From Neolewinella lacunae (lineage in GTDB: Bacteria > Bacteroidota > Bacteroidia > Chitinophagales > Saprospiraceae), in NCBI RefSeq assembly GCF_014349155.1, contig NZ_JACSIT010000152.1, forward strand, positions 1-64,000: 64,000 bases of DNA. Direction: 5' to 3'. Shown here piece by piece: positions 1-64,000 of the stretch (within the stretch, counting starts at the first letter, position 1; each line of letters opens with the position of its first letter). Both the position numbers and the translations under genes were made by a program. Under the pieces are notes generated by a model, which searched no databases, had not been told where the DNA came from, and saw only the letters and a list, made by a program, of their open reading frames with translations.

Positions 1-2
1 AA

Positions 3-773
3 TCTTTGCTGGATTATTATGCCGAAATCCTTGAGCAACGGGCTGACGAACTGCTCCAGATCAGTAAATACGTGGTAGTCGATGCGTACTTTTCCCGAAA
101 TCCATTCATCCAACGCGTTGTCAATGCAGGTTTTCATGTAGTCTCCCGCTTGCGTAAAAACGTCAGTCTGCGCTACTACTACAGCGGACCACAAAAGTCA
201 AAAGGGCGGCCTAAGGAATATGCTGGCTTTGTCAACTTATTTAACCTTGATCCTGCCGTATTTAGTCGAGTGGAAGCGCTGAGTTCACCTCAAACCGTTG
301 CTTGGACGGGCGTGGTTCAACTAAAAGTAGCAGGATTAAAAATCCGTATCGTGGTTATACACCAACTTGACGAAAAAAACAAAATCAAGTCTGTGAAGGT
401 ATACATGAGCACCGATGTTGATCAGCCAGCCGAACAAATTGTCCATGCTTACCGCTGTCGTTACCAACAAGAATTCATTTTCCGCGATGGCAAGCAGTTC
501 AGCGGTTTAGAAGAGGGGCAAGGGCGTGATTGGCTTAAGATCGACTTCCACGTCAACTGCGCGCTAACGGTAGTTAATTTGGCTAAAGCTGCCCACCACT
601 TAGCGGTTCCCGACCTTGAACGCGGAGCATTTTCCATGGCTGATATTACAACTGCCTATACCAATGAGCGCTTGGCTTTACGCATTTTCAGCAGGTGTGG
701 GATTGACCCGAACCTGCCAAAAAGTCAAGAGGTACTGGCGGAGGTCAGGAACTACGCCGCTAGAGCAGCTTGA
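3..773 (+). CDS. IS4-type DDE transposase, C-terminal part (5' end outside window)
   Basis: DNA-cutting and joining enzyme of an insertion sequence. The reading frame is already open at the first complete codon, so the N-terminus and the left end of the element lie outside the window. A VVVDAYFSR segment early in the fragment fits one of the catalytic Asp residues. The C-terminal part carries an exact YREK signature of the IS4 group (Tyr-x2-Arg-x3-Glu-x6-Lys in YRCRYQQEFIFRDGK), which includes the catalytic Glu. The stop codon is at 771-773. Only 15 bases further on, in the same frame, sequence of a metalloprotease begins, so the right end of the element must lie in or just after the 3' end of this gene. 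I could not define the terminal inverted repeat because the left end is missing. Confidence 0.85.
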   Translation, partial: SLLDYYAEILEQRADELLQISKYVVVDAYFSRNPFIQRVVNAGFHVVSRLRKNVSLRYYYSGPQKSKGRPKEYAGFVNLFNLDPAVFSRVEALSSPQTVAWTGVVQLKVAGLKIRIVVIHQLDEKNKIKSVKVYMSTDVDQPAEQIVHAYRCRYQQEFIFRDGKQFSGLEEGQGRDWLKIDFHVNCALTVVNLAKAAHHLAVPDLERGAFSMADITTAYTNERLALRIFSRCGIDPNLPKSQEVLAEVRNYAARAA

Positions 774-788
774 AATCGCAGCGGACCA

Positions 789-1931
789 TTGTTCAATATC
801 TTTATCGCTAATGTTAATGGCCCTGACAATGGCTTTGCCCGAGGTTTGGGCTCAACTACGCTGGTTAATGAGAACTTTAGTGCGCAGCTATTAATCCACG
901 AACTTGGGCACGGGCTAGTGCTCCAGCATACTTTCGATGGGACACCACAAAACAATGATGATTGTGATGACACCCCGTTCATTTCCTGGACTTACGACCG
1001 AAATGGTGATGGATCAATTGACGCCAGTGGCAATCGCTGCTGGAATCTTTCAAACGTAGATACTAGTGGCATTAACCTGTGCCAGCCCAATGGCACTACG
1101 GTAGTGAACAGCCACCCCTGTTGCGAGCAGCGTTATCAGAATAACAATATGATGACCTATGCCTCCTACGCTAGTGATCCTAATGTTTCAGCCTTCACTC
1201 CTTGCCAGATGGGTAAAATGCTGGACAATCTGTTGAATGATAAGTGCGACTTGATTGATGAGATTAACCCTGGCTGCCCGCCAGCATCGGCGCATATTGG
1301 GTTATTGCCTATCGTTGACTTCAGCGAAGATTGTAAGTTCAGCTTCTACTTTCAGGCGAGCACTAACGAGGTAGAATACCGCGTTACCTACGAAGTACAA
1401 CAACCCAACGGCAGTTTTACGACTTTTCGCCAAACGGACTGGATAGACGGTCAAGCTGGCCAAGACCGTGTGGCAGTAGGAACAAAAGAGCACGATAAGT
1501 TTGCCAACATCGTGCTGCTATCTAATGCTACCTATAACGTCATCATTGAAACCCGTAACTTGTGCGGGGATACTGATCTTTATGCGAGGCAGTTCACTAC
1601 AGGAAACTGTGACTTACGACCGGCTGACGACGGCGGCACCTTCAATCCTCTTGAGGACGGAAGTGTAGTGGTTTACCCCAACCCTTCAATCAACGGAACG
1701 ACCCTCAGTTACACCACTAACGCTGAAGCGGATATTAAAATCTACCTCACCACCTCGTCTGGAAACGGAAACTCAGTGCAAACCTTGCTGAAGCAAGCGG
1801 ATTCGGGAAATAAGGAAGCTTGCACCTACAGCGTTTACTTCCCTACTCACGAACTTGGTGAAGGCCTGAACTACATTAGCATTCACGCCGACGACAACAT
1901 CGTAGTGCGAAGAGTACAAAAAAATAACTAG
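789..1931 (+). pseudogene. Secreted M43-type (pappalysin/cytophagalysin) metalloprotease, 5'-truncated beside an IS, with T9SS type-A tail
   Basis: C-terminal remnant of a secreted zinc protease. Near the start it has HELGHGLVLQH (His37, Glu38, His41, His47 counted from 789), then the CDDTP segment typical of M43 enzymes, and a Met-turn-like NNMMTY. A beta-rich middle follows, then a C-terminal sorting domain beginning at VVVYPNPS, so the product was a T9SS cargo. No signal peptide, propeptide or N-terminal half of the catalytic domain is present. The first in-frame codon after the upstream transposase stop (TGA 771-773) leads straight into conserved catalytic-domain sequence. The only start is a TTG at 789. 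I infer disruption by IS insertion. A translated fragment would lack its export signal and is probably inactive. Confidence 0.75.
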
Positions 1932-1934
1932 GCA

Positions 1935-2921
1935 ATGATTGATAAATTAATAAAAAGCCTCGTTATTTTTCTTGCGGTTTTCACGGGTATTCCCCTTTGC
2001 GCCCAAGCCCAGGACTCCATCCTAGTCACCATCCCCTTCTACTTTGAAGACGGGGTGGGGAACAGGGATACCGTAATCATCATTATTTCTGACCACCAAA
2101 ATGATTCCACCAATTTAGCACTTAGTTCAGAGAATACCATTGCGGTGCCGTTTGATAGTGTATTTGAGGTAAGGGCGAGTGATTTCTTTAGCTTGTCGGT
2201 ACGCGAGATGCCCCGGTTTACCTATAAAAGGCAGGCAATTTGGCGTGAATACCTAGGCCAGGATCCAAGCAACTGTGGGAACTGGGTCATGGATGATTTT
2301 ATTTCCTTTGCGATGAAGGTAAAATACCCACCTCTAAAAGTTTCCTGGGACCCAGCCGCTTTCGCGGTTGGAAGCCGATTCAATTGTATGGCCGAGAGTG
2401 CCTGGATTATCAACTCTATGGCACCAAACACATTGTGGCAGTGGTGGTACCTCACATTTGAAGGTTTTGTCGATTACCAGTGTATGGCTACGGATTCGGT
2501 AAAGGTCTTTTATCCGTATATCCAAGGGGGGGGATTGGGAGACCGTTTTTTCTATTCATATACACTTTTACCAATCGAAGGTAGTCCCAACCCCGTAGAT
2601 ACCATCGAGCTTATCAATGTATATCTTTACCGGCCGGGCTTCGAGCCCTGCTTCACCAGGGTGGATACGGATTCCCCTGAGCCCTTGGGAGTTGCACCAT
2701 TGGTTTATCCCAATCCAGCGGGCAGCGTCTTATATTGGCGGGCAGCGGAAAATGAGCGGGTGCGAACCTTCAGCGTATATTCGGTAACTGGGCAACGGAT
2801 GCAGGTGGTTGCACTGGCCAATGGCGGGTTAGATGTTTCGCGCTTACCCGCCGGAGCCTACTTTCTGCGCTTAGACTACGCAGACGGGCGCGCTGCCGTA
2901 AGCAAGTTTTTGAAAAGGTGA
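1935..2921 (+). CDS. Secreted protein of unknown function with T9SS type-A sorting domain
   Basis: A 328-residue exported protein. The N-terminus (KSLVIFLAVFTGIPLCAQAQD) is a clear signal peptide with cleavage near Ala-Gln-Ala-Gln. The middle is beta-rich and I do not recognise a catalytic family. The last ~75 residues (from about LVYPNPAGSV, ending in a Gly/Ala-rich strand and KFLKR) form a type-A T9SS sorting domain, so the protein is probably delivered to the surface or medium. It starts 3 bases after the stop of the M43 protease remnant, so the two were probably one transcription unit. If the upstream gene lost its promoter to the IS, this gene may depend on promoter activity from the element. 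Confidence 0.8.
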   Translation: MIDKLIKSLVIFLAVFTGIPLCAQAQDSILVTIPFYFEDGVGNRDTVIIIISDHQNDSTNLALSSENTIAVPFDSVFEVRASDFFSLSVREMPRFTYKRQAIWREYLGQDPSNCGNWVMDDFISFAMKVKYPPLKVSWDPAAFAVGSRFNCMAESAWIINSMAPNTLWQWWYLTFEGFVDYQCMATDSVKVFYPYIQGGGLGDRFFYSYTLLPIEGSPNPVDTIELINVYLYRPGFEPCFTRVDTDSPEPLGVAPLVYPNPAGSVLYWRAAENERVRTFSVYSVTGQRMQVVALANGGLDVSRLPAGAYFLRLDYADGRAAVSKFLKR

Positions 2922-3019
2922 TCCTCCCCTGCTTGACCAGGCGCTGCGCCCCATCCTCTCTCCTCCATCCTTCGGGTCGGGTTGGAGCACTTGTTGACCT
3001 AAACCTCGCTCCCTGTCCT

Positions 3020-3066
3020 AACTCCCCCCTTCGGGGGGTCGGGGGGGAGCACCTGCGGCCGCGCCC
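3020..3066 (+). repeat. Composite C/G hairpin plus 18-base dispersed repeat (copy 1)
   Basis: A CTCCCCCC / GGGGGGGAG hairpin runs directly into the 18-base core at 3049-3066 (exact, plus orientation). Nearly the same ~45-base block recurs at 53772-53817 upstream of serS. Here it lies between the T9SS cargo gene and the SPT-like gene, about 50 bases upstream of that gene's -7 element. Confidence 0.9.
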
Positions 3067-3116
3067 ATCAAACGCCCTCCCCCGGGCGAGATTAGCAAAA
3101 TGCTGCCTACATTTCG

Positions 3117-3124
3117 TATCTTTG
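3117..3124 (+). promoter_or_regulatory. Promoter -7 element TATCTTTG for the SPT-like gene
   Basis: Exact match to the Bacteroidota TANNTTTG element, 20 bases before the ATG at 3145. No convincing TTG -33 box is visible. It implies a leader of only about 10-15 bases and supports 3145 over the upstream in-frame ATG at 3100, which lies before the promoter. Confidence 0.75.
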
Positions 3125-3144
3125 CGGCGCAAAAGTGCCATCAA

Positions 3145-4410
3145 ATGAAAGACCTTTTCGAGAAATTCGATTTTCGCGGCCCTCTCGGCCAGTACCAGGA
3201 TATTGCCCACGGCTACTTCTCGTTCCCGAAGCTGGAAGGAGAACTCGGCCCCCGCATGCAGTTCCGCGGTAAGGAGTACATCATCTGGAGCATCAACTCC
3301 TACCTGGGCCTGACCAACCACCCCGAGGTGCGCAAGGCCGACGCCGAGGCCGCCGCGCAGTACGGCATGGCCTACCCAATGGGTGCCCGCATCATGAGCG
3401 GCGAGACCGACGCCCACCTGCAACTGGAAAAAGAACTGGCGGAATTCACCCAGAAGGAAGCCTGCCTGCTGCTCAACTTTGGCTACCAGGGCATCATGTC
3501 CATCGTCGACGCCTGCCTCTCCCGCCACGACGTGGTGGTGTACGACCGCGACGACCACGCCTGTATCATGGACGGCATCCGGATGCACACCGGCCCCAAA
3601 TTTGCCTTCAAGCACAACGACATCGAGCACTTTGAGGTCCGCCTCAAGCAAGCCAAAGCCGAAGCCGAAAAGCGCAACTCCGGCATCCTCGTCATCTCCG
3701 AAGGCGTCTTCGGGATGCGCGGCGAGCAGGGCATCCTCAAAGAAATCTGCGCCTTCAAAGAAGAGTACGGCTTCCGCCTGCTGGTAGACGATGCCCACGG
3801 CTTCGGTACCCTCGGCGCAACGGGCATGGGCGCGGGCGAGGCCCAGGGCGTCCAAGACCAGATCGATATCTACTTCTCGACCTTCGCCAAGGCCATGTCT
3901 GGCTTCGGCGCTTTTGTCTCAGCCGATAAAGACATCATCGAGTACTTCCGCTACAACCTGCGCAGCCAGCTCTTCGCCAAGTCGCTCTGTATGCCCATGG
4001 TCATCGGTGGCCTGGCCCGCCTGCGCCTGCTGCGGACCCTGCCCGAACTGCGCGAAAAACTCTGGCGCAACGTCAACCACCTGCAAAATGGACTGAAAGA
4101 TGCTGGCTTCGACATCGGCAACACCGGGGCCTGCGTAACGCCCGTGTACATGCACGGAAACGAATACGAGGCAGGGGCGCTGATCTACGACATCCGCGAA
4201 ACCTATGGCATTTTCTGTTCCATCGTACTGCCGCCCATGATCCCCAAAGGGCAGATCCTGCTGCGCCTCATCCCCACGGCGGAGCACTCCGAAGAGGACA
4301 TCGAGACGACGTTGAATGCCTTCCGCTCCGTACGCTCCAAGCTGCAAGACGGTACCTACGCCAAGATGGGTGAACTTTTGGCCCAGGGTGCGGTAGAAGG
4401 CGTGTTGTAA
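3145..4410 (+). CDS. spt: Alpha-oxoamine synthase, serine palmitoyltransferase-like
   Basis: PLP enzyme of the AONS/KBL/SPT family, 421 residues, predicted to condense an acyl-CoA with an amino acid. In Bacteroidota the usual member with this architecture is serine palmitoyltransferase, which makes 3-ketosphinganine for sphingolipids. Visible features are the substrate-loop NSYLGL, the cofactor Asp/His in LLVDDAHGFGTLG (about residues 203-213) and the Schiff-base lysine in STFAKAMSGFGAF (Lys239). The start at 3145 is chosen because it follows a TATCTTTG promoter; the ATG at 3100 would give a non-conserved 15-residue extension. A strong terminator follows. The next gene is a GNAT-fold protein in the same orientation. 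Glycine C-acetyltransferase (Kbl) or BioF activity cannot be excluded from sequence alone. Confidence 0.8.
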   Translation: MKDLFEKFDFRGPLGQYQDIAHGYFSFPKLEGELGPRMQFRGKEYIIWSINSYLGLTNHPEVRKADAEAAAQYGMAYPMGARIMSGETDAHLQLEKELAEFTQKEACLLLNFGYQGIMSIVDACLSRHDVVVYDRDDHACIMDGIRMHTGPKFAFKHNDIEHFEVRLKQAKAEAEKRNSGILVISEGVFGMRGEQGILKEICAFKEEYGFRLLVDDAHGFGTLGATGMGAGEAQGVQDQIDIYFSTFAKAMSGFGAFVSADKDIIEYFRYNLRSQLFAKSLCMPMVIGGLARLRLLRTLPELREKLWRNVNHLQNGLKDAGFDIGNTGACVTPVYMHGNEYEAGALIYDIRETYGIFCSIVLPPMIPKGQILLRLIPTAEHSEEDIETTLNAFRSVRSKLQDGTYAKMGELLAQGAVEGVL

Positions 4411-4438
4411 ACCACGGCATAAACCACACCAACACCGC

Positions 4439-4479
4439 GCGGGGCGGCACCAAATGCGGTGCTGCCCCGCACGTTTTTT
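4439..4479 (+). terminator. Rho-independent terminator after the SPT-like gene
   Basis: A 13-base-pair stem (GCGGGGCGGCACC with GGTGCTGCCCCGC, one G-T pair), a six-base loop, then ACG and six T residues, 28 bases after the stop codon. Confidence 0.85.
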
Positions 4480-4532
4480 AGGGCACGCCCCGCTGCGTAG
4501 CCTCACCGCTCCCGCAACACCCCGTCCCAACG

Positions 4533-4540
4533 TACCTTTG
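4533..4540 (+). promoter_or_regulatory. Promoter -7 element TACCTTTG almost touching the GNAT gene start
   Basis: Exact TANNTTTG match, with only four bases between its last G and the ATG at 4545. Transcription should begin at or within a few bases of the start codon, which predicts a leaderless or near-leaderless mRNA. Confidence 0.75.
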
Positions 4541-4544
4541 CGGA

Positions 4545-5759
4545 ATGCACCACCAGGATTATCAACTGCTTTCCGTCAGCGACTTCGGTCATTTCCACCG
4601 GGTTCTCGATACCGTCTACCAGGGCAACCCGCAGTACGTCCATCCGCTGCGAAGCGATATTGAAGGCATCCTGAGTGCCAAAAACGGGGCTTTTACGGGA
4701 GACAACCTCCGGCTTTGGGTGGTGCTGGAAAATGGCCAACGGCCCGTGGGGCGAATTGCGGCCTTCATCGACACTTCGCGGGCGGAAGAGTGGACCATCC
4801 CCACCGGCGGCCTGGGCTTTTTCGAGAGCATCAACGATGATGCGGTGGCCGAACTCCTTTTCAACGCCGCCGAAGGCTGGCTGACCGAGCGCGGGATGCA
4901 CGCGGTGGACGGACCGATCAACTTCGGGGAGCGGGATAAGTTCTGGGGTCTGCTCGTCAGGGGTTGGTACCGCCCCGTCTACCAGGAAACCTACAACCCG
5001 CCCTATTACCAGCGGATGTTCGAGGAGCGGGGCTACGTGGCCCACGAGCAGTGCCTGACCATGCGCGGTACGGTGCTGGGCTTCCCCGCCGAGCGCCTCG
5101 CTGGCCTGGCCGCCCGGATCCGCGAACGCTACGGCCTGAGCACCAGGCAGATTACCAGGGGTAAGCTGCGGGAAAACGCCGAAGACTTCGCCACCGTCTA
5201 CAACGCCGCCTTCAACCACTGGCCCTACTTCAAACCCCTGACGGGCCAAGACATCTACCCCGTCTTCCAGCAGATGAAACCCATCCTGGACCCCCACCTC
5301 ACCTGCCTGGCCTACGACCGCGACGGCGCACCGATCGGGCTGGCGGGCCTCATCCCCGACATCAACTGCTTCCTCGGCGGGCTGGGCGGAAGGCTGGATA
5401 TGCTCAACCTCCCCCGCTTCCTCTACCGCCTTAAATTCCAGAAGCAACCCCGCAATTGCAAGGGCATCGCCTTCGGTATTGCCAAAGACTTTCAGCGTCA
5501 GGGCGTCTATCCCTTAATGGTGGATGCCATGTACCAGAGCGGACAACAGCACAACGCCCGTACCTACCAATACGTCGATATGGCCACCATCCGGGGCCAC
5601 AATAAATTGATGGTAGATACTTGCCAGCAGATGAATACCGATATCCACCGCGTCCACATCGCCTACCGCAAGGCGCTGGTGCCTGCCGCCACCTGGGAAG
5701 CCTTCGCGATGCTGGAAGTGGATGATGTGGCGATGGGGGTGTACGGTGGTGCGGCCTGA
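4545..5759 (+). CDS. GNAT-fold acyltransferase-like protein, candidate sphingolipid N-acyltransferase
   Basis: Cytoplasmic protein of 404 residues with a GNAT-type (acyl-CoA N-acyltransferase) fold. It contains a conserved GPINFGERDKFWG segment at about residues 125-137 and a C-terminal part (GIAFGIAKDFQRQGV…) resembling the acyl-CoA-binding strand-helix of GNAT enzymes. It has no signal peptide or membrane segment. It lies 134 bases downstream of the SPT-like gene but has its own promoter. In Caulobacter an acyltransferase of this general fold is the bacterial ceramide synthase. From the pairing with an SPT-like enzyme I infer N-acylation of a sphingoid base, but the sequence does not prove the substrate. 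A generic N-acetyltransferase is the alternative. Confidence 0.6.
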   Translation: MHHQDYQLLSVSDFGHFHRVLDTVYQGNPQYVHPLRSDIEGILSAKNGAFTGDNLRLWVVLENGQRPVGRIAAFIDTSRAEEWTIPTGGLGFFESINDDAVAELLFNAAEGWLTERGMHAVDGPINFGERDKFWGLLVRGWYRPVYQETYNPPYYQRMFEERGYVAHEQCLTMRGTVLGFPAERLAGLAARIRERYGLSTRQITRGKLRENAEDFATVYNAAFNHWPYFKPLTGQDIYPVFQQMKPILDPHLTCLAYDRDGAPIGLAGLIPDINCFLGGLGGRLDMLNLPRFLYRLKFQKQPRNCKGIAFGIAKDFQRQGVYPLMVDAMYQSGQQHNARTYQYVDMATIRGHNKLMVDTCQQMNTDIHRVHIAYRKALVPAATWEAFAMLEVDDVAMGVYGGAA

Positions 5760-5970
5760 GATGGTGAGGTGGAGACGTTTCACGTCGACTGCTCCACGCT
5801 TTCTAGCCCATGGAGTCCCTCGGATCCGGACCTCTGGTCCGGCGAAAAAGGGCCAGACGTAGCCCTCTTTAGCCCATGGAGTTACATGGAGTTAAAGCAT
5901 AGAGTATCACGGAGTTTTCCTTCCTTCCTGAAAATCTCTACCTCGACGGATTGTCCCTGAAAAGAACAAG
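5760..5970. other. Intergenic region with a short direct repeat and a hairpin
   Basis: Lies between convergent genes. TAGCCCATGGAGT occurs at 5804-5816 and again at 5870-5882. Between them is CCGGACC-TCT-GGTCCGG (5826-5842), a 7-base-pair hairpin. The short open frames here look unconstrained and I see no gene. Confidence 0.5.
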
Positions 5971-6003
5971 GGTAGCGTCGGGCAAAACCCGACGCTACCT
6001 TTA
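5971..6003. terminator. Bidirectional terminator between convergent genes
   Basis: A perfect 12-base-pair stem (GGTAGCGTCGGG / CCCGACGCTACC) with a CAAAA loop. T residues follow on the plus strand and an A-rich stretch (AAAAGAACAA) precedes it, which gives a U-rich tail on the minus strand. It can end both the GNAT gene and the Asp-box propeller gene arriving from opposite sides. Confidence 0.8.
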
Positions 6004-6008
6004 AACCC

Positions 6009-9000
6009 CTACAACTTCCCAAAGGGCGACAAATTCGCCGCCGCCACCTCCCGGCGGAAAGCAGCGAAATCTCCCCCCATGAAAAGTTCTACTTTATTGA
6101 CGAAATCGGCCGCAGCATTCTGGAAGTGCCCCAGGCTAACGGTGGCCATTTGGCTGGGCTGCCCTTCCACCTGCCGGATGTAGCGGCTGGCCTCGAAGAG
6201 TTTTGACTGCAGGTTGGTGGGGTTGCGCTGGATGCCCTTGAGGTCTTCCTTTTCAGTGTAGATCTCTTCGAGGTCGGCGATTTGCTTCAGCAGGGCTTTG
6301 GCATCTTTTTCCAGAGAATCTTTAACCGCTTTGGGGGCATCCGCCAGGAGGCCCTGGACGGTTTTGATGCTCTTGCCAGCGTTGCGCAGGTCGGTCCAGG
6401 CGGCGTCTACCCGCACGATGGTGGTATCCAGTTCTGCCTGGAGTTTTTCGCGTTCGGCGAAAGCATTAGGCGCGGTTTTTTCCCGGGGGTCGGCGTGGAC
6501 GGTCAGGAGGGTTTTGCCCACTTGCTTGCCGTAGGTCATGACCACTTCGTATACGCCGGGCGTGACGCTGGCACCCGGGGCAGGGTCTGCGTCTTCGCGG
6601 GCTTCCCGGCGGCTGGGGAAGGAAACGCCGTCGCGGCGCATGTTCCAACTGGTGCGGTTCATCCCCCACTGCGGGGTGATGCGGTAGGTGCGGATGGTAT
6701 CGCCCGTTTGTACATCAACGACCTGGATTTTTACCTTGCCTTTGGGGCCTTCCACTGGGTCTGGGCTTTCCGCCCGGGGCCTCGCCTGGCTGGCCATGGC
6801 GGCAGCGGAGAAAGTGGGCAAGTCTTCCACTACCCCAGCGGGTGCCTGGGGGTAGGCCAGCAGGCGGCTCACGTCGGGCTTATCCGTGGCTGTTGCCGCA
6901 GGAGCAGGTGCTTTTTCGCCTTTTTTACCTTTGGCATCGGCCATGGCTGGAACTGCTTTAGCCTCCATTTTACCTTTGGCTTTCGGGGCCTGGGGCATCA
7001 CATAGAAAGAAAGCATAGCACCGCCGCGACGGTCCTGGCCCTGGAATTGCCCCTGGGCGTAAAAGCGCGTGCCCTGGTAAGAGCGGTACTCCCACTGGTA
7101 AGCGTCGGGGGCGGGGAAGACGGCAAAACTATCGCGCAGCATTTCTACGCCCGACTGGGCAATGGCGCGGAAGGGGCGGATGTCGTCCAGAATCCACGCC
7201 GCCCGGCCGAAGGTGCCGATGATGAGGTCGTGCTCACGGGGGTGGATTTTGAGGTCGCGGACCGAGACGTTTGGGAAGGTATGGTTGTAGTGCGTCCAGT
7301 CTTTGCCGTAGTTGAAACTCACCCACAGGCCCTGGTCGGTACCCAGGAAAAGGAGCTTGGGTTCCACGGGGTCCTGGACGATGCTCAGGGCGTGGCCGCT
7401 CACGTCGCTTTCGTCCACCAGGCGGGTGAAGGTCTCGCCGAAGTCGGTCGTGTGAAACACCATGGGCTGCCGGTCGTTGCGGCGGTAGTCATTGACCACC
7501 ACGAAGGCCTCGCTGGCGCGGTGAGGAGAAGGCTCGATGTAAGGAATCCAGCTGCCGGGGGTCATGCCGGGGAGGCGTTTGCTCAGGTCGGTCCAGTTCT
7601 TACCGCCGTCGCGGGTGAGGTGGAGCTTGCCGTCGTCGCTGCTTACCCACAGGGTATTGTCGCCGTAACCGACGCGATTGGGGACGATCGCCAGCAGCGT
7701 CGTGTGGTTCTCGGCCTGGGTCGCGTCGATGGTGAGGCCGCCGCTGGACATCTGCCGCTGCTTCGTGCTGTCGTTGGTGGTCAGGTCGGGGCTGATGATG
7801 GTCCAGCTGTCTCCGCAGTCGGTGCTTTTGTGCACAAACTGGCTGCCGATGTAGATGGTGCAGTCGTTTGTGGGGCTCTGGGCAATGGGGGCGTTCCAGT
7901 TGAAGCGCAGGAAGGTGCCGTCGGGGTGGACCGGGCGGATGCTGGTCGTTTTGCCCGTGCGGCGGTTGACGCGGCCCAGGGCTCCGCCCTGGCTGGCGGC
8001 GTAGACGGTGTTGGGGTCGCCGGGCTTGAAGATGAGGTCAAAGCCGTCGCCGAAGTACACCTCTTGCCAGTCGGCATCGGTGATGCCGCCAGCCTTCAGT
8101 CCCTGGCTGGGGCCTACCCAGCTGCCGTTGTCCTGCATCCCTCCGCCGATGTTGTAGGGGAAGGAAAGGTCGTAATTGATGTGGTAAAACTGGGCCAGGG
8201 GCAGGTTGGCGGCGAAGTGCCAGGTGTCTCCGCCGTCGCGGCTGATGTTCATGCCCCCGTCGTTGCCGTCGAGGATGAACTCGGGGTCGTCCTTGTCGAT
8301 CCAGAAGGCGTGGTGGTCGGGGTGCACGGAGTTGCCATAGTCGGCAATCTGCTGCCAGGTACGGCCGCCGTCTTCGGAGCGGGAAACGTAGGTGGCTACG
8401 TCGAACAGTCGGTTTTCGTTCTGGGGGTCAACGTAAATTTCCGCGTAGTAGAAGGGGCGGTCGCCGATGTTTTTGTCGGTCACCAGTTTCCAGGTGCTAC
8501 CGCCGTCGGTGCTTTTGTAGAGGCCGTTGGTTTTGGCTTCCACGAGGGCGTAGACGATGTTGGGCTTGCTGGCGGCAATGGCCAGGCCGATGCGGCCGAG
8601 GTCGCCCTTGGGCAGTCCGTCTTTGGCGGTGCGCCGCTCCCAGGTGTCGCCGCCGTCGTGGGTAATCCAGATGCCGGAGCCGGGTCCGCCGGAGTTGAAA
8701 AAGTCGGGGTCGCGGTCGAAAGTCCAGGTCGCAGCAATGATCTTGCGGGGGTTGCTGGGGTCCATCACGAGGTCGGCAATGCCGGTGCCTTCGTCGATGT
8801 AGAGCACGTTTTCCCAGGTTTTGCCGCCGTCGGTGGTGCGGTACACGCCCCGTTCTTTGTTGGGGCCCCACATGGAGCCTAGTGCCCCTGCGTAGGCCAC
8901 GTCTGCGTCAGTAGGGTGGGCCAATACGCGGTGAATGTGGCGGGTGGCTTCCAGGCCCATGTGTTGCCAGCTTTTGCCGCCGTCAGGGCTTTTGTAGATG

Positions 9001-9380
9001 CCGCCGCCGTAGCTGGCCGAGTTGCGGGGGTTCCCTTCGCCGGTGCCCGCCCAAATGATGCTGGGGTTGGCGTCGCTGACGGCCACGGCCCCGATGCCGA
9101 GGTACTTCTGCCGGTCAAAAATGGGCTCGAAACTGATGCCGCCGTTGCGGCTCGTCCAGAGGCCTCCGCTGGCGGTGCCAACGTAGAAAATGTCCTTATT
9201 CTGGGGGTGTACATCGATGGCCGTCACGCGGCCGCTCATTCCCGCCGGACCGATGCTGCGCGGGGCCAACTCATCCCAGTATTTCAGGTTGATCGGACCT
9301 TGCTGGGCCAGCAGCTGGGCGCTGACGCAGGTGCAAAGGAAGAAGAAAAGAGCAATGGAAGACAGAGTAGTGCGTCTCAT
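6009..9380 (-). CDS. Secreted sortilin/VPS10-like Asp-box (BNR) beta-propeller protein
   Basis: Exported protein of 1123 residues. A signal peptide (LSSIALFFFLCTCVSAQ) is followed by WDELAPRSIGPAGMSGR, typical of large Bacteroidota propeller proteins annotated as glycosyl hydrolase or VPS10 domain. At least eight Asp-box motifs of the S/T-x-D-x-G-x-T/S-W type are visible, e.g. SPDGGKSW, TTDGGKTW, THDGGDTW, STDGGSTW, SEDGGRTW and SRDGGDTW, consistent with one or two seven- to ten-bladed propellers. A Lys/Ala-rich linker near residues 800-850 separates them from a C-terminal alpha-helical part. No T9SS tail is evident. Function is probably binding or hydrolysis of a polymer in the periplasm or at the surface. 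The signal-peptide codons contain a two-mismatch copy of the 18-base dispersed repeat. Confidence 0.8.
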   Translation of the reverse strand: MRRTTLSSIALFFFLCTCVSAQLLAQQGPINLKYWDELAPRSIGPAGMSGRVTAIDVHPQNKDIFYVGTASGGLWTSRNGGISFEPIFDRQKYLGIGAVAVSDANPSIIWAGTGEGNPRNSASYGGGIYKSPDGGKSWQHMGLEATRHIHRVLAHPTDADVAYAGALGSMWGPNKERGVYRTTDGGKTWENVLYIDEGTGIADLVMDPSNPRKIIAATWTFDRDPDFFNSGGPGSGIWITHDGGDTWERRTAKDGLPKGDLGRIGLAIAASKPNIVYALVEAKTNGLYKSTDGGSTWKLVTDKNIGDRPFYYAEIYVDPQNENRLFDVATYVSRSEDGGRTWQQIADYGNSVHPDHHAFWIDKDDPEFILDGNDGGMNISRDGGDTWHFAANLPLAQFYHINYDLSFPYNIGGGMQDNGSWVGPSQGLKAGGITDADWQEVYFGDGFDLIFKPGDPNTVYAASQGGALGRVNRRTGKTTSIRPVHPDGTFLRFNWNAPIAQSPTNDCTIYIGSQFVHKSTDCGDSWTIISPDLTTNDSTKQRQMSSGGLTIDATQAENHTTLLAIVPNRVGYGDNTLWVSSDDGKLHLTRDGGKNWTDLSKRLPGMTPGSWIPYIEPSPHRASEAFVVVNDYRRNDRQPMVFHTTDFGETFTRLVDESDVSGHALSIVQDPVEPKLLFLGTDQGLWVSFNYGKDWTHYNHTFPNVSVRDLKIHPREHDLIIGTFGRAAWILDDIRPFRAIAQSGVEMLRDSFAVFPAPDAYQWEYRSYQGTRFYAQGQFQGQDRRGGAMLSFYVMPQAPKAKGKMEAKAVPAMADAKGKKGEKAPAPAATATDKPDVSRLLAYPQAPAGVVEDLPTFSAAAMASQARPRAESPDPVEGPKGKVKIQVVDVQTGDTIRTYRITPQWGMNRTSWNMRRDGVSFPSRREAREDADPAPGASVTPGVYEVVMTYGKQVGKTLLTVHADPREKTAPNAFAEREKLQAELDTTIVRVDAAWTDLRNAGKSIKTVQGLLADAPKAVKDSLEKDAKALLKQIADLEEIYTEKEDLKGIQRNPTNLQSKLFEASRYIRQVEGQPSQMATVSLGHFQNAAADFVNKVELFMGGDFAAFRREVAAANLSPFGKL
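9317..9334 (-). repeat. Variant copy of the 18-base repeat in a signal peptide (2 mismatches)
   Basis: GCACCTGCGTCAGCGCCC on the minus strand, coding for the end of the signal peptide (…CTCVSAQ) of the Asp-box propeller gene. A TTGCTCTTTTC segment lies at the usual ~21-base spacing upstream. Confidence 0.6.
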
Positions 9381-9647
9381 GAATGAATTTGGAAGTGGCT
9401 AAGAGCGGGGAATATACGGCGGGGGTGGGGAATGCGCGGAGAAGGCCACCGCCCGGCGTATGGGCTGACCCACTACGCGCCGCAACGTGCCAGGGCTCCC
9501 CCATTTTGCTCCCTGCTGTTTTGGTCGCCCCACTGACCATCTTCTATCCCAGGGGGGCGCGCGGCAAAGACAGCCTACCTGGGGCCACAACTGGCGGAAT
9601 TTCCCTTAACTTTCCATCCTAACACCCCACCGCCGGGCACCCAGCGC

Positions 9648-10247
9648 ATGGACTACCAACACATCGCCAACAGCATCATCGCCATGCGGGATAGCGACCT
9701 CCAACTCCGCGATCAACTCATCCAACGGGGCCAACTCGGCGAAGGCTACCACCCCGCAATGGCCGCCCTGCACGACCACAACGCAATGCAGTTAAATGAC
9801 CTGATGGAGGCCATCGGCTACCCCACCGCAGCGAAAGTCGGCCAGGAAGCCAGCGAAGCCGCCTGGCTGATCATCCAACACGCCATCGGGCAACCCGCCT
9901 TCATGCGCGCCAGCGCCCAGCGCTTAGCCGAGGCCGTCCACGACGAGCAAGCAGACCCCATCAGCCTGGCTTACCTCACCGATCGGATCGCCGTCTTGGA
10001 AGGAAAACCCCAGCTTTACGGCACCCAATTTGACTGGGACGAAAACGGCGCCCTGAGCCCCAACCCCGTCGACGATGCTACCGCCGTAAACCAGCGCAGA
10101 GCCCGCTTGGGCCTGAACAGCCTGGAAGCACAAACCCTCCTGATGCAAAAGCGGGTAAGGGACGAAAACCAATCCCCTCCCCAGGACTTCGCAAAAAGGA
10201 AACGGGAAATGGACGAATGGCGGAAGCGGGTGGGCTGGGCCGATTAA
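9648..10247 (+). CDS. DUF6624-like protein
   Basis: Small cytoplasmic protein of 199 residues, mostly helical. It has the pattern I associate with DUF6624: a central AAWLIIQHA segment (about residues 71-79), then AYLTDRIAVLEGKPQLYGTQF (about 108-128). No signal peptide or membrane segment is present. Such proteins are widespread in Bacteroidota and have no established function. The gene stands alone between the divergent propeller gene and mutL. The start ATG at 9648 is the first in frame, and no exact -7 element precedes it (TAACTTTC is the nearest match). Confidence 0.65.
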   Translation: MDYQHIANSIIAMRDSDLQLRDQLIQRGQLGEGYHPAMAALHDHNAMQLNDLMEAIGYPTAAKVGQEASEAAWLIIQHAIGQPAFMRASAQRLAEAVHDEQADPISLAYLTDRIAVLEGKPQLYGTQFDWDENGALSPNPVDDATAVNQRRARLGLNSLEAQTLLMQKRVRDENQSPPQDFAKRKREMDEWRKRVGWAD

Positions 10248-10340
10248 GGATACCATTTATCGCTTCGCCCCGATTGTCGGCGAACAAACCCCGTGTGAAC
10301 ACCCAGCAAGACGGTTTTTTCCCCTATCTTCGCCCCAGCA

Positions 10341-10377
10341 ACCTGGCCAACGCCTTTTGGGTTGGGCCAGGATTTTG
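10341..10377 (+). other. Hairpin upstream of mutL
   Basis: CCTGGCCAAC pairs with GTTGGGCCAGG (one bulge) around an eight-base loop and is followed by ATTTTG. It lies between the DUF6624-like gene and mutL and could be a weak terminator or a leader structure. TATCTTCG just upstream (about 10325) is one base off the -7 consensus. Confidence 0.45.
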
Positions 10378-10407
10378 CCCCGCTGACTAACTTACTTTTT
10401 TGCCCAA

Positions 10408-12357
10408 ATGACGGACAATCTCGTCCAACTTCTACCCGACGCCATTGCCAACCAGATCGCCGCCGGCGAAGTCATCCAGCGGCCAGCCAGCGTAGTGAAG
10501 GAGATCGTCGAAAATGCCATCGACGCCGGTGCCAGCGAGATCGAACTGACCATCAAAGACAGTGGCAAAACCCTGATTCAGGTACGCGACAACGGCTGCG
10601 GCATGTCGGAAACCGACGCCCGGATGTCCCTCGAACGCCACGCCACCAGCAAGCTGCGTACCGCCGATGACCTCTTTGCCCTCCGCACCATGGGTTTCCG
10701 CGGCGAAGCCCTGGCCAGCATCGTGGCCATCGCCCAGCTGGAAATGAAGACGCGCCGGGCCCCCGACGACCTCGGTACCCGCATCCTCGTGGAAGGCAGC
10801 GAGGTGAAAATCCAGGAACCCGTAGCGGCCGCCCCCGGTACCACCATCGCCGTGCGCAACCTGTTCTACAACGTTCCCGCCCGCCGCAACTTCCTCAAAA
10901 GCGACTCCGTCGAACTGCGCCACATTCGCGATGAATTCATCCGCATCGCCCTGGCCCACCCCGAAGTGCGCTTCGATCTGTACCTCAACGATCGCCTCGA
11001 TCAGGCCCTTCCGGCTGGCCGCCTCCGGCAACGCGTAGTACAGGTTTTCGGGCGGAAGTACGACGAGATGCTCGTACCCATCCAGGAAGACACCGACGTG
11101 CTGTCCATCACCGGCTTCGTCGGTAAGCCGGAAGCCGCCCGCAAAAGCAAGGTGGGGCAGTTCTTTTTCATCAACAACCGCTTCATCAAAAGCAGTTATC
11201 TCCACCACGCAGTGATGGGGGCCTTTGATGATCTGCTGGGCAAAGAAACCCACCCCTTTTACGTCATTTACCTCGAAATTGATCCGGCGCGGATTGACGT
11301 CAACGTCCACCCCACCAAGCAGGAAATCAAGTTTGAAGACGAACGCCTGATCTACAATTACCTCAAGGCCACCATCCGCCAGGGGCTGGGCCGGGCCAGC
11401 ATCATGCCCTCCATTGATTTTGAGACGGACAACCCTTTCGCTCCTTCCCGCACGAAAATTACCAACATCAGCCGCTCGGCACTCGAAGAAGGCGAAGCGT
11501 TGCCCAGCCGGATGAACGACGACTTCGCCAGCCCACGCTCCCCCGGCAACGGAGGAGGTGGCGACAACCGGGCCGCCAGCCCACCCAGTAGCGATGCCGC
11601 CCGCCACGCGAGCAACCTCCGCCACTGGGAAAAACTCTACAGCGGCCTGGGGACCGACGCTACCCAGGCTCCCCAGGACAGTGCACCCCCGTTCCTGGAT
11701 TTCTCCAGCGCGCCGGACGACGACCATGAAGACGGAGAACTCCTCCCCAGCCGCCTCAGTCAGGAAACCGAAAACGCTCCGCTGACGCCCCCCGACCGGG
11801 CCCCCTACCAGCTCCACAACCGCTACATCATCTCCCCCATCAAAAATGGCTGGTTGCTGATTGACCAACGCGCCGCCCACCAGCGCATTCTCTACGAAGG
11901 CTTCCTGCGCAACCTCCGCGAAAACCCGGCGGCTTGCCAACAGTCCCTGTTCCCCCAAACGCTGGAACTTCCTCACGCCGACGCCGCCCTCTTTTCGTCC
12001 ATCCTCGGCGATCTGCAACAACTCGGCTTCGACGTGGAACACTTCGGGGGAAACGCCTTCATCGTCCGCGGTATCCCGGCCGAGCTGGCGGGGAAAAACA
12101 ACGAGCTCGAACTGCTCGAACAACTCCTCCAACAGTACCGCGATAACGTCGATCTGGAAAGCGACGGACACACGCGCCTGGCCCGGGCCCTCGCCCGTGG
12201 TGCCGCCATCCGGCAGGGGCAAACCCTCGACGTCAGCGAAATGCGTTCCCTCATTGATCGGCTTTTTGCCTGCGAACAACCCCGCACGGCCCCCAACGGT
12301 CGGAAGTGCTTCCTGAAGTATGAACTGGACGAACTCGAACGGCGTTTTGACCCCTAA
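10408..12357 (+). CDS. mutL: DNA mismatch repair protein MutL
   Basis: GHKL-type ATPase that couples MutS mismatch recognition to strand processing, 649 residues. The N-terminal ATPase motifs are all visible: EIVENAIDAGA (about residues 32-42), DNGCGM (about 62-67) and TMGFRGEALASI (about 98-109), followed by KVGQFFFINNR and NVHPTKQEIKF of the transducer domain. A low-complexity linker spans about 335-465. The C-terminal dimerisation domain starts near YQLHNRYIISP. The site where many MutLs have the endonuclease motif DQHA(X)2E(X)4E reads DQRAAHQRILYE (486-497), so the His and the first Glu are missing. The ATG is at 10408. Confidence 0.95.
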   Translation: MTDNLVQLLPDAIANQIAAGEVIQRPASVVKEIVENAIDAGASEIELTIKDSGKTLIQVRDNGCGMSETDARMSLERHATSKLRTADDLFALRTMGFRGEALASIVAIAQLEMKTRRAPDDLGTRILVEGSEVKIQEPVAAAPGTTIAVRNLFYNVPARRNFLKSDSVELRHIRDEFIRIALAHPEVRFDLYLNDRLDQALPAGRLRQRVVQVFGRKYDEMLVPIQEDTDVLSITGFVGKPEAARKSKVGQFFFINNRFIKSSYLHHAVMGAFDDLLGKETHPFYVIYLEIDPARIDVNVHPTKQEIKFEDERLIYNYLKATIRQGLGRASIMPSIDFETDNPFAPSRTKITNISRSALEEGEALPSRMNDDFASPRSPGNGGGGDNRAASPPSSDAARHASNLRHWEKLYSGLGTDATQAPQDSAPPFLDFSSAPDDDHEDGELLPSRLSQETENAPLTPPDRAPYQLHNRYIISPIKNGWLLIDQRAAHQRILYEGFLRNLRENPAACQQSLFPQTLELPHADAALFSSILGDLQQLGFDVEHFGGNAFIVRGIPAELAGKNNELELLEQLLQQYRDNVDLESDGHTRLARALARGAAIRQGQTLDVSEMRSLIDRLFACEQPRTAPNGRKCFLKYELDELERRFDP

Positions 12358-12368
12358 CGCACGGCCCC

Positions 12369-12450
12369 CCTTCCCCCTTTAATCCCTTCCCCCTTTAATC
12401 CTTTCCCCCTTTAATCCCTTCCCCCTTTATTCCTTTACTCCCTCCTTCCG
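12369..12450 (+). repeat. Pyrimidine-rich simple-sequence array (about 16-base unit)
   Basis: Tandem copies of a CCCTTTAATCCCTTCC-like unit, about five in degenerate form, fill almost the whole gap between mutL and the rhomboid gene. The opposite strand has runs of five G and three G, so a G-quadruplex is possible. A related array is at 21366-21482. Confidence 0.85.
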
Positions 12451-12451
12451 T

Positions 12452-13300
12452 ATGCTCCCCCCGCCCACCCCGATTGTCCGCTACCTGCTGATCCTCAATG
12501 CGATCATCTTTGCGGTAGTCGTATTGCCCGGCCAGCTGGGTTACAATCTGGCGATTGAGGAAAAATTGGCCTTGTATTACTGGACGAGCGACAACTTCCG
12601 CCCCTACCAGCTGCTCTCCCACTTTTTTATGCACGCCGACTTTGGCCACATTTTTTTCAACCTGCTGGTGCTCTATTTCTTCGGGCCGGAGTTGGAAACC
12701 AGGCTGGGTGGTGTACGCTTTCTCATCCTCTATTTTCTGGCGGCCTTCGGTGCGGTAGGGCTTCACCTGGGCCAGATCTGGTGGCAAGTAAGCGAATCCG
12801 AAGCCGCCATGCTGGCCTTCAGCGTCGAGCCGTCTTTGGCCAATTTCAACGCTTTTTGGTCGGGGGTAGACCTCGAAGGCTATTCCATCTACGGGCGCGC
12901 GATGCAAGTGGTGGTGGGGGAAACCCAGAATGACCTGGTGATGCTCAAAGACCCCTCTTTGGCCATTGCCGAAGCGACAAAGTTGATGCAAGAGTACACC
13001 TGGCTCCAGGAGAACAGCCGCATGGTAGGCGCTTCGGGAGCCATCTCGGGGGTAATGGCTGCCTATGCGGTGTTTTACCCCTGGAAAGAAATCCATATGC
13101 TTTTCATTCCCTTCGGTATCCCGGCGCTTTTCCTCATCGGGGGGACTTTCCTGGCGGATCTTTTCCTCGGCATTATGGACTACAACTACGATACGACAGC
13201 CCGTTTTGCCCACGTGGGCGGCGGCATCGTGGGAGCCCTCCTGGCGCTGGTGTGGAGAAAAACGGTGCTTCCGCCCTGGTTGAAGCGGATTGATAAATAG
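12452..13300 (+). CDS. Rhomboid-family intramembrane serine protease
   Basis: Inner-membrane protease of 282 residues with about six membrane segments. The catalytic dyad is visible: GASGA (Ser195) and FAHVGG (His244). The early HFFMHADFGHIFFNLLVLYFFG segment is the conserved rhomboid signature for the L1 loop and second transmembrane segment. A hydrophilic insertion of roughly 80 residues (about 105-187) sits between the third transmembrane segment and the catalytic serine helix, longer than in GlpG-like enzymes; similar insertions are common in Bacteroidota rhomboids. The start directly follows the pyrimidine array, leaving almost no room for its own promoter, so co-transcription with mutL is likely. 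Substrate unknown. Confidence 0.85.
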   Translation: MLPPPTPIVRYLLILNAIIFAVVVLPGQLGYNLAIEEKLALYYWTSDNFRPYQLLSHFFMHADFGHIFFNLLVLYFFGPELETRLGGVRFLILYFLAAFGAVGLHLGQIWWQVSESEAAMLAFSVEPSLANFNAFWSGVDLEGYSIYGRAMQVVVGETQNDLVMLKDPSLAIAEATKLMQEYTWLQENSRMVGASGAISGVMAAYAVFYPWKEIHMLFIPFGIPALFLIGGTFLADLFLGIMDYNYDTTARFAHVGGGIVGALLALVWRKTVLPPWLKRIDK

Positions 13301-13353
13301 GATAGGGGAAGCGCGTAGTCTTTCCTTGCTCTTCCCTTGGGGTGCCGGGCCCC

Positions 13354-13371
13354 GCACCTGCGGCCGCGCCC
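13354..13371 (+). repeat. 18-base dispersed repeat, exact copy
   Basis: GCACCTGCGGCCGCGCCC in the 82-base gap between the convergent rhomboid and gldD genes. Its first bases pair with GGTGC just upstream to form a small hairpin. CCTTGCTCTTCCC lies 29 bases before the core. Confidence 0.95.
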
Positions 13372-13382
13372 TTCTAAAAAGG

Positions 13383-13985
13383 CTATTTGGCCCAGCGGAA
13401 AGTTTCGATGAGTTTGAAGATGTCTTCCTTGGCGTAGGCGATGATGGGGGCCAGCGAATCGGGCCGCACCTCGGTATCGAAGTAAAGCGCACCGCGAAGA
13501 AAGTGGTTTGTACTGTCGGTCAGGAAAAACTGAAAGGGGCTGGCGGCGGGGCCGGCGATATCGAAGGCGATGCCGTGTACGTCGGCCTCATCGCGGTGAA
13601 TCAGGATTTCTTCGATGTCGCTGGCGCGGTCGTTGTGCACGCCCACCAGTTTGAAAGCTTCGTCGCGCAAGGCCTCCCAAGTGTCGTTGGAGCCGCCGAT
13701 GGGGTAGTAGGAAAAGTGAATGCTGCCGTTGAGCGCGGGGTCGAGCTTGAGGTCAAACCAGCAGGAATCGGGCGGAATGCGGTCGAAAAAAAGTGCCTGC
13801 CGCTCCAGAACTGCCGAAACGGGCTTGGCAAAACTGAAGTTACAGTAGCTGGTGCTGGCCGCTTCGTAGGCGCGCTCGGGGTACATCACCCGGGGGAAAG
13901 AGCGGGGTTTGGGGACGGGAAGGGCACCGTCGCCACAAGAGAAAAAGGCAAAAAGAAGGGCGCATAGAGCGATGGAAAAGCGCAT
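13383..13985 (-). CDS. gldD: Gliding motility lipoprotein GldD
   Basis: Lipoprotein of 200 residues. The signal is MRFSIALCALLFAFFSC with the lipid-modified Cys17. Conserved GldD features are PKPRSFPRVMYPER after the signal, CWFDLKL…SIHFSYYPI in the middle, and the C-terminal block ASPFQFFLTDSTNHFLRGALYF…DSLAPIIAYAKEDIFKLIETFRW. GldD is required for gliding in Flavobacterium johnsoniae and is linked to type IX secretion. Its exact role is not settled. The start at 13985 fits the lipobox; the longer open frame to 14198 runs into the antiporter gene and is not plausible. It is the last gene of a minus-strand cluster, 41 bases after the antiporter stop. Confidence 0.9.
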   Translation of the reverse strand: MRFSIALCALLFAFFSCGDGALPVPKPRSFPRVMYPERAYEAASTSYCNFSFAKPVSAVLERQALFFDRIPPDSCWFDLKLDPALNGSIHFSYYPIGGSNDTWEALRDEAFKLVGVHNDRASDIEEILIHRDEADVHGIAFDIAGPAASPFQFFLTDSTNHFLRGALYFDTEVRPDSLAPIIAYAKEDIFKLIETFRWAK

Positions 13986-14026
13986 GGCGGGTGGGTTTTG
14001 CGGATAACGCGGAGGGGCCAGGGGGG

Positions 14027-15907
14027 CTAGATACCGGAAGACGAATGGGTAACGTTGGTAGCCACCAAATCCTCCGCCGTAAAATCGCCGAGGACAACCA
14101 GGTGATGGGGGCCATCTTCGGTAAAAATATCGGCGGGGTCTTTGGGGATGGGCAGCAGGTTGCCATCGGGCAATTTCAAAAACAGGGGGATGGCGCATCG
14201 CTCCTGCCCCGTCCGCTGTAAGAGTGCGAGATAGTGTTTTTTGTCATCCAGGGCAATTTCCTGAATCTGGGCCCGCTTGCGGTGACCATCGCTGAAGTTG
14301 ATAAAGTCATCCGTGAAACTGAAAATGTGCTCGTTTTGGGGGAGTTCATCCGCCTTGAGTTCCTCCGAGGTAATGAGGCGGAAACTGCCCCGCTCGCCGA
14401 AGATGTCTCCAAAGCGGTTCAGGGCGTATTGATTAACTTCGTCGCTGCTCGTAAAGGCCAGCAAGAACGCGACGTCAAGGAGTTCATACTCCTCCGAGAG
14501 GTCTTCGCTGTAAACGTTGGAAACGAAGCCGGGCAGTCCCCTCTCCTTGGCTTTTTTTATGTTGCCGGAGTTGTTATCGACCATGTAAACGCTGCGCCCC
14601 TGCTCCTGCAGGTATTCGCCGATCGCAATGGCAAAGTTGTTTGCCCCCAGGATGATGATTCCTGCGGAGGTTTCTTGCGTGACCCCCAGCAGCCGGGCCA
14701 CCAGCCGAGCGGTAGTGGCGTTGAGCAACACCGTCCCGAGCACGATCATGAAAACAAGCGGCGTGATGTACTCTGCACCCGGCACATTTTTCTCCTCCAG
14801 GGTAAGGCCAAAAAGCGAAGCAATGCCGGCCGCCACAATCCCCCGTGGCCCCACCCAACTGATGAACCACTTCTCGGCCGTGCTGAGGTTGCCCTGGAAT
14901 GTGCTGATGAACACACTCAAAGGCCGCAAGACCAGGGCTACGAAAGCAAAAAGGGTGAGTGGCCGCCAATCGTTGGTCAGCAACTCCAACTGCGCCATGT
15001 CCATATTTGCCGCCAGCAAAATGAAAAGGATGGAGATGAGCAACACACTGAGGCTTTCCTTGAAGGAGAGAATATCTTTGATACGCGGCACATCCTTGTT
15101 GGCCAGCACCAGGCCCATAACCACCACGGCGAGGAGGCCCGACTCGTGGGCCAGCACATCACTCACCACAAAAATCAACAGGACGTAGGCCAGCACAAAA
15201 ACGTTGATCAAATAGTGCGGCACCCAATCCCGCTTGATGATCTGGAACAGGGCAAGTCCCGCCAAAAAGCCCAATGCCCCGCCGTAGAGGACAATCTGGG
15301 CAAAGGTGGCAAAGGCGTAGGCCGTAAACCCTCCCTGGTGGCCAGTTGAGTCGATGAACTCAAAAACCAGTACCGCAACCAAGGCGCCGATGGGGTCAAT
15401 GAGGATACCCTCCCACTTTAAGACTGTCGCCACGTTGCGGTTGAGCGGGATGTTTTGCAGGATGGGCGCAATGACCGTGGGCCCGGTAACGATGATGAGG
15501 CCCGCAAACAAAAAGCTGATGCTCCAATCCAGCCCCATGATGTAGTGCGCCGCCAGGCCCGCCCCGATAAAGGTAATGAGGCTGCCGAGGGAAATGAGCC
15601 GCAGAATGGAACGCTGCGTTTCTTTTACTTCCTTGACTTTTAGCGTCAGGCCCCCCTCGAAAAGGATGATGCCGATGGCCAGACTGACGAAGTAAAAGAG
15701 CGAGCGCCCGGGGAAAAGGCCGCGCCCGTCGGGGCCACCTTCGAAAATAGGGCTGATCAGCTTACTGCCGTCCTCCGTCCACAACGTTGACAAGGGCCCC
15801 ACCAGCAAGCCCGCAATGATGAGGGGCAAGATGGCGGGAACCTTCAAACGCCACGCCAGCCACTGTGCAAATATGCCGATGATGATGATGCCAGCTAATT
15901 CTTCCAT
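14027..15907 (-). CDS. Cation/proton antiporter (CPA family) with C-terminal TrkA-N-like domain
   Basis: Inner-membrane Na+(K+)/H+ antiporter of 626 residues. About twelve membrane segments span residues 3-410, including LFEGGLTL and ILIDPIGALVAVL (the conserved acidic/Asp site of CPA1 exchangers), then a WVGPRGIVAAGIASLFG segment. From about residue 420 a Rossmann-type TrkA-N domain begins (IIILGANNFAIAIGEYLQEQGRSVYMVDNN), a site for nucleotide gating, followed by a small TrkA-C-like tail. The start MEELAGII at 15907 is chosen because the preceding 26 codons are not conserved-looking and the first membrane helix begins right there. It is followed by gldD at 41 bases. Ion specificity is not predictable here. 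Confidence 0.85.
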   Translation of the reverse strand: MEELAGIIIIGIFAQWLAWRLKVPAILPLIIAGLLVGPLSTLWTEDGSKLISPIFEGGPDGRGLFPGRSLFYFVSLAIGIILFEGGLTLKVKEVKETQRSILRLISLGSLITFIGAGLAAHYIMGLDWSISFLFAGLIIVTGPTVIAPILQNIPLNRNVATVLKWEGILIDPIGALVAVLVFEFIDSTGHQGGFTAYAFATFAQIVLYGGALGFLAGLALFQIIKRDWVPHYLINVFVLAYVLLIFVVSDVLAHESGLLAVVVMGLVLANKDVPRIKDILSFKESLSVLLISILFILLAANMDMAQLELLTNDWRPLTLFAFVALVLRPLSVFISTFQGNLSTAEKWFISWVGPRGIVAAGIASLFGLTLEEKNVPGAEYITPLVFMIVLGTVLLNATTARLVARLLGVTQETSAGIIILGANNFAIAIGEYLQEQGRSVYMVDNNSGNIKKAKERGLPGFVSNVYSEDLSEEYELLDVAFLLAFTSSDEVNQYALNRFGDIFGERGSFRLITSEELKADELPQNEHIFSFTDDFINFSDGHRKRAQIQEIALDDKKHYLALLQRTGQERCAIPLFLKLPDGNLLPIPKDPADIFTEDGPHHLVVLGDFTAEDLVATNVTHSSSGI

Positions 15908-16050
15908 GCAGTTCTTTGAACATAAAGGTGTAAAAAGTATGCACTCTTCATTGGGCAACTTTCGGTAAAGCGGCTGCTCCGGCACCGGAGGCCGTCAGGA
16001 ACCTGGAACGGTCTTCGTCTTGGGGGGCAGGAGATAAACGGAACGGGGCA

Positions 16051-16362
16051 CTACTGGCCGAAAAGCCCGCCCAGCCCACCGGGCAGCATATTGTTCATCA
16101 TTGAGCCGGCTTGCTCTTGCTCGTAAGCTGCCGCCGCCTCCAGGGCGCGGTTGGTGGCCACCACCAAAAGGTCTTCCAGCGCTTCGGTGTCTTCGGCATC
16201 CATCAGGCTGCCGTCGATTTTTACGTTGGTTACCGTGCGCGCGCCGTTGCAGCTTACCACAACTGCGCCACCGCCCGCTTCGCCGGAAAAGGACTTGGCA
16301 GCCAGTTCGCGCTGCATCTGCTCCTGCATCTCCTGCATCTGTTCCATCATGTCTCCGAACAT
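16051..16362 (-). CDS. ybaB: YbaB/EbfC family nucleoid-associated protein
   Basis: Small DNA-binding protein of 103 residues. It begins with the family's Met/Gln-rich helix (MFGDMMEQMQEMQEQMQREL), followed by the beta-hairpin region GGGAVVVSCNGARTVTNVKID and the LEDLLVVATNRALEAA helix, and ends in a Met/Gly-rich tail. Family members form tweezer-like dimers, and elsewhere the gene is often next to dnaX or recR; here it lies between the RDD protein and the antiporter. The start at 16362 removes a 42-residue upstream extension with no resemblance to the family. Confidence 0.9.
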   Translation of the reverse strand: MFGDMMEQMQEMQEQMQRELAAKSFSGEAGGGAVVVSCNGARTVTNVKIDGSLMDAEDTEALEDLLVVATNRALEAAAAYEQEQAGSMMNNMLPGGLGGLFGQ

Positions 16363-16484
16363 CGCTTCTCGTTTTGGTCTGATCAGTAAAAAGGTTCGGG
16401 GGCAGGGTTTAGTTCGCGGCGTGGCTATTCTCCGGAAGATATAGACCACTAGGCACCCGTTAAGCATGCAGCGCGTGCCGGGAA

Positions 16485-17219
16485 TCAACGCGTCAAGACG
16501 ATGTAGTCCAGCAGAATGATCTCCAGAAATTTTTCCGGCGTGTATTTCACCTCCTTTTTATCGAGGCCCAGCTGATCGGCAATCTTGATGGCGAGTTGCC
16601 GGACGGCCTGCCGGTGCGCCGTGTTGCCGTACTGCTGCAGGCGCGTCAGGGCCTGCTTTACCACGATCATGTCTTCGTCGGTGTAGCGCTGCACCCCCGG
16701 GAACTCCGGCTCGTGGTCATCGCGGTTGCGGATGCTCAGAATATCGGCCAGGGTGAAGGAACTGCTGACGGAACTCTGGATCACCGCCGTGCCCGCCACC
16801 ATATCGCCCAGGCGCTGCTTGTAGCGGCCGCTGGAAACGAGGAGCACGGCGGGGATGCCGGCGGAGAAGATAACGTCGGGGAGCAGGAAAATGGCCCGGG
16901 TCAGGAAGTCGGCCGGGGTCGGGTCGCGCCCATCGAGGCGGATGACTTTCGTACCCACAATGCGTTTGCCCAGCGTCTGGCCCCTGTTGAAAAGCTCGAG
17001 CAGGAAGAAGTAGGCCAGGAAGGCAAAAAGCGGGCCAAACACAAAAACCACCGTTTCGTCGAGATCCTGCAAGAAGCTGTTCAGCGCAAAGGCCAGGAAG
17101 TAATACACGAAAACCGTCAGCGTCAGGTCAATCAAAAAGCCCCCGATCCGCGCCCCCGTTTTGGCCAGCTGGTAATCGATGCTCACGTTCTGGGTAGTCT
17201 GGATCGTAACGGTTTCCAT
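16485..17219 (-). CDS. RDD-family membrane protein
   Basis: Inner-membrane protein of 244 residues. The RDD domain occupies the first ~140 residues: Arg/Asp pairs around GARIGGFLIDLTLT, membrane segments at about 25-45 and 55-80, then NRGQTLGKRIVGTKVIRLDG and a third hydrophobic stretch, ending with RYKQRLGDMVAGTAVI. The C-terminal ~100 residues are soluble and helical. Some RDD proteins are involved in ion or osmotic balance, but most have no assigned function. METVTIQTT at 17219 is preferred over the codon five residues upstream. The upstream minus-strand sequence contains TACCTTGG, one base off the -7 consensus, about 10 bases before the ATG. Confidence 0.8.
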   Translation of the reverse strand: METVTIQTTQNVSIDYQLAKTGARIGGFLIDLTLTVFVYYFLAFALNSFLQDLDETVVFVFGPLFAFLAYFFLLELFNRGQTLGKRIVGTKVIRLDGRDPTPADFLTRAIFLLPDVIFSAGIPAVLLVSSGRYKQRLGDMVAGTAVIQSSVSSSFTLADILSIRNRDDHEPEFPGVQRYTDEDMIVVKQALTRLQQYGNTAHRQAVRQLAIKIADQLGLDKKEVKYTPEKFLEIILLDYIVLTR

Positions 17220-17543
17220 GCCGCCAAGGTACAAAAATCCTGCGCTTGGGTGCTGCGGTCTCGTGGGCCGCTCAATGGCTTTTGCCGGGCGGTGTGTGAT
17301 GCGGGCGCGGTCGCAGGTGCTCAGAAAAGATGAGGAGCAAGGGAAGACCGCCAGGACTGTCCCTCACCCTTTTAGATTGATCCTGCGCCCGCCCCGCCTG
17401 CGAAGCGTTTAACCCTATTCCGCCCGATTCGTTACTATTCTTTTAAACCCTGGCCTCCTGCACAAGTTTTTCACCACCAACGGCGTAATATGCGGTGCTT
17501 TAAGGCTTAGCCGCCTTCGCTTCTTCACCGTGGCCCCCCTTAC
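17220..17543. other. Divergent intergenic region between the RDD gene and the histidine kinase
   Basis: 324 bases. It holds the near-consensus -7 element of the RDD gene at its left edge, one variant copy of the 18-base repeat (17303-17320), and no exact TANNTTTG for the kinase on the plus strand. I see no gene or RNA. Confidence 0.5.
17303..17320 (-). repeat. 18-base repeat, one mismatch
   Basis: GCACCTGCGACCGCGCCC on the minus strand, differing at one position inside the NotI-like palindrome. CTTGCTCCTCATCTTTTC lies 21 bases upstream of the core on the same strand, matching the extended repeat. Confidence 0.8.
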
Positions 17544-18971
17544 ATGAGTCAAAAAAACATTTACCTGATCGTTGGCCTCATCGTCATTTCGCTGCTCGGC
17601 GTACTGCTCTTGCAACTCGATATGATCCGTAAAGGGATGGACGTCAACGCCCAGCGCTACGACGAAGCCGTGCAAGACGTCCTGCGCTTCGTCGCCGAAG
17701 AACTCGAAGACAAAGAAGCCCTGGAAATCAGCTACCTCACCAACTCTGGTTACAACAACTCCGACGGAACCTCCGCCATCCGCCCCGGCGAACTCACCCG
17801 CCAGCTAAAGCGCTCCTCGCCCCTGCTCAACGGCAACATCCAGTTCAACGAGTCCTATTCCTACCGCCTCAAACTCCAGACCCAGTACGCCGCCACCGAC
17901 CTGGCCGACCGCATCGACCGGAATTTTCTGGATCGCAAACTCCAGTCCGCCTTCAAAAATGCCAAGCTAGCCGGCAGCCTCGAATACGGCGTCTACGACA
18001 GCCGCAACCACGAGTTCATCATCCGCAACGGCCGCCTGCTCTCCGCCATGGGCGCCGATACAACCCGCCATCAGGATCTCCTGCGCAGCAAATACCGTGT
18101 CTCCCTCTACGATGGCGACAACGAAGTCCCCGGCTACCTGCTCGCCTTCAGCCCCGAAAAGGAAAGCGTCATCTTCAGCTCCATCTGGGGCAACCTCGCC
18201 GCCAGCGTCCTGTTCGTCGGGCTCATCCTCGGCTGCTTCGTCTATACCATCTACGTGATCCTCCAGCAAAAGAAACTTTCGGAGATGAAGACCGACTTCA
18301 TCAACAACATGACCCACGAGTTTAAGACGCCCATCGCCACCATCTCCCTGGCCACCGACAGCATCATCAGCCCCAAAATTTCCTCCGATCCCGAAAAGGT
18401 CAAACGCTTCGCCAACATCATCAAACAGGAAAACAAGCGAATGAACAACCAGGTGGAAAAGGTCCTCCAAATGGCCAAACTCGATAAGTCCAAACTCAAC
18501 CTCAACCTGACGGCCGTAGACCTCCACCAAACCATCGAAGAAGCCGTCGAATACATCTGCCTCCAGGTCGAACCCCGCGGCGGCACGGTAGAAACCGAAC
18601 TGCTCGCCGACCCCGCCATCGTCGAAGGCGACCTTACCCACCTCTCCAGCCTGATCAATAACCTCCTCGATAACGCCAACAAATATTCGCCCGACGCCCC
18701 AAAAATCCTGGTCTCCACACGCAATGTTCCCCGCGGTGTAGAGGTTACTGTAAAGGACCACGGACTGGGAATGACCCGCGAGGCGCGAAAAAACATTTTT
18801 GATCGTTTCTATCGGGTGCATACCGGAGATCGACACGATGTTAAAGGCTTCGGCCTCGGCCTGTCCTACGTCAAAACCATCACCGAAATTCACAACGGAT
18901 CCATAACCGTCAAAAGCGAATTGGGCAAAGGGAGCAGCTTTATCGTAACTTTTCCCTACCGCCAGGAATAA
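17544..18971 (+). CDS. Sensor histidine kinase, RprX-like
   Basis: Membrane sensor kinase of 475 residues. Transmembrane helices at about 5-25 and 215-240 flank a ~190-residue periplasmic domain. The H-box is MTHEFKTPIATI with phospho-acceptor His258, the N-box is INNLLDNANKYS, and glycine-rich boxes DHGLGM and GFGLGLSYVK complete the ATPase domain. Together with the OmpR-type regulator 30 bases downstream it resembles the Bacteroidota RprX/RprY pair. The signal sensed is unknown. The location directly before a PBP4-type peptidoglycan enzyme suggests, weakly, an envelope role. Confidence 0.85.
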   Translation: MSQKNIYLIVGLIVISLLGVLLLQLDMIRKGMDVNAQRYDEAVQDVLRFVAEELEDKEALEISYLTNSGYNNSDGTSAIRPGELTRQLKRSSPLLNGNIQFNESYSYRLKLQTQYAATDLADRIDRNFLDRKLQSAFKNAKLAGSLEYGVYDSRNHEFIIRNGRLLSAMGADTTRHQDLLRSKYRVSLYDGDNEVPGYLLAFSPEKESVIFSSIWGNLAASVLFVGLILGCFVYTIYVILQQKKLSEMKTDFINNMTHEFKTPIATISLATDSIISPKISSDPEKVKRFANIIKQENKRMNNQVEKVLQMAKLDKSKLNLNLTAVDLHQTIEEAVEYICLQVEPRGGTVETELLADPAIVEGDLTHLSSLINNLLDNANKYSPDAPKILVSTRNVPRGVEVTVKDHGLGMTREARKNIFDRFYRVHTGDRHDVKGFGLGLSYVKTITEIHNGSITVKSELGKGSSFIVTFPYRQE

Positions 18972-19001
18972 TTATTTGTTACAAAGAAAACCGACCAGAC
19001 C

Positions 19002-19745
19002 ATGAGTGAAGCTACCCAATCCGTCGCGCCCAAAGTATTATTGGTGGAAGACGACCAAAACTTCGGCGATGTGCTGCGCTCCTTCCTAGAAGTACACGAC
19101 TACGACGTCACGCTGGCCACCGATGGCCTGGCCGGCTTCGAAGCTTACCGCAAAGGCAAGTGGGACCTCTGCATCTTCGACGTCATGATGCCCCGCCTGA
19201 GCGGCTTTGAACTGGCCAAAAAGGTCCGCGAAAACGATACCCAAACGCCCATCGTTTTCCTCACCGCCAAGGCCATGAAAGACGATGTCCTCAACGGCTT
19301 CGAAATCGGTGCCGATGACTACATCACCAAGCCCTTCAACAGCGAAGAGCTCCTGGCCCGCATGAACGTCATCCTCCGCCGCACCCAGGCTCCGGCCGAT
19401 CCCAAAGACGAACAAGCCGAGTTCTCCTTCGGCGAGTTTCACTTTAACTACCCCTTGCGCATCCTTACCCACACCGCCGGCAAGGGCGAAAAGGCCAAAG
19501 AAAAGTTGAGCCCCAAAGAAGCCCAGCTCCTGCGCCTCTTCGCCCTCAACAAGAACAATGTCCTGAGCCGCAGCGAAGCCCTCACCAAAATCTGGGGAGA
19601 GGATAACTACTTCACTGCCAGGTCAATGGACGTATTCATCACCAAACTCCGCAAGTACCTCAAGCCCGATGAAGACATCGAAATCGTCAACATCCACGGC
19701 AACGGATTCCAGCTTTTGGTCCGCAACGAGCAGGCCGAAGCCTGA
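19002..19745 (+). CDS. OmpR-family response regulator, RprY-like
   Basis: DNA-binding response regulator of 247 residues. The receiver domain has the acidic cluster VEDD (16-18), phospho-acceptor Asp60 in CIFDVMMP, and the conserved Lys110 in ADDYITKPF. The C-terminal winged helix (from about residue 140) includes LSPKEAQLLRLFALNKNNVLSR and TARSMDVFITKLRKYLK…IVNIHGNGFQLL, very close to the RprY type. It is cotranscribed with the kinase (30-base gap). The stop codon lies inside a terminator hairpin. Confidence 0.88.
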   Translation: MSEATQSVAPKVLLVEDDQNFGDVLRSFLEVHDYDVTLATDGLAGFEAYRKGKWDLCIFDVMMPRLSGFELAKKVRENDTQTPIVFLTAKAMKDDVLNGFEIGADDYITKPFNSEELLARMNVILRRTQAPADPKDEQAEFSFGEFHFNYPLRILTHTAGKGEKAKEKLSPKEAQLLRLFALNKNNVLSRSEALTKIWGEDNYFTARSMDVFITKLRKYLKPDEDIEIVNIHGNGFQLLVRNEQAEA

Positions 19746-19762
19746 GCCCAGGCGTTTTTTTT
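19740..19762 (+). terminator. Terminator overlapping the response-regulator stop
   Basis: GCCTG-AGCC-CAGGC hairpin followed by G and eight T residues. The TGA at 19743-19745 lies inside the structure. The stem is short (5 bp) but fully paired. Confidence 0.7.
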
Positions 19763-19795
19763 GGGCCAGGTTTTACCTGAAGCCCGAAAATTCTT

Positions 19796-19803
19796 TACAT
19801 TTG
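19796..19803 (+). promoter_or_regulatory. Promoter -7 element TACATTTG in the dacB leader
   Basis: Exact TANNTTTG, about 170 bases upstream of the dacB start. The expected transcript start near 19810 leaves a long leader that contains the UUCG hairpin at 19871-19896. Confidence 0.65.
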
Positions 19804-19870
19804 GGTCACCTTAATGATTTTGCGCCCCCGCGGCGCACATCGCTTTAGTTTTTGGGATTATGATTTATGG

Positions 19871-19905
19871 GCCGTCCCGCTTTCGAGCGGGATGGCTTCT
19901 TTGTT
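19871..19905 (+). other. Stable UUCG hairpin followed by a T-rich stretch: attenuator or small-RNA terminator candidate
   Basis: GCCGTCCCGCT / AGCGGGATGGC form an 11-base-pair stem (one G-T) closed by a TTCG tetraloop. TTCTTTGTT follows. With the TACATTTG promoter at 19796 this could end a transcript of about 90-100 bases or attenuate dacB. Confidence 0.55.
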
Positions 19906-19974
19906 CCTACCGGGCCCATTCCCACCCCACGCTTTTTTTCCGTCTCCTCCTGAACGACCGATTTACTTCCCAAA

Positions 19975-21345
19975 ATGACCCGATTCATTCCCTTTCTCAA
20001 GGCCGTATTTTGCCTTGTCTTGCTGCTGCTTATGGCGCTGCCGCAGGTGCAAGGGCAGGTGGACGGCAGTGCCCGCACCACCCGCCAGCTCGAGCTACTC
20101 GTAGCGGAGAACGAAGTCTTCGCCCAGGCCCACACCGGCTTTGTCTTGTACGACCTCGCTACCCAGGCCCCCGTCTACACCCACCAGCCCGACCACCGCT
20201 TCGTCCCCGCCAGCAACGTAAAACTCCTGACTTTTTTCGTGGCCCAACGCCTCCTCGGCAACCGCACCCCCGGCCTCTTTTACCAGGATTTCCCCGACCG
20301 TACCGAAGTCTGGGGAACGGGCTACCCCCTTGCCCTCCACCCCGATTTCGCAGCGTACGACGAACTCCGCCCCTGGCTGCTGCAAAGGACCAAGCCCCTC
20401 GTGCTCAATTTTCCCACTGACGCCGGTGCCGTCCCCCGCTACGGCGCGGGCTGGAGTTGGGACGATTTCAACGACGCCTACGTCTTCGAACGCTCTGCCT
20501 TCCCCCTCTACGGCAATAAGCTCTACCTCGATCTTTCCCCTGTCGACGCCGAAGGCCGGCAAATCCTCCTCGGCTCCCCGCCTTCCATTGCCGCCAGCCT
20601 CCAGCAGAGCACCCAACGCGAGCCCCTCATCACCCGCTCCGAATTTGGTAACGACTTCACCGTCGGGGCTAATTTTTTCCATCCTTCCACCTTCCCCATC
20701 GAGCGGCCCCTTCACCTCACGCCCTACCTGATCGCCAACGAACTGGCCAGCGCCTACCCCCAGGTACGCGTCAGCTCCGGCCAGTTGCCTTACCCCCCGC
20801 CCCCGCAACTCAGTACCCTGGAGGTTTCGCTCCCTGATACCATTTACCGCCGCCTGCTTCAGGAGAGCGACAATTTTCTGGCCGAGCAACTCCTCCTGCA
20901 GGCCGCTTCCCAACGTTATTTCCTCCCCGACGCCGAGCTCATCCTCGCCTACGCCCGCGATACCCTCCTGCCCAGCATCGGCATCAAAGACATCCGCTGG
21001 GCGGATGGCAGCGGACTGAGCCGCTACAGCTTGCTTTCTCCCCGCCACTTCGCCCAGGTACTAATGGCACTGGACCGGGAGGTGGGCCGGGAACGTCTCC
21101 TCAGCCTCCTCTCCGCCGGCGGAGTGAGCGGTACCCTCAAGAACCGCTTCGATGGCCGCTCAGAAACTTACGTCTGGGCCAAAACCGGCACCCTCCGCGG
21201 CGTCAGCGCCGTCAGCGGACTACTTAAAACCAAACGCGGACGCTGGCTGGCCTTCAGCTTTTTACACAACAATTTTGTGGGCACTTCCCGACCCTACTTC
21301 ATCCAAATGGAGCGTACCCTCGAATGGTGCTACGATAACCTTTAA
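19975..21345 (+). CDS. dacB: D-Ala-D-Ala carboxypeptidase/endopeptidase, PBP4 (DacB) type
   Basis: Exported peptidoglycan hydrolase of 456 residues that trims or cuts cross-links in the cell wall. Signal peptide at 8-28 (…LLLLLMALPQVQGQ). The three active-site motifs of class C penicillin-binding proteins are present: SxxK in PASNVKLLT (Ser80, Lys83), SxN in QESDNFLAEQLL (about residue 300) and KTG in AKTGTLRGVSAVSG (about 402). It has its own predicted promoter with a structured leader, just downstream of the RprXY-like operon, and ends in a pyrimidine array shared with the convergent mnmG. Confidence 0.9.
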   Translation: MTRFIPFLKAVFCLVLLLLMALPQVQGQVDGSARTTRQLELLVAENEVFAQAHTGFVLYDLATQAPVYTHQPDHRFVPASNVKLLTFFVAQRLLGNRTPGLFYQDFPDRTEVWGTGYPLALHPDFAAYDELRPWLLQRTKPLVLNFPTDAGAVPRYGAGWSWDDFNDAYVFERSAFPLYGNKLYLDLSPVDAEGRQILLGSPPSIAASLQQSTQREPLITRSEFGNDFTVGANFFHPSTFPIERPLHLTPYLIANELASAYPQVRVSSGQLPYPPPPQLSTLEVSLPDTIYRRLLQESDNFLAEQLLLQAASQRYFLPDAELILAYARDTLLPSIGIKDIRWADGSGLSRYSLLSPRHFAQVLMALDREVGRERLLSLLSAGGVSGTLKNRFDGRSETYVWAKTGTLRGVSAVSGLLKTKRGRWLAFSFLHNNFVGTSRPYFIQMERTLEWCYDNL

Positions 21346-21365
21346 GCCACTGACTGCGCCAGTGC

Positions 21366-21482
21366 CCCTTCCCCCTTTAATCCCTTCCCCCTTTCTCCTT
21401 TGATCCTTTCCCCCCTTAATCCCTTCCCCCTTTCTCCTTTGATCCTTTCCCCCCTTAATCCCTTCCCCCTTTAATCCTTTAC
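21366..21482 (+). repeat. Pyrimidine-rich simple-sequence array between convergent dacB and mnmG
   Basis: CCCTTTAATCCCTTCC-type units alternate with a variant containing TTTCTCCTTTGATCC. A ~39-base block is present twice in nearly identical form. The array runs into the mnmG stop codon (21479-21481). The opposite strand is G-rich with many GGG and GGGGG runs. Confidence 0.85.
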
Positions 21483-23344
21483 CTACCCAGGTGAATGAGC
21501 AACACGCTAACGTCGGCCGGACTGACCCCACTGATCCGGCTGGCCTGGCCAATGGTAGCGGGCTTAAGGTCATTGAGTTTTTGCCGGGCCTCTTTGCTCA
21601 GGTTGGAAAGCGTTTCGTAGTCGAACGCAGCGCTGAGTTTGATGCCTTCCAGGCGGTTCATTTTGTGGACGGTCTCGCGCTCCCGGTCAATGTAGCCTTC
21701 GTACTTCATGGTCACCTCCGCCAGGTTTAGGATCTCGGCATCGTAGGGCGCCAGGAAGTTGGCCAGGGCGGGCAGTTCCCGGGCCAAGCCGGCAAGGCTC
21801 ATCTCCGGCCGGGTAAGTACGGAAGACAGCTTCACGCCTTGCTTCAGGGGAGCCGTTCCACTGGCCGCTAAAAAGCCATTCAGTTGGTCGGGGGAAACGC
21901 TGTGGTTGCGGAGTTCTTCCTGAATGGCCGCCACGCCCCGCCGCTTTTCGTCTACCCGGGCCATTCGGGCGTCCATATTTGCCACGCCCAAGGCCGCAGC
22001 CAGCGGCGTGAGCCGGAGGTCGGCATCGTCCTGCCGCAGCAAGATGCGGTATTCCGCCCGGCTGGTAAACATGCGGTAAGGTTCTTTGGTGCCCTTGTTG
22101 ATGAGATCATCGATGAGCACCCCGATGTAGGCCTCACTGCGCTTCAGCACCACGGGCTCCCGCTCCTGTACTGCCAGGGCGGCGTTTATCCCCGCCATCA
22201 TGCCCTGGCAGCCCGCTTCTTCGTACCCCGTTGTGCCGTTGATCTGCCCGGCGAAGTATAGGCGGGGCACCCGGCGGGTTTCCAGGGTGGCATTCAACTG
22301 GGTAGGCGGAAAGAAGTCATACTCAATGGCGTAGCCGGGGCGGAACATTTTAGCGTTCTCAAATCCCTCAATCTTGCGCAGGGCCTTGTACTGTACGTCT
22401 TCCGGCAGGCTGGAGCTGAAGCCATTGACGTAAATCTCGCAGGTGTTGCGTCCCTCCGGTTCCACGAAGAGCTGGTGGCGGTCGCGGCCGGCAAAGCGGT
22501 CGATCTTATCTTCGATACTGGGGCAGTAGCGAGGGCCCAAGCCCCGGATGCGGCCATTGAACATGGGGCTCCGGTCAAAACCTTCCCGCAGGGTAGCGTG
22601 GACGGCCTCGCTGGTGTAGGTCATGTAGCAAGGCAGTTGATCGCGCAACTCCGGCGTATCGGTGTAACTGAAGCGGCCGGGGTTCTCGTCGCCCGGCTGG
22701 ATTTCCATGCGGCTGTAGTCCAGGGTACGCCCGTCAAGGCGGGCGGGAGTGCCCGTTTTCATCCGCCCACTTTCAAAGCCCAGTTCCACGAGCTGTTCGG
22801 TAATGCCGCTGGCGGCGCGCTCCCCGGCCCGGCCGCCACCAAATTGCTTTTCGCCGATGTGGATGATGCCGTTGAGGAAGGTTCCGTTGGTCAGTACCAC
22901 CGATCTGCCGGGGATTTCCAGGCCGAGACCCGTACGGACCCCCGCTGCCCGGCCGTCTTTAAGCACCAGCCCCGTCACCATCTCCTGCCAGAAATCTACG
23001 TTGGGGTGGGCCTCCAGCTTTTCTCGCCAGTTCAGGGCAAATGCCATGCGGTCACTCTGGGCCCGCGGGCTCCACATTGCCGGACCCTTACTCATATTCA
23101 GGAGGCGAAACTGCACCATCGTCTCATCCGTGACGATACCCGAATAACCTCCCATGGCATCAATCTCCCGCACAATTTGTCCCTTGCCTACTCCCCCCAT
23201 TGCCGGGTTGCAACTCATCTGGGCGATGGTCTGCATATTCATCGTAGCCAGCAGCACCTTAGCCCCCAGATTGGCGGCGGCAATAGCGGCCTCACAACCG
23301 GCGTGGCCAGCACCGACAACGATGACATCGTAGGTTGGAAACAT
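21479..23344 (-). CDS. mnmG: tRNA uridine-5-carboxymethylaminomethyl modification enzyme MnmG (GidA)
   Basis: FAD- and NADH-dependent enzyme that, with MnmE, modifies U34 in the wobble position of several tRNAs; 621 residues, the usual length. The N-terminal FAD-binding motif VVGAGHAGCEAA is at about residues 9-20. Family signatures include the CNPAMGGVGKG block, GTPARLDGRTLDYS and GYEEAGCQGMMAGINAAL. The C-terminal helical MnmE-binding part ends in ATIGQASRISGVSPADVSVLLIHLGR. The start ATG at 23344 leads straight into the FAD fold. It follows recA at ~160 bases, separated by a terminator. Confidence 0.96.
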   Translation of the reverse strand: MFPTYDVIVVGAGHAGCEAAIAAANLGAKVLLATMNMQTIAQMSCNPAMGGVGKGQIVREIDAMGGYSGIVTDETMVQFRLLNMSKGPAMWSPRAQSDRMAFALNWREKLEAHPNVDFWQEMVTGLVLKDGRAAGVRTGLGLEIPGRSVVLTNGTFLNGIIHIGEKQFGGGRAGERAASGITEQLVELGFESGRMKTGTPARLDGRTLDYSRMEIQPGDENPGRFSYTDTPELRDQLPCYMTYTSEAVHATLREGFDRSPMFNGRIRGLGPRYCPSIEDKIDRFAGRDRHQLFVEPEGRNTCEIYVNGFSSSLPEDVQYKALRKIEGFENAKMFRPGYAIEYDFFPPTQLNATLETRRVPRLYFAGQINGTTGYEEAGCQGMMAGINAALAVQEREPVVLKRSEAYIGVLIDDLINKGTKEPYRMFTSRAEYRILLRQDDADLRLTPLAAALGVANMDARMARVDEKRRGVAAIQEELRNHSVSPDQLNGFLAASGTAPLKQGVKLSSVLTRPEMSLAGLARELPALANFLAPYDAEILNLAEVTMKYEGYIDRERETVHKMNRLEGIKLSAAFDYETLSNLSKEARQKLNDLKPATIGQASRISGVSPADVSVLLIHLGR

Positions 23345-23421
23345 AAAGTATTGATCTGTATGGAGTTGACTAACGCGCTAATGCGCCGCAAAGTTACGGG
23401 ATTGCCCCCAGACCCACCCCC

Positions 23422-23461
23422 AAAAAAATGCCCGTCTTCCCCACAGCGGAGAAAGACGGGC
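23422..23461 (-). terminator. Rho-independent terminator of recA
   Basis: Read on the minus strand: GCCCGTCTT … AAGACGGGC (9-base-pair stem) followed by A and seven T residues, about 40 bases after the recA stop. Confidence 0.85.
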
Positions 23462-23502
23462 AGTACGCGCTGGGATTATTGCGCAGGACGAAATGGACGG
23501 AC

Positions 23503-24591
23503 CTAAAAGTCTTCCGCTTCCACTTCCACATCGGCGTGTTTGCCTTTGCCATTGCGGGCAGCGCGGGGCGTACCCTCTTCGTCCAGGCCCATCAGGCGGG
23601 CTTTAATCTTGGCCTCGATCTCGTCGGCCACCTCGGGGTTATCCATCATGAACTGCTTAGCAGCCTCGCGGCCCTGGGCAATTTTGGCGTCGTTGTAGGC
23701 GTACCAGGCCCCTGACTTTTGCAGGATGTCTTCGTCTACGCCAATGTCAACAATCTCACCCGTCTTAGAAATGCCCTCGCCGTACATGATGTCGAACTCC
23801 GCCGTCCGGAAAGGAGGGGCCAGTTTGTTCTTGGCCACTTTTACTTTGACGTGGTTGCCCACCACGTTGCCTTCTTTGTCTTTGATGGCCGCGCCGGAAC
23901 GCCGGATGTCAATCCGCATGGAGGCGTAGAACTTGAGGGCATTACCCCCTGTGGTCGTCTCCGGATTGCCGAACATGACGCCGATCTTCTCCCGTAACTG
24001 GTTGATGAAGATGCAGCAACAACCCGTCTTGCCAATGGTGCCCGTCAACTTCCGCATCGCCTGCGACATCAGGCGCGCCTGCAGGCCCATCTTACTGTCG
24101 CCCATCTCGCCTTCGATTTCCGCCCGGGGAACGAGGGCAGCAACGGAGTCAACCACCAAAATATCTACTGCACCCGAACGGATGAGGTTTTCGGCAATCT
24201 CCAGAGCCTGCTCGCCATTGTCGGGCTGGGAAATGAGCAGGTTGTCAGTATCCACCCCCAGGTTCTGGGCGTAAAAACGGTCGAAAGCATGCTCCGCATC
24301 CACGATGGCAGCAATGCCCCCCCGCTTCTGGCATTCGGCAATGGCGTGAATGGCCAGGGTCGTTTTACCCGAAGACTCCGGGCCGTAAATCTCAATGATC
24401 CGCCCCTTAGGGAAACCACCGATGCCCACCGCCACATCCAGGCCCAAAGAGCCCGTGGGGATGGCTTCCACGTTCGCCGCCTGGCTCTCGCCCAAACGCA
24501 TGATCGTACCTTTTCCATAGGCCTTGTCCAGACGGTCGATCGTCATCTGGAGCGCCTTAAGCTTTGCGGCGGTATCTTTATTCTCTGCCAT
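23503..24591 (-). CDS. recA: Recombinase RecA
   Basis: ATP-dependent DNA strand-exchange protein and LexA co-protease, 362 residues. Walker A GPESSGKT is at 70-77. Other RecA hallmarks are the [15 protein letters not shown] segment, [20 protein letters not shown] and the loop-2 region after [25 protein letters not shown]. The acidic, low-complexity C-terminus (…DVEVEAEDF) is typical. The start at 24591 ([10 protein letters not shown]) is chosen because a good promoter (TTG-N20-TATATTTG) lies ~45 bases upstream; the 32 extra codons of the longer frame overlap it. Confidence 0.97.
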
Positions 24592-24632
24592 GGTTACTGC
24601 TGTTAAAGGATTGCTTTTGTTTTGTGATAGTG

Positions 24633-24663
24633 CAAATATAAACACTAATTCATTCTCCCGCAA
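24633..24663 (-). promoter_or_regulatory. recA promoter: TTG (24661-24663), 20-base spacer, TATATTTG (24633-24640)
   Basis: The clearest full promoter in the window: -33 TTG and -7 TANNTTTG with a 20-base gap in AT-rich DNA. No LexA-like palindrome is evident. Confidence 0.8.
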
Positions 24664-24827
24664 CAAGTTATTGATAATATTCCTCAATAATTTTCACATT
24701 ATGACTATAAGTGCATTTTTTACACTTTTTTGCGTATAAAAAATGTTTGAAAATTGAATTTTGCTCTCCTGCGGGCGGGAGAACAAGCGCGCTTTGGTGC
24801 CAATCCTTGCTTTTTGTCCTTTGCCGC

Positions 24828-24845
24828 GCACCTGCGGCCGCGCCC
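24828..24845 (+). repeat. 18-base dispersed repeat, exact copy
   Basis: Intergenic between the T9SS type-B gene and recA. CTTGCTTTTTGTCC starts exactly 22 bases before the core, so this is a full-length extended copy. Confidence 0.95.
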
Positions 24846-24877
24846 TACCCGTCGGAGGCACCGCGGGTCTGCACAAC

Positions 24878-24914
24878 AAAAAAGCCACGAACCCGGGCTG
24901 GATTCGTGGCTTTT
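24878..24914. terminator. Bidirectional-type terminator after the T9SS type-B gene
   Basis: GCCACGAA / TTCGTGGC stem (8 bp) flanked by an A6 run on the left and T4 on the right. On the minus strand the left flank becomes a T run, which fits termination of the 24941-29803 gene. Confidence 0.75.
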
Positions 24915-24940
24915 GGAGCCCGGGTGGGCCTTTTCCTGCG

Positions 24941-27900
24941 CTAGCGCAGTACCGTGACGTCTCCCCGGTAGAGCAGACGGGCATCGTCGAGGAACTCTAC
25001 TTCAATGACGTAGACGAAGACGCCAGGATTCACTGTTTTGCCATTCTGGCCTTCGCCTTCCCAGAGTTTGATGCCGTCCAGGCAGTTCGGTTCGAGGTTA
25101 TCGGCCTGAAAAACGACGCCGCCCCAGCGGTCAAAGACCTGCACCGAACGCACGGTACGCACGCCCTGGCAAGCGAAGATGCGGAAGTCTTCGTTGCGGC
25201 CGTCGCGGTTGGGGCTGAATACGTTGGGAATGTAAACGTTGCGGTTGGCGTCCACGTCAACGAAAATGTTGGCGAAGGCCTGGCAACCATTGGCGTTCGT
25301 TACCCGGAAGGTATAGTCGCGGCTTTCGAAGGGGAAAAGCATGGGGTTGCGGACGGTATCGGAGCTGAGGAAGTCGGCCGGCGTCCACAGATAGCTGTAC
25401 ACATCACCAGCGGGGCTGATCAGCGGGTTGAGTTGCGTCAGGCTATCCCCCAGCTCCACGGTGATCTCACTGGGCAGATCGATCAGGATTTGCGGTGGCT
25501 GGTTGACACTGAAGGTCTGCTCGGCCGTACAACCCACGCTATCGAAAACAGTGACGAGGATTTCCCCCGCAAACGCACTGCCCACCTGGCCCACGGGAAT
25601 ACGGAATCCGTCGTTATTGACCGAGAAGGTAAAGTCGGCAATGCTGGTTGAAGTGCCCCCAAAAGCGGTGTCGATCAAAACCGGCGTCGTTTCCCCGAAA
25701 CAGAGCGGCTCCTCGATGGGCAAGACGTTGAAGGTGATGCCCTCCGGCTCGCCGATGGTGTAGCTGACGCTGTCCTGGCAACCTTCTACGTCGGTTACCG
25801 TCACGCGGTAAGCGCCCGGAGCTAAACCATTCGCCGTGTCGTCGTTGCCTCCGGCTACGTTGCCCGACCAGGTGTAGGGCATCGCCGCAAGGTTGTTGTT
25901 ATTGACGCTGCTGACGAAAACGCTGATGCGGCCGTTCATATCGCCCGCACAGCGGACCGTTGGCGTGGTCGCCACCGGGTCGATGGAAAGCGTCAGCGGG
26001 TCTGGCTGGCGGATGGTGAAGTTGATGGGGGCGGGAGAACAGCCGTTCTCGTCCGTCACCGCCACCGTATACATCGTCCCGGCGGGCAAGCCCGTAATGG
26101 TATTGCCCACTTCCGGGGAACCTGACCAACTGAAGGCATAAGCTCCGGTGCCGCCGGTGACGTTGAGCGTAGCCGTACCGTCGGACAAGCCATTGCAGCT
26201 CACCTGGGTGGTGACGAGGTCAGTGGCAAAGTCTTCGGGCGCGCGGATCGTATCGGTGAAGGACGCTGTACAGACACCATCGGTCACGCGGACGGTCACG
26301 GGCCCGCGGCGCAGGCCGGATTCGGTGCTCTGGGTGGTACTGAAGTCGGCCGTACCGCTGGTCCAGAGGAAGTCGAAGGTGCCCGGCGTACCGTCGGCGT
26401 ATTCGGCCAGGAACGTCGCCTCGCCGTCCATCGTCTGGTCGTCAGGGCAGCTCACCGGGGTCAGTTGGAACTGGCCGGAAATCATCACCGGATCAACCAA
26501 AACAAAAGTGGTATCGAAGGGAGGCAAACAACCGTTGCCATCGGTAATGGTCACGGAGTAGGTGCCGGCCGTAAGGCTTAGCAGCGTAGGATTCTGTACC
26601 GGGGCGGCCAGGGGGTTGGTAGACCAGACGTAGTTGTAGGTTCCATTGGCGTTGGGGGTGCCGCCCCCGGGATTGAGGAAAATGCTGCCGTTGGCATCCC
26701 CCGGGCACTGCGGGTCGGTAGCGACAAAATCGCGGAGGAACACTTCGCCGGGGCTGACGACGGTGCCGACCTGGAAAGAAGAGCAGGCGTTTGAAGTCAC
26801 CACCTCTACGGCGTAGTTGCCCACGGGCAGGTTGTTCTGGGTCGTTGGTCCCGTTGCCACGGGGCTGCCGAGCGTATTGTCGGGATTGAGGCGGTACCAG
26901 GTGATGGAGGTGATGGTTTCGCCCTGGGGCGGAACGGCTACCACGGTCAGTTGGCCATCCACATCTCCGGGGCAGGAGATGAAGGAAGTGTCAATGGGGT
27001 TGATTTGCGCGCCCGCAGGTGCAAGGATCCGGAAACGAGCAGTGTCCGTACAGCCGTTGAGGTCCGTCACGATGAGCACGTAGTTGGTATCGGCACTCAG
27101 GCCCATCAGCAGGTTGCCGGGGGTAAGGGTATCCAGCGGCATGTCGAGGCTGTCGTTTACCCAACGGTACTGGTAAGGGGCCGTGCCGCCCGTGACCGTT
27201 GCCTGCGCCGAGCCGTCCATGCCCACCGTACACGTTTCGTTGCGGAGGGTAAGCGGATCGGCAATTTCAAGCATTGGCGGCTGGAAAACCTCGAAAGTGT
27301 CCGTCGTTTCACAGCCCGCCGGATCGCTATCCCGCAGTACCACGACGTAGCGGCCCACGTCAAGCCCCGTGAAGGCAAAAGGCACGCTGTTGTTGGTAAT
27401 TTCCTGCTCCGCACCCGTATTGAAGGGGTTGAGACTGATCAGGCGGACAAAATAATTGCCCACCGGAGGCGCCCCCGTAGCCGTGCCGTTAACGCGAATG
27501 ACCCCGTCGGCTGCCCCGAAGCAAGAAACACTGTCCTGGCTGGATACGATGAACAGCGTTTTGAGGGCATTAACCACAAAGTTGGCCGTATCGGCACAAC
27601 CGCGCGAGTCGGTCACAAAAACTTCGTAGGCCCCGGGCAGGAGGTTGTTGCGAATGGAACTCGTCACGCCGTTGTCGGAGCCCAGTGCCCCCGGCCATTG
27701 GAAGGTGTAGGGGCCGGTGCCGCCGTCGGCAGTGATGCTGATCGATCCATCGGGAACTCCCGTACAGGTGGCACTGCTGACGGCGTCTGCGGGGTTATCA
27801 GGGCGTACGCGCACGTCCGAGGGTTGGGCCAGGTTGCCCGTGTCTTCACTGCGGCAGTTGCCGTTGGGGCCGGTGACGGTTACCGCGTACTGGCCGGCAG

Positions 27901-29803
27901 GGAGGTTCATGCGCACGTCACCCGTTTCGTTGCTGTTGGCCCAGATGAAGGTGTAGCCCTGGGAAAGCGGATCAATTACTTCAACGCCGTTGGCCAGTAC
28001 TACGGCCCGTACCGAACCGTCTCTGGTGCCGTTACACGAGGGCGAAAGTTCCACTTCAACGTTTACGGCGAGGTCCAGGCCGGCTTCCACCTCAATCGTG
28101 TCGATCGTAACCTGCCCGTCGGCGGATACTACCTCGATGGCGTACTCTGCGTCGATCAGTCCATTAAAGAGGGCCGTGGCAGGTTGGCCCATGCGGGTTT
28201 GGGGGTCGCGGAAGTTCGCTTCGGGCATGGGCAGGATGCGGCGGATGGAAAACACAAAGGGATCCCGGGCCCCGGAAGCGTTGGCAGTGATGCGCCCGTC
28301 GTTGTTGCCTACGCACGTCTCGTTGGTGCGGCTCAGCGTAACGAGGAAGGGCTTGGAAGTGACGGAAATCGCACCGGGGTTCCGGCCGGGCTCGCCGATG
28401 TCACCATTGGGCCGCGTATATTCCGAGGCGATGGTTCCGGGGCCAGTGGCAAAGTCGAGTGGACTTTGCCCGTCCAAAGGCCCGATGATCGTGAAACAAA
28501 GGTTGAAGAGTGGTTGATCGGCCGGGATGGTTGAGGCACCCGAAAATACCCCATCGTAGATGATGCGCACCAGGCCTTCGGGGCGGTTGCCTCCGCTGCT
28601 CGGCGGACCGTTAAATTGGACGGGCGACGTCAGCAGGGGGTTAATGTCCCGCAATTCATCAAAACGCAGGATGGCGGGGTCAAAGCCTAGTTCAAACTGA
28701 AAACCGAGCACATCGAAGAAGTTCTCCGCCGTGACGGGGACGCAGATGCTTTCCCCGGGTAAGCCGGTTGCGAAGGGGAAAGTAAAAATGATGGGCTGGG
28801 GGCAGCCAGCGGGGTGGGTAACGGTGGTAGACTGCAGGGGGCAGCCGTGGACGTCTTCGATTTCGATGCTGTAAGTGCCCGCACTGGGCACCTGGTAGCG
28901 GACTACGGCGTCGTGGACAATGTCGGCCGCAGGCGTAGTGATGGCCGCCCGCGCTCCCGTAGCGACGTTGCGGATGGTGATGCTGTAGCCCGGGCCACCG
29001 CGCAGCTCGGGAGTGCCGCCACGGACGTCAAAAAAGCCTTCGCAGTCGGCCGGGTTGCTGTTCAGGTTCGCAACGGTGATGGGGTTCAGGTAGGCAACCT
29101 GAAAGGATTGGTCCGTAGAAACATTAACGCAGGAGCCGTTGGGCGTGCCTTCGTAGATGGCTTCGCCGGTGCTTAGGTCTGCATCGTCAAAGGTGATGGG
29201 CGCGAGGGTGAGCACCACGGGAGTGGGTTGCCCGCCGACCGGGAAGAGGGCCGGAATGGTGTTGCTGCCCGTTCCACCGTTGTCTACGATGTACGTGTAG
29301 TTACCGCTTTGGTAGTTGGCGGGGACGCCGACGGAAAGTTGGTCGAAAGGAGGCAGTCCGTTATCGGCTACGCAGGGGTCGGCGGCAATGTCGCCCAGCG
29401 TTGGCCCCATCACCGTAGGCCGGCAGTTGTAGAACGCGTAGCCCACGCCAGGGGTGGTAGCCGGGTTGGGGTCTCCGCCCAGATCAATGGTGTTGTTGAA
29501 AAGCGTGACGCTGAACTGGTCGCCGGCACACAGGAAGATGGTATCCGGCCGACTGCCGTAGGGCAGGGTTGCCGAAACGGGGAGGTTATCTCCGAAGGTG
29601 TTGCTCTGAAGCTGGAAATTACCAAAGTTGTTGATGTTTCCGGCGTCATTGCATTCCATTTTGAATGGCGAGCCGGCCCAGCCTTTGGGCAATTCGGGTA
29701 ACTGGACACTTACCGGTCGCTGTGCAAACAAGCCCAGGGGCATCAGCAAACAACAAATCAAAGCGCAGCGCGTGGAAAAAGGGAGCGGATAACCGTGAAG
29801 CAT
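24941..29803 (-). CDS. Giant T9SS type-B surface protein with cohesin-like domain and SprB-type repeats
   Basis: About 1620 residues, predicted cell-surface adhesin or polymer-binding protein. The signal peptide (FSTRCALICCLLMPLGLFAQ) is followed by a ~330-residue beta region. A cohesin-like domain lies around residues 340-490 (GESICVPVTAENFFDVLGFQFELGFDP…). Next come roughly ten tandem repeats of the SprB kind, each with C-x-G/D-x2-D/N-G near the start and often GGTAPYQYRW-like ends. The last ~90 residues (VYIPNVFSPNRDGRNEDFRIF … DRWGGVVFQADN … PGVFVYVIEVEF) are the gliding-motility-associated type-B sorting domain. ATG 29803 is preferred over a TTG 51 bases upstream because it gives a normal signal peptide. 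Confidence 0.88.
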   Translation of the reverse strand: MLHGYPLPFSTRCALICCLLMPLGLFAQRPVSVQLPELPKGWAGSPFKMECNDAGNINNFGNFQLQSNTFGDNLPVSATLPYGSRPDTIFLCAGDQFSVTLFNNTIDLGGDPNPATTPGVGYAFYNCRPTVMGPTLGDIAADPCVADNGLPPFDQLSVGVPANYQSGNYTYIVDNGGTGSNTIPALFPVGGQPTPVVLTLAPITFDDADLSTGEAIYEGTPNGSCVNVSTDQSFQVAYLNPITVANLNSNPADCEGFFDVRGGTPELRGGPGYSITIRNVATGARAAITTPAADIVHDAVVRYQVPSAGTYSIEIEDVHGCPLQSTTVTHPAGCPQPIIFTFPFATGLPGESICVPVTAENFFDVLGFQFELGFDPAILRFDELRDINPLLTSPVQFNGPPSSGGNRPEGLVRIIYDGVFSGASTIPADQPLFNLCFTIIGPLDGQSPLDFATGPGTIASEYTRPNGDIGEPGRNPGAISVTSKPFLVTLSRTNETCVGNNDGRITANASGARDPFVFSIRRILPMPEANFRDPQTRMGQPATALFNGLIDAEYAIEVVSADGQVTIDTIEVEAGLDLAVNVEVELSPSCNGTRDGSVRAVVLANGVEVIDPLSQGYTFIWANSNETGDVRMNLPAGQYAVTVTGPNGNCRSEDTGNLAQPSDVRVRPDNPADAVSSATCTGVPDGSISITADGGTGPYTFQWPGALGSDNGVTSSIRNNLLPGAYEVFVTDSRGCADTANFVVNALKTLFIVSSQDSVSCFGAADGVIRVNGTATGAPPVGNYFVRLISLNPFNTGAEQEITNNSVPFAFTGLDVGRYVVVLRDSDPAGCETTDTFEVFQPPMLEIADPLTLRNETCTVGMDGSAQATVTGGTAPYQYRWVNDSLDMPLDTLTPGNLLMGLSADTNYVLIVTDLNGCTDTARFRILAPAGAQINPIDTSFISCPGDVDGQLTVVAVPPQGETITSITWYRLNPDNTLGSPVATGPTTQNNLPVGNYAVEVVTSNACSSFQVGTVVSPGEVFLRDFVATDPQCPGDANGSIFLNPGGGTPNANGTYNYVWSTNPLAAPVQNPTLLSLTAGTYSVTITDGNGCLPPFDTTFVLVDPVMISGQFQLTPVSCPDDQTMDGEATFLAEYADGTPGTFDFLWTSGTADFSTTQSTESGLRRGPVTVRVTDGVCTASFTDTIRAPEDFATDLVTTQVSCNGLSDGTATLNVTGGTGAYAFSWSGSPEVGNTITGLPAGTMYTVAVTDENGCSPAPINFTIRQPDPLTLSIDPVATTPTVRCAGDMNGRISVFVSSVNNNNLAAMPYTWSGNVAGGNDDTANGLAPGAYRVTVTDVEGCQDSVSYTIGEPEGITFNVLPIEEPLCFGETTPVLIDTAFGGTSTSIADFTFSVNNDGFRIPVGQVGSAFAGEILVTVFDSVGCTAEQTFSVNQPPQILIDLPSEITVELGDSLTQLNPLISPAGDVYSYLWTPADFLSSDTVRNPMLFPFESRDYTFRVTNANGCQAFANIFVDVDANRNVYIPNVFSPNRDGRNEDFRIFACQGVRTVRSVQVFDRWGGVVFQADNLEPNCLDGIKLWEGEGQNGKTVNPGVFVYVIEVEFLDDARLLYRGDVTVLR

Positions 29804-29885
29804 ACGGGTCAGATTCAGTTCTTGGGGTCTCCGAGGGATGGAGACATGAAGCAAGCATCCGGAGGGGAATCCTCCGAAAAGACCG

Positions 29886-29893
29886 CAAAGGTA
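29886..29893 (-). promoter_or_regulatory. Promoter -7 element TACCTTTG for the T9SS type-B gene
   Basis: Exact match on the minus strand, about 83 bases before the ATG at 29803. The predicted leader contains a small hairpin CGGAGG-GGAAT-CCTCCG (29860-29876). Confidence 0.7.
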
Positions 29894-30009
29894 CAGCCTC
29901 CCTAACGTAGCTGGGCGGGTAGAAAGTGCGAAGTGCTGTTGTTAAAAGATGCCTAAGGGCAATCCCCGCTATTTGGGCCTGCTCGGCCTTCCGGTCGGAG
30001 GGGCTTGGT

Positions 30010-31389
30010 TCAGGGTGTAATGCCGTATTTTTCCAGGCGGCGGTAGAGTGCGGCGCGGGTGAGGCCGAGCTCGCGGGCGGTGGCGGTGATCTCGGCGCCG
30101 TTGCGGGCCAGCGCCGCCCGAATCATGCGGATTTCCATCTCCTCGAGGGTGATGCCGCCGAGGGCCGGTTGGGCCATCCGCCCGGTGTCGCGGGATTGGC
30201 GATCGAGGTCTTCGACCTGGATGACGTTGGCGGGCGCGAGGATGGCGGTACGCTCCATCAGGTTTTGCAGCTGGCGGATGTTGCCCGCAAAGGGCTGATG
30301 GCGGAGCCATTGGATGGCGGCGGACCCGAGTTGCAGGGTGGGCCGGTCGTAGCGCTTGCGGGCGCTGGCCAGGAAGTGCTCGGCCAGCAGGGGGATGTCT
30401 TCCGGCCGTTCCCGCAGCGGCGGCAGGTGCAGGTGGATGAGGTTGATGCGGTAGAGGAGGTCTTCGCGGAAGGTGCCAGCGGCAACCATAGCGTGGAGGT
30501 CGCGGCTGGTAGCGCTGATGATGCGCACGTCGGTAGTGCGGGGCTTACTGTCGCCGAGGCGTTCGTACTGCCGCTCTTGTAACACCCGCAGCAATTTAAC
30601 CTGGGCGGCGGGGTCGAGGTCGCCGATTTCATCGAGAAAGAGGGTGCCCCCTTCGGCGAGTTCGAAGCGGCCTTTGCGGTCGGCGCGGGCATCGGTAAAA
30701 GCTCCTGCTTTGTGGCCGAACAACTCACTTTCGAAGAGGCCGGCCGGTACACCGCCGAGGTTGACGGCCACGAAGGGCCTGGCTGCCCGGCGGGAGGCGG
30801 CGTGGATGGCTTCGGCCACCAGTTCTTTGCCCGTTCCGCTCTCGCCGGTGATGACCACGGAGGCCTGGGTGGCGGCTACCCGGCGGGCCTGGTCCAGGAC
30901 GGCCAGCAAGGCCGGAGCCTTGCCGATGATGCCGGAGAAGGTATCGACCTCCATCGCTCCCTCGTTCCCTTCCCCGGCACCTGCGGCCGCGCCCCCGTGA
31001 CCAAAACCGGGCGGCAACTTATCCACCTGAATGGCTACGGCGTTGAGCAACTCGCGGTTGTCCCAAGGCTTGGCAATGAAATCACGGGCCCCCGCCTTCA
31101 TGCCTTCTACGGCCAGTTGGACCGTTGCCCAACCCGTCATCTGGATAACCGGCAGGCGGGGATAGGCCGCCAGGATCCGCTTGAGCAAGCCCATGCCGTC
31201 TTTGCCGCTGGTATCGATGGTGAAGTTCATGTCCAGCAAAACCAAAGCGGGCCGGTGCTCGGCGATGGCCGGCAGGGCATCCGCCATGCGGAACACGCTC
31301 TCGGCCCGGTAGCCCGCCCGCCGCAACAGCAACTCCAGGCTGGCGGCCACCATGCGGTCGTCATCAACGATGAGGATGGTATGGTTCAT
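30010..31389 (-). CDS. NtrC-type sigma-54-dependent response regulator
   Basis: Transcription activator of 459 residues: receiver domain (phospho-acceptor Asp53 in LVLLDMNF, Lys107 in FIAKPWD), a Gly/Ala-rich linker (about 127-145), an AAA+ ATPase (Walker A GESGTGKE at 172-179, Walker B GGTLFLDEIGDL, arginine-finger region FREDLLYRINL) and a C-terminal Fis-type helix-turn-helix (ARELGLTRAALYRRLEKYGI). The sigma-54-contacting loop, GAFTGA in enteric activators, reads GAFTDA (219-224). It is the last gene of the efflux operon, 60 bases after the second permease, with no histidine kinase nearby. The linker codons 132-138 are an exact copy of the 18-base dispersed repeat. Confidence 0.9.
   Translation of the reverse strand: MNHTILIVDDDRMVAASLELLLRRAGYRAESVFRMADALPAIAEHRPALVLLDMNFTIDTSGKDGMGLLKRILAAYPRLPVIQMTGWATVQLAVEGMKAGARDFIAKPWDNRELLNAVAIQVDKLPPGFGHGGAAAGAGEGNEGAMEVDTFSGIIGKAPALLAVLDQARRVAATQASVVITGESGTGKELVAEAIHAASRRAARPFVAVNLGGVPAGLFESELFGHKAGAFTDARADRKGRFELAEGGTLFLDEIGDLDPAAQVKLLRVLQERQYERLGDSKPRTTDVRIISATSRDLHAMVAAGTFREDLLYRINLIHLHLPPLRERPEDIPLLAEHFLASARKRYDRPTLQLGSAAIQWLRHQPFAGNIRQLQNLMERTAILAPANVIQVEDLDRQSRDTGRMAQPALGGITLEEMEIRMIRAALARNGAEITATARELGLTRAALYRRLEKYGITP
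30977..30994 (+). repeat. 18-base dispersed repeat inside the NtrC-type gene, exact copy
   Basis: It codes, on the antisense side of the core, for Gly-Gly-Ala-Ala-Ala-Gly-Ala in the linker between receiver and ATPase. The extended element (CGCTCCCTCGTTCCC…, 22 bases upstream of the core) is also present, within the coding sequence. Confidence 0.95.
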
Positions 31390-31449
31390 GAAGCGGGAAG
31401 TTAGAACAGTGGAGTAAAAGGACGAAGGGTAAATTACGCGGAAAGTGCC

Positions 31450-32628
31450 TTATTCCTCGTGCAAAACCTCGGCGGGCTGCAAAGCCGCCGCCTGCCGGCT
31501 GGGAAGCAGGGAACAAAGGACCACGATGAAGAGAATGGTGAGGATGGCCCCAACAATGCCGTAGTAAAAGTACTTCCCGTCGATGGGCAGCAACTCCAAA
31601 AACGGCACCTGCACGGCAAAGAAGGCACCCAACACCAGCGCCATGCCGGTGACGATGAGCATTTCGCCCACAAACTGCCCCGTCACCTGCCCATTCGTAG
31701 CGCCCATTGCTTTGCGCAGGCCAATTTCCGCCCGGCGGCGGTTGATCTGGGTAAAGAGTACCCCGAACAGGCCCAGGGCGATGTTGATGAGCAGAAAGCC
31801 GGAAATGACGATGAGGATGATCATCGGCAGGACAATGTTGCGGTTGGACTTGATGCGGTCTTTGGCCATGTCCCAAATCACTACGTCGGTATTTTTGGTA
31901 TGCCCCACAAGCAGGTTGTAGACGGGTTCTTCGATCTCGGCCAGGGTGCCGGGCGTGAAACGGACGATGAGCATCTCGAAGGGATCGTCCTGGGCCAAAC
32001 GTTCAGGCTGGGCAAAAAAGGAAAGGGGGAAGTTTTCGGCAAAATTGCTCTTGTATTTGAAATCGCTCGTTACGCCGACGATTTTGTGTTCGCCGTCGAG
32101 ATCAATGATGCTATCGACCAGCGTAGTGACATTGGGGTAGTAGCGTTCTTTGAACTCGCGATTGACTACCATAGGGAGGTATTTGCCTTTGAGGTCACTT
32201 TCGTCGAACCAGCGTCCTTCCAGCATGTCCACCTCGGCGGTGTTGGCAAAGTGTTCATCGACGAACATCATCTGTGTGAGAATGTGCTGCCCCCGGACCA
32301 TCGATCCCGTCTGCCAGGTGCTGCCCCCGAAAGGATTGACGGGGCCTACCCAGGTAACTGCTTCGATGTTGGGCATGGCCAGGAGATCCTGGCGAATGCG
32401 CTCTTGGGCGGCCAGAACCCCCAAGGAGTCCAAATCGTCGTTCAAGTCCATCCGCACCCCCATACTGTTGGCGTAGTTGAAACCCAGCGGGGAGCTGTAG
32501 CGGTTGAGGTTGTAAAAGATGAAGGCATAAACGCCGAAAAGCACGATGAAGGCCAGCAGGATTTCCAGGAAAATCATGCTGTTGGCCCGGCGCTTGTTCC
32601 ACATTAATTTCAGCAGGTGACGAAACAT
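31450..32628 (-). CDS. ABC transporter permease, FtsX/MacB-like (second of two)
   Basis: Inner-membrane subunit of 392 residues. One N-terminal membrane helix (FLEILLAFIVLFGVYAFIFY, about 20-39) is followed by a ~230-residue periplasmic domain and a C-terminal three-helix FtsX domain starting near NIVLPMIILIVISGFLLINIALG. It includes the cytoplasmic motif RRRAEIGLRKAMGATNGQV. This is the MacB topology without the fused ATPase. It works with the neighbouring permease, ATPase, adaptor and TolC. The 52-base gap to the first permease fits an operon. Confidence 0.85.
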   Translation of the reverse strand: MFRHLLKLMWNKRRANSMIFLEILLAFIVLFGVYAFIFYNLNRYSSPLGFNYANSMGVRMDLNDDLDSLGVLAAQERIRQDLLAMPNIEAVTWVGPVNPFGGSTWQTGSMVRGQHILTQMMFVDEHFANTAEVDMLEGRWFDESDLKGKYLPMVVNREFKERYYPNVTTLVDSIIDLDGEHKIVGVTSDFKYKSNFAENFPLSFFAQPERLAQDDPFEMLIVRFTPGTLAEIEEPVYNLLVGHTKNTDVVIWDMAKDRIKSNRNIVLPMIILIVISGFLLINIALGLFGVLFTQINRRRAEIGLRKAMGATNGQVTGQFVGEMLIVTGMALVLGAFFAVQVPFLELLPIDGKYFYYGIVGAILTILFIVVLCSLLPSRQAAALQPAEVLHEE

Positions 32629-32680
32629 GGTGGGAGATATTTTTTGTTGGGAGGAAAAGGGGAGGCGAGGGAGTACTGGG

Positions 32681-34009
32681 TTAGCGTAGCGACTCCGCCA
32701 CGTTGGTCTTGCTCATCCGGTAGGCCGGCAGGATGCCCGAGAGGAAGCCGAAAATGATGATGACCAGCAGGAAGTAGAGGAAAACCTGGTAGGAATAGGA
32801 AAGGCGGGTGATGCCCAGCAAGTCGTTGGCATTGATGTAAGCAATCATGCCTACGGCAAAAGCCATACCGATGGCTCCCCCGATGAAGGTGAGGATCAGG
32901 TTCTCGAAAATGAACTGGTAGAGGATATCGCGCGAGTTGGCTCCGAAGGCTTTGCGCACCCCAATCTCACTCTTGCGCTCGTAGACCCGGCTGATGTTCA
33001 GGTTGACCAGGTTAAGCAGCGGCAACGCAACGAAGAGCAGGATAAGAATGCCGATGGGGATAAAGAGCATCCGCACGGCTTTTTTGGCGTCCCTTTCCCC
33101 CAACAAGCCCTGGGCGTAACCCGTAATGAAGGGCGCGTTGAACAGCTCCAGCGCATCGAAATATTCTTCGCCAGACATGTCATAGTTCTCCGCCAAAAAG
33201 TTGATTTCTTCCTGAAGCGCTTCCCGCTGGCCAGGGCTGGAAGCGAGCAATACGGCACTGAAGCCGCCGGAAAGTTCGTCACTATTGAGTTCGCGGGGGT
33301 CAACGTTGGTGATGGGCATGTAGATGTCCCCACCAAACAAAGGGCTATCCGTCAGGGGGCGGGCTACGATGCCCCGCACGCGGTATACCGCCGTGCCCAG
33401 GTCCATCTCCCGCCCAATCACACTGGCGCTGGCTTCCCCGAAGTAGGCTTTGGCCGCCTTGTCGGTCAGTACCACAACTTTGCTCGCTTGCGCATCGTCA
33501 TCGGCGTTGAGCGGACCGCCGTAGAGGAAGTCGAAATCGAAAATCTCCCAGTAATTGGCGTTGACGTAGTAGGCCGCAAACGAAAATTTTTGCCCGTTCA
33601 GGTAGCCGTCAATGAAGGCATTGTCGTTGTAAAAAGCATAGTTCTCCGCCGCCTTGAAATTGGTGAGGTTCTTCGTCACGAACTGGTAACTCATCGGCCC
33701 GTTGGAGGTGGAAACCACATCATCTTCGTAGGTCTCGGTCGTATCGTAGCGCACCTGCCCGTTATCCATAAATACGGTATCCACTTTCGTGATCGTATCC
33801 GTTTCCGTCCGCGTACGTTCCAGGCTGGGGACAAGCACGAGGCGGTCGCGATTGGTTAGTGGCTGGTTGGCACCCAGGGTAGCGTCAAACAGGGAAGTGA
33901 GCAGCATCAGGATCATCAAAGTGAAACTGATACCAAAAAGACTGATGAAAGTATACAGCGGCTTGCGCTTGAGGACCTTGAGGGCCAGGAGGAGATAGTT
34001 CTTGATCAT
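32681..34009 (-). CDS. ABC transporter permease, FtsX/MacB-like (first of two)
   Basis: Inner-membrane subunit of 442 residues. One helix near the N-terminus (YTFISLFGISFTLMILMLLTSLF), a large periplasmic domain, and a C-terminal FtsX domain with the motif YERKSEIGVRKAFGANSRDI. It is homologous to, but clearly diverged from, the downstream permease, so the transporter is probably a heterodimer. The 148-base gap to the upstream ATPase gene is filled by a simple-sequence array, the only large gap in the operon. Confidence 0.85.
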   Translation of the reverse strand: MIKNYLLLALKVLKRKPLYTFISLFGISFTLMILMLLTSLFDATLGANQPLTNRDRLVLVPSLERTRTETDTITKVDTVFMDNGQVRYDTTETYEDDVVSTSNGPMSYQFVTKNLTNFKAAENYAFYNDNAFIDGYLNGQKFSFAAYYVNANYWEIFDFDFLYGGPLNADDDAQASKVVVLTDKAAKAYFGEASASVIGREMDLGTAVYRVRGIVARPLTDSPLFGGDIYMPITNVDPRELNSDELSGGFSAVLLASSPGQREALQEEINFLAENYDMSGEEYFDALELFNAPFITGYAQGLLGERDAKKAVRMLFIPIGILILLFVALPLLNLVNLNISRVYERKSEIGVRKAFGANSRDILYQFIFENLILTFIGGAIGMAFAVGMIAYINANDLLGITRLSYSYQVFLYFLLVIIIFGFLSGILPAYRMSKTNVAESLR

Positions 34010-34160
34010 AGTTCAGTAGTCTGGTAGTTCAGTAGTCTAATAGTTCATAGTCTAGTAGTGCAGTAGTTCAGTAATCTGTAGTTCATAGTCTAGTAGAGTA
34101 GTCTAATAGTCTATGTCCCGGAAGCAGAACTCCTCTATGAACTACTGAACTACTGAACTA
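34010..34160 (-). repeat. TAGTTCAGTAGTC-type tandem array with inverted end
   Basis: About nine degenerate copies of a 10-13-base unit (TAGTTCAGTAGTC, TAGTTCATAGTC and similar) run from 34009 to about 34113. The complementary order CTACTGAACTACTGAACTA occurs at 34140-34160. The two ends can pair over about 20 bases, forming a long hairpin between the ATPase and permease genes. The array starts immediately before the permease ATG. Confidence 0.85.
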
Positions 34161-34823
34161 ACTCACCCTTTCCCCGTCGCTAAGCCGGATAAGGCGGTGG
34201 GTTTTGCGGGCCATGCGGTCGTCGTGCGTAACCATCACGATGGTGGTGCCGAGTTCGGCGTTGAGGCGCAGTAGGATGTCCATGATCTCGTCGCCCATCC
34301 GGCTGTCGAGATTGCCGGTGGGTTCGTCGGCCAGGATGATGTTGGGCTGCCCCACGATTGCCCGGGCAATGGCTACCCGCTGTTTTTGGCCGCCCGATAG
34401 TTGGTTGGGGAAGTGTCCGGCCCGGTTGCTGAGGGTGACGTGCGCGAGGGCCTCCAGGGCCATGCGTCGGCGTTCCTTGCCGCTGATGTTGCGGTACAGC
34501 AGCGGCAGTTCTACGTTGTCCACCACCGAAAGGTCATTGATCAGGTGAAAACTCTGGAAGATGAAGCCCAGCTGTTCGTTGCGGAATTTGGCGATCTGCG
34601 TACCGTTGTAATTCGTGATCTCCTGGTCGGCCAAAATGACGCTGCCCGTGCTCGGCTCGTCAATCAGGCCCATGATGTTGAGCAGCGTCGATTTGCCGCA
34701 GCCCGAAGGCCCCATGATGCTGAGAAATTCTCCGGCCGGGACGCTCAGGTTCAGGTTTTGCAGGGCCAGGGTTTCGATGGTGTCGGTCCGGTAGGACTTA
34801 CTAACGTTCTTTAATTCGATCAT
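34158..34823 (-). CDS. ABC transporter ATPase, LolD/MacB type
   Basis: Nucleotide-binding subunit of 221 residues. Walker A GPSGCGKS is at 38-45, Q-loop at FIFQSFHLI, signature LSGGQKQR, Walker B IILADEPTGNLDS and switch His in MVTHD. The EPTGNLDS variant and length place it in the MacB/LolD/FtsE group that pairs with FtsX-type permeases. It should power the two adjacent permeases; TolC is 45 bases upstream. Confidence 0.93.
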   Translation of the reverse strand: MIELKNVSKSYRTDTIETLALQNLNLSVPAGEFLSIMGPSGCGKSTLLNIMGLIDEPSTGSVILADQEITNYNGTQIAKFRNEQLGFIFQSFHLINDLSVVDNVELPLLYRNISGKERRRMALEALAHVTLSNRAGHFPNQLSGGQKQRVAIARAIVGQPNIILADEPTGNLDSRMGDEIMDILLRLNAELGTTIVMVTHDDRMARKTHRLIRLSDGERVS

Positions 34824-34868
34824 GACAATTGATTTTGGATGTGTTCCGTGGTTGTGCCGAGGGGCTGT

Positions 34869-36392
34869 TTATTCGCCCAGTGGGGCGTTGTTAATAAAGT
34901 CCCACAGCGTCAGCCGGGCGAGCCGGGCGTAGGTCTGCCAGTAAGCCCGCAGCGTGGCGGCGTAGGCGCGGGTGTTCTGGTCGCGAAACTGCTGGGCCAG
35001 CGTCAGTTCGGCCAGCGGGATGGCGCCCAGGGTGTAGCTTTCCTGGCTGATTTCAAAGCGCTCCTGCGCGAGGTCGCGGATGGCGGTGGCCAGGCTCAAT
35101 TCTTCCTGCACCGTTCGCCACTGTTCGAGGAGTTGAAGAAGCTCCGAGTTGAGGTCCTGCTCCGTACGCCGGGCAATTTCCCGCGTCAGCGTTTCGGCCG
35201 TGGCGGCGCGCTTGGTCAGGGCTTTGCGCTGGCCCCAATCCAGAATGGGCATGGTCAGGTTGACGCTCACGATGCGCTCGTCGCGGGGGTCCGTATAGAT
35301 GGGCGCCAATTCCTGGTCGTTGCGGATGAAGCCGAAGCTGGCCTCGATGTCGATACGGGGCCCAAGGTCGCGCCTGACCCGATCGACCTCCCGCTCTGCT
35401 TCCAGTGAGCGTTGGCGGACGGCGAGCAGTTCAGGACGGCGGGCATTCATCAGGGCCAGGGCTGCGGTGGCTTCGATGTCGCTTTCCACCTGGGCGTCGG
35501 GCAGTTCCGGACGCAGCAGTTCCTGGGCGTAGGGACGGCCCAGCAGTTGGTAGATGGCTGCGGAGGCCGCCGCCACCAAGCGCTCGGCGCGCAGCAGATT
35601 CTGCTCGGCGCTGGTCAGCTCCAGGCGCAGCTGCACCAGGTCGCCCCGGTTGATTTTGCCCAGGGCGTAACGCTCTTCCGCTACCGTGAAAAGCTGCTCG
35701 TTGGCCCGTTTATTGGTTTCGGCGATGCGGCGCTCCTGGTCGGCGTCAATCAGGTCGAAGAAAAGGAAGGTGGCCTCCAGCGCAGCGGCGGCTTTGGCTG
35801 CGGAAAGTTCGCGCTCGCTCACTTCGCGTTGCAGGGGCAGGAGGCGCCGGTCCCACTTCCAGGGATTGAAGGCCAGCAGGGGTTGGAGGAAGGAAAGGCG
35901 CAGGGGCGAGCCGTTGTAGCCCTTGTTGTTCTGGGCAAAGTTGTCCGTCCGTTGCAGGCGGCTTTCCAGGCGCAGCACGCCCCCCGTACCCGCCAGGCGC
36001 TGGGTGGCAAAAAGCCCTACGAAGCTGTTGTTCAGCTCAATTTCCCGGAAGGCTACCGTGCCATCGTCCTGGGTGACCTCCGTACTCGTTCGGTAGTAGT
36101 TGGGCAGGTTGGCCACCAGGTCCAGGCGGGGCCGCAGGCTGGCTTCGAAGGCGCTCAGTTCCAGGTTGGCGGCCTGCAATTCCTGGCGCGCCATCAGTAC
36201 TTCCAGCGCCATTTCGCTGGCCGTGCGTTGCAACTCCGTGAGGCTGATGCGGGTGACCGCTGGCGTTTCTTCCTGGGCGCGGCCGCAGGTGCTGGCCAAG
36301 GTGAAAAGAGCAAGGAAGGCCCAGCCCAGCACCCTCGCCCGCTGTCCGCGAAGGTTCCCACTTTGGTGTAATCGTTCCACTATTTTTTCCAT
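34869..36392 (-). CDS. TolC-family outer-membrane efflux protein
   Basis: Outer-membrane channel of 507 residues. Signal peptide ending …FLALFTLASTCGRA|Q. It has the two-fold repeat and heptad-rich helices of the OEP family (e.g. LELSAFEASLRPRLDLVANLPNYYR and DRVRRDLGPRIDIEASFGFI start the two halves). It forms the exit duct of the tripartite pump with the adaptor 30 bases upstream. The signal-peptide codons 34-40 are an exact 18-base dispersed repeat, and the preceding codons match its upstream extension. Confidence 0.9.
   Translation of the reverse strand: MEKIVERLHQSGNLRGQRARVLGWAFLALFTLASTCGRAQEETPAVTRISLTELQRTASEMALEVLMARQELQAANLELSAFEASLRPRLDLVANLPNYYRTSTEVTQDDGTVAFREIELNNSFVGLFATQRLAGTGGVLRLESRLQRTDNFAQNNKGYNGSPLRLSFLQPLLAFNPWKWDRRLLPLQREVSERELSAAKAAAALEATFLFFDLIDADQERRIAETNKRANEQLFTVAEERYALGKINRGDLVQLRLELTSAEQNLLRAERLVAAASAAIYQLLGRPYAQELLRPELPDAQVESDIEATAALALMNARRPELLAVRQRSLEAEREVDRVRRDLGPRIDIEASFGFIRNDQELAPIYTDPRDERIVSVNLTMPILDWGQRKALTKRAATAETLTREIARRTEQDLNSELLQLLEQWRTVQEELSLATAIRDLAQERFEISQESYTLGAIPLAELTLAQQFRDQNTRAYAATLRAYWQTYARLARLTLWDFINNAPLGE
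36275..36292 (-). repeat. 18-base dispersed repeat coding the TolC signal-peptide cleavage region, exact copy
   Basis: Minus-strand GCACCTGCGGCCGCGCCC encodes (S)TCGRA(Q). CTTGCTCTTTTC lies 22 bases upstream and encodes the hydrophobic core (LALF). This is the best full-length copy. Confidence 0.95.
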
Positions 36393-36422
36393 GCTTGAAT
36401 GCTGCTTTTTGCCGCCGTGGCT

Positions 36423-37670
36423 TTATTCGTTGATCTTGAAAGCACTTACGCGCTCCAGGTCTTCGGTTGCGGAGATGATGATGCGGTCGCCGGGTTCGAG
36501 GCCGCCAGTGATTTCTACAAAGTCGCCGTTGCGCAAGCCCGTACTCACCTCCGTACGCACGGCCTCCTCGCCGCGCAGGACGAAGATGGATTGCTGCATT
36601 CCGCCCCGGAAGGCTGGCCCGTTGCGCACCCGCAAGACGTCTTCCCGCCGGTCGGTAATCACGTACAACTCGGCCCGCAGGTTAGGGCGCAGGTTTTCGT
36701 TGCTGGGCTCGTCCAGTTCCACCCGGAAGCGGAGGGTGTTGTCCGTCACCTCCGGCAAAATGGCCGTAATGTGGCCACTGAGTTTGGCTTTGGGCAGGCG
36801 CAGTTCCACGGGCAGGCCTACGCTGAGTTGCTCGGCCATGCGGTCGGAGCAGCTGCCCTCAATTTTGTAACTGCCCAGATTGGCAATCCGCACCAGCGGC
36901 GCACCTTCCTCCACCCGCTGCCCGATGTTTTCGTTGACCCAGGTGATGACCCCCGGCCGGGGTGCCCGCACTTCCGTTTCCCGTAGTTTCCGGCTCAGCT
37001 GTTGCACCTCTTTTTCTTCCATCCCCACTTCGAGTTGGAGCTGCCGTTCGCGGCCGGCCAAACTGTTGCGGCTGTAGGCCAGGGCATTGTTGAGTTTTTC
37101 CGATTCCAGCTTGGTGATGCGGACGGCCAGGTCGGCCGCTTCCACTTCTTCTTCGGTGGCACCACCTACTTTCAGAAGCCGCTGGGCATCGGCCAGGCGG
37201 GCCTCCGCGGCAGCCAACTCCAGGGTTTTGATCTCGGCGTCGTAGCCCAGGTCTTTGAGGTCGCGCTGGTACTCCAGCTTCAGCAAACCGATGTTGTTTT
37301 CCTTGAGTGCCAGCTGGTCGCGCCGGCCGTCCAGCTGCAGGCTCACGTAGTTGCGGTCCAGGGTCATCATCAAGTCGCCAGCCTTTACTTCGCTGCCCGT
37401 ACGCAGCAACACGGAGGCAATGTTGGTCCCCACCGAAGCATTGATCTGCTCCTCAAAAGCGGGCAATACCAGCGCCGTCGCATTTACCGTGTTCAGCACT
37501 TCGCCGCGTTCCACGGTGGCGAAGCGGAGTTTGTTTTCATCGGCAGAAGGACGCAACAGACGTAAACCAAAATAAATGCCTGCCAGCAGGCACAAGATCA
37601 GCAGGCCCCATTTCAGGATGCGGCCGTTGCGGCGTTTGGCGATGGTGCGGGTATCAATTGTACGGTCCAT
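36423..37670 (-). CDS. Efflux periplasmic adaptor (HlyD/MacA-like membrane fusion protein)
   Basis: Adaptor of 415 residues linking ABC permeases to TolC. One N-terminal membrane anchor (ILKWGLLILCLLAGIYFGLRLL, about 18-39), a biotinyl-lipoyl-like half (GEVLNTVNATALVLP… and REVRAP-type ETEVRAPRPGVITWV), a long coiled coil between them (about 110-225) and a beta-barrel/membrane-proximal part. It is the first gene of the operon adaptor-TolC-ATPase-permease-permease-regulator. The ATG at 37670 follows a TATTTTTG promoter; the 59 additional codons upstream run through that promoter. Confidence 0.88.
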   Translation of the reverse strand: MDRTIDTRTIAKRRNGRILKWGLLILCLLAGIYFGLRLLRPSADENKLRFATVERGEVLNTVNATALVLPAFEEQINASVGTNIASVLLRTGSEVKAGDLMMTLDRNYVSLQLDGRRDQLALKENNIGLLKLEYQRDLKDLGYDAEIKTLELAAAEARLADAQRLLKVGGATEEEVEAADLAVRITKLESEKLNNALAYSRNSLAGRERQLQLEVGMEEKEVQQLSRKLRETEVRAPRPGVITWVNENIGQRVEEGAPLVRIANLGSYKIEGSCSDRMAEQLSVGLPVELRLPKAKLSGHITAILPEVTDNTLRFRVELDEPSNENLRPNLRAELYVITDRREDVLRVRNGPAFRGGMQQSIFVLRGEEAVRTEVSTGLRNGDFVEITGGLEPGDRIIISATEDLERVSAFKINE

Positions 37671-37736
37671 GCCAGTCTGCCTTCCAGAACCGTGCCAAAA
37701 AATTAAATCAATGAAAATCAGTATTTTATAAATATA

Positions 37737-37744
37737 CAAAAATA
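37737..37744 (-). promoter_or_regulatory. Promoter -7 element TATTTTTG of the efflux operon
   Basis: Exact TANNTTTG on the minus strand, ~67 bases before the adaptor ATG. No clear TTG at the expected distance, but the palindrome at 37751-37766 occupies the spacer. Confidence 0.6.
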
Positions 37745-37750
37745 TGCAAT

Positions 37751-37766
37751 TGTCCGAAAATGGACA
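37751..37766. promoter_or_regulatory. Inverted repeat TGTCC-N6-GGACA: candidate operator
   Basis: Perfect 5-base arms around GAAAAT, lying 7-22 bases upstream of the -7 element of the efflux operon, where a bound repressor would block RNA polymerase. Beside it, CACC-A-GGTG (37766-37774 region) is a second short palindrome. Confidence 0.5.
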
Positions 37767-38004
37767 CCAGGTGCCCGAAAAGCGCACACTTATCGCTCGC
37801 CGTCCTCCTACGAATCCACTAGCTGTTGCCACGTCCAAAACGAACATCGGCGCTTGCGGAGGGCTTCTAATTGGTAGAGGGGCGCACCGGAAGCATACAC
37901 TGCCGGCTGCCCATTTTCACTCTGGAAGTTTTCAGACACGCTCTTACCATTTCTTTTTTACCGCCGCCCATCCAGACGCGAACCAAATCATCAAATTACC
38001 CAGC

Positions 38005-38481
38005 ATGAAAACCATTGCCATCCGTTACGGACTCCTCTTTTTTGCCTGCCTCCTGCTCATCTTTGGCATAAGCCACCTGGCAGGCTTTAGCGAACGGTAT
38101 GATTTTCGTTTACTCAATTCCGTAGCGCACATTATAATCCTATACTTTGCCATCAATCGCCTGCGCGTTACCCAGCCAGAAACGGCCCAGAATTACGTCA
38201 GTGGCGTCGCCCAGGGGATGTACGCCGGAGGCATTGGAACCCTCTTGTTCGCGGTGTTTATTACCATCTTTATGCTCTTTAATCCCGGCTTTTTGGTCAG
38301 TATCCAGGAGGCCACCGGCTTTGGTGAAGCCCTTACGCCCATTATGGCAGGGTTTGTCGTATTCCTGGAGGGCATTGCCGTGAGCCTCATCGCGTCTTAC
38401 CTCATCACCCGGTTCGTGGACATGCGCATGGAGGATAAATCCCGCGGGGCGGATTACGCCAGCCGGGGTACGGAGCAGTAG
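38005..38481 (+). CDS. Small four-helix membrane protein, DUF4199-like
   Basis: Inner-membrane protein of 158 residues with four hydrophobic segments (about 8-28, 40-55, 75-97 and 115-137) and a charged C-terminal tail (RFVDMRMEDKSRGADYASRGTEQ). Length and layout resemble DUF4199, a Bacteroidota family of unknown function. The start is placed at MKTIAIRYG because the longer frame adds 87 unlikely residues rich in His, Arg and Pro. It is a single gene, convergent with the SNF2 gene. Confidence 0.6.
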   Translation: MKTIAIRYGLLFFACLLLIFGISHLAGFSERYDFRLLNSVAHIIILYFAINRLRVTQPETAQNYVSGVAQGMYAGGIGTLLFAVFITIFMLFNPGFLVSIQEATGFGEALTPIMAGFVVFLEGIAVSLIASYLITRFVDMRMEDKSRGADYASRGTEQ

Positions 38482-38485
38482 CCCT

Positions 38486-38506
38486 GGGGGGAGATAATCT
38501 TCCCCC
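38486..38506. terminator. Hairpin after the small membrane protein gene
   Basis: GGGGGGAGA-TAA-TCTTCCCCC, a 9-base-pair stem (one G-T) directly after the stop, without a T tract. A second hairpin, CCCGGGA / TCCCGGG (38543-38575), follows in the same convergent gap. Confidence 0.5.
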
Positions 38507-38526
38507 ACTGCCTCATGCCGTTCATT

Positions 38527-38544
38527 GCACCTGCGGCAGCGCCC
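38527..38544 (+). repeat. 18-base repeat, one mismatch
   Basis: GCACCTGCGGCAGCGCCC: the change breaks the NotI-like palindrome. Intergenic between convergent genes. Confidence 0.8.
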
Positions 38545-38615
38545 CGGGATGTATTAGAAAAAGGATTCTCCCGGGTTCAGGAAAGTGCAACATCGTCTTA
38601 TTTCCGACCCCACGT

Positions 38616-41600
38616 TTAACCAAATTTGATCAGGTCCAGCAGGTCTTCGGCCGTCAGGCTCGCGCTCTGTTCGGTGCCCGCGAGTAAGCTATCGGCCAGG
38701 TCGCGTTTTTCGTTGTGGAGCTGGACGATCTTTTCCTCGATCGTGTTTTCGCTGACGAAGCGGTACACCGTCACCGGCCGCTGCTGCCCGATGCGGTGGG
38801 CACGGTCGCTGGCCTGGTCTTCCACCGCCGGGTTCCACCAGGGATCGAGGTGAATGACGTAGTCGGCCGCCGTCAGCGTCAGGCCCGTTCCTCCCGCCTT
38901 CAGGCTGATGAGGAACACGTCCCCTTCACCCCGTTGGAAGGCCTGCACCGCCTCTTCGCGCTTCGCGCCGGGCGTGCTGCCGTCCAGGTACTGGTAGGGG
39001 ATGCCCTGGGAAATGACCCATTCTTCAACGAGCTTCAGGTGGCGCACGAACTGGGAGAAAATCAGCGCTTTGTGGCCACTGGCCCGCAGCTCTACGATCG
39101 TTTCTGCCAGCAATTCCAACTTGCTGGAGCCGATGTTCACCGAGGCGTCTACCATCTGGGGGTGGCAAGCGGCCTGGCGGAGTTTCATCAGCTGAGCCAG
39201 GATCTGGAAGCGGCGGTTTGGGCCGTCGCTTTCGTCGATTTGCTCCAAGGCCCGTTGCCGCAGCGCTTCGTAAAAGGCCCGTTCGGCCGGAGAGAGCTCG
39301 ACGGTGAGGGTAACCTCCGTTTTGGGCGGTAGTTCTTCCAGCACCTCCTCTTTTCGCCGCCGCAAGATGAAGGGCTGAATCAGCCGCCGCAGCTGCTGCC
39401 GCCGTTCGTTGTCGTTGTTCTTCGTGATCGGTACCGTATACTTTTCGTTGAAGCGCTGGAAGCTGCCCAGCAGCCCGGGGTTGAGGAACTGAAAGAGGTT
39501 CCACAGTTCCCCCAGGTGGTTCTCAATCGGCGTACCCGTGGTGGCTACCCGCAAATCAGCCTGCAGGCTCATGGCTACCTGGCTGCGTTTCGTGCCCCGG
39601 TTTTTAATGGCTTGGGCTTCGTCCAGAATGATGGTGCCGAAGTGCTTGGCCGCCAGCGCCTCCCCTTCGAAGGGCAACAGGCCGTAACTGACCACCAGCA
39701 TATCCCAAGGCCCTACCGATTCGATGATTTCCTGGCGGTCTCCCGTGCCCAGCAAGACGGGGTTCAGGGTCGGGGCAAACTTGGCAGCCTCGCGCACCCA
39801 GTTGCGGGTCACGGAAGCCGGAGCAATCACCAGGGCTGGCCCCGTCTCCGCCCGCGCCTGGAGCATCGCCAGGGCCTGGATGGTCTTGCCCAGTCCCATA
39901 TCGTCGGCCAGGCAAGCGCCCACGCCCCAGTCGGCCAGCCGCATCAGCCACCGGAATCCGTCGAGCTGGTAAGGCCGCAACTCCGCCCGGAAGGTAGAAG
40001 GCACCCGCGCCAGGTTTTGCCCCACACTTTGGATGCGGTTCAGGCTCTCGCGCCAACTCACGTCGGCTTCGAAGCTGGCCAGTTGGTCGGCCACGTCGTC
40101 CAGAATACCCGCCGCCAGCGGGTGCAGCTGCAAGCCGTTTTCCCCGGGGCTCAGCAGGCCTTCCATCTCGCGCAGTTTGCGCCGGAGGTTTTCCGTCAGG
40201 GCAACGTACTGCCCTTCGCTGAGCTGGATGAATTTGCTCTGGTCGTTGTCGCCGATCTTTTCCATCAGCTCGCGGAAGTTGATGACCTGGTGGTCATCCA
40301 CCGCCAGTTCACCTTCCACATCAAACCAGCCCGCTTTTTCTTTGACGCCCAGGCTGAGGTCACCAAAATCAACACTGCCCACCAGGCGGATGCGCTCCCC
40401 GCGCGGGTGCTCCAGTACAATGCGGTTCAGGGCCTTGAGCGGTTGCAATTCCAGCAGGATGCTGAGGCAGTGTTCCACCTCGTCCACCTGCCACTCGTAG
40501 TCGCGGTGAATAATCTGTTGCAAAGTCGGGCATTCCAGAATAAGGCCCTCGGCCAGTTCGATTTCCCGCGCCAGGTTGCGTTCGGCCAGGCGGCGCTGTC
40601 CGTCTTTTTCCCCGATGACCTTGTGCCGGCCCCGGCCGGGCTTGAAGTACTGGTCCTCGTCGGGGAGGGGCTTGACGAAGAACTCCAGCTTAAAGGTATC
40701 GCCCACGGGGAGGAGGTGAACGTAGGTCCGCTGGTCGGCCTTTGCCTCGTCCACGTCGTCAATCACGCCGTTCAGCGTGCTCTGCACTTCAACGATCTTA
40801 CTCAGGTTCCGGCTCACCTCCTGCAAGCGGTGGCGGGCCCGCTTCGGGATTTCCAGTCCGCTACCAATCTGGCGGTGGATGTTATCGTGCGCCTCGTTGA
40901 CTTCAATGAGTTGGTAGCGCGTTGGGGTTTCTTTGACGACCTGCACGCCCGTACCTTTAAACTCCTGCGCGAAGCGCAGGTACAAGCGGGTTTCGCCTTC
41001 CTCAATCAACAATTGGGGGTTGCGCCGCACGAGGTCGACGCTGATCGATGCGTTTTCCAGCAGGTAGAGGTGGGGGTGCCCCACCAGCGCCATCAGGGCG
41101 TCTTCGTAGCGGATCTCGTAGTGGCCGTTGGGGTGGTATTTGCTGAAGTCTTCGTCGATGGTCTGTGCCACACTTACGTCCTGGGGCGTCATCCCTTCTA
41201 CCTCACCGTGTTTCACCCGCTTGAGGGCAACTTTGCGGCCTTTAGACCAGGCCCCGCCTTTGCTGAGCGTCTGCTCCCGGGGCTCGAGTTCCTTTTTTTC
41301 AAAGTCCACAAACCACACAAAACGGGCGGTTTTCTTGGCTTTTTTCTCGGCCCGCTGGTCGGGCGCACCCATGGTGGCCAACACTTCCAGGGCCCGTTCC
41401 CAGGGCTCGATGCGGGGCATGGCGTCGGCCAGGGAGATGATCCGCAGCTCTTCGCTCAGGGTGCCGGCGCGCTGGGCAAAAGCCGTGCGGGCGGCCTCCA
41501 GCGGATGGCGGGTGGCCAGCACGCGGGTCAGTTCCATTTCCACCCAGCGGTAGCCGTTGGTTTGTGCCCGGTCGCGCAGGCGGTCCAGTTCCTCCAGGTA

Positions 41601-42752
41601 GGCTTCGTCGACGGGGGCGGTAGAGCTATCGGTCCACATCCGGTACAGGGCCTGGAAGGTAATGGTAAAGGCGTTGTTGTCCACCCGCGCCAGTCCCTGA
41701 TCGGCGATGTACTGGGCCGTTTCGTCGTTGCGCAGGTAGGCAAAGAGGGAGCGTAAGACCAGGAAGGTGCCCCCCAGGCGCAGGTTTTGCGTGGGCTCCA
41801 CGTTGTCCAGGTGCTGCCCGATGCCCTCCGCACTTTTGACGCCGCCGGAGCGGAGCAGGGAAAGCAGATAGAGGTAGCCCGCCAGGTGCGCCGGGTATTT
41901 CCCGTCGTTGCTCAGGGCGTAGCCCTTGCGGACGGTCTCGATCAGGGCCTGGGCCCCGTCGTCATCGTCCCGCAGCACGTGATAAATCAAGTGGTTGGCC
42001 GCCTGCCGCCATTCGTCGGTTTCCAGGTCGGCCCAGAGTTGCAGGCGGCTCCAGGCACCCTGCAAAACGAAAGCTTCGATGAGCAAATCGCGCAGCGGAC
42101 CCGCCTTAGGCCCCCGGATGTTTTCGTACTGTTCCAGGAATTCCACCAGCGGGCCAAGGGGTTCGAGCCGGAGGAGGGCACGGCGGAAGGCGTTGCGGAC
42201 GCTGATCTCCTGCCAGGCGGGCAACAACGTTTCCACCCAGCGGGGATCAAAATCGCCAAACAAAGGTTGGATAAAGGTACCAGCCCGCACCTGGTCGGGA
42301 TAAAAAGTTTCGGCCTCGCGCTGTAATCGCTCGAAATTGCTTTCGTGCTGGAGGTAAAACTCGATGCGGATTTCCCGCATCAGGGCGCGGGGGCTGGAGG
42401 GCTGCCAGTAGGTCTTGTAGGGCAGTTCCCGCCGGATTTCGTTCAGCAGGTAGCTGAAGTCGGGCCGCCGGCTGGCCAGCCGCATGATCGATTCACTATG
42501 GGCCGCAGCAATGCGCCAGGTGCGGTCGTCGTGGCGGTCCACCAGCTTACTCTCGTGGAGTTTATGGACAATTTGCTCCGTCGCCGCGTGCGTAAAGCGG
42601 GGTTCCCCCACCGGCGGCTGCAGGCCAATCTTATTGAGCAGGCGCGAGAGGTCCAGTACGGAGCGCTCTTCGTACACGGCACTTAGGGCTATGGCGACGT
42701 CGCGTTCCGTGGCATTCAGGCTCGTCCAGATCTCGCGAAAAACTCCGTTCAT
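38616..42752 (-). CDS. Large SNF2-family ATPase/helicase
   Basis: Protein of 1378 residues. The SNF2 ATPase occupies the C-terminal ~500 residues: motif I DDMGLGKTIQALAML, motif Ia APASVTRNWVREAAKF, motif II ILDEAQAIKN, motif III TGTPIENHLGELW, motif V SLKAGGTGLTLTAADYVIHLDPWWNP and motif VI DRAHRIGQQRPVTVYR. The first ~850 residues are unlike common SNF2 accessory domains; the start looks like a winged helix (VLDLSRLLNKIGLQPPVGEPRFTHAATEQIVHKL), followed by helical-repeat-like sequence. Proteins of this kind move on double-stranded DNA to remodel bound proteins. It has no restriction, methylase or phage-defence partner next to it, so its role is open. Confidence 0.88.
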   Translation of the reverse strand: MNGVFREIWTSLNATERDVAIALSAVYEERSVLDLSRLLNKIGLQPPVGEPRFTHAATEQIVHKLHESKLVDRHDDRTWRIAAAHSESIMRLASRRPDFSYLLNEIRRELPYKTYWQPSSPRALMREIRIEFYLQHESNFERLQREAETFYPDQVRAGTFIQPLFGDFDPRWVETLLPAWQEISVRNAFRRALLRLEPLGPLVEFLEQYENIRGPKAGPLRDLLIEAFVLQGAWSRLQLWADLETDEWRQAANHLIYHVLRDDDDGAQALIETVRKGYALSNDGKYPAHLAGYLYLLSLLRSGGVKSAEGIGQHLDNVEPTQNLRLGGTFLVLRSLFAYLRNDETAQYIADQGLARVDNNAFTITFQALYRMWTDSSTAPVDEAYLEELDRLRDRAQTNGYRWVEMELTRVLATRHPLEAARTAFAQRAGTLSEELRIISLADAMPRIEPWERALEVLATMGAPDQRAEKKAKKTARFVWFVDFEKKELEPREQTLSKGGAWSKGRKVALKRVKHGEVEGMTPQDVSVAQTIDEDFSKYHPNGHYEIRYEDALMALVGHPHLYLLENASISVDLVRRNPQLLIEEGETRLYLRFAQEFKGTGVQVVKETPTRYQLIEVNEAHDNIHRQIGSGLEIPKRARHRLQEVSRNLSKIVEVQSTLNGVIDDVDEAKADQRTYVHLLPVGDTFKLEFFVKPLPDEDQYFKPGRGRHKVIGEKDGQRRLAERNLAREIELAEGLILECPTLQQIIHRDYEWQVDEVEHCLSILLELQPLKALNRIVLEHPRGERIRLVGSVDFGDLSLGVKEKAGWFDVEGELAVDDHQVINFRELMEKIGDNDQSKFIQLSEGQYVALTENLRRKLREMEGLLSPGENGLQLHPLAAGILDDVADQLASFEADVSWRESLNRIQSVGQNLARVPSTFRAELRPYQLDGFRWLMRLADWGVGACLADDMGLGKTIQALAMLQARAETGPALVIAPASVTRNWVREAAKFAPTLNPVLLGTGDRQEIIESVGPWDMLVVSYGLLPFEGEALAAKHFGTIILDEAQAIKNRGTKRSQVAMSLQADLRVATTGTPIENHLGELWNLFQFLNPGLLGSFQRFNEKYTVPITKNNDNERRQQLRRLIQPFILRRRKEEVLEELPPKTEVTLTVELSPAERAFYEALRQRALEQIDESDGPNRRFQILAQLMKLRQAACHPQMVDASVNIGSSKLELLAETIVELRASGHKALIFSQFVRHLKLVEEWVISQGIPYQYLDGSTPGAKREEAVQAFQRGEGDVFLISLKAGGTGLTLTAADYVIHLDPWWNPAVEDQASDRAHRIGQQRPVTVYRFVSENTIEEKIVQLHNEKRDLADSLLAGTEQSASLTAEDLLDLIKFG

Positions 42753-42832
42753 TCACTTGGGGTTAACCCTTCCTAAAGGCGCGAGGCAAAGCATTAGTTG
42801 TCTTATACCCCGTTTTTTTTCCTTACCTCACT

Positions 42833-42850
42833 GGGCGCGGCCGCAGGTGC
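42833..42850 (-). repeat. 18-base dispersed repeat, exact copy
   Basis: About 80 bases upstream of the SNF2 gene, on its coding strand. CTTGCTATTTTG starts 24 bases before the core. Confidence 0.95.
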
Positions 42851-42985
42851 AGGGTGGAAGAACAAAATAGCAAGGTCAAGCCAGGCCCAGGCCTTCGCCG
42901 CGAAAGCAAAGGGTGATTTTATCCAGAAAAGGATTTTAGCCGGACGATGCGTCCCAAGCTGCTTAGGCCATCCATCCAACGTCAA

Positions 42986-43048
42986 TCATCAAACATCAAA
43001 TATCTGACATCAAACATCTGACATCAAACATCTGACATCAAACATCTA
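42986..43048 (+). repeat. ATCTGACATCAAAC tandem array
   Basis: A 14-base unit repeated about 3.5 times exactly, preceded by degenerate copies (TCATCAAACATCAAAT). No unique spacers, so it is not CRISPR. It sits immediately downstream of gltX. Confidence 0.9.
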
Positions 43049-43059
43049 AAGCCCGGAAT

Positions 43060-44586
43060 TTACTGGATGCCATTGAAGGCACTGATGCCCACACGCAACC
43101 GCCGGACGCTCTCTTCCTGGCCGATGACGGCCAGCATGCCAAAGGCGTCGGGCCCCTGGGTGCTGCCACTGGCGGCGATGCGGAGGATGGGCAAGACGCC
43201 CCCGAAACCGAGGCCGTGCCGATCCATAAAGGCTACCGTGGCGGCTTTGATGGAAGTGGCCGTCCAGTCGGGCAATTGCTCCAGCTCCACCGCCAAAACT
43301 TCGAAAGTGGGGGCCTGGGCGGGGTTCCACTTCTTGCGGATCGTGGCCTCTTCGTATTGCCGGGGTGCAAGGACAAAATACTGGCCCTGGTGGAAAAAAT
43401 CGGGCAGTTCGTGGACCCGCTCCTTGAGCAAACCCGCGATGGCCGTGGCCTTTTCCAGGGGGATGGGGTGGCCGTGCTGGGCAAATACATCGGCGACCAA
43501 AGGGGCCAGTTCCGCATCCGCCGTAGCGATCAGGTACTGCTGGTTAAACCACTGCCCTTTTTCGATGTCGAAGCGGGCCCCACTCTTGTTGATCCGATCG
43601 AGGGAAAAGACGGCGGCCAGTTCCTCCAGCGAGAAAATCTCCTGCTCCGTGCCGGGGTTCCAGCCCAGGAAGGCAATGAAATTCACCAGGGCGCCCGGCA
43701 GGAAACCACTTTCGCGGAAGCCGGCGAAGACCTCGTTCTTTTCCCGGTCGTGCCACTCCAGCGGGAAGACGGGGAAGCCGAGGTCGGCACCCTTGCGTTT
43801 GCTGAGTTTGCCTTTGCCGTTGGGGTTGAGCAACAGGGGCAGGTGGGCAAAGACGGGCGGCTGCCAACCGAAGGCGCGGTAGAGCAAGACGTGCAACGGC
43901 GTGCTGGAAAGCCACTCCTCCCCGCGGATGACGTGGGTGATTTCCATCAGGTGGTCATCCACGACGTTGGCCAGGTGGTAGGTGGGCAGACCATCGGCTT
44001 TGAGAATGACCTGGTCGCCGAGTTCGGCCGACTGAAAACTGACCTCTTCCCGCACCACATCCGTAAAGGTCACGGTTTCTCCGGCATCGATGCGGAAGCG
44101 AACGACGTAGGGGGTGCCAGCGGCCAGCAGGGCTTCGGTTTCGGCGGCGGGCAGCGTCAGGCTGTTGCGCATCTGCCCGCGGGTGCTGGCGTCGTAGCGG
44201 AAGTTGTGGTTGCCAGCTGCCATTTCGGCGTCGCGGCGGGCGTCCAACTCTTCCTCGGTATCGAAGGCGTAGTAGGCGCTGCCGTTATCGAGTAACATTT
44301 GAACGTGGCGCTGGTAGATGTCGCGCCGCTCACTTTGGCGGTACGGACCGTAATTACCGCCTTTTTGGGGACTTTCGTCGGGGACGATGCCGCACCACTC
44401 CAGGGCCTGGACGATGTATGCTTCGGCACCTTCTACGTAGCGTTTTTGGTCGGTATCTTCGATGCGGAGCAGGAAAGTACCCCCGTGCCGCCGTGCCAGC
44501 AGATAGTTGTAGAGTGCCGTACGCAACCCCCCGATGTGGAGGGCGCCAGTAGGGGAGGGAGCAAATCGTACCCGGGGCTGTATCAT
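43060..44586 (-). CDS. gltX: Glutamate-tRNA ligase
   Basis: Class I aminoacyl-tRNA synthetase that charges tRNA-Glu, 508 residues. The HIGH-type motif is in FAPSPTGALHIGG (about 8-20), the RIEDTD segment follows, and the KMSKS-type motif is KLSKRKGAD (about residue 260). The C-terminal helical anticodon-binding part is complete. ATG 44586 (MIQPRVRF) matches the family start; the longer frame adds 16 residues. A TACCTTTG promoter lies ~110 bases upstream. Whether the enzyme also charges tRNA-Gln cannot be told. Confidence 0.95.
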   Translation of the reverse strand: MIQPRVRFAPSPTGALHIGGLRTALYNYLLARRHGGTFLLRIEDTDQKRYVEGAEAYIVQALEWCGIVPDESPQKGGNYGPYRQSERRDIYQRHVQMLLDNGSAYYAFDTEEELDARRDAEMAAGNHNFRYDASTRGQMRNSLTLPAAETEALLAAGTPYVVRFRIDAGETVTFTDVVREEVSFQSAELGDQVILKADGLPTYHLANVVDDHLMEITHVIRGEEWLSSTPLHVLLYRAFGWQPPVFAHLPLLLNPNGKGKLSKRKGADLGFPVFPLEWHDREKNEVFAGFRESGFLPGALVNFIAFLGWNPGTEQEIFSLEELAAVFSLDRINKSGARFDIEKGQWFNQQYLIATADAELAPLVADVFAQHGHPIPLEKATAIAGLLKERVHELPDFFHQGQYFVLAPRQYEEATIRKKWNPAQAPTFEVLAVELEQLPDWTATSIKAATVAFMDRHGLGFGGVLPILRIAASGSTQGPDAFGMLAVIGQEESVRRLRVGISAFNGIQ

Positions 44587-44928
44587 GGTATTGTAATTAA
44601 GCGGACAGGCTAACGAAAAATAATTGATCGGCAAGCAGCGATTTTAACCAATAAAACGTTGTCTTTGAAAATGGTCCGTTGGTCAGCAAGGCCACAAAGG
44701 TAGTGGAATCCGATTTGCAATCGTCGGGGGACACTAACAAAATGGTTTACTGACGGATTTACAACGGATCACCTTTCGCCGGAAGTTTCATGGGCCGGCC
44801 ACACGCTTTTCATTTATTCATTACAGATCGCACTAGGGGTACCCACCGTTTTCGGTCGGAAGGCAACTTTCGTGTCCGCAAACACCATTAAACGCACAAT
44901 CATTTACCTCCCTTAGATATCCCCGAAC
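44587..44928. other. Divergent intergenic region, gltX / polysaccharide deacetylase
   Basis: 342 bases. It contains the gltX promoter (below). On the plus strand no exact -7 element precedes the deacetylase gene. No gene, RNA structure or repeat is evident. Confidence 0.5.
44695..44702 (-). promoter_or_regulatory. Promoter -7 element TACCTTTG of gltX
   Basis: Exact match on the minus strand. A TTG at 44718-44720 gives a 15-base spacer, shorter than for recA. The predicted leader is about 100 bases. Confidence 0.65.
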
Positions 44929-45597
44929 ATGTACTTAGTTAAAACACCGAGAGTCATTCAGAAACTCTTCCCCAACTTCCACTGGAAAATTGCTGGTGCC
45001 GAAGCCCCGGTAATCTATTTCACTTTTGACGATGGCCCCATTCCGCAGGTGACCCCCTGGGTGCTGGAGCAACTGGCGGCCTACGATGCCAAAGCCACTT
45101 TCTTCTGCGTGGGCAACAACGCCCGCCGCTACCCCGAACTGATGACGGCTACCCTCGCCGCCGGCCACAGTGTGGGCAACCACACGATGCGCCACCTCGA
45201 CGGTTGGAAGTCTGAGAACGTTCCCTACTTCCACGACGTGCGCCACTGCGCCCTCCAGGTGAAGAGTTCCCTCTTCCGGCCGCCCTACGGACGGCTCAAG
45301 CCCAGCCAGGCCCAGTTCCTCCAGCGCCACTACGAAATTGTGATGTGGGACGTCCTCTCCGGCGATTTCGACGCCGAACTGACGCCCGAAGACTGCTTCC
45401 AGAATGTAGTCCGCAACGCCGAATCGGGCAGCATCGTCGTTTTCCACGATAGCCTCAAGGCGGAAGACAAGCTGCGCGATATCCTGCCCCGCCTGCTGGC
45501 CCACTACGCCGCCCTCGGCTACCGCTTCGAAGCGCTCACGCCCGCGCTCCTCCAACGCCCCGCTGCCGTTGCGCTTCCGCAACTGCTGACGGTGTAA
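44929..45597 (+). CDS. NodB-type polysaccharide deacetylase
   Basis: Carbohydrate esterase family 4-like enzyme of 222 residues, predicted to remove acetyl groups from a polysaccharide or peptidoglycan glycan. Motifs: TFDDGP (32-37; catalytic base and metal Asp34/Asp35), HTMRH (metal His85 and His89) and RPPYGRL. No signal peptide is visible; the N-terminus goes directly from TPRVIQKLFPNFHWKI into the fold, so the location is uncertain. The gene has its own terminator and no operon partner. Confidence 0.85.
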   Translation: MYLVKTPRVIQKLFPNFHWKIAGAEAPVIYFTFDDGPIPQVTPWVLEQLAAYDAKATFFCVGNNARRYPELMTATLAAGHSVGNHTMRHLDGWKSENVPYFHDVRHCALQVKSSLFRPPYGRLKPSQAQFLQRHYEIVMWDVLSGDFDAELTPEDCFQNVVRNAESGSIVVFHDSLKAEDKLRDILPRLLAHYAALGYRFEALTPALLQRPAAVALPQLLTV

Positions 45598-45623
45598 AAG
45601 ACCTCAATGCTAATTTGGTGTTA

Positions 45624-45662
45624 CGGCCACGTCTTCCAGTGAGGGAGCGCGTGGCCGTTTTT
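45624..45662 (+). terminator. Terminator of the deacetylase gene
   Basis: CGGCCACG / CGTGGCCG stem (8 bp) with an 18-base loop, followed by five T residues. It reaches into the stop codon of the convergent EnvC-like gene. Confidence 0.8.
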
Positions 45663-46863
45663 ATTTACCCAGCCAAACTTCGGGGTCGAGGGGCTTTTTG
45701 CCTTTCCAGAGTTCGAAGTGGAGCGGGTCTCCCGTGGCGCTGGTGAGGCCGAGTTGGTCGCCCGCCTGCACGGTAGCGCCAACGTTCACCCGAGGGTGTT
45801 CCAGGTTGGAATAGACGGTGTAGTAGTTGCCGTGGCGGATCATGACAACGCTGCGCAGGCCGGGGACGTCGCGCACGCTGATGACCTCGCCCGCAAAGAT
45901 GGCTTCGACGGAAGCGCTGGGGCCACCGGCAATGTCGATGCCACTGTTTTCGATCCTCACGGAGGGTACTTCCGGGTGGGGCTGGGTGCCGAAGGGCCTG
46001 ATGATCTCGCCGCGTACCGGCCAGCCCAGGCGACCGATCCGGCTGCTGATGGTGGCTCCCGGTGGGGCCTTGGCGGGAATCAGGTTGCCGGTTTTGCGGC
46101 GTTCGCGGGCTTTTTCTTCCTCCTGGGCGATGGACGCGCTGATGGCCGCGCGGATTTCCCGCTGGAGCTCGGCGCTTTGTTCCTTTTGTTTTTTGATCTT
46201 GGCCAGCAGGGCCCGCTCGCTGGAGGAGAGCTGGCTGACGATCTGGTCCTGGATGGTGAGTTCCTGGCGCAGGGTAGCGTCCTGGTCTTCGGCGGCGAAC
46301 AGGAGGGAGTCTTGGGTGATGCGTTGTTCGGCCAGCGCAGCGATTTGCCGTTCGAGGCTCTCGCGGGTGCGCAGCATCAGGTCGCCCTGCCGGCGGCGGT
46401 AGTTGCGGTACTGCCGGAGGTACACCGCCCGGCGGAAAGCATCGTTGAAGCCCCGCGCACTCAGCAGGAAGGCGAGCCAACCCCGACTCAGTTGGGCCCG
46501 GTACGCAGAGCGCAGGGCCTGGCCGTATTCTTCGCCCATGCGCGCCAGGTCGATGTTGAGGGCCTCCACTACGCCCGAATCCCGGCGCATGCGAACGGCG
46601 TTGCGGGCCACTTCCTCACGCAGGGTTTCGACCAGAGCGGTACGCTGATCGATTTGCTGGCGCAGCAGCGAGGCCTGGCCGACGGCAGCGCCCCGGCGGG
46701 CCTGGGTGGCGCGGAGCGTGCGGTTGGTTTCCTCCAGTTCCTTCAGGATGCTCTGGCGCTTGGCCTTGAGCTCTTCGGCGGACTGGCCTTGCAGCGGTCC
46801 GCCAACCAGCAGCAGGATACTGAGGAGGAGGAGAAGGCCGCAAAGACGTTTGGCTCGTTGCAA
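45661..46863 (-). CDS. EnvC-like LytM-domain protein with degenerate zinc ligands, amidase-activator type
   Basis: Exported protein of about 400 residues. After the signal peptide (LCGLLLLLSILLLVGGPLQGQ) come two long coiled-coil regions (about 20-125 and 165-240), then a C-terminal LytM/M23 fold (GWPVRGEIIRPFG…). The active M23 motif HxGxD reads ENSGID and the HxH motif reads DPLHFE, so two zinc ligands are missing. E. coli EnvC is likewise a non-catalytic LytM protein that activates amidases at the division septum. No ATG precedes the signal sequence; the TTG at 46863 is the best start. TACCTTAG (46892-46899) upstream is one base off the -7 consensus. Confidence 0.8.
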   Translation of the reverse strand: MQRAKRLCGLLLLLSILLLVGGPLQGQSAEELKAKRQSILKELEETNRTLRATQARRGAAVGQASLLRQQIDQRTALVETLREEVARNAVRMRRDSGVVEALNIDLARMGEEYGQALRSAYRAQLSRGWLAFLLSARGFNDAFRRAVYLRQYRNYRRRQGDLMLRTRESLERQIAALAEQRITQDSLLFAAEDQDATLRQELTIQDQIVSQLSSSERALLAKIKKQKEQSAELQREIRAAISASIAQEEEKARERRKTGNLIPAKAPPGATISSRIGRLGWPVRGEIIRPFGTQPHPEVPSVRIENSGIDIAGGPSASVEAIFAGEVISVRDVPGLRSVVMIRHGNYYTVYSNLEHPRVNVGATVQAGDQLGLTSATGDPLHFELWKGKKPLDPEVWLGK

Positions 46864-46943
46864 AGTGGTTACCGCTGGTGCAGAATAAAGGCTAAGGTAC
46901 GGATTTGCCGGGCTTGCATTTCCAGCGGCCCCCACGGAAAACT

Positions 46944-49589
46944 TCACAGGCTCCAATCTAAACTCAACAAGAAGAACCTCCCCAAAGCCGGCACCCGGTT
47001 TTCGAACACAAAAATATCGTTTACCGACTGGGTGACGAAAGCCGAACGGTTGGTGAGGTTGTAGATGCGGAGCCCCAACACCGCTTCCTGGTCTTTCCAC
47101 TGCATCCTGCGTTCAGCGCCCAAAAATGCTGCGGCTAACTGGTTGCGCTCGCCTTCCCGGTAGTTGGCAGTTTGGCTCAGGCCGGTGTATAGCCGCCCTT
47201 TTGCGAAGGTGTAGAGGAGTTGGGCCTCGGTATTCCAATTGGTGAAAAACCGTGATTCGCCCAATAAGCGGTTGACGCTCAAAAGGCTGTTGCCCTTCAG
47301 CCGCAGACGGGGAAATAGCAAAATACCACCCTCAAGGTTCGCCGTGTTGCGCCAGTATCGAAAGGCCAAAGTCTGTTCCGCCACCCCCAAATCTACCGCG
47401 CTGTAGCCACTGGATACGCGCAAGGCATAGTCCGTTTTCAGCGGCAATACAAAGATGCTGTAGCGGGCTTCCAGGCCCACGGCGCTGTTGCTGCCTCCGA
47501 ATTGCCAACTCGACACCAAAACATCACCCGCAAAATCAGTAGTAGCATTGGCCTGGTTCTTAGCACGGTTGGCGTAGCCAGAAAAGCGCCAGCTGCTCAA
47601 ATTGCGGTCGTTGCGCAGGGTGTAGCTGATCCGGCCGTTGAAATAGGTCCCCACCTCCGGGGCCGGTCCGCCCCGGACTATCTGGAATGGATCGGGGAAA
47701 TAGACGGTGGTAAGCAACAAATTGGCCAAGGTGGGGTAATTCCGGCCCGCCCGCAGGTTGACACTCAAGCGCCGCCCCAGCCGGGCCTCGCGGTCGAAAC
47801 CCAAGGAGAAATTGCTGGTCGTAGTGGGCAAGTCAGGGAAGGCGGCGTAGTTGTTGATCCGCAGGCTCGTCCCCAGCCGCAATTCCGTACGGTCGCGGAA
47901 ACTGTACTGGAGGGCGAGGGAAGGCGACCAGTACGTATTGCTCAAGTCTTCCAGGCTCAGTTGCTCCTTTCCCGCAGTAAGCTGGAAGGTGCTCAGTAGG
48001 TCCCCCTTTTTCCAAAGGATGCGGGCGGTGGCGTAGTCCCTGCGCTGCCGTCCGTCAATCCGCTGCTCAACGCGGGTGTTTTCCCGAAGCGAGAAATAAT
48101 TTGCCAGGGCAGGGTTTACGATCGTAGCAAAATAGTCCTGGGTCGTGGTGCCACTGGCTATTTCGGCTTGGGCAACCAGGTTGGGCCGGAGTTCCCGGCT
48201 GCCCAGCATTCGGAAAGTCGCGGTTTCTTCCCCGTCGCTCGCCATCGAGGATACTACTTCGTTATCATTTACGGTCCGCTCTTGAACGTCTGCGGCTGCG
48301 CGGTGCAGGCCGGTGAAAAGCTGGAGCGAAGTTTTCTGGTTGGGCGCGAGGTACTTCAGTTCCAGCTCCCCAGTGTAGTTTTTTTGCTCCCGTTGCAGCT
48401 GTCTTTCCAGCTGAAGGTCGTAGCGGGTGTCGTCGGCCACGTAATCCTGCCGATCGAGCAATTCCTGTTCCCGGGCCTTGCGGTAGCCGGTGAGGTTAGC
48501 GTTCAGGGTCCAGCTTTTTGCCAAGGCCGATTCGTGGCGCAGGGTGCCAAATGCGGTGCGCCCATTGTCCGTGTACTCCCGCCGCAGCCCGGCTTCGCTG
48601 AAGGGAGTTGGGGAAATCAGGGTGAGTTTTTCCGTCGCTGGCCGACGAAGGTCGCTGGCGGAGCGGTCGGCGTAATTCGCGTTGGCGGAGCCGTAGCCGA
48701 AATCGTTACCGACATTATCCAAATCGCCAATGAATATGCTTTTGTGGATGCGGTCGATGCGGTAAAGGCTCGCGTATGCGCTGTATTTTGCCCCGTCGCC
48801 GTAGCCTCCACCGGCAATGACGTTGCCCGCCAGTACGGACTTTACTGCTTCCTCCAGCTTGAGGTTCAGCACCACCGCCTGGGAGTTGTTGACGGAGCGG
48901 AGAACGGGGTTATCCTGGTACCGATCAATTACTTCGACCCGGCCAATATCCCGGGCGTTCAGGTTTTTGGAGCCCAGCTGGTAGTCGGCACCGAAAAGGT
49001 CGGAGCCTTCTACTAAAATGCGGTGCAGTGGTTTGCCGAATACTTCAATGGAGCCGTCGCTTTTCACTTCCACGCCGGGCAGTTTGCGCAGCACCTCCTC
49101 AATTTTGCGGTCGGTGCTGTCCCGGAAATCACGAACATTAAAAGTGGTGGTATCCGTTTTGGCCGTCACGGGTGCGCGGGCACCGCGCACGACGACGTCG
49201 GGCAGCTCATTTTTTGCTTTGCTCAGGCGTACGATGACGGCGCTTTCTTGGGGCAAATCCAGCAGCAAGGTGTCGGTTTGCATCCCCAGTGAGCGGCTGC
49301 GCAATTCTACGCGCCGCCGGCCCTTCGTGTCCAGTTGGAAAAGGCCCGCAGCATCGGTCAGAGCAAACAAAAGAATGCTATCCCGGCCGGGCGGGTGCAG
49401 CGTGATACTGGCAAAGGGCAGGGGAACTTGGTTTTCGTCCGTTAGGGTTCCCCGTAAAACATTTTGCTCAAGGGCATGCTCCGTTTGGGCGCGGACGCAG
49501 GTGCTGGCGAACAGGACAAGGAGCAGAGGAAGAAGGCCGGAAAGTTTCAATAGCCCCGTTTTGCTTTGTAGTCGCGGATGATGGTCCAC
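46944..49589 (-). CDS. TonB-receptor-like outer-membrane barrel with N-terminal carboxypeptidase-like regulatory domain
   Basis: Outer-membrane protein of 881 residues. Signal peptide …LLPLLLVLFASTCVRA|Q, then a carboxypeptidase-regulatory-like domain (GTLTDENQVPLPFASITL…), a plug-like region with EEVLRKLPGVEVKSDGSIEVFGKPLHRILVEGSDLFG, and a long C-terminal beta-barrel ending in an aromatic-terminated strand (FFLLSLDWSL). This architecture recurs beside GLPGLI genes in Bacteroidota. The ATG at 49589 overlaps the GLPGLI gene by 43 bases; a TTG at 49550 overlapping that gene's TGA (TTGA) gives a more compact signal peptide and is the alternative start. The signal-peptide codons contain a one-mismatch copy of the 18-base repeat. 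Cargo unknown. Confidence 0.8.
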   Translation of the reverse strand: MDHHPRLQSKTGLLKLSGLLPLLLVLFASTCVRAQTEHALEQNVLRGTLTDENQVPLPFASITLHPPGRDSILLFALTDAAGLFQLDTKGRRRVELRSRSLGMQTDTLLLDLPQESAVIVRLSKAKNELPDVVVRGARAPVTAKTDTTTFNVRDFRDSTDRKIEEVLRKLPGVEVKSDGSIEVFGKPLHRILVEGSDLFGADYQLGSKNLNARDIGRVEVIDRYQDNPVLRSVNNSQAVVLNLKLEEAVKSVLAGNVIAGGGYGDGAKYSAYASLYRIDRIHKSIFIGDLDNVGNDFGYGSANANYADRSASDLRRPATEKLTLISPTPFSEAGLRREYTDNGRTAFGTLRHESALAKSWTLNANLTGYRKAREQELLDRQDYVADDTRYDLQLERQLQREQKNYTGELELKYLAPNQKTSLQLFTGLHRAAADVQERTVNDNEVVSSMASDGEETATFRMLGSRELRPNLVAQAEIASGTTTQDYFATIVNPALANYFSLRENTRVEQRIDGRQRRDYATARILWKKGDLLSTFQLTAGKEQLSLEDLSNTYWSPSLALQYSFRDRTELRLGTSLRINNYAAFPDLPTTTSNFSLGFDREARLGRRLSVNLRAGRNYPTLANLLLTTVYFPDPFQIVRGGPAPEVGTYFNGRISYTLRNDRNLSSWRFSGYANRAKNQANATTDFAGDVLVSSWQFGGSNSAVGLEARYSIFVLPLKTDYALRVSSGYSAVDLGVAEQTLAFRYWRNTANLEGGILLFPRLRLKGNSLLSVNRLLGESRFFTNWNTEAQLLYTFAKGRLYTGLSQTANYREGERNQLAAAFLGAERRMQWKDQEAVLGLRIYNLTNRSAFVTQSVNDIFVFENRVPALGRFFLLSLDWSL
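49487..49504 (-). repeat. 18-base repeat in a signal peptide, one mismatch
   Basis: GCACCTGCGTCCGCGCCC on the minus strand, coding (S)TCVRA(Q) of the outer-membrane barrel gene. CTGCTCCTTGTCC begins 22 bases upstream. Confidence 0.85.
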
Positions 49590-50320
49590 TTGTCTTTTTC
49601 AATGGTGAGGTCGGAGGGTTCTGGGCTTTGCGTTGCGGTGTATTCCGAATTGGACATGGCTTCTACCTTCAAAAGTTGGGCAATCACCCGCTTTTCGAGT
49701 TCCTCCATATCGATAGCTTCCCCATTACTTGGGGGAACGATCAGAGTCTCTTTACCAGGGTCTTTGGCATAAGATAGGAAAGTGTATTTCACCATCCCAT
49801 CGTCGGAGGCCGCCTCCAAGATCATTCCCGGAAGGCCTCCCAAGCGGTGTGGGCCAAAGGGTAAAGGAATTTCTGGCGTAAACCAGGCGGTATAGTGGCG
49901 ATTGCCATAAATACCCCGGGCTTCGTAAGTTTTCAGGTCGCCAATTGCTTTTTCCTTCCCAGTGACATCCCACGTAATTTCCGCAACGGGTTCCGTAAGA
50001 ATAAAATAATTGTCTCCACGAGCGCCATTGGTGACTTTGAAAACTTGTTTCCTTTCAGCCAGATTCGTGTAGACGGGCATTTTCTCCACGTCCCCCCGGA
50101 TGTAGTAGGACGGTACGGGGTCGCCAGGCCCGTAGACGGATTTGGCGGGCCAGTCGGGGTGCAGATAAATGGCTTTGTCTTGGGTAAAGTGCAGAGCGGT
50201 GATGCCACTCCGGCCTTTGCCATCGAGCGTCAGGATCGTCGCTTCGTATTCTATCGTGGCCGTTTGACCAGCGAGGGCTACGCTGAAAAGGCAAAGGAAT
50301 ATTAGAGAGATTCTGCGCAT
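49547..50320 (-). CDS. GLPGLI family protein
   Basis: Exported protein of 257 residues. The signal peptide (MRRISLIFLCLFSVALAGQ) precedes a beta-rich body. The family motif is present as GGLPGMILEA (about residues 170-180). GLPGLI proteins are confined to Bacteroidota, have no established function, and commonly sit directly before a carboxypeptidase-regulatory-like outer-membrane barrel, exactly as here, with overlapping genes that imply coupled translation. The start at 50320 is chosen for the signal peptide; a longer frame to 50440 crosses a palindrome that is probably regulatory. Confidence 0.85.
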   Translation of the reverse strand: MRRISLIFLCLFSVALAGQTATIEYEATILTLDGKGRSGITALHFTQDKAIYLHPDWPAKSVYGPGDPVPSYYIRGDVEKMPVYTNLAERKQVFKVTNGARGDNYFILTEPVAEITWDVTGKEKAIGDLKTYEARGIYGNRHYTAWFTPEIPLPFGPHRLGGLPGMILEAASDDGMVKYTFLSYAKDPGKETLIVPPSNGEAIDMEELEKRVIAQLLKVEAMSNSEYTATQSPEPSDLTIEKDKWTIIRDYKAKRGY

Positions 50321-50342
50321 TTCGGGAGGTGTTAATAAAACG

Positions 50343-50354
50343 TGACAGCTGTCA
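50343..50354. promoter_or_regulatory. Perfect 12-base palindrome TGACAGCTGTCA upstream of the GLPGLI gene
   Basis: Centred ~28 bases before the ATG at 50320. About 20 bases further upstream on the minus strand is AACATTTG, one base off the -7 consensus. The position fits an operator around or just after the transcription start. Confidence 0.5.
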
Positions 50355-50502
50355 GGAAAAACGTGGTAAAGGCAAATGTTGGATACCAACCAACTCTCGA
50401 TATCATAATCGACTAAAGCAGAAGAACGCTGCTTATTCACCCAAGTCTAGGCAACTAACGATTACACTTTGCGCGCTGTTGCCCATTAATCGCAGCACCC
50501 CC

Positions 50503-51147
50503 CTACCCCAAAAAAGGGTTACTCCGCTTCTCCTCCCCAATCGTCGTGCTGCCCCCGTGGCCCGGCCAAACGACGGTAGCGGCAGGCAAAGGCAGTAAGT
50601 TGACCATAATGGAGCCAATCAAGGTATCGTAGTCGCCGCCGGGCAGGTCCGTCCGGCCAATGCTGCCCTGGAAAAGGACGTCGCCCGCAATGACGTAGCC
50701 ATCCTCGGCATTGTAAAAGCAAATGCTCCCCGGCGAGTGGCCCGGGCAGAACAATACCCGAAAAGTGGCCGACCCGAGCGCAATCTCTTCGCCTTCCGCA
50801 ATGAAGTAGCTCGCCTTGGGCGAGGGCGTCATCGGCGGCAGGCCGTAATGATCAATCACCACCGGAACCATCTCCAGAACGGGTACTTCGAGTTCGTGCA
50901 TCCCCAACTCCAGGCCGTAAGTGCTGGCCACAAAGGCGTTGCCAAAAACGTGGTCGAGGTGGCAGTGGGTATTGATCAGCCGGACGGGCCGGAGTTCATA
51001 ATCGCTAATCACCTTGACGAGTTTGCGCTCCTCCGCCGGCGTACTACAACCGGGGTCGAAGATGATCGCATCGCGGGTGGCTTCGTCGTATACCACGTAG
51101 GTGTTTTCCTGGAAGGCGTTGAAGGTGAGGGGGAGTACTTTGGTCAC
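50503..51147 (-). CDS. Metallo-beta-lactamase-fold hydrolase, glyoxalase II-like
   Basis: Cytoplasmic hydrolase of 214 residues. The zinc-binding motif is THCHLDH (60-66); further ligands are in CPGHSPGS and in WPGHGGST near the C-terminus, and GDVLFQGSIGRTD is typical of the glyoxalase II / YcbL group. It probably hydrolyses a thioester such as S-lactoylglutathione or a related thiol adduct, but the substrate-binding C-terminal helices of classical GloB are absent, so the activity is unassigned. A single gene between the rho terminator and the GLPGLI promoter region. Confidence 0.85.
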   Translation of the reverse strand: MTKVLPLTFNAFQENTYVVYDEATRDAIIFDPGCSTPAEERKLVKVISDYELRPVRLINTHCHLDHVFGNAFVASTYGLELGMHELEVPVLEMVPVVIDHYGLPPMTPSPKASYFIAEGEEIALGSATFRVLFCPGHSPGSICFYNAEDGYVIAGDVLFQGSIGRTDLPGGDYDTLIGSIMVNLLPLPAATVVWPGHGGSTTIGEEKRSNPFLG

Positions 51148-51233
51148 GGCAAACGGTTTTGGAAAGGGTAAAGGTAAACGCTGGGCATTTCTCCGGGCGA
51201 ATGCTTCGCCCCCGCCCCAAGCAGCGCACCAGC

Positions 51234-51279
51234 AAAAAAAAATCCCCGGAGACGATGGCTTTCGTTCCGGGGATTTTTT
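51234..51279. terminator. Terminator of rho, usable in both directions
   Basis: AATCCCCGGA / TCCGGGGATT stem (10 bp) flanked by nine A on the left and six T on the right. It ends rho (minus) and could stop plus-strand read-through. Confidence 0.85.
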
Positions 51280-51301
51280 CAGTTTGCTGCCGAGGCGCAG
51301 C

Positions 51302-53380
51302 TTAAGAATTCATCGAAGCGATGAACTCGGCGTTGTTGCGGGTGGATTGCATGTGGCGCATGAGGAACTGGAAGGCCTCCTCGGGCTTCATGTCGGCCAG
51401 GTGGTTGCGGAGGACGAACATGCGCTGGAGGACGTCGCGCTCCAGCAACAGGTCGTCGCGGCGGGTGCTCGACTTGGTAAAGTCGATGCTGGGGTACATC
51501 CGTTTGTTGGCCAGGAAGCGGTCGAGCTGAAGCTCCATGTTGCCGGTTCCTTTGAACTCTTCGAAGATGACCTGGTCCATTTTCGATCCCGTATCGATCA
51601 GGGCCGTAGCCAGGATCGTGAGGGAACCGCCACCATCGATGTTGCGGGCGGCACCGAAAAATTTCTTGGGCTTTTGCAGGGCGTTGGCTTCCACACCGCC
51701 GGAGAGCACTTTACCGCTGCTGGGCTGGACGGTATTGTAGGCACGGGCCAGGCGGGTAATGGAGTCGAGCAGGATGCAAACGTCGTGGCCGGATTCCACC
51801 AATCGCTTGGCTTTTTCGAGCACTACGCTGGCCACGCGAACGTGGTTGTCGGCCGGCTCATCGAAGGTGGAGCTGACCACTTCGGCCTTCACACTGCGCT
51901 TCATGTCGGTTACTTCCTCGGGGCGTTCATCGACCAGCAGGACGATGAGGTAGGTCTCGGGGTGGTTCTGGGCAATGGCGTTAGCCACATCCTTTAATAG
52001 GAAGGTTTTACCCGATTTGGGTTGGGCGACGATGAGACCGCGCTGTCCTTTGCCGATGGGCGTAAACAGGTCGATGAGGCGCATGCCGTAGTCTTTGCCA
52101 TCGGGACGGCCGGAGAGGGTGAACTTTTCGGTCGGGAATTGGGCCGTCAGGTAATCGAAGGGTACCCGGTCGCGGATGTCTTTCGGATCAAGACCATTGA
52201 TTTTTTCTACTTCCAGGAGGGCGAAGTACTTCTCGCCTTCTTTGGGCGGTTTGACGGGGCCGCGCACGGTATCGCCCGTGCGCAAACCGTACTGCTTGAC
52301 CTGCTGGGGGCTCAGGTAGACGTCGTCCGGGCTGGTCAGGTAGTTGTAGTCCGAGGAACGGAGGAATCCGTAGCCATCGGGCATCATTTCGAGGATGCCG
52401 GTGCAGGAGATGATGCCGTCGAGTTTGAACTCAGGCACGCGGGGTGGCGGGGTGCGGCCCTGGAGGCGGTCACCCCGTCCAGGACGCTCTTCGCCGGGGG
52501 GCACGCGCTCTTCGCGGTTGCTGCGGGGGCGATCGTCAGCGGGTGGAGTGGTCCGCTCTTCGCGGTTGCCCCGGCCCCGGTCTTCGTAGCGACCGCGTAC
52601 GCCAGCGCGTTCTTCGCCGCGTTCGTCGTAGCGGCCCCGGCGTTCGTAGCGGTCGTAGCGCGACTCCGTACCGCCGCCGTCGTTGGCTTCGTCGTTGCCC
52701 TGGCGGCCACGTACGCGGCCTTCGGGGTTGGCTTCGTCGTTGCCCTGGCGGCCACGTACGCGTCCTTCGGGATTGGCTTCGTCGTTACCCTGGCGGCCAC
52801 GTACGCGGCCTTCGGGGTTGGCCTCGTCGCTACCCTGGCGGCCCCGGGTGCGGCCTTCGGAGGCCCCATCGTCGTTGTTGCGTTCGCCGCGACGGCTGTT
52901 GCGGTCGCCGGTGGGCTCAGTGGCTTTGCCCGCATCGTGGTTACGGCCGGGGTTGGGCTTGGCGGCGTTGCTCTCCGGGGCGCTGCGGTTCTCGCGACTT
53001 TCGCGGGCGGAGCGGCGGCCCCGGCCGGGTTGTTCAGTGGGTTGTTCTTCCGCTTCTTTTCTGGCGCGGGCGGAGCGACGGCCCCGGGAGGGCTGCTCAT
53101 CCTCGTCTTTCTTGGCAGCGGGGGCAGCGTTGGCTTTTTCTTTTTTCTCGTTGTCTCCCTTAGCGGCGTCGGCAATGGCGCGGCGATTGGGAACCCGGTC
53201 GGTATCGGACGCGGTGGCAGGCTCGTTGGCACTGGCGGTACCCCGTACGGCCTGCTGGTCGAGGATCTTTAAGATCAGCTCTTGCTTATTAAATTTTTTG
53301 AAGGACGGAACGTCCATGCTTTCGGCCAGGTCCCGGAGTTCAGGGACCAACATGGCCTTGAGTTGCGCGATGCTTAACAT
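51302..53380 (-). CDS. rho: Transcription termination factor Rho with long Arg/Gly-rich insert
   Basis: Hexameric RNA-dependent ATPase/translocase of 692 residues (E. coli Rho has 419). Rho_N helix bundle at about 3-43, then a disordered insert at about 45-305 rich in Arg, Gly, Glu, Asp and Asn, including four 15-residue tandem repeats ([15 protein letters not shown]) at about 176-235. The canonical core follows: primary RNA-binding domain from [22 protein letters not shown]-loop [12 protein letters not shown], Walker [17 protein letters not shown] and the Q/R-loops to the end. Similar inserts are normal in Bacteroidota Rho, and in Bacteroides the insert is known to support condensate formation. 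The leader is ~215 bases from a divergent promoter. Confidence 0.95.
52681..52855 (-). repeat. 45-base coding tandem repeats in rho
   Basis: Four consecutive copies, nearly identical at DNA level and coding for the unit [15 protein letters not shown]. The high nucleotide identity points to recent expansion or homogenisation. Not a CRISPR array: units are contiguous and in frame. Confidence 0.9.
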
Positions 53381-53596
53381 TAATCGTGAATACTGTGTGG
53401 GAAGAATTTGGGGATAGATGCGCAGAAGTCAGGTGCGCGCTGGGTGGGGATTGCTGCTAGTACTTCGGGACGGAATTCCAGAACGGAAAGCGTGAAAAAG
53501 ATGTCAGGTCCGTAAAAGGCAGCGGGTGTGAGGTTCGTTGACCGGCTAGCAGCAGAAAGGTGCCCATCGGTCTTGCGCGCGGAATCGCTTGCGGGG

Positions 53597-53604
53597 CAAA
53601 AGTA
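53597..53604 (-). promoter_or_regulatory. Promoter -7 element TACTTTTG of rho
   Basis: Exact match on the minus strand, with TTG at 53627-53629 (22-base spacer). The predicted rho leader is about 210 bases, long enough for autogenous termination. Confidence 0.65.
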
Positions 53605-53639
53605 AGGTTTAATTTCTTAATGTGAACAAAAACCTATGT

Positions 53640-53647
53640 TACCTTTG
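53640..53647 (+). promoter_or_regulatory. Promoter -7 element TACCTTTG toward serS
   Basis: Exact match, about 250 bases before the serS ATG, back to back with the rho promoter. No clear -33 TTG. The leader would include the C/G hairpin and the 18-base repeat. Confidence 0.6.
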
Positions 53648-53771
53648 CACCCGGCTCACGGGGACGTGCTGTTAGCTTAACGTCGGCCCAAGGAAAATTG
53701 TTTGCCGCCGGTTCCTGGTTAGCCTATTTAAAGGAGTAGGTTGGGGCTCGCCTTCCCCTGCTCCTAGTCCC

Positions 53772-53817
53772 TACTCCCCCCTCCGGGGGGCGGGGGGGAG
53801 CACCTGCGGCCGCGCCC
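53772..53817 (+). repeat. Composite C/G hairpin plus 18-base dispersed repeat (copy 2)
   Basis: ACTCCCCCCTCCGGGGGG then CGGGGGGGAG, then the exact 18-base core at 53800-53817. Matches the block at 3020-3066 nearly base for base. Located in the serS leader. Confidence 0.9.
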
Positions 53818-53895
53818 ACTGCTGCTGACCCCGTGCTTTGCCCCTGGGCCACTGTGTTTACTTCACTCGTTTAACCGCCCCACACCTTATCTGCC

Positions 53896-55176
53896 ATGCT
53901 CCTTCTCACTACCCTGCGCCAAGAAAAAGCGACCGTGCTGGCTGGCCTGGCCAAGCGCAACCTCTCGAATGCCGAGGCCATCATTGACCGCGTTATTGCC
54001 CTGGACGACCGCCGCAAGGAACTGCAAACGGCCAACGATGCCCTGCTGGCCGAAAGGAATAAGCTCTCCGACGAAATCGGCGACCTCTTCAAAAGCGGCC
54101 GCAAGGACGAAGCCACCGCCAAGCGCGAGCGCGTCAACGCCATCAAAGACGAGGTGGCCGCCGGGGAAAGCGACTACGCCGCCGTCGTAGCCGAACTGGA
54201 AGCCCAGCTCGTACAACTCCCCAACGTGCCCCACGCCCTGGTGCCCGCCGGAAAAGATGCCGAAGACAACGAAGTTTTTCGCCCCCACCCCGGCCCGCTA
54301 CCGACCCTGGGACCCGACGCCAAGCCCCACTGGGAGCTGGCCACCACCTACGGCATTTTTGACCTCGACCTCGGGGTGCGCACCACTGGCAGCGGCTTCC
54401 CCGTCTTCACCGGCCAGGGGGCGCGCCTGGCCCGCAGCCTGGTCAATCTCTTCCTCGACTACAATACCGCCGCCGGCTACACCGAGTACCAGCCCCCCTT
54501 GCTCGTCAACGAAGACACCGCCCGCGCCACCGGCCAACTTCCCGATAAGGAAGGGCAGATGTACTACGTCACCCAGGACGATCTCTACCTGATCCCCACC
54601 GCCGAGGTACCCCTGACCAACCTCTACCGCGGCGAAATCGTCTCGCCTGAGCAACTGCCCATTCAACTGACGGGCTACACGCCCTGCTTTCGCCGCGAGG
54701 CGGGCAGCTACGGGGCCCACGTCCGCGGCCTCAACCGCGTCCACCAGTTCGATAAGGTCGAGATCGTCGAGATCGTCCAACCCGAAACCAGTTACGACCG
54801 CCTCCACGCCATGGTCGAGCACGTAGCCGGGCTGCTCACGGCTCTGGGCTTGCCGTTCCGCATCCTGCGGCTCTGCGGCGGAGATATGGGCTTCACCTCG
54901 GCAATGACTTTTGATTTTGAAGTGTGGAGCGCCGCCCAGGAACGCTGGCTGGAAGTAAGCTCCGTGTCTAACTTCGAGACCTTCCAGAGCAACCGCCTCA
55001 AACTGCGCTACCGCAGCGAAAATGGCATCCAGCTCACCCACACGCTCAATGGCTCGGCCCTGGCCCTGCCCCGCATTATTGCCGCGCTGCTGGAAAACAA
55101 CCAGACGCCCGCAGGCATTCTTATGCCAGCCATTCTCCAGCCTTACCTGGGTAAGGAAATGCTGCTGCCCGTGTAG
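53896..55176 (+). CDS. serS: Serine-tRNA ligase
   Basis: Class II synthetase of 426 residues that charges tRNA-Ser. The N-terminal long antiparallel coiled coil (about 5-105) contacts the tRNA variable arm. Class II motif 2 is in GYTPCFRREAGSYGAHVRGLNRVHQFDKVE, and motif 3 in LTHTLNGSALALPRIIAALLENNQ. The expected TAEVPLTNLY segment is present. The start is the first ATG after the promoter. It is followed at 80 bases by a metallopeptidase gene with its own promoter. Confidence 0.97.
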   Translation: MLLLTTLRQEKATVLAGLAKRNLSNAEAIIDRVIALDDRRKELQTANDALLAERNKLSDEIGDLFKSGRKDEATAKRERVNAIKDEVAAGESDYAAVVAELEAQLVQLPNVPHALVPAGKDAEDNEVFRPHPGPLPTLGPDAKPHWELATTYGIFDLDLGVRTTGSGFPVFTGQGARLARSLVNLFLDYNTAAGYTEYQPPLLVNEDTARATGQLPDKEGQMYYVTQDDLYLIPTAEVPLTNLYRGEIVSPEQLPIQLTGYTPCFRREAGSYGAHVRGLNRVHQFDKVEIVEIVQPETSYDRLHAMVEHVAGLLTALGLPFRILRLCGGDMGFTSAMTFDFEVWSAAQERWLEVSSVSNFETFQSNRLKLRYRSENGIQLTHTLNGSALALPRIIAALLENNQTPAGILMPAILQPYLGKEMLLPV

Positions 55177-55217
55177 GGGGCGTGACTTCCCCGCCGCGCC
55201 GCCGTCTCCGATAGTAC

Positions 55218-55225
55218 TACCTTTG
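55218..55225 (+). promoter_or_regulatory. Promoter -7 element TACCTTTG of the YugP-like gene
   Basis: Exact match, 31 bases before the ATG at 55257. No clear -33. Confidence 0.7.
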
Positions 55226-55256
55226 GTCTGTTCGTCGACAAAAAAACTCGTACGCC

Positions 55257-55955
55257 ATGTTTTCCGGTCCTTACGCTACCTACATCATCATCACGCTCGT
55301 CTTTGCGGGCATCGGCATGCTGGTCAGTAACCGCCTCAAGAGCAAGTTCCGCCACTACGCGCAGGTGCCCATGACCAATGGACTGAGCGGCGCCGAGGTA
55401 GCCGCCAAAATGCTCACCGATTACAACATCCGTGACGTGCGCATCGTCATGGGCCAGGGTTTTCTCAGCGACCACTACAACCCCCAAACCAAGACGGTCA
55501 GCCTCAGCCCCGAGGTTTTCCAGGGCCGTAGTGTAGCCGCCGCCGCAGTGGCCAGCCACGAGTGTGGCCACGCGGTGCAGCACGCCGAGGCCTACACCTG
55601 GCTGACCATGCGCAGCAAGCTGGTGCCCGTCGTACAACTGGCCAGCCGCGCCCAGGGCTTTTTGCTCATGTTTGCCTTTGGCGGCCTGGCCTCGGGCTTT
55701 GGCGGCCTGCTCTTTCAAATTACGGTGGTGGCTTTTTTGATCACTACCCTCTTTTCCTTTGTGACCCTGCCCGTGGAGTTCGACGCCAGCAAACGGGCCC
55801 TGGCCTGGCTGGATTCGAGCCGCGTTGCCAGCGGAATCCAGCACGAAGGTGCCAAAGACGCCCTGTGGTGGGCGGCCATGACCTACGTGGTGGCCGCACT
55901 TTCCGCCCTCACGGTCCTGCTCTGGCTGTTGTTGCAGTCCCAAAGCCGGCGCTAG
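55257..55955 (+). CDS. Membrane zinc metallopeptidase, YugP-like
   Basis: Inner-membrane protein of 232 residues. The N-terminal helix (YIIITLVFAGIGMLV, about 9-23) is followed by a cytoplasmic-side catalytic segment with SHECGHAVQH (zinc ligands His101 and His105, Glu102), then two hydrophobic hairpins (about 128-172) and a C-terminal helix (205-226). The later LPVEFDASKRALAWL is a family hallmark and may supply the third ligand. Members are common in Bacteroidota and Firmicutes; substrates are not established. Confidence 0.8.
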   Translation: MFSGPYATYIIITLVFAGIGMLVSNRLKSKFRHYAQVPMTNGLSGAEVAAKMLTDYNIRDVRIVMGQGFLSDHYNPQTKTVSLSPEVFQGRSVAAAAVASHECGHAVQHAEAYTWLTMRSKLVPVVQLASRAQGFLLMFAFGGLASGFGGLLFQITVVAFLITTLFSFVTLPVEFDASKRALAWLDSSRVASGIQHEGAKDALWWAAMTYVVAALSALTVLLWLLLQSQSRR

Positions 55956-55990
55956 TACTTTTTTGCCGTACGGCTGGTCTGGGCCCAACG

Positions 55991-56008
55991 GGGCGCGGCC
56001 GCAGGTGC
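55991..56008 (-). repeat. 18-base dispersed repeat, exact copy
   Basis: Between the YugP-like gene and frr. CTTGCTTTTCCC begins 28 bases before the core on the minus strand, and the same frame reads FLAFPAAASPGTCGRAP, resembling the TolC signal peptide although no gene is present here. Confidence 0.95.
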
Positions 56009-56122
56009 CGGGGGACGCCGCCGCGGGAAAAGCAAGGAACGGCAATCCCGCCGACCAAAATTTCCCACTTCCCACCGTTGAATCTAAAAAACACACAGCA
56101 TTTAGCTTTTAATAATTTCCCA

Positions 56123-56686
56123 ATGGAAGAACTACTTAGCGATAAACTGGAAGAAGCCAAGATCTTGATGGAAGGTGCCATTGAGCACCTGGAACGCGAA
56201 CTGCTCAAAGTCCGCACGGGCAAGGCCAGTCCCGCCATGCTCAACGGGCTGATGGTGACCTATTACGGTGCGCCCACCCCCCTCCAGCAAGTAGCCAACA
56301 TTGCTACGGCCGACTCCCGCACCCTGACCATCCAGCCCTTTGATAAGAACGCCATTGGCGGCATCGAGAAGGCCATTTTTGAGGCCAACCTGGGGGTCAC
56401 GCCGCAGAACGATGGCCAGCTCATCCGCATCAACATCCCCCCTTTGACCGAAGAGCGCCGCCAACAAATGGCTAAGCAGGTGAAGGCCGAAGGCGAGGAC
56501 GCTAAGATCACCGTCCGCAACATCCGCCGCGATGCCATGGAGGCCATCAAGAAAGAAGTGAAAAACGGCTACCCCGAAGACGAAGGCAAAACCCGCGAGG
56601 AGGAAGTCCAGAGCTGGGTCAATGGCTTCAACAAGAAGATTGACGAGGTGGTGGAGAACAAGACCCGCGAAGTCACCACGCTCTAA
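56123..56686 (+). CDS. frr: Ribosome recycling factor
   Basis: Splits post-termination ribosomes together with EF-G; 187 residues, the usual size. Family blocks: LLKVRTGKASPAML near residue 30, YYGAPTPLQQVANI, FDKNAIGGIEKAI, and the C-terminal helix IRRDAMEAIKKEVKNGYPEDEGKTREEEVQ. The ATG at 56123 gives the canonical N-terminus (MEELLSDKLEEAK); the longer upstream frame overlaps the YugP-like gene and is not real. fdhD follows after 3 bases. Confidence 0.96.
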   Translation: MEELLSDKLEEAKILMEGAIEHLERELLKVRTGKASPAMLNGLMVTYYGAPTPLQQVANIATADSRTLTIQPFDKNAIGGIEKAIFEANLGVTPQNDGQLIRINIPPLTEERRQQMAKQVKAEGEDAKITVRNIRRDAMEAIKKEVKNGYPEDEGKTREEEVQSWVNGFNKKIDEVVENKTREVTTL

Positions 56687-56689
56687 GGC

Positions 56690-57526
56690 TTGGCTTCCGG
56701 CGCCGCCCCAGTCACTGTTCACCGTTTCCGTGCTGCCCCGGGTGGGGGTATGGCCCACGACGTGGTGGCCGTCGAAGAACCCCTCCAAATCCGGCTCGAC
56801 GACGGCAGCGGGGCCCGTGCCCTGGCCGTTACGATGCGGACGCCGGGCCAGGACGAAGCCCTGGCCCTCGGGTTTCTCTTCACCGAAGGCATCATCCCCG
56901 GCACCGCAGCCGTTGCCTCCGTGACCTTGGGTGATCCCGCCGACGCAGAAACCCGCAATACCGTTACCGTCGCGCTACACCCTTCTTGCCCCGTAGACTG
57001 GCCCCGCCTCCAGCGGCATTCCTACACCAGCAGCAGTTGCGGCGTCTGTGGAAAGGCGGCGTTGGAGCAGGTCTTCCAGGCCCTGCCCTTCGGGGAAATG
57101 CCGGGGGATTGGAGGGTGCCCGCCGAGCTCATCTCCGCCCTGCCAAGGCGGCTCCGCGCGGCCCAGGCCCTGTTTGCGGCCACGGGAGGCATCCACGCCG
57201 CCGGGCTCTTCGACGCCACGGGCGAATTGCTGCTCCTGGCCGAAGACGTTGGCCGCCACAATGCCCTGGATAAGGTCATCGGACAGTGTCTGCGCCCAGA
57301 CGAGCTGCCCTTGAGCCAGCGGATTCTCGTGTTAAGTGGCCGCGCCAGCTTCGAATTGTTGCAGAAGGCGGCGATGGCGGGCATCGAATTTGTGGTCTCC
57401 GTCGGGGCTCCATCCAGCCTGGCCGTCGCTTTGGCTACCGACCAAGGGATCACCCTCTGCGGCTTCGTGCGCGAAGCGGGCTTTAATTGCTACGCCACTC
57501 CGGAGCGCCTGCTGGCTGCCGGGTAG
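56690..57526 (+). CDS. fdhD: Formate dehydrogenase accessory sulfurtransferase FdhD
   Basis: Transfers sulfur from a cysteine desulfurase to the molybdenum/tungsten cofactor of formate dehydrogenase; 278 residues. Signatures: VAVEEPLQIRL near the start, TPGQDEALALGFLFTEGI, the catalytic CxxC in SSSCGVCGK (Cys117, Cys120), TGGIHAAGLFD and AEDVGRHNALDK. The TTG at 56690 is chosen because it keeps the conserved N-terminal strand (VTVHRFR) and couples to frr with a 3-base gap; the ATG at 56750 is the alternative. No formate dehydrogenase or molybdopterin gene lies in the window. The 3' end forms a long hairpin. Confidence 0.92.
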   Translation: MASGAAPVTVHRFRAAPGGGMAHDVVAVEEPLQIRLDDGSGARALAVTMRTPGQDEALALGFLFTEGIIPGTAAVASVTLGDPADAETRNTVTVALHPSCPVDWPRLQRHSYTSSSCGVCGKAALEQVFQALPFGEMPGDWRVPAELISALPRRLRAAQALFAATGGIHAAGLFDATGELLLLAEDVGRHNALDKVIGQCLRPDELPLSQRILVLSGRASFELLQKAAMAGIEFVVSVGAPSSLAVALATDQGITLCGFVREAGFNCYATPERLLAAG

Positions 57527-57537
57527 CCAGCAGGCGC
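57505..57537 (+). terminator. 13-base-pair hairpin across the fdhD stop codon
   Basis: GCGCCTGCTGGCT / AGCCAGCAGGCGC is a perfect stem with a 7-base loop. It includes the last fdhD codons and the TAG at 57524-57526. No T tract follows, so it may act as a 3'-end stabiliser or a Rho-assisted stop rather than an intrinsic terminator. Confidence 0.55.
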
Positions 57538-57567
57538 TACCCCAAAGACACATTCTCCACCGCGCTA

Positions 57568-57598
57568 TTGTAGCATTTCCACCAAAGCCGTACTTTTG
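57568..57598 (+). promoter_or_regulatory. tRNA-Leu promoter: TTG (57568-57570), 20-base spacer, TACTTTTG (57591-57598)
   Basis: Full -33/-7 match with the same 20-base spacing as the recA promoter, 24 bases before the tRNA 5' end. Confidence 0.8.
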
Positions 57599-57622
57599 TG
57601 CCGCTTTAGCAAGAGCATCATC

Positions 57623-57704
57623 GCGGGTGTGGTGAAATTGGTATACACGCCAGACTTAGGATCTGGTGCCGCAAGGCGTGAAGGTTCGAGTCCTTTCACC
57701 CGCA
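57623..57704 (+). tRNA. tRNA-Leu (anticodon TAG, reads CUA/CUG-type codons)
   Basis: The acceptor stem GCGGGTG pairs with CACCCGC and the discriminator base is A. The anticodon stem CCAGA/TCTGG encloses loop CTTAGGA, giving anticodon TAG. A variable arm (TGCCGCAAGGCG region) marks a class II tRNA. The T-arm GGTTCGAGTCC is canonical. The CCA end is not encoded. It is a single tRNA just upstream of tig, an arrangement seen in many bacteria. Confidence 0.95.
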
Positions 57705-57933
57705 CTTTTTAGGTTTGGTTGGGTTTTTCGTCTGCCCTTCGCGGTCCTCCCGGGGTGGCAGCAAATACCCACTACGCTTTTCACCGTGCTCATCGGGCTT
57801 TTCGTCCCGCCTTCCTTTGTCCCACTGCGGCCACGGGAGTGCGGTAACCAAAGCCAGGATCAACGCGAAAACCTTGGCCTGCCCTCGGGTAGGCCTTTTA
57901 TTTCTGCCCAATTGGGCCCAAGCAAGCGACAAT

Positions 57934-59298
57934 ATGCCCCAGGTAAGTTTCGAAAAAACTGGCAACGTAACCGCCCGCATCGCGGTGACCCTCACCCAAC
58001 AAGAGTTGGAAACCCAGCTCTCGGCGGAATTAAACAAACGGCGCGGTAAGGTAGCCATGAAGGGATTCCGCAAGGGCAAAACCCCCGTGAGTACCCTCCG
58101 GAAAATGGTGGGTAACCAGATCCTGGCCGAGATCATCGATAAAGAGGTCCGCAACGCCCTCTTTGGCTACATTGATGAGCACCAGCTGCGCCCCATCTTC
58201 AGCCCCCAGCCCATTGACGATGAAGAGAGTGCCGCGATCTCCGCAATGTCCCTGCGCGACCTCAACCTCAATTACGACGTGGCCCTGGAGCCGGAATTTG
58301 AGTTGGAACTGCCCACTGAGACTTTTCAGCGCTACGTTTTTGACGCTAACCCCACCTTTGTCGATGAGCAAATCGAAAAAATGCTCAAGCAAGCTGGCGA
58401 AGCGGTGAAAATCGAGGACGGTACCGTAGAAGAGAACGACATCCTGGAGGTGACCATCCGGGAAACCGGCCCCGTCGAGGAGCCCATCGTCAACTCCACC
58501 AAGATCTACGTTGATTCCCTCACCGAAGACAGCAAGGCCCAGCTCTTGGGCAAGAAGGTGGGAGAGAGCATTGTGTTGAACGATCTGGGCACCCTGGAGA
58601 AAAACAGCACCCCCGAGGCCGTAAATCGCTACCTCCTTGCTTTGGCGGTGATCGACACGGACGTGAAGGACAAATCTTTCGAGATCAAAATTGATGAAAT
58701 CTCCCGCTTGGTCCCCGCCCAACTCAATGAGGACTTCTTCAACAGTTTCGACCCCTCCGGCGAAGTCCAAACGGAAGAGCAACTGCGGGAGCGCATCATC
58801 GAGCAACACTCCGAAGGCTTCAACGAGCAAGGGTACCACTTGCTTGATTTTGACCTCCGCAAAGCCATTGTGGAACGCAACAATTTTGAGCTTCCCCTGG
58901 AGATGATGGAGGAAATGATCAAAGACGACAAAGACACCTCCCTTGACCTGTTCGAGCGCAGCGTACGCTGGTCTTTGATCCGCACCAAGATCATTGAGCA
59001 AAATGATCTCAAGATCGCCTACGAAGACATCAAGGAGGAGGCTACGGGCAATCTCGTACGTATGCTCGGCGGTCGTCGCCCCGATTTCTTGAACGATGAT
59101 TTCCTCGAGTCTTACGTCGGCAACATGCTCAAAGACGAAAAGCAACGCGAGCAGCTGACCCTCAGCGTCATGGATAAAAAAGTGATGGCTATCCTCCGTG
59201 AGAAAATCACGGTGGTCGAAACGCCCCTTTCTGCCGAGGCCTTCAACCAGGCAATTGACGACTTCAACACCGAGCACGGCGCAGCGGAAGAGGAATAG
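57934..59298 (+). CDS. tig: Trigger factor (ribosome-bound chaperone)
   Basis: Binds ribosomal protein L23 at the exit tunnel and shields nascent chains; 454 residues. The ribosome-binding loop is KGFRKGKTPVSTLRKMVG (about 44-61; consensus G-F-R-x-G-x-x-P). A PPIase-like middle part follows and the C-terminal helical arms run from about 270 to the end, closing with an acidic tail (HGAAEEE). ATG 57934 is chosen because the family begins with a short strand (PQVSFEKTGNVTARIAV). The 73 upstream codons in the same frame are leader sequence with no similarity. clpP and clpX follow in the common tig-clpP-clpX order. Confidence 0.95.
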   Translation: MPQVSFEKTGNVTARIAVTLTQQELETQLSAELNKRRGKVAMKGFRKGKTPVSTLRKMVGNQILAEIIDKEVRNALFGYIDEHQLRPIFSPQPIDDEESAAISAMSLRDLNLNYDVALEPEFELELPTETFQRYVFDANPTFVDEQIEKMLKQAGEAVKIEDGTVEENDILEVTIRETGPVEEPIVNSTKIYVDSLTEDSKAQLLGKKVGESIVLNDLGTLEKNSTPEAVNRYLLALAVIDTDVKDKSFEIKIDEISRLVPAQLNEDFFNSFDPSGEVQTEEQLRERIIEQHSEGFNEQGYHLLDFDLRKAIVERNNFELPLEMMEEMIKDDKDTSLDLFERSVRWSLIRTKIIEQNDLKIAYEDIKEEATGNLVRMLGGRRPDFLNDDFLESYVGNMLKDEKQREQLTLSVMDKKVMAILREKITVVETPLSAEAFNQAIDDFNTEHGAAEEE

Positions 59299-59409
59299 CC
59301 TGCGGGCGAAGTTCCTTCCCTTTCTCCAGCCACTCAACCCAAGTGCGGCTGATACGTTTATGGTGTGACGCGTCGAATTCCGACCCGTAAACCCTTCAAG
59401 AAATCGCAT

Positions 59410-60105
59410 ATGATCCCGCAGGATGAATTCATGAAGTACGCTACCCAGCACATGGGGATGAGTACGATGCACCTCGAAAAATACGCCCAGACCATTGGTG
59501 GCATGGCTTCGCCCCAAATCACGGGTTTCTCTCCCAACGTTATTGAGGAACGGCAGATGAACGTTGCCGCCATCGACGTTTTTAGCCGCTTGATGATGGA
59601 CCGCATCATCTTCATGGGCGTAGCGGTCTCCGACTACGTAGCCAACGTCGTGCAGGCCCAGCTGCTGTTTCTGGAGTCCGTTGACCCCAAGCGCGATGTC
59701 CAGATGTTCATCAACAGCCCCGGCGGCAGCGTCATTGCGGGTATGGGTATGTACGACACGATGCAGTACGTGACGCCCGACGTGGCCACCATCTGTACGG
59801 GACTGGCTGCTTCGATGGGCTCGGTCTTGCTCGCCGCCGGCGAAAAAGGCAAGCGCTCCATCCTCCCCCACGCCCGGGTGATGATCCACCAGCCCAGCGG
59901 TGGCATGCAGGGGCAATTCTCGGATATGGAGATCAACTACCGCCTCATCTCCAAACTCCGCGAAGAACTCTACAACATCCTGGCCGTACACACCGGCCAG
60001 ACCTTCGAAGCGATCGAAAAAGACAGCGACCGCGACAACTGGATGACCGCCTCCGAAGCCGTTGCCTACGGCCTGGTCGATGAGGTCCTCAATCGGAAGA
60101 AGTAA
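59410..60105 (+). CDS. clpP: ATP-dependent Clp protease proteolytic subunit
   Basis: Serine protease that forms a tetradecameric chamber and degrades proteins delivered by ClpX; 231 residues. The catalytic triad is visible: Ser135 in GLAASMGSV, His160 in RVMIHQPSGG and Asp209 in EKDSDRDNW. The INSPGGSV substrate-binding strand is at 101-108. ATG 59410 aligns with other Bacteroidota ClpPs; 15 additional upstream codons exist in frame. TACGTTTA (about 59353) is one base off the -7 consensus. clpX follows 207 bases downstream. Confidence 0.96.
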   Translation: MIPQDEFMKYATQHMGMSTMHLEKYAQTIGGMASPQITGFSPNVIEERQMNVAAIDVFSRLMMDRIIFMGVAVSDYVANVVQAQLLFLESVDPKRDVQMFINSPGGSVIAGMGMYDTMQYVTPDVATICTGLAASMGSVLLAAGEKGKRSILPHARVMIHQPSGGMQGQFSDMEINYRLISKLREELYNILAVHTGQTFEAIEKDSDRDNWMTASEAVAYGLVDEVLNRKK

Positions 60106-60312
60106 GCTTCCCCCCGGCGGGCACCCGCCCCTTACGGCCCGTCCGATTCCGTCGGCCGGTGGCGAAGCCGCTCATTTTCTGGTACTATTCCGTTCCGGTG
60201 CTTCCGTAGGGAGTTCCGGAACGGTAATTTTACGCCCCAAACTTCTTTGTGGAGACTGTGCAAGATTCCGGTTTTCCCACCATGGCCATTCCCGGTCAAT
60301 AATTATCAACTT

Positions 60313-61590
60313 ATGATGCGAGGTAAAAAACAAGATGTGTTGTGTTCTTTCTGCGGACGCGGCAAGAGCGAGGCCCTGGTCTTGGTAGCTGGCCTGAATG
60401 CTCACATTTGCGAAGTGTGTATTGAGCAGGCCCAGGAAATCGTATCCGAAGAACTTTACGGAGGGGTGCCTCCCGAAACCAAGTCCTCCCCGAAAGGAGG
60501 CAAAGCCAAAAAGGAATTTCGCCTCCCCAAAAACATCACACCCCGCAAACTCAAAGAGCACCTGGATCACTACGTGATCGGCCAGGACCAAGCCAAAAAG
60601 ATTATCTGCGTAGCGGTGTACAACCACTACAAGCGCCTTTCTCACCCGCCGACTACCCCCGACGAGGTACAGATTGAGAAAAGCAACCTGCTCTTGGTTG
60701 GGCGTACCGGCACCGGCAAAACCCTGCTGGCCAAAACCATCGCCAAATTTCTCGACGTGCCCTTCACCATCGTCGACGCAACGGTATTTACCCAGGCCGG
60801 TTACGTAGGGGAAGACGTGGAAAGCATCCTCAGCCGCCTGCTGCAGGTGTGCGACTACGACGTGGCGGCAGCCGAACGTGGCATCGTCTACATCGATGAG
60901 ATGGATAAAATTGCCCGCAAATCCGATAACCCCAGCATCACCCGCGACGTCAGCGGCGAGGGCGTGCAGCAGGCCATGCTCAAAATGTTGGAAGGTACGG
61001 ACGTCATGGTGCCCCCCCAGGGCGGCCGCAAACACCCCGAGCAGCAACTCGTGAAGCTCAATACGGAAAATATCCTCTTCATCTGCGGAGGCGCTTTTGA
61101 TGGCATCGAAAAAGTCATCGCCCGCCGCATGAACAGCAAAGTTATTGGCTTCAACAACAAGGAAAACAGCCGCATCGAAGAGGAAGACCTGCTCAAGTAC
61201 ATCACCCACATCGACGTGCGTCGCTTCGGGATGATCCCCGAACTGATCGGCCGCCTCCCCGTGGTGACTTACCTGAAGCCCCTCGACCTGGAGGCCATGA
61301 AGCGGATCCTCACTGAACCCCACAACAGCCTCATCCGCCAGTACCAGCACCTCTTCCTTCTGGAGGGGATCAACCTGACCTTTACCGACGACGTGATCGA
61401 CTACCTCGCCACCACCGCCCTGGAGTATGAACTCGGGGCCCGGGGATTGCGCTCCATCTGTGAGGCGATCATGACCGACGCCATGTTCGAAATGCCCGGC
61501 ATGAAAGACATCAAGCACTTCGTCATCGACCGCGAATACGCCAAGTCTAAACTCGACGGTGGAATGCTCGAAATGCTGCGCGCCGCCTAA
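60313..61590 (+). CDS. clpX: Clp protease ATP-binding subunit ClpX
   Basis: AAA+ unfoldase that feeds substrates into ClpP; 425 residues. The N-terminal zinc finger has four cysteines (Cys11, Cys14, Cys33, Cys36 in CSFC…CEVC). Walker A GRTGTGKT is at 130-137, pore loop GYVGED follows, Walker B is IVYIDEMDKIA, and sensor and arginine-finger regions are intact, as is the C-terminal VIDREYAKS tail. Two adjacent ATG codons (60313 and 60316) can start it; the upstream extension to 60247 lacks similarity. Confidence 0.96.
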   Translation: MMRGKKQDVLCSFCGRGKSEALVLVAGLNAHICEVCIEQAQEIVSEELYGGVPPETKSSPKGGKAKKEFRLPKNITPRKLKEHLDHYVIGQDQAKKIICVAVYNHYKRLSHPPTTPDEVQIEKSNLLLVGRTGTGKTLLAKTIAKFLDVPFTIVDATVFTQAGYVGEDVESILSRLLQVCDYDVAAAERGIVYIDEMDKIARKSDNPSITRDVSGEGVQQAMLKMLEGTDVMVPPQGGRKHPEQQLVKLNTENILFICGGAFDGIEKVIARRMNSKVIGFNNKENSRIEEEDLLKYITHIDVRRFGMIPELIGRLPVVTYLKPLDLEAMKRILTEPHNSLIRQYQHLFLLEGINLTFTDDVIDYLATTALEYELGARGLRSICEAIMTDAMFEMPGMKDIKHFVIDREYAKSKLDGGMLEMLRAA

Positions 61591-61646
61591 GGATCCGCTC
61601 ACCACCCTTTGCGAACACTACGGTTTTGCACTAAAATAACCAGCTT

Positions 61647-62297
61647 ATGGCCATTGATGCCGGAGATTTGCGCGTGGATTACCACGGAGATGAGTTGCTC
61701 GAATCCACCGCCCCCGCCAACCCGTTTCAACTTTTTGAGCGCTGGTTTACCGCCGCCCAGGAAAGTGGGTCTCCCGAGCCCAATGCAATGGTATTGGCTA
61801 CCCTGACGGCCGACGGACGCCCCGCCGCCCGCGTCGTCCTGCTCAAGGAAGCCAACGCCGAAGGCTTCGTTTTTTACACCAATTACGACAGCCGCAAGGG
61901 CCAGGAACTCACCGCCTCCCCCCACGCGGCGCTGGTGTTCAACTGGCTGGAGATGCAGCGGCAGGTCCGCATCGAAGGGACCGTAGAACGCGTGCCCGCC
62001 GAAGTTTCCACCGCCTACTTCCAGCGCCGCCCCCGCAAGAGCCAACTCGGGGCCCTGGCCAGCCCCCAGAGCCAGGAAATCCCCGGACGGGAATTCCTGG
62101 AAACCCGCCTGGCAGAACTTGATGCCCAGTTTGCCGGCCAGGATGAATTGCCCCGGCCCGCCAATTGGGGCGGCTACCTCGTCCGCCCCCAACTCATCGA
62201 ATTCTGGCAAGGTCGCCGCAGCCGCCTGCACGACCGCCTGGTCTACCGCACCGCAGACGGCACCAACACCTGGAGCCGGACCCGCCTGGCTCCCTGA
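61647..62297 (+). CDS. pdxH: Pyridoxamine/pyridoxine 5'-phosphate oxidase
   Basis: FMN enzyme making pyridoxal 5'-phosphate, the cofactor used among others by the SPT-like enzyme in this window; 216 residues. Typical blocks: PNAMVLATLTADGRPAARVVLLKE, GFVFYTNYDSRKGQEL (FMN phosphate site), RQVRIEGTVERVP, RPRKSQLGALASPQSQ, WGGYLVRPQLIEFWQGRRSRLHDRLVY and the terminal WSRTRLAP. It stands 56 bases after clpX; no exact promoter is visible. Confidence 0.95.
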   Translation: MAIDAGDLRVDYHGDELLESTAPANPFQLFERWFTAAQESGSPEPNAMVLATLTADGRPAARVVLLKEANAEGFVFYTNYDSRKGQELTASPHAALVFNWLEMQRQVRIEGTVERVPAEVSTAYFQRRPRKSQLGALASPQSQEIPGREFLETRLAELDAQFAGQDELPRPANWGGYLVRPQLIEFWQGRRSRLHDRLVYRTADGTNTWSRTRLAP

Positions 62298-62388
62298 GCG
62301 TTACCAAAAAGTCAATTTCAACTACCTTGCGCATGCTTTCGGCGTTAGCGGGCGTTTTTTGTGCTCAGCGTCCGAACTTCCCTGACCA

Positions 62389-62889
62389 ATGAAAAGCATT
62401 GCCCTCCTCCTTTTTTCGGTAGCCGTCCTCCTGTTTTCGGGCTGCGGTATGCTCCGCCCCGGCCTGACCGGCGGCAGTTCCCGCCCGAATCCTACTTCCG
62501 CCATTCGGACCGACATTACCACCCACGCCCAGGAACTGCTGGGCACGCGCTACAAGTACGCGGGCAATAAGCCGAGCGAAGGATTTGACTGTTCGGGCTT
62601 CGTACGCTACCTCTACCAGAATGCCGGGCTCGACCTGGAGCGGGTGTCTCGCGAGCAGGCCAAACAGGGTCGCCTGGTGCGCCTCGAAGAAGCCCGGCCG
62701 GGCGATCTTGTCTTCTTCACCCGTTCCAAAGGCCAGGGTGTTTTCCACGTTTCCCTCGTGGTGATGGCCGCCCCCAACGAGCTGTGGGTCATCCACTCCA
62801 CCACGAGCCGGGGCGTCATTCGCGAAAACGTCCTCGCTTCCAGCTACTGGCGGCCCAAGATTTACCAGGTGCGGGATGTGCTGAACTGA
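62389..62889 (+). CDS. NlpC/P60-family lipoprotein endopeptidase
   Basis: Outer-membrane or periplasmic lipoprotein of 166 residues, predicted to cut peptidoglycan stem peptides. Lipoprotein signal with lipobox LFSGC (Cys19). The catalytic Cys68 is in EGFDCSGFVRYLY, His120 in GQGVFHVSLVV, and the third polar residue may be His136 in WVIHSTTS. The organisation is like Spr/MepS. TACCTTGC upstream (about 62325) is one base off the -7 consensus. Confidence 0.9.
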   Translation: MKSIALLLFSVAVLLFSGCGMLRPGLTGGSSRPNPTSAIRTDITTHAQELLGTRYKYAGNKPSEGFDCSGFVRYLYQNAGLDLERVSREQAKQGRLVRLEEARPGDLVFFTRSKGQGVFHVSLVVMAAPNELWVIHSTTSRGVIRENVLASSYWRPKIYQVRDVLN

Positions 62890-62930
62890 GGCCCGGCGTG
62901 GGCCCTGCCCTTGCTCCTCCAACTTACCGG

Positions 62931-62948
62931 GCACCTGCGGCCGCGCCC
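62931..62948 (+). repeat. 18-base dispersed repeat, exact copy (left arm of inverted pair)
   Basis: CTTGCTCCTCC starts 21 bases before the core. It pairs perfectly with the opposite-facing copy at 62986-63003. Confidence 0.95.
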
Positions 62949-62985
62949 CGGAAACTCAGCGGCCCGTTGTTCCAGCGGGGCAGCC

Positions 62986-63003
62986 GGGCGCGGCCGCAGG
63001 TGC
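62986..63003 (-). repeat. 18-base dispersed repeat, exact copy (right arm of inverted pair)
   Basis: Inverted relative to the copy at 62931, with 37 bases between. The pair can form an 18-base-pair GC-rich hairpin between two convergent genes, possibly serving as a terminator-like structure. Confidence 0.95.
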
Positions 63004-63052
63004 GCTGCCCGTTGGGAAGCGGGGGAAGTCACCAGCACGCACCAAGCCAGTT

Positions 63053-63652
63053 TCAGGCGGCATCATCCGCCAAAGCCATCATTAAGGCCGCGAAGGAACC
63101 ACTCGGTGCGTAGAGGGCGTCCTGGTAGCTGGTGGCCCGCAGGCGCAGGTTGTGTGGCTGGTCATTTCTCCGTTCCAGCTCAATGGTGATGTTCCCAAAG
63201 CCCTGGTTGAGCAGTTGCCCTTCCACGAAGTTGTTGCGCGGTTTGAGGTAGTGCCGCTCCTGGGTCTCTACCCAGTCCTTGCGGCTGAAGATGCGGCGGT
63301 CGGAGAGGTCGCTGCGGTAATCCAGCGCCAGAATCTGTTCGCGGAGATAGTGGAAAAAATGACCAATCTCCTCCGGCGAGTACTGCACGCGGTGGAAGTG
63401 AATGACGAAGCCCTTGGTGCTTGGGGTATCGAGAAAGCCAATGGCTTGGTCCTGCCGCCCCTTGCTGCGGGCTACGGCGTACTGGTCCGTCAGCCAATCC
63501 ATCAGCCGGTGGCGGGAGAGGGTACGTTTCCATTGCTCGTAGGCGGCCAGCTCCTCTTCGTCGCGGGTAATCAGTTCGTGCACTGCGGGTGCCGATGGGC
63601 TGCTCTGTTCGGCTTGGCGAAACAGGGCAGTAATTTGCTCCCAAATAGACAT
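63053..63652 (-). CDS. Conserved-looking protein of unknown function
   Basis: Soluble 199-residue protein without signal peptide or membrane helix, beginning MSIWEQITALFRQAE. It is rich in charged residues and His, with an FVIHFHRVQYSPEEIGHFFHYLREQIL segment (about 85-112) and a beta-rich C-terminus (GNITIELERRNDQPHNLRLRATSYQ). I recognise no family or catalytic motif. The long upstream frame (to 63919) overlaps the next gene and is rejected. It lies 23 bases downstream of another minus-strand gene and probably shares its transcript. Confidence 0.7.
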   Translation of the reverse strand: MSIWEQITALFRQAEQSSPSAPAVHELITRDEEELAAYEQWKRTLSRHRLMDWLTDQYAVARSKGRQDQAIGFLDTPSTKGFVIHFHRVQYSPEEIGHFFHYLREQILALDYRSDLSDRRIFSRKDWVETQERHYLKPRNNFVEGQLLNQGFGNITIELERRNDQPHNLRLRATSYQDALYAPSGSFAALMMALADDAA

Positions 63653-63675
63653 AGGCAAGGGTTTTCTTGGATGAC

Positions 63676-64000
63676 TTAAAGCACCTGACGCCCGCGAAAG
63701 TTGGTCAGTTCGCCCCGGTACCGAAGTTCCCGTTCTTCGGTATAGCCAAAATCGGCGTGGGGCAGCACCCGGTTGAGGGTTTTTGTCACCAGTTTCAATT
63801 CTGCGGGACTCATGGCAAAAGTGTTCAGTGTACCGTCTGCTTCTACCAGGTGAAGGGTGCCCACGGCCGTGGTTTTCAGGCCAAAGGGCATCCGCTCGGT
63901 AACCATTCCGTAGACCCAAACTACTGATTCCGGCTCCTCCCGCAGCTGCTGGTGCCAGGCGGCGAGGGGCTGCTCACTGAGGGTGCGGTACAGCCACCAC
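63676..64000 (-). CDS. Protein of unknown function, 3' part (5' end outside window)
   Basis: The reading frame is open from the window edge through a WWLYRTLSEQPLAAWHQQL stretch to …FRGRQVL, giving 107 visible residues. The ATG at 63906 is internal; residues before it (including SVVWVYG) read as normal protein. The content suggests a mixed alpha/beta soluble fold. I do not recognise the family. It probably forms an operon with the downstream unknown gene. Confidence 0.6.
   Translation of the reverse strand, partial: WWLYRTLSEQPLAAWHQQLREEPESVVWVYGMVTERMPFGLKTTAVGTLHLVEADGTLNTFAMSPAELKLVTKTLNRVLPHADFGYTEERELRYRGELTNFRGRQVL

Follow-up and report, generated by a model that had tools for sequence, protein, structure and literature searches.

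A dispersed DNA word with species-level spellings in Neolewinella, a candidate uptake-sequence-like self-tag

Described uptake sequences and the Neolewinella word

To our knowledge, uptake-sequence systems are known from two proteobacterial families only and are pilus-dependent. REP/BIME elements are intergenic repeats that occur in many copies and form inverted pairs. The DNA uptake sequences (DUS) of the Neisseriaceae are described, in the excerpted text of the source, as present in hundreds to thousands of copies, with species dialects that share an inner core (PMC3630211). The excerpts of a second source report some inverted pairs, no chromosome polarity, and more non-coding copies than expected, and place uptake sequences at non-coding and little-constrained coding sites that arise by point mutation rather than insertion (PMC1939737). 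The USS of the Pasteurellaceae are abundant, with the copies inside genes biased to gene ends, according to a further excerpt (PMC2346458), and even spacing of uptake sequences is reported there by some and disputed by others (PMC2346458, PMC1939737). Within the Bacteroidota, the available part of a study of Riemerella columbina describes a competent bacterium that prefers its own DNA; it lists k-mers rich in A without settling what they do (PMC7965970). Our searches of the open-licence literature returned no paper on an uptake-sequence system in the Bacteroidota or the Saprospiraceae, or on dispersed repeats in Lewinella.

We analyzed a window, that is, a whole stretch of 64,000 nucleotides from contig C134 of the 5.8 Mb Neolewinella lacunae genome (G000, hereafter the own genome), together with the dispersed word that it carries. 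This word resembles the DUS in copy number, in having species dialects with a shared core, in its inverted pairs, in its lack of polarity, and in its non-coding excess. In contrast to the DUS of about 10 to 12 bases, it consists of 18 bases plus a loose pyrimidine tract; it further differs in belonging to the Bacteroidota, in lacking a detectable pilus platform in 21 genomes, in its in-frame siting within signal peptides, and in being known from sequence alone. Like the USS, it is abundant, but it has another sequence and belongs to another phylum; even spacing, a trait that is itself disputed for the USS, was observed for it in the own genome and not for the different word of the relative G205. 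It shares with REP/BIME elements its intergenic siting, many copies, and inverted pairs; unlike them, it is conserved and changed in place, has copies in coding DNA as well, and has a single 18-base core that on its own seems unlike a hairpin. Among the traits of DUS and USS, we found over-representation, both orientations without polarity, dialects with a shared core, and competence proteins of the inner membrane and cytoplasm (ComEC and DprA), and we did not find a type IV pilus machine. Because of this last result, the word would be classed as working like a DUS or USS rather than as a member of either.

We lean, with somewhat better than even confidence, toward the word being an uptake-sequence-like self-tag for which signal peptides are permissive coding sites. 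The genus would carry a DNA word whose spelling varies at the species level and whose behavior is that of a DNA uptake sequence: cells would prefer tagged DNA in uptake (or retain it preferentially in some other way) and then recombine it, so that copies accumulate. The word would change by point substitution and hence collect where sequence varies freely, in intergenic DNA and, within coding DNA, at tolerant sites such as signal peptides. Translated in one of its frames, it reads (hydrophobic)-T-C-x-x-A-Q, a pattern that an export signal at the N terminus would tolerate, and the copy in tolC would be one such site, neither copied out of genes nor inserted into genes. We infer that a bias in uptake is the driving force and that a receptor reads the word.

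Table 1. The tolC gene and the copies of the dispersed word in the 64-kb window.
Feature	Position	Strand	Remarks
Intergenic copy, exact	3049..3066	+	adjoins CCCCCC/GGGGGG hairpin
Signal-peptide copy, 2 mismatches	9317..9334	-	MRRTTLSSIALFFFLC-TCVSAQ; ORF 6009-9380
Intergenic copy, exact	13354..13371	+	
Intergenic copy, 1 mismatch	17303..17320	-	
Antisense copy, 2 mismatches	20033..20050	-	near 5' end of Peptidase_S13 gene (19975-21345)
Intergenic copy, exact	24828..24845	+	reads LAFCPLPRTCGRALP
Copy, 3 mismatches	27005-27022		other frame of long ORF; 16th match of the window
Antisense copy, exact	30977..30994	+	within ORF 30010-31389
tolC, outer membrane efflux protein	34869..36392	-	507 aa, ATG at 36392; Pfam OEP
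Core GCACCTGCGGCCGCGCCC, exact (18 bases)	36275..36292	-	tolC signal peptide, reads S-TCGRA-Q
Pyrimidine tract CTTGCTCTTTTC	36303..36314	-	5' of core; part of tolC hydrophobic stretch
Intergenic copy, 1 mismatch	38527..38544	+	
Intergenic copy, exact	42833..42850	-	
Signal-peptide copy, 1 mismatch	49487..49504	-	..LLVLFAS-TCVRAQ; ORF 46944-49589
Intergenic copy, exact	53800..53817	+	adjoins hairpin
Intergenic copy, exact	55991..56008	-	reads FLAFPAAASPGTCGRAP
Intergenic copy, exact	62931..62948	+	arm of inverted pair with 62986..63003
Intergenic copy, exact	62986..63003	-	arm of inverted pair with 62931..62948

Other repeats in the window are short tandem-like arrays of CCCTTCCCCCTTTAAT and TAGTTCAGTAGTCTA at 12352-12468, 21350-21496, and 34002-34160, and 45-base tandem repeats within a predicted gene at 52638-52907.

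Abundance, spellings, and conservation in place

Allowing up to two mismatches, GCACCTGCGGCCGCGCCC occurred 1,260 times in the own genome, with 624 and 636 copies on the two strands, whereas the reversed pattern, used as a control in the same genome, gave 0 and 4 matches. The abundance of the word is thus far beyond chance, and the sequence-only reading was right to treat the tolC copy as part of a dispersed repeat, which extends genome-wide. Both strands were mixed on each of six contigs, and this balance disfavors a strand-polar motif of the Chi/KOPS type. For a closer look at siting, we took the window plus 40 other stretches of the own genome (799 kb), 863 kb in all, with genes called by home-made callers. 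This sample holds 236 copies (up to three mismatches), which sorted into 147 intergenic copies, 31 antisense and 39 sense copies in genes, and 19 copies in possible 5' extensions. The intergenic share differs from that of the USS of H. influenzae, 65% of which lie in open reading frames according to the cited excerpt (PMC1939737). The idea that motif-poor regions are foreign DNA was not supported: we sampled 10 proteins in three of the four largest gaps, and these belonged to housekeeping or other ordinary families, and no mobile-element families were among them.

The word is spread over the genus. The pattern GCACCTGCGNCCNCGCCC (up to one mismatch) had between 43 and 1,383 copies in 19 of the 21 genus genomes, and 6 and 3 copies in the other two, G205 and G207. 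Outside the genus, the first spelling did not exceed 6 copies per genome in the 195 non-genus genomes among 199 family genomes. A scan of named genomes returned at least 89 stretches with exact copies; among the 80 matches listed, 10 were single copies in unrelated taxa, and the others came from Neolewinella agarilytica, N. persica, N. aurantiaca, and MAGs labeled Lewinella, Saprospiraceae, or Bacteroidia.

Another spelling, GCACCTGCGCTCCGGCGC (up to two mismatches), was carried by G215 and G207 in 379 and 85 copies, and five other genomes searched had 0 to 44. We built iterated matrices on 80 to 240 kb per genome for nine genomes and obtained a predominant spelling in each (GCACCTGCGGCCGCGCCC in G000, GCACCTGCGTCCGCGCCC in G116, GCACCCGCGACCGCGCCC in G199, and CTACCTGCGCTCCGCCGC in G207, for instance), with CC[TC]GCG largely shared. 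The dialects are impure, as several genomes hold both spelling groups. G206 yielded nearly equal site numbers with the two groups of matrices (16 and 17 over 140 kb), its whole genome has 313 copies of the first spelling, and the second-spelling pattern ACCTGCGCNCCGNCGCC had 125, 150, and 74 copies in G006, G116, and G193. In none of 195 genomes outside the genus did ACCTGCGCNCCGNCGCC exceed 30 copies; its excess over the reversed control there (30 versus 0 in G020 and 23 versus 1 in G001) is putatively a codon-usage effect.

The own genome also holds the second spelling, that of G215, with 24 exact and 13 inexact copies of GCACCTGCGCTCCGGCGC at sites that include C134:222983, C134:247218, and C16:77767. 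These copies are possibly foreign DNA or a second word.

We found tolC in all 21 genus genomes and compared it in 20, leaving out the partial G213. The motif was present in the signal-peptide region of tolC in 18 of the 20, the two genomes without it being G205 and G214. Relatives poor in the first spelling do not have the same nucleotides at this place: G207 and G215 use the second spelling in their tolC signal peptides, and G205 has an ordinary one, ..LELLSAQ, without the motif. In each of the nine genomes with a matrix, the tolC copy passed the genome's own matrix, and its spelling group (A or B) was that of the genome. Within a group, matrices accepted the tolC copies of the other members, and a genome's own matrix was sometimes outscored. 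Across groups, the G206 copy passed the matrix of G116 and failed that of G207, while the G215 copy passed those of G116 and G006. These results indicate that the tolC matrices discriminate between two spelling groups and not between single species.

Next, we looked at whether sites keep their place between species. Aligned blocks with sites show 74 to 86% identity between G207 and G215. Sixteen of 18 strong G207 sites fell in aligned blocks, and 14 of these 16 passed the G215 matrix at the same place (two of the 14 with a gap in the core), while in the reverse direction 11 of 14 sites were shared and 4 of 18 lay outside blocks. Random positions passed the matrix in 9 of 2,676 and 19 of 2,706 cases. 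Identity was 0.82 in the cores versus 0.70 and 0.68 in the flanks. Between G207 and G206, 4 of 9 sites were shared, and 4 of 5 in the reverse direction. At some shared sites, the letters that differ are those that distinguish the spellings (G207 126521, CTACCTGCGCTCCGCCGC versus GCACCCGCGCGCCGGCGC, for example), and other sites have an identical or almost identical core in the two genomes. Protein conservation may help where shared sites fall in coding DNA.

The same question could be asked of the own-genome coding copies, 13 of 70 of which had an aligned orthologue among the retrieved loci; 3 of the 13 lie in signal peptides. Of the 10 copies outside signal peptides, none had its motif opposite a gap; 5 were ungapped over the stretch shown, and 5 had gaps nearby. 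Point mutation in place rather than insertion, as in uptake sequences, was thus what we saw between species in the cases examined, and the gain of copies by insertion, as in REP and mobile repeats, was not. These data bear on the view that the word is a small mobile or REP-like transposing element later adopted as a signal peptide, the first of two origins offered by the sequence-only reading. Composite copies whose cores abut hairpins do resemble modular repeat units, and the five gapped alignments could be read in the same way, but the 0 of 10 motifs opposite a gap, the 5 of 10 ungapped alignments, the orthologous sites kept in place (14 of 16), and a spacing more even than random (see below) all argue against it, and we regard it as decidedly improbable. 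A word changed by substitution, as expected of an uptake-sequence-like tag, appears to suit the alignments better than an inserting element.

Signal-peptide copies and coding phase

The tolC product matches the outer membrane efflux family (Pfam OEP, E value = 2.5e-36). An exact core encodes the cleavage region of its signal peptide, and the core and the CTTGCTCTTTTC tract share the tolC reading frame, giving AFLALFTLASTCGRAQ; in coordinates and translation, this agrees with what had been read from the sequence. The same holds for the claim that the repeat encodes both the hydrophobic core and the cleavage region, which we found not only in tolC but likewise, judging by eye, in 16 other genes of the 863 kb. 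These are 17 of the 24 sense copies in frame 0, the remaining 7 having been judged other than signal peptides, and they include one copy (C19 8771) with a poor hydrophobic stretch. Fifteen of the 17 read TC[VGL][RS]AQ, one TCVSAL, and one SCGRAQ. Over the ten codons before the core, their mean hydropathy was 2.34 in frame 0, with values above 1.6 in 15 of the 17 (0.88).

Among signal peptides with an A|Q end, the own genome had TC at positions -5 and -4 in 14 of 99, G205 in 0 of 21, and each of eight other genomes in 0 to 2 out of 6 to 22; with numbers this small and a crude predictor, the enrichment in the own genome is suggestive only. We also considered whether signal-peptide copies fill gaps in the spacing of the word, and found the case weak. 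Their median distance to the nearest other copy was 2,252, versus 1,126 for all gene starts (P value = 0.007), but the mean distance gave a P value of 0.056, and removing them changed the gap coefficient of variation (CV) from 0.581 to 0.601, within the range for random removal (0.559 to 0.634).

The sequence-only reading had held that intergenic copies keep much of the coding sense. It was correct that the copies at 55991 and 24828 read like signal peptides and that both are intergenic (by our own gene calls as well), but the 147 intergenic copies showed no clear coding-phase signal. Their core changes numbered 12, 43, and 19 at codon positions 1, 2, and 3, and 19 of the 74 were synonymous, against an expected fraction of 0.29 if changes were uniform. 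In the 110 intergenic copies free of hairpins, upstream hydropathy was 0.20 in the signal-peptide frame versus 0.38 and 0.18 in the other two, and fifteen open codons preceded the core in 89, 86, and 88 copies (frames 0, 1, and 2). A start codon followed by at least ten open codons was found in 52, 31, and 46 of the 110, a count that leans mildly to frame 0 over frame 1 and hardly over frame 2. On the 5' side of the core, the intergenic consensus is weak, with a loose C-rich tract at about -23 to -16 and CC..CCC blocks near the core, and the hydrophobic reading of the tract in signal peptides is this same DNA read in frame.

The second origin that had been offered, in which signal-peptide segments were copied into intergenic DNA, would account for the two intergenic copies that read like signal peptides and could draw on the count of starts with open frames (52 in frame 0 versus 31 in frame 1, with 46 in frame 2). 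However, neither the core changes nor the upstream hydropathy shows a coding-phase bias, and the spellings differ, since the intergenic GGCCGC corresponds, in most signal-peptide copies, to GTCAGC or GTCCGC. The intergenic copies therefore do not resemble copied signal peptides; the refuting criterion that the sequence-only reading itself had set already speaks against this origin, and we give it almost no credence.

Spacing, gene ends, and competence genes

With copies within 700 bases merged into one unit, the gap CV in the own genome was 0.60 at up to two mismatches and 0.58 at up to three, versus simulated means of 0.78 to 0.82 and 0.1 percentiles of 0.65 to 0.68. At up to one mismatch it was 0.68 versus 0.83 to 0.85, at the 0.1 percentile (0.68 to 0.69). 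Spacing is thus more even than random in the own genome, and a different word in G205, described below, was not evenly spaced (CV of 0.87, with close pairs not merged). Even spacing, together with sites that are conserved in place and no need for a pilus, would also be expected if the word were the binding site of a chromosome-organizing or gene-end DNA-binding protein whose specificity drifts between species and so creates the spellings. This is the main rival to an uptake-sequence-like tag, and we consider it unlikely but well within reason. More than 1,000 sites of 18 bases are many for such a protein, copies lie also within signal peptides and antisense in genes, and the G205 word lacks the even spacing.

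Siting relative to genes is of two kinds. The cores of 76 intergenic copies face the stop codon of an opposing gene (median distance, about 20 nt), and those of the other 71 face the start of a same-strand gene (median distance, 95 nt). Close pairs number 33, of which 26 are inverted with the cores outward, 6 are inverted with the cores inward, and 1 is on one strand. Nearness to stop codons and inverted pairs could fit a role in RNA or termination as well. The word might then be a transcription-end element (a terminator or 3' RNA element) placed after stop codons, with pairs and hairpin-linked copies forming strong hairpins; besides the 76 stop-facing copies and the 26 outward pairs, it is in keeping with this that, of the 35 C5-6/G6 hairpins that the 863 kb contain, 32 have GCACCTGCG in the next 60 bases. 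We nonetheless find it improbable, as 71 of the 147 intergenic copies face a same-strand gene, a median of 95 nt before its start, and as the 17 signal-peptide and 31 antisense copies are in places where termination would harm.

Among the hairpins themselves, a GC hairpin, CTCCCCCCTTCGGGGGGTCGGGGGGGA, directly abuts the core at window positions 3025-3067 and 53776-53818, and 37 of the 147 intergenic copies in the 863 kb are hairpin-linked. A second hairpin (CCCCTTTGGGGGTTGGGGGG) occurs 9 times and is followed by GCACCTGCG in all 9 cases.

Returning to an uptake-sequence-like tag as the preferred reading, we searched for competence machinery. ComEC was present in all 21 genus genomes and DprA in 20 (the genome without it is 55% complete), and both are common in control genomes too. 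The platform protein of type IV pili and type II secretion (PF00482) was detected in 0 of the 21 genus genomes, compared with 13 of 14 control genomes. The pilus/secretion ATPase family PF00437 had weak matches in 20 of 21 (barely above the cutoff in 11 of the 21, with a maximum of about 25.5 bits), lying in frames of about 300 to 1,070 aa, which we take as putative other ATPases. Together, these two profiles suggest that a pilus-based reader of the word is unlikely.

We put forward tentatively, at slightly short of even confidence, that Neolewinella species take up DNA with the help of long, species-spelled self-tags and without a type IV pilus, and that these tags would be the first uptake-sequence system in the Bacteroidota; the words would drift in place, signal peptides would be their coding refuges, and G205 would use a different word in the same way. 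If confirmed, this would be a DNA-uptake self-recognition tag new for the phylum, and a Bacteroidota genus that has much of the uptake signature but lacks the pilus platform would offer a route to a new DNA receptor. Sister species with different spellings would allow dialect change to be studied site by site, and, if the reading is true, a genome-wide force at the DNA level would be shaping protein signal sequences.

In 200 kb of G205, its word, TTGCTACTTTG.TAG..AAAA, had 72 sites, of which two overlap, and the reversed control had 2. Of the 17 readings of this word that are open from an ATG, we judged a few by eye to be signal peptides (MQRFILSALLLCSLTISNLLAQ and MQRIFLLSSLLLCFVFSLSAQ, for example), so that dispersed words may find a refuge in signal peptides generally, in the own genome as in G205. 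Written more fully, the word is approximately CA[TC]TGCTACTTTG.TAG[CT]CAAAA and occurs at 360 per Mb in the stretches analyzed (L212-L215 and L260-L265, 200 kb), on both strands; some of its sites form inverted pairs at short distance. The word is similar to the tract TTGCTCCTTGTCC, which lies upstream of many own-genome cores. A de novo search of 100 kb each in G062, G125, and G001 found no comparable short dispersed word. G152, which belongs to another genus, has a longer structured repeat, GCCGAGCAGACCTGCGAGC with variable flanking hairpins, in many copies within 100 kb (L276-L280).
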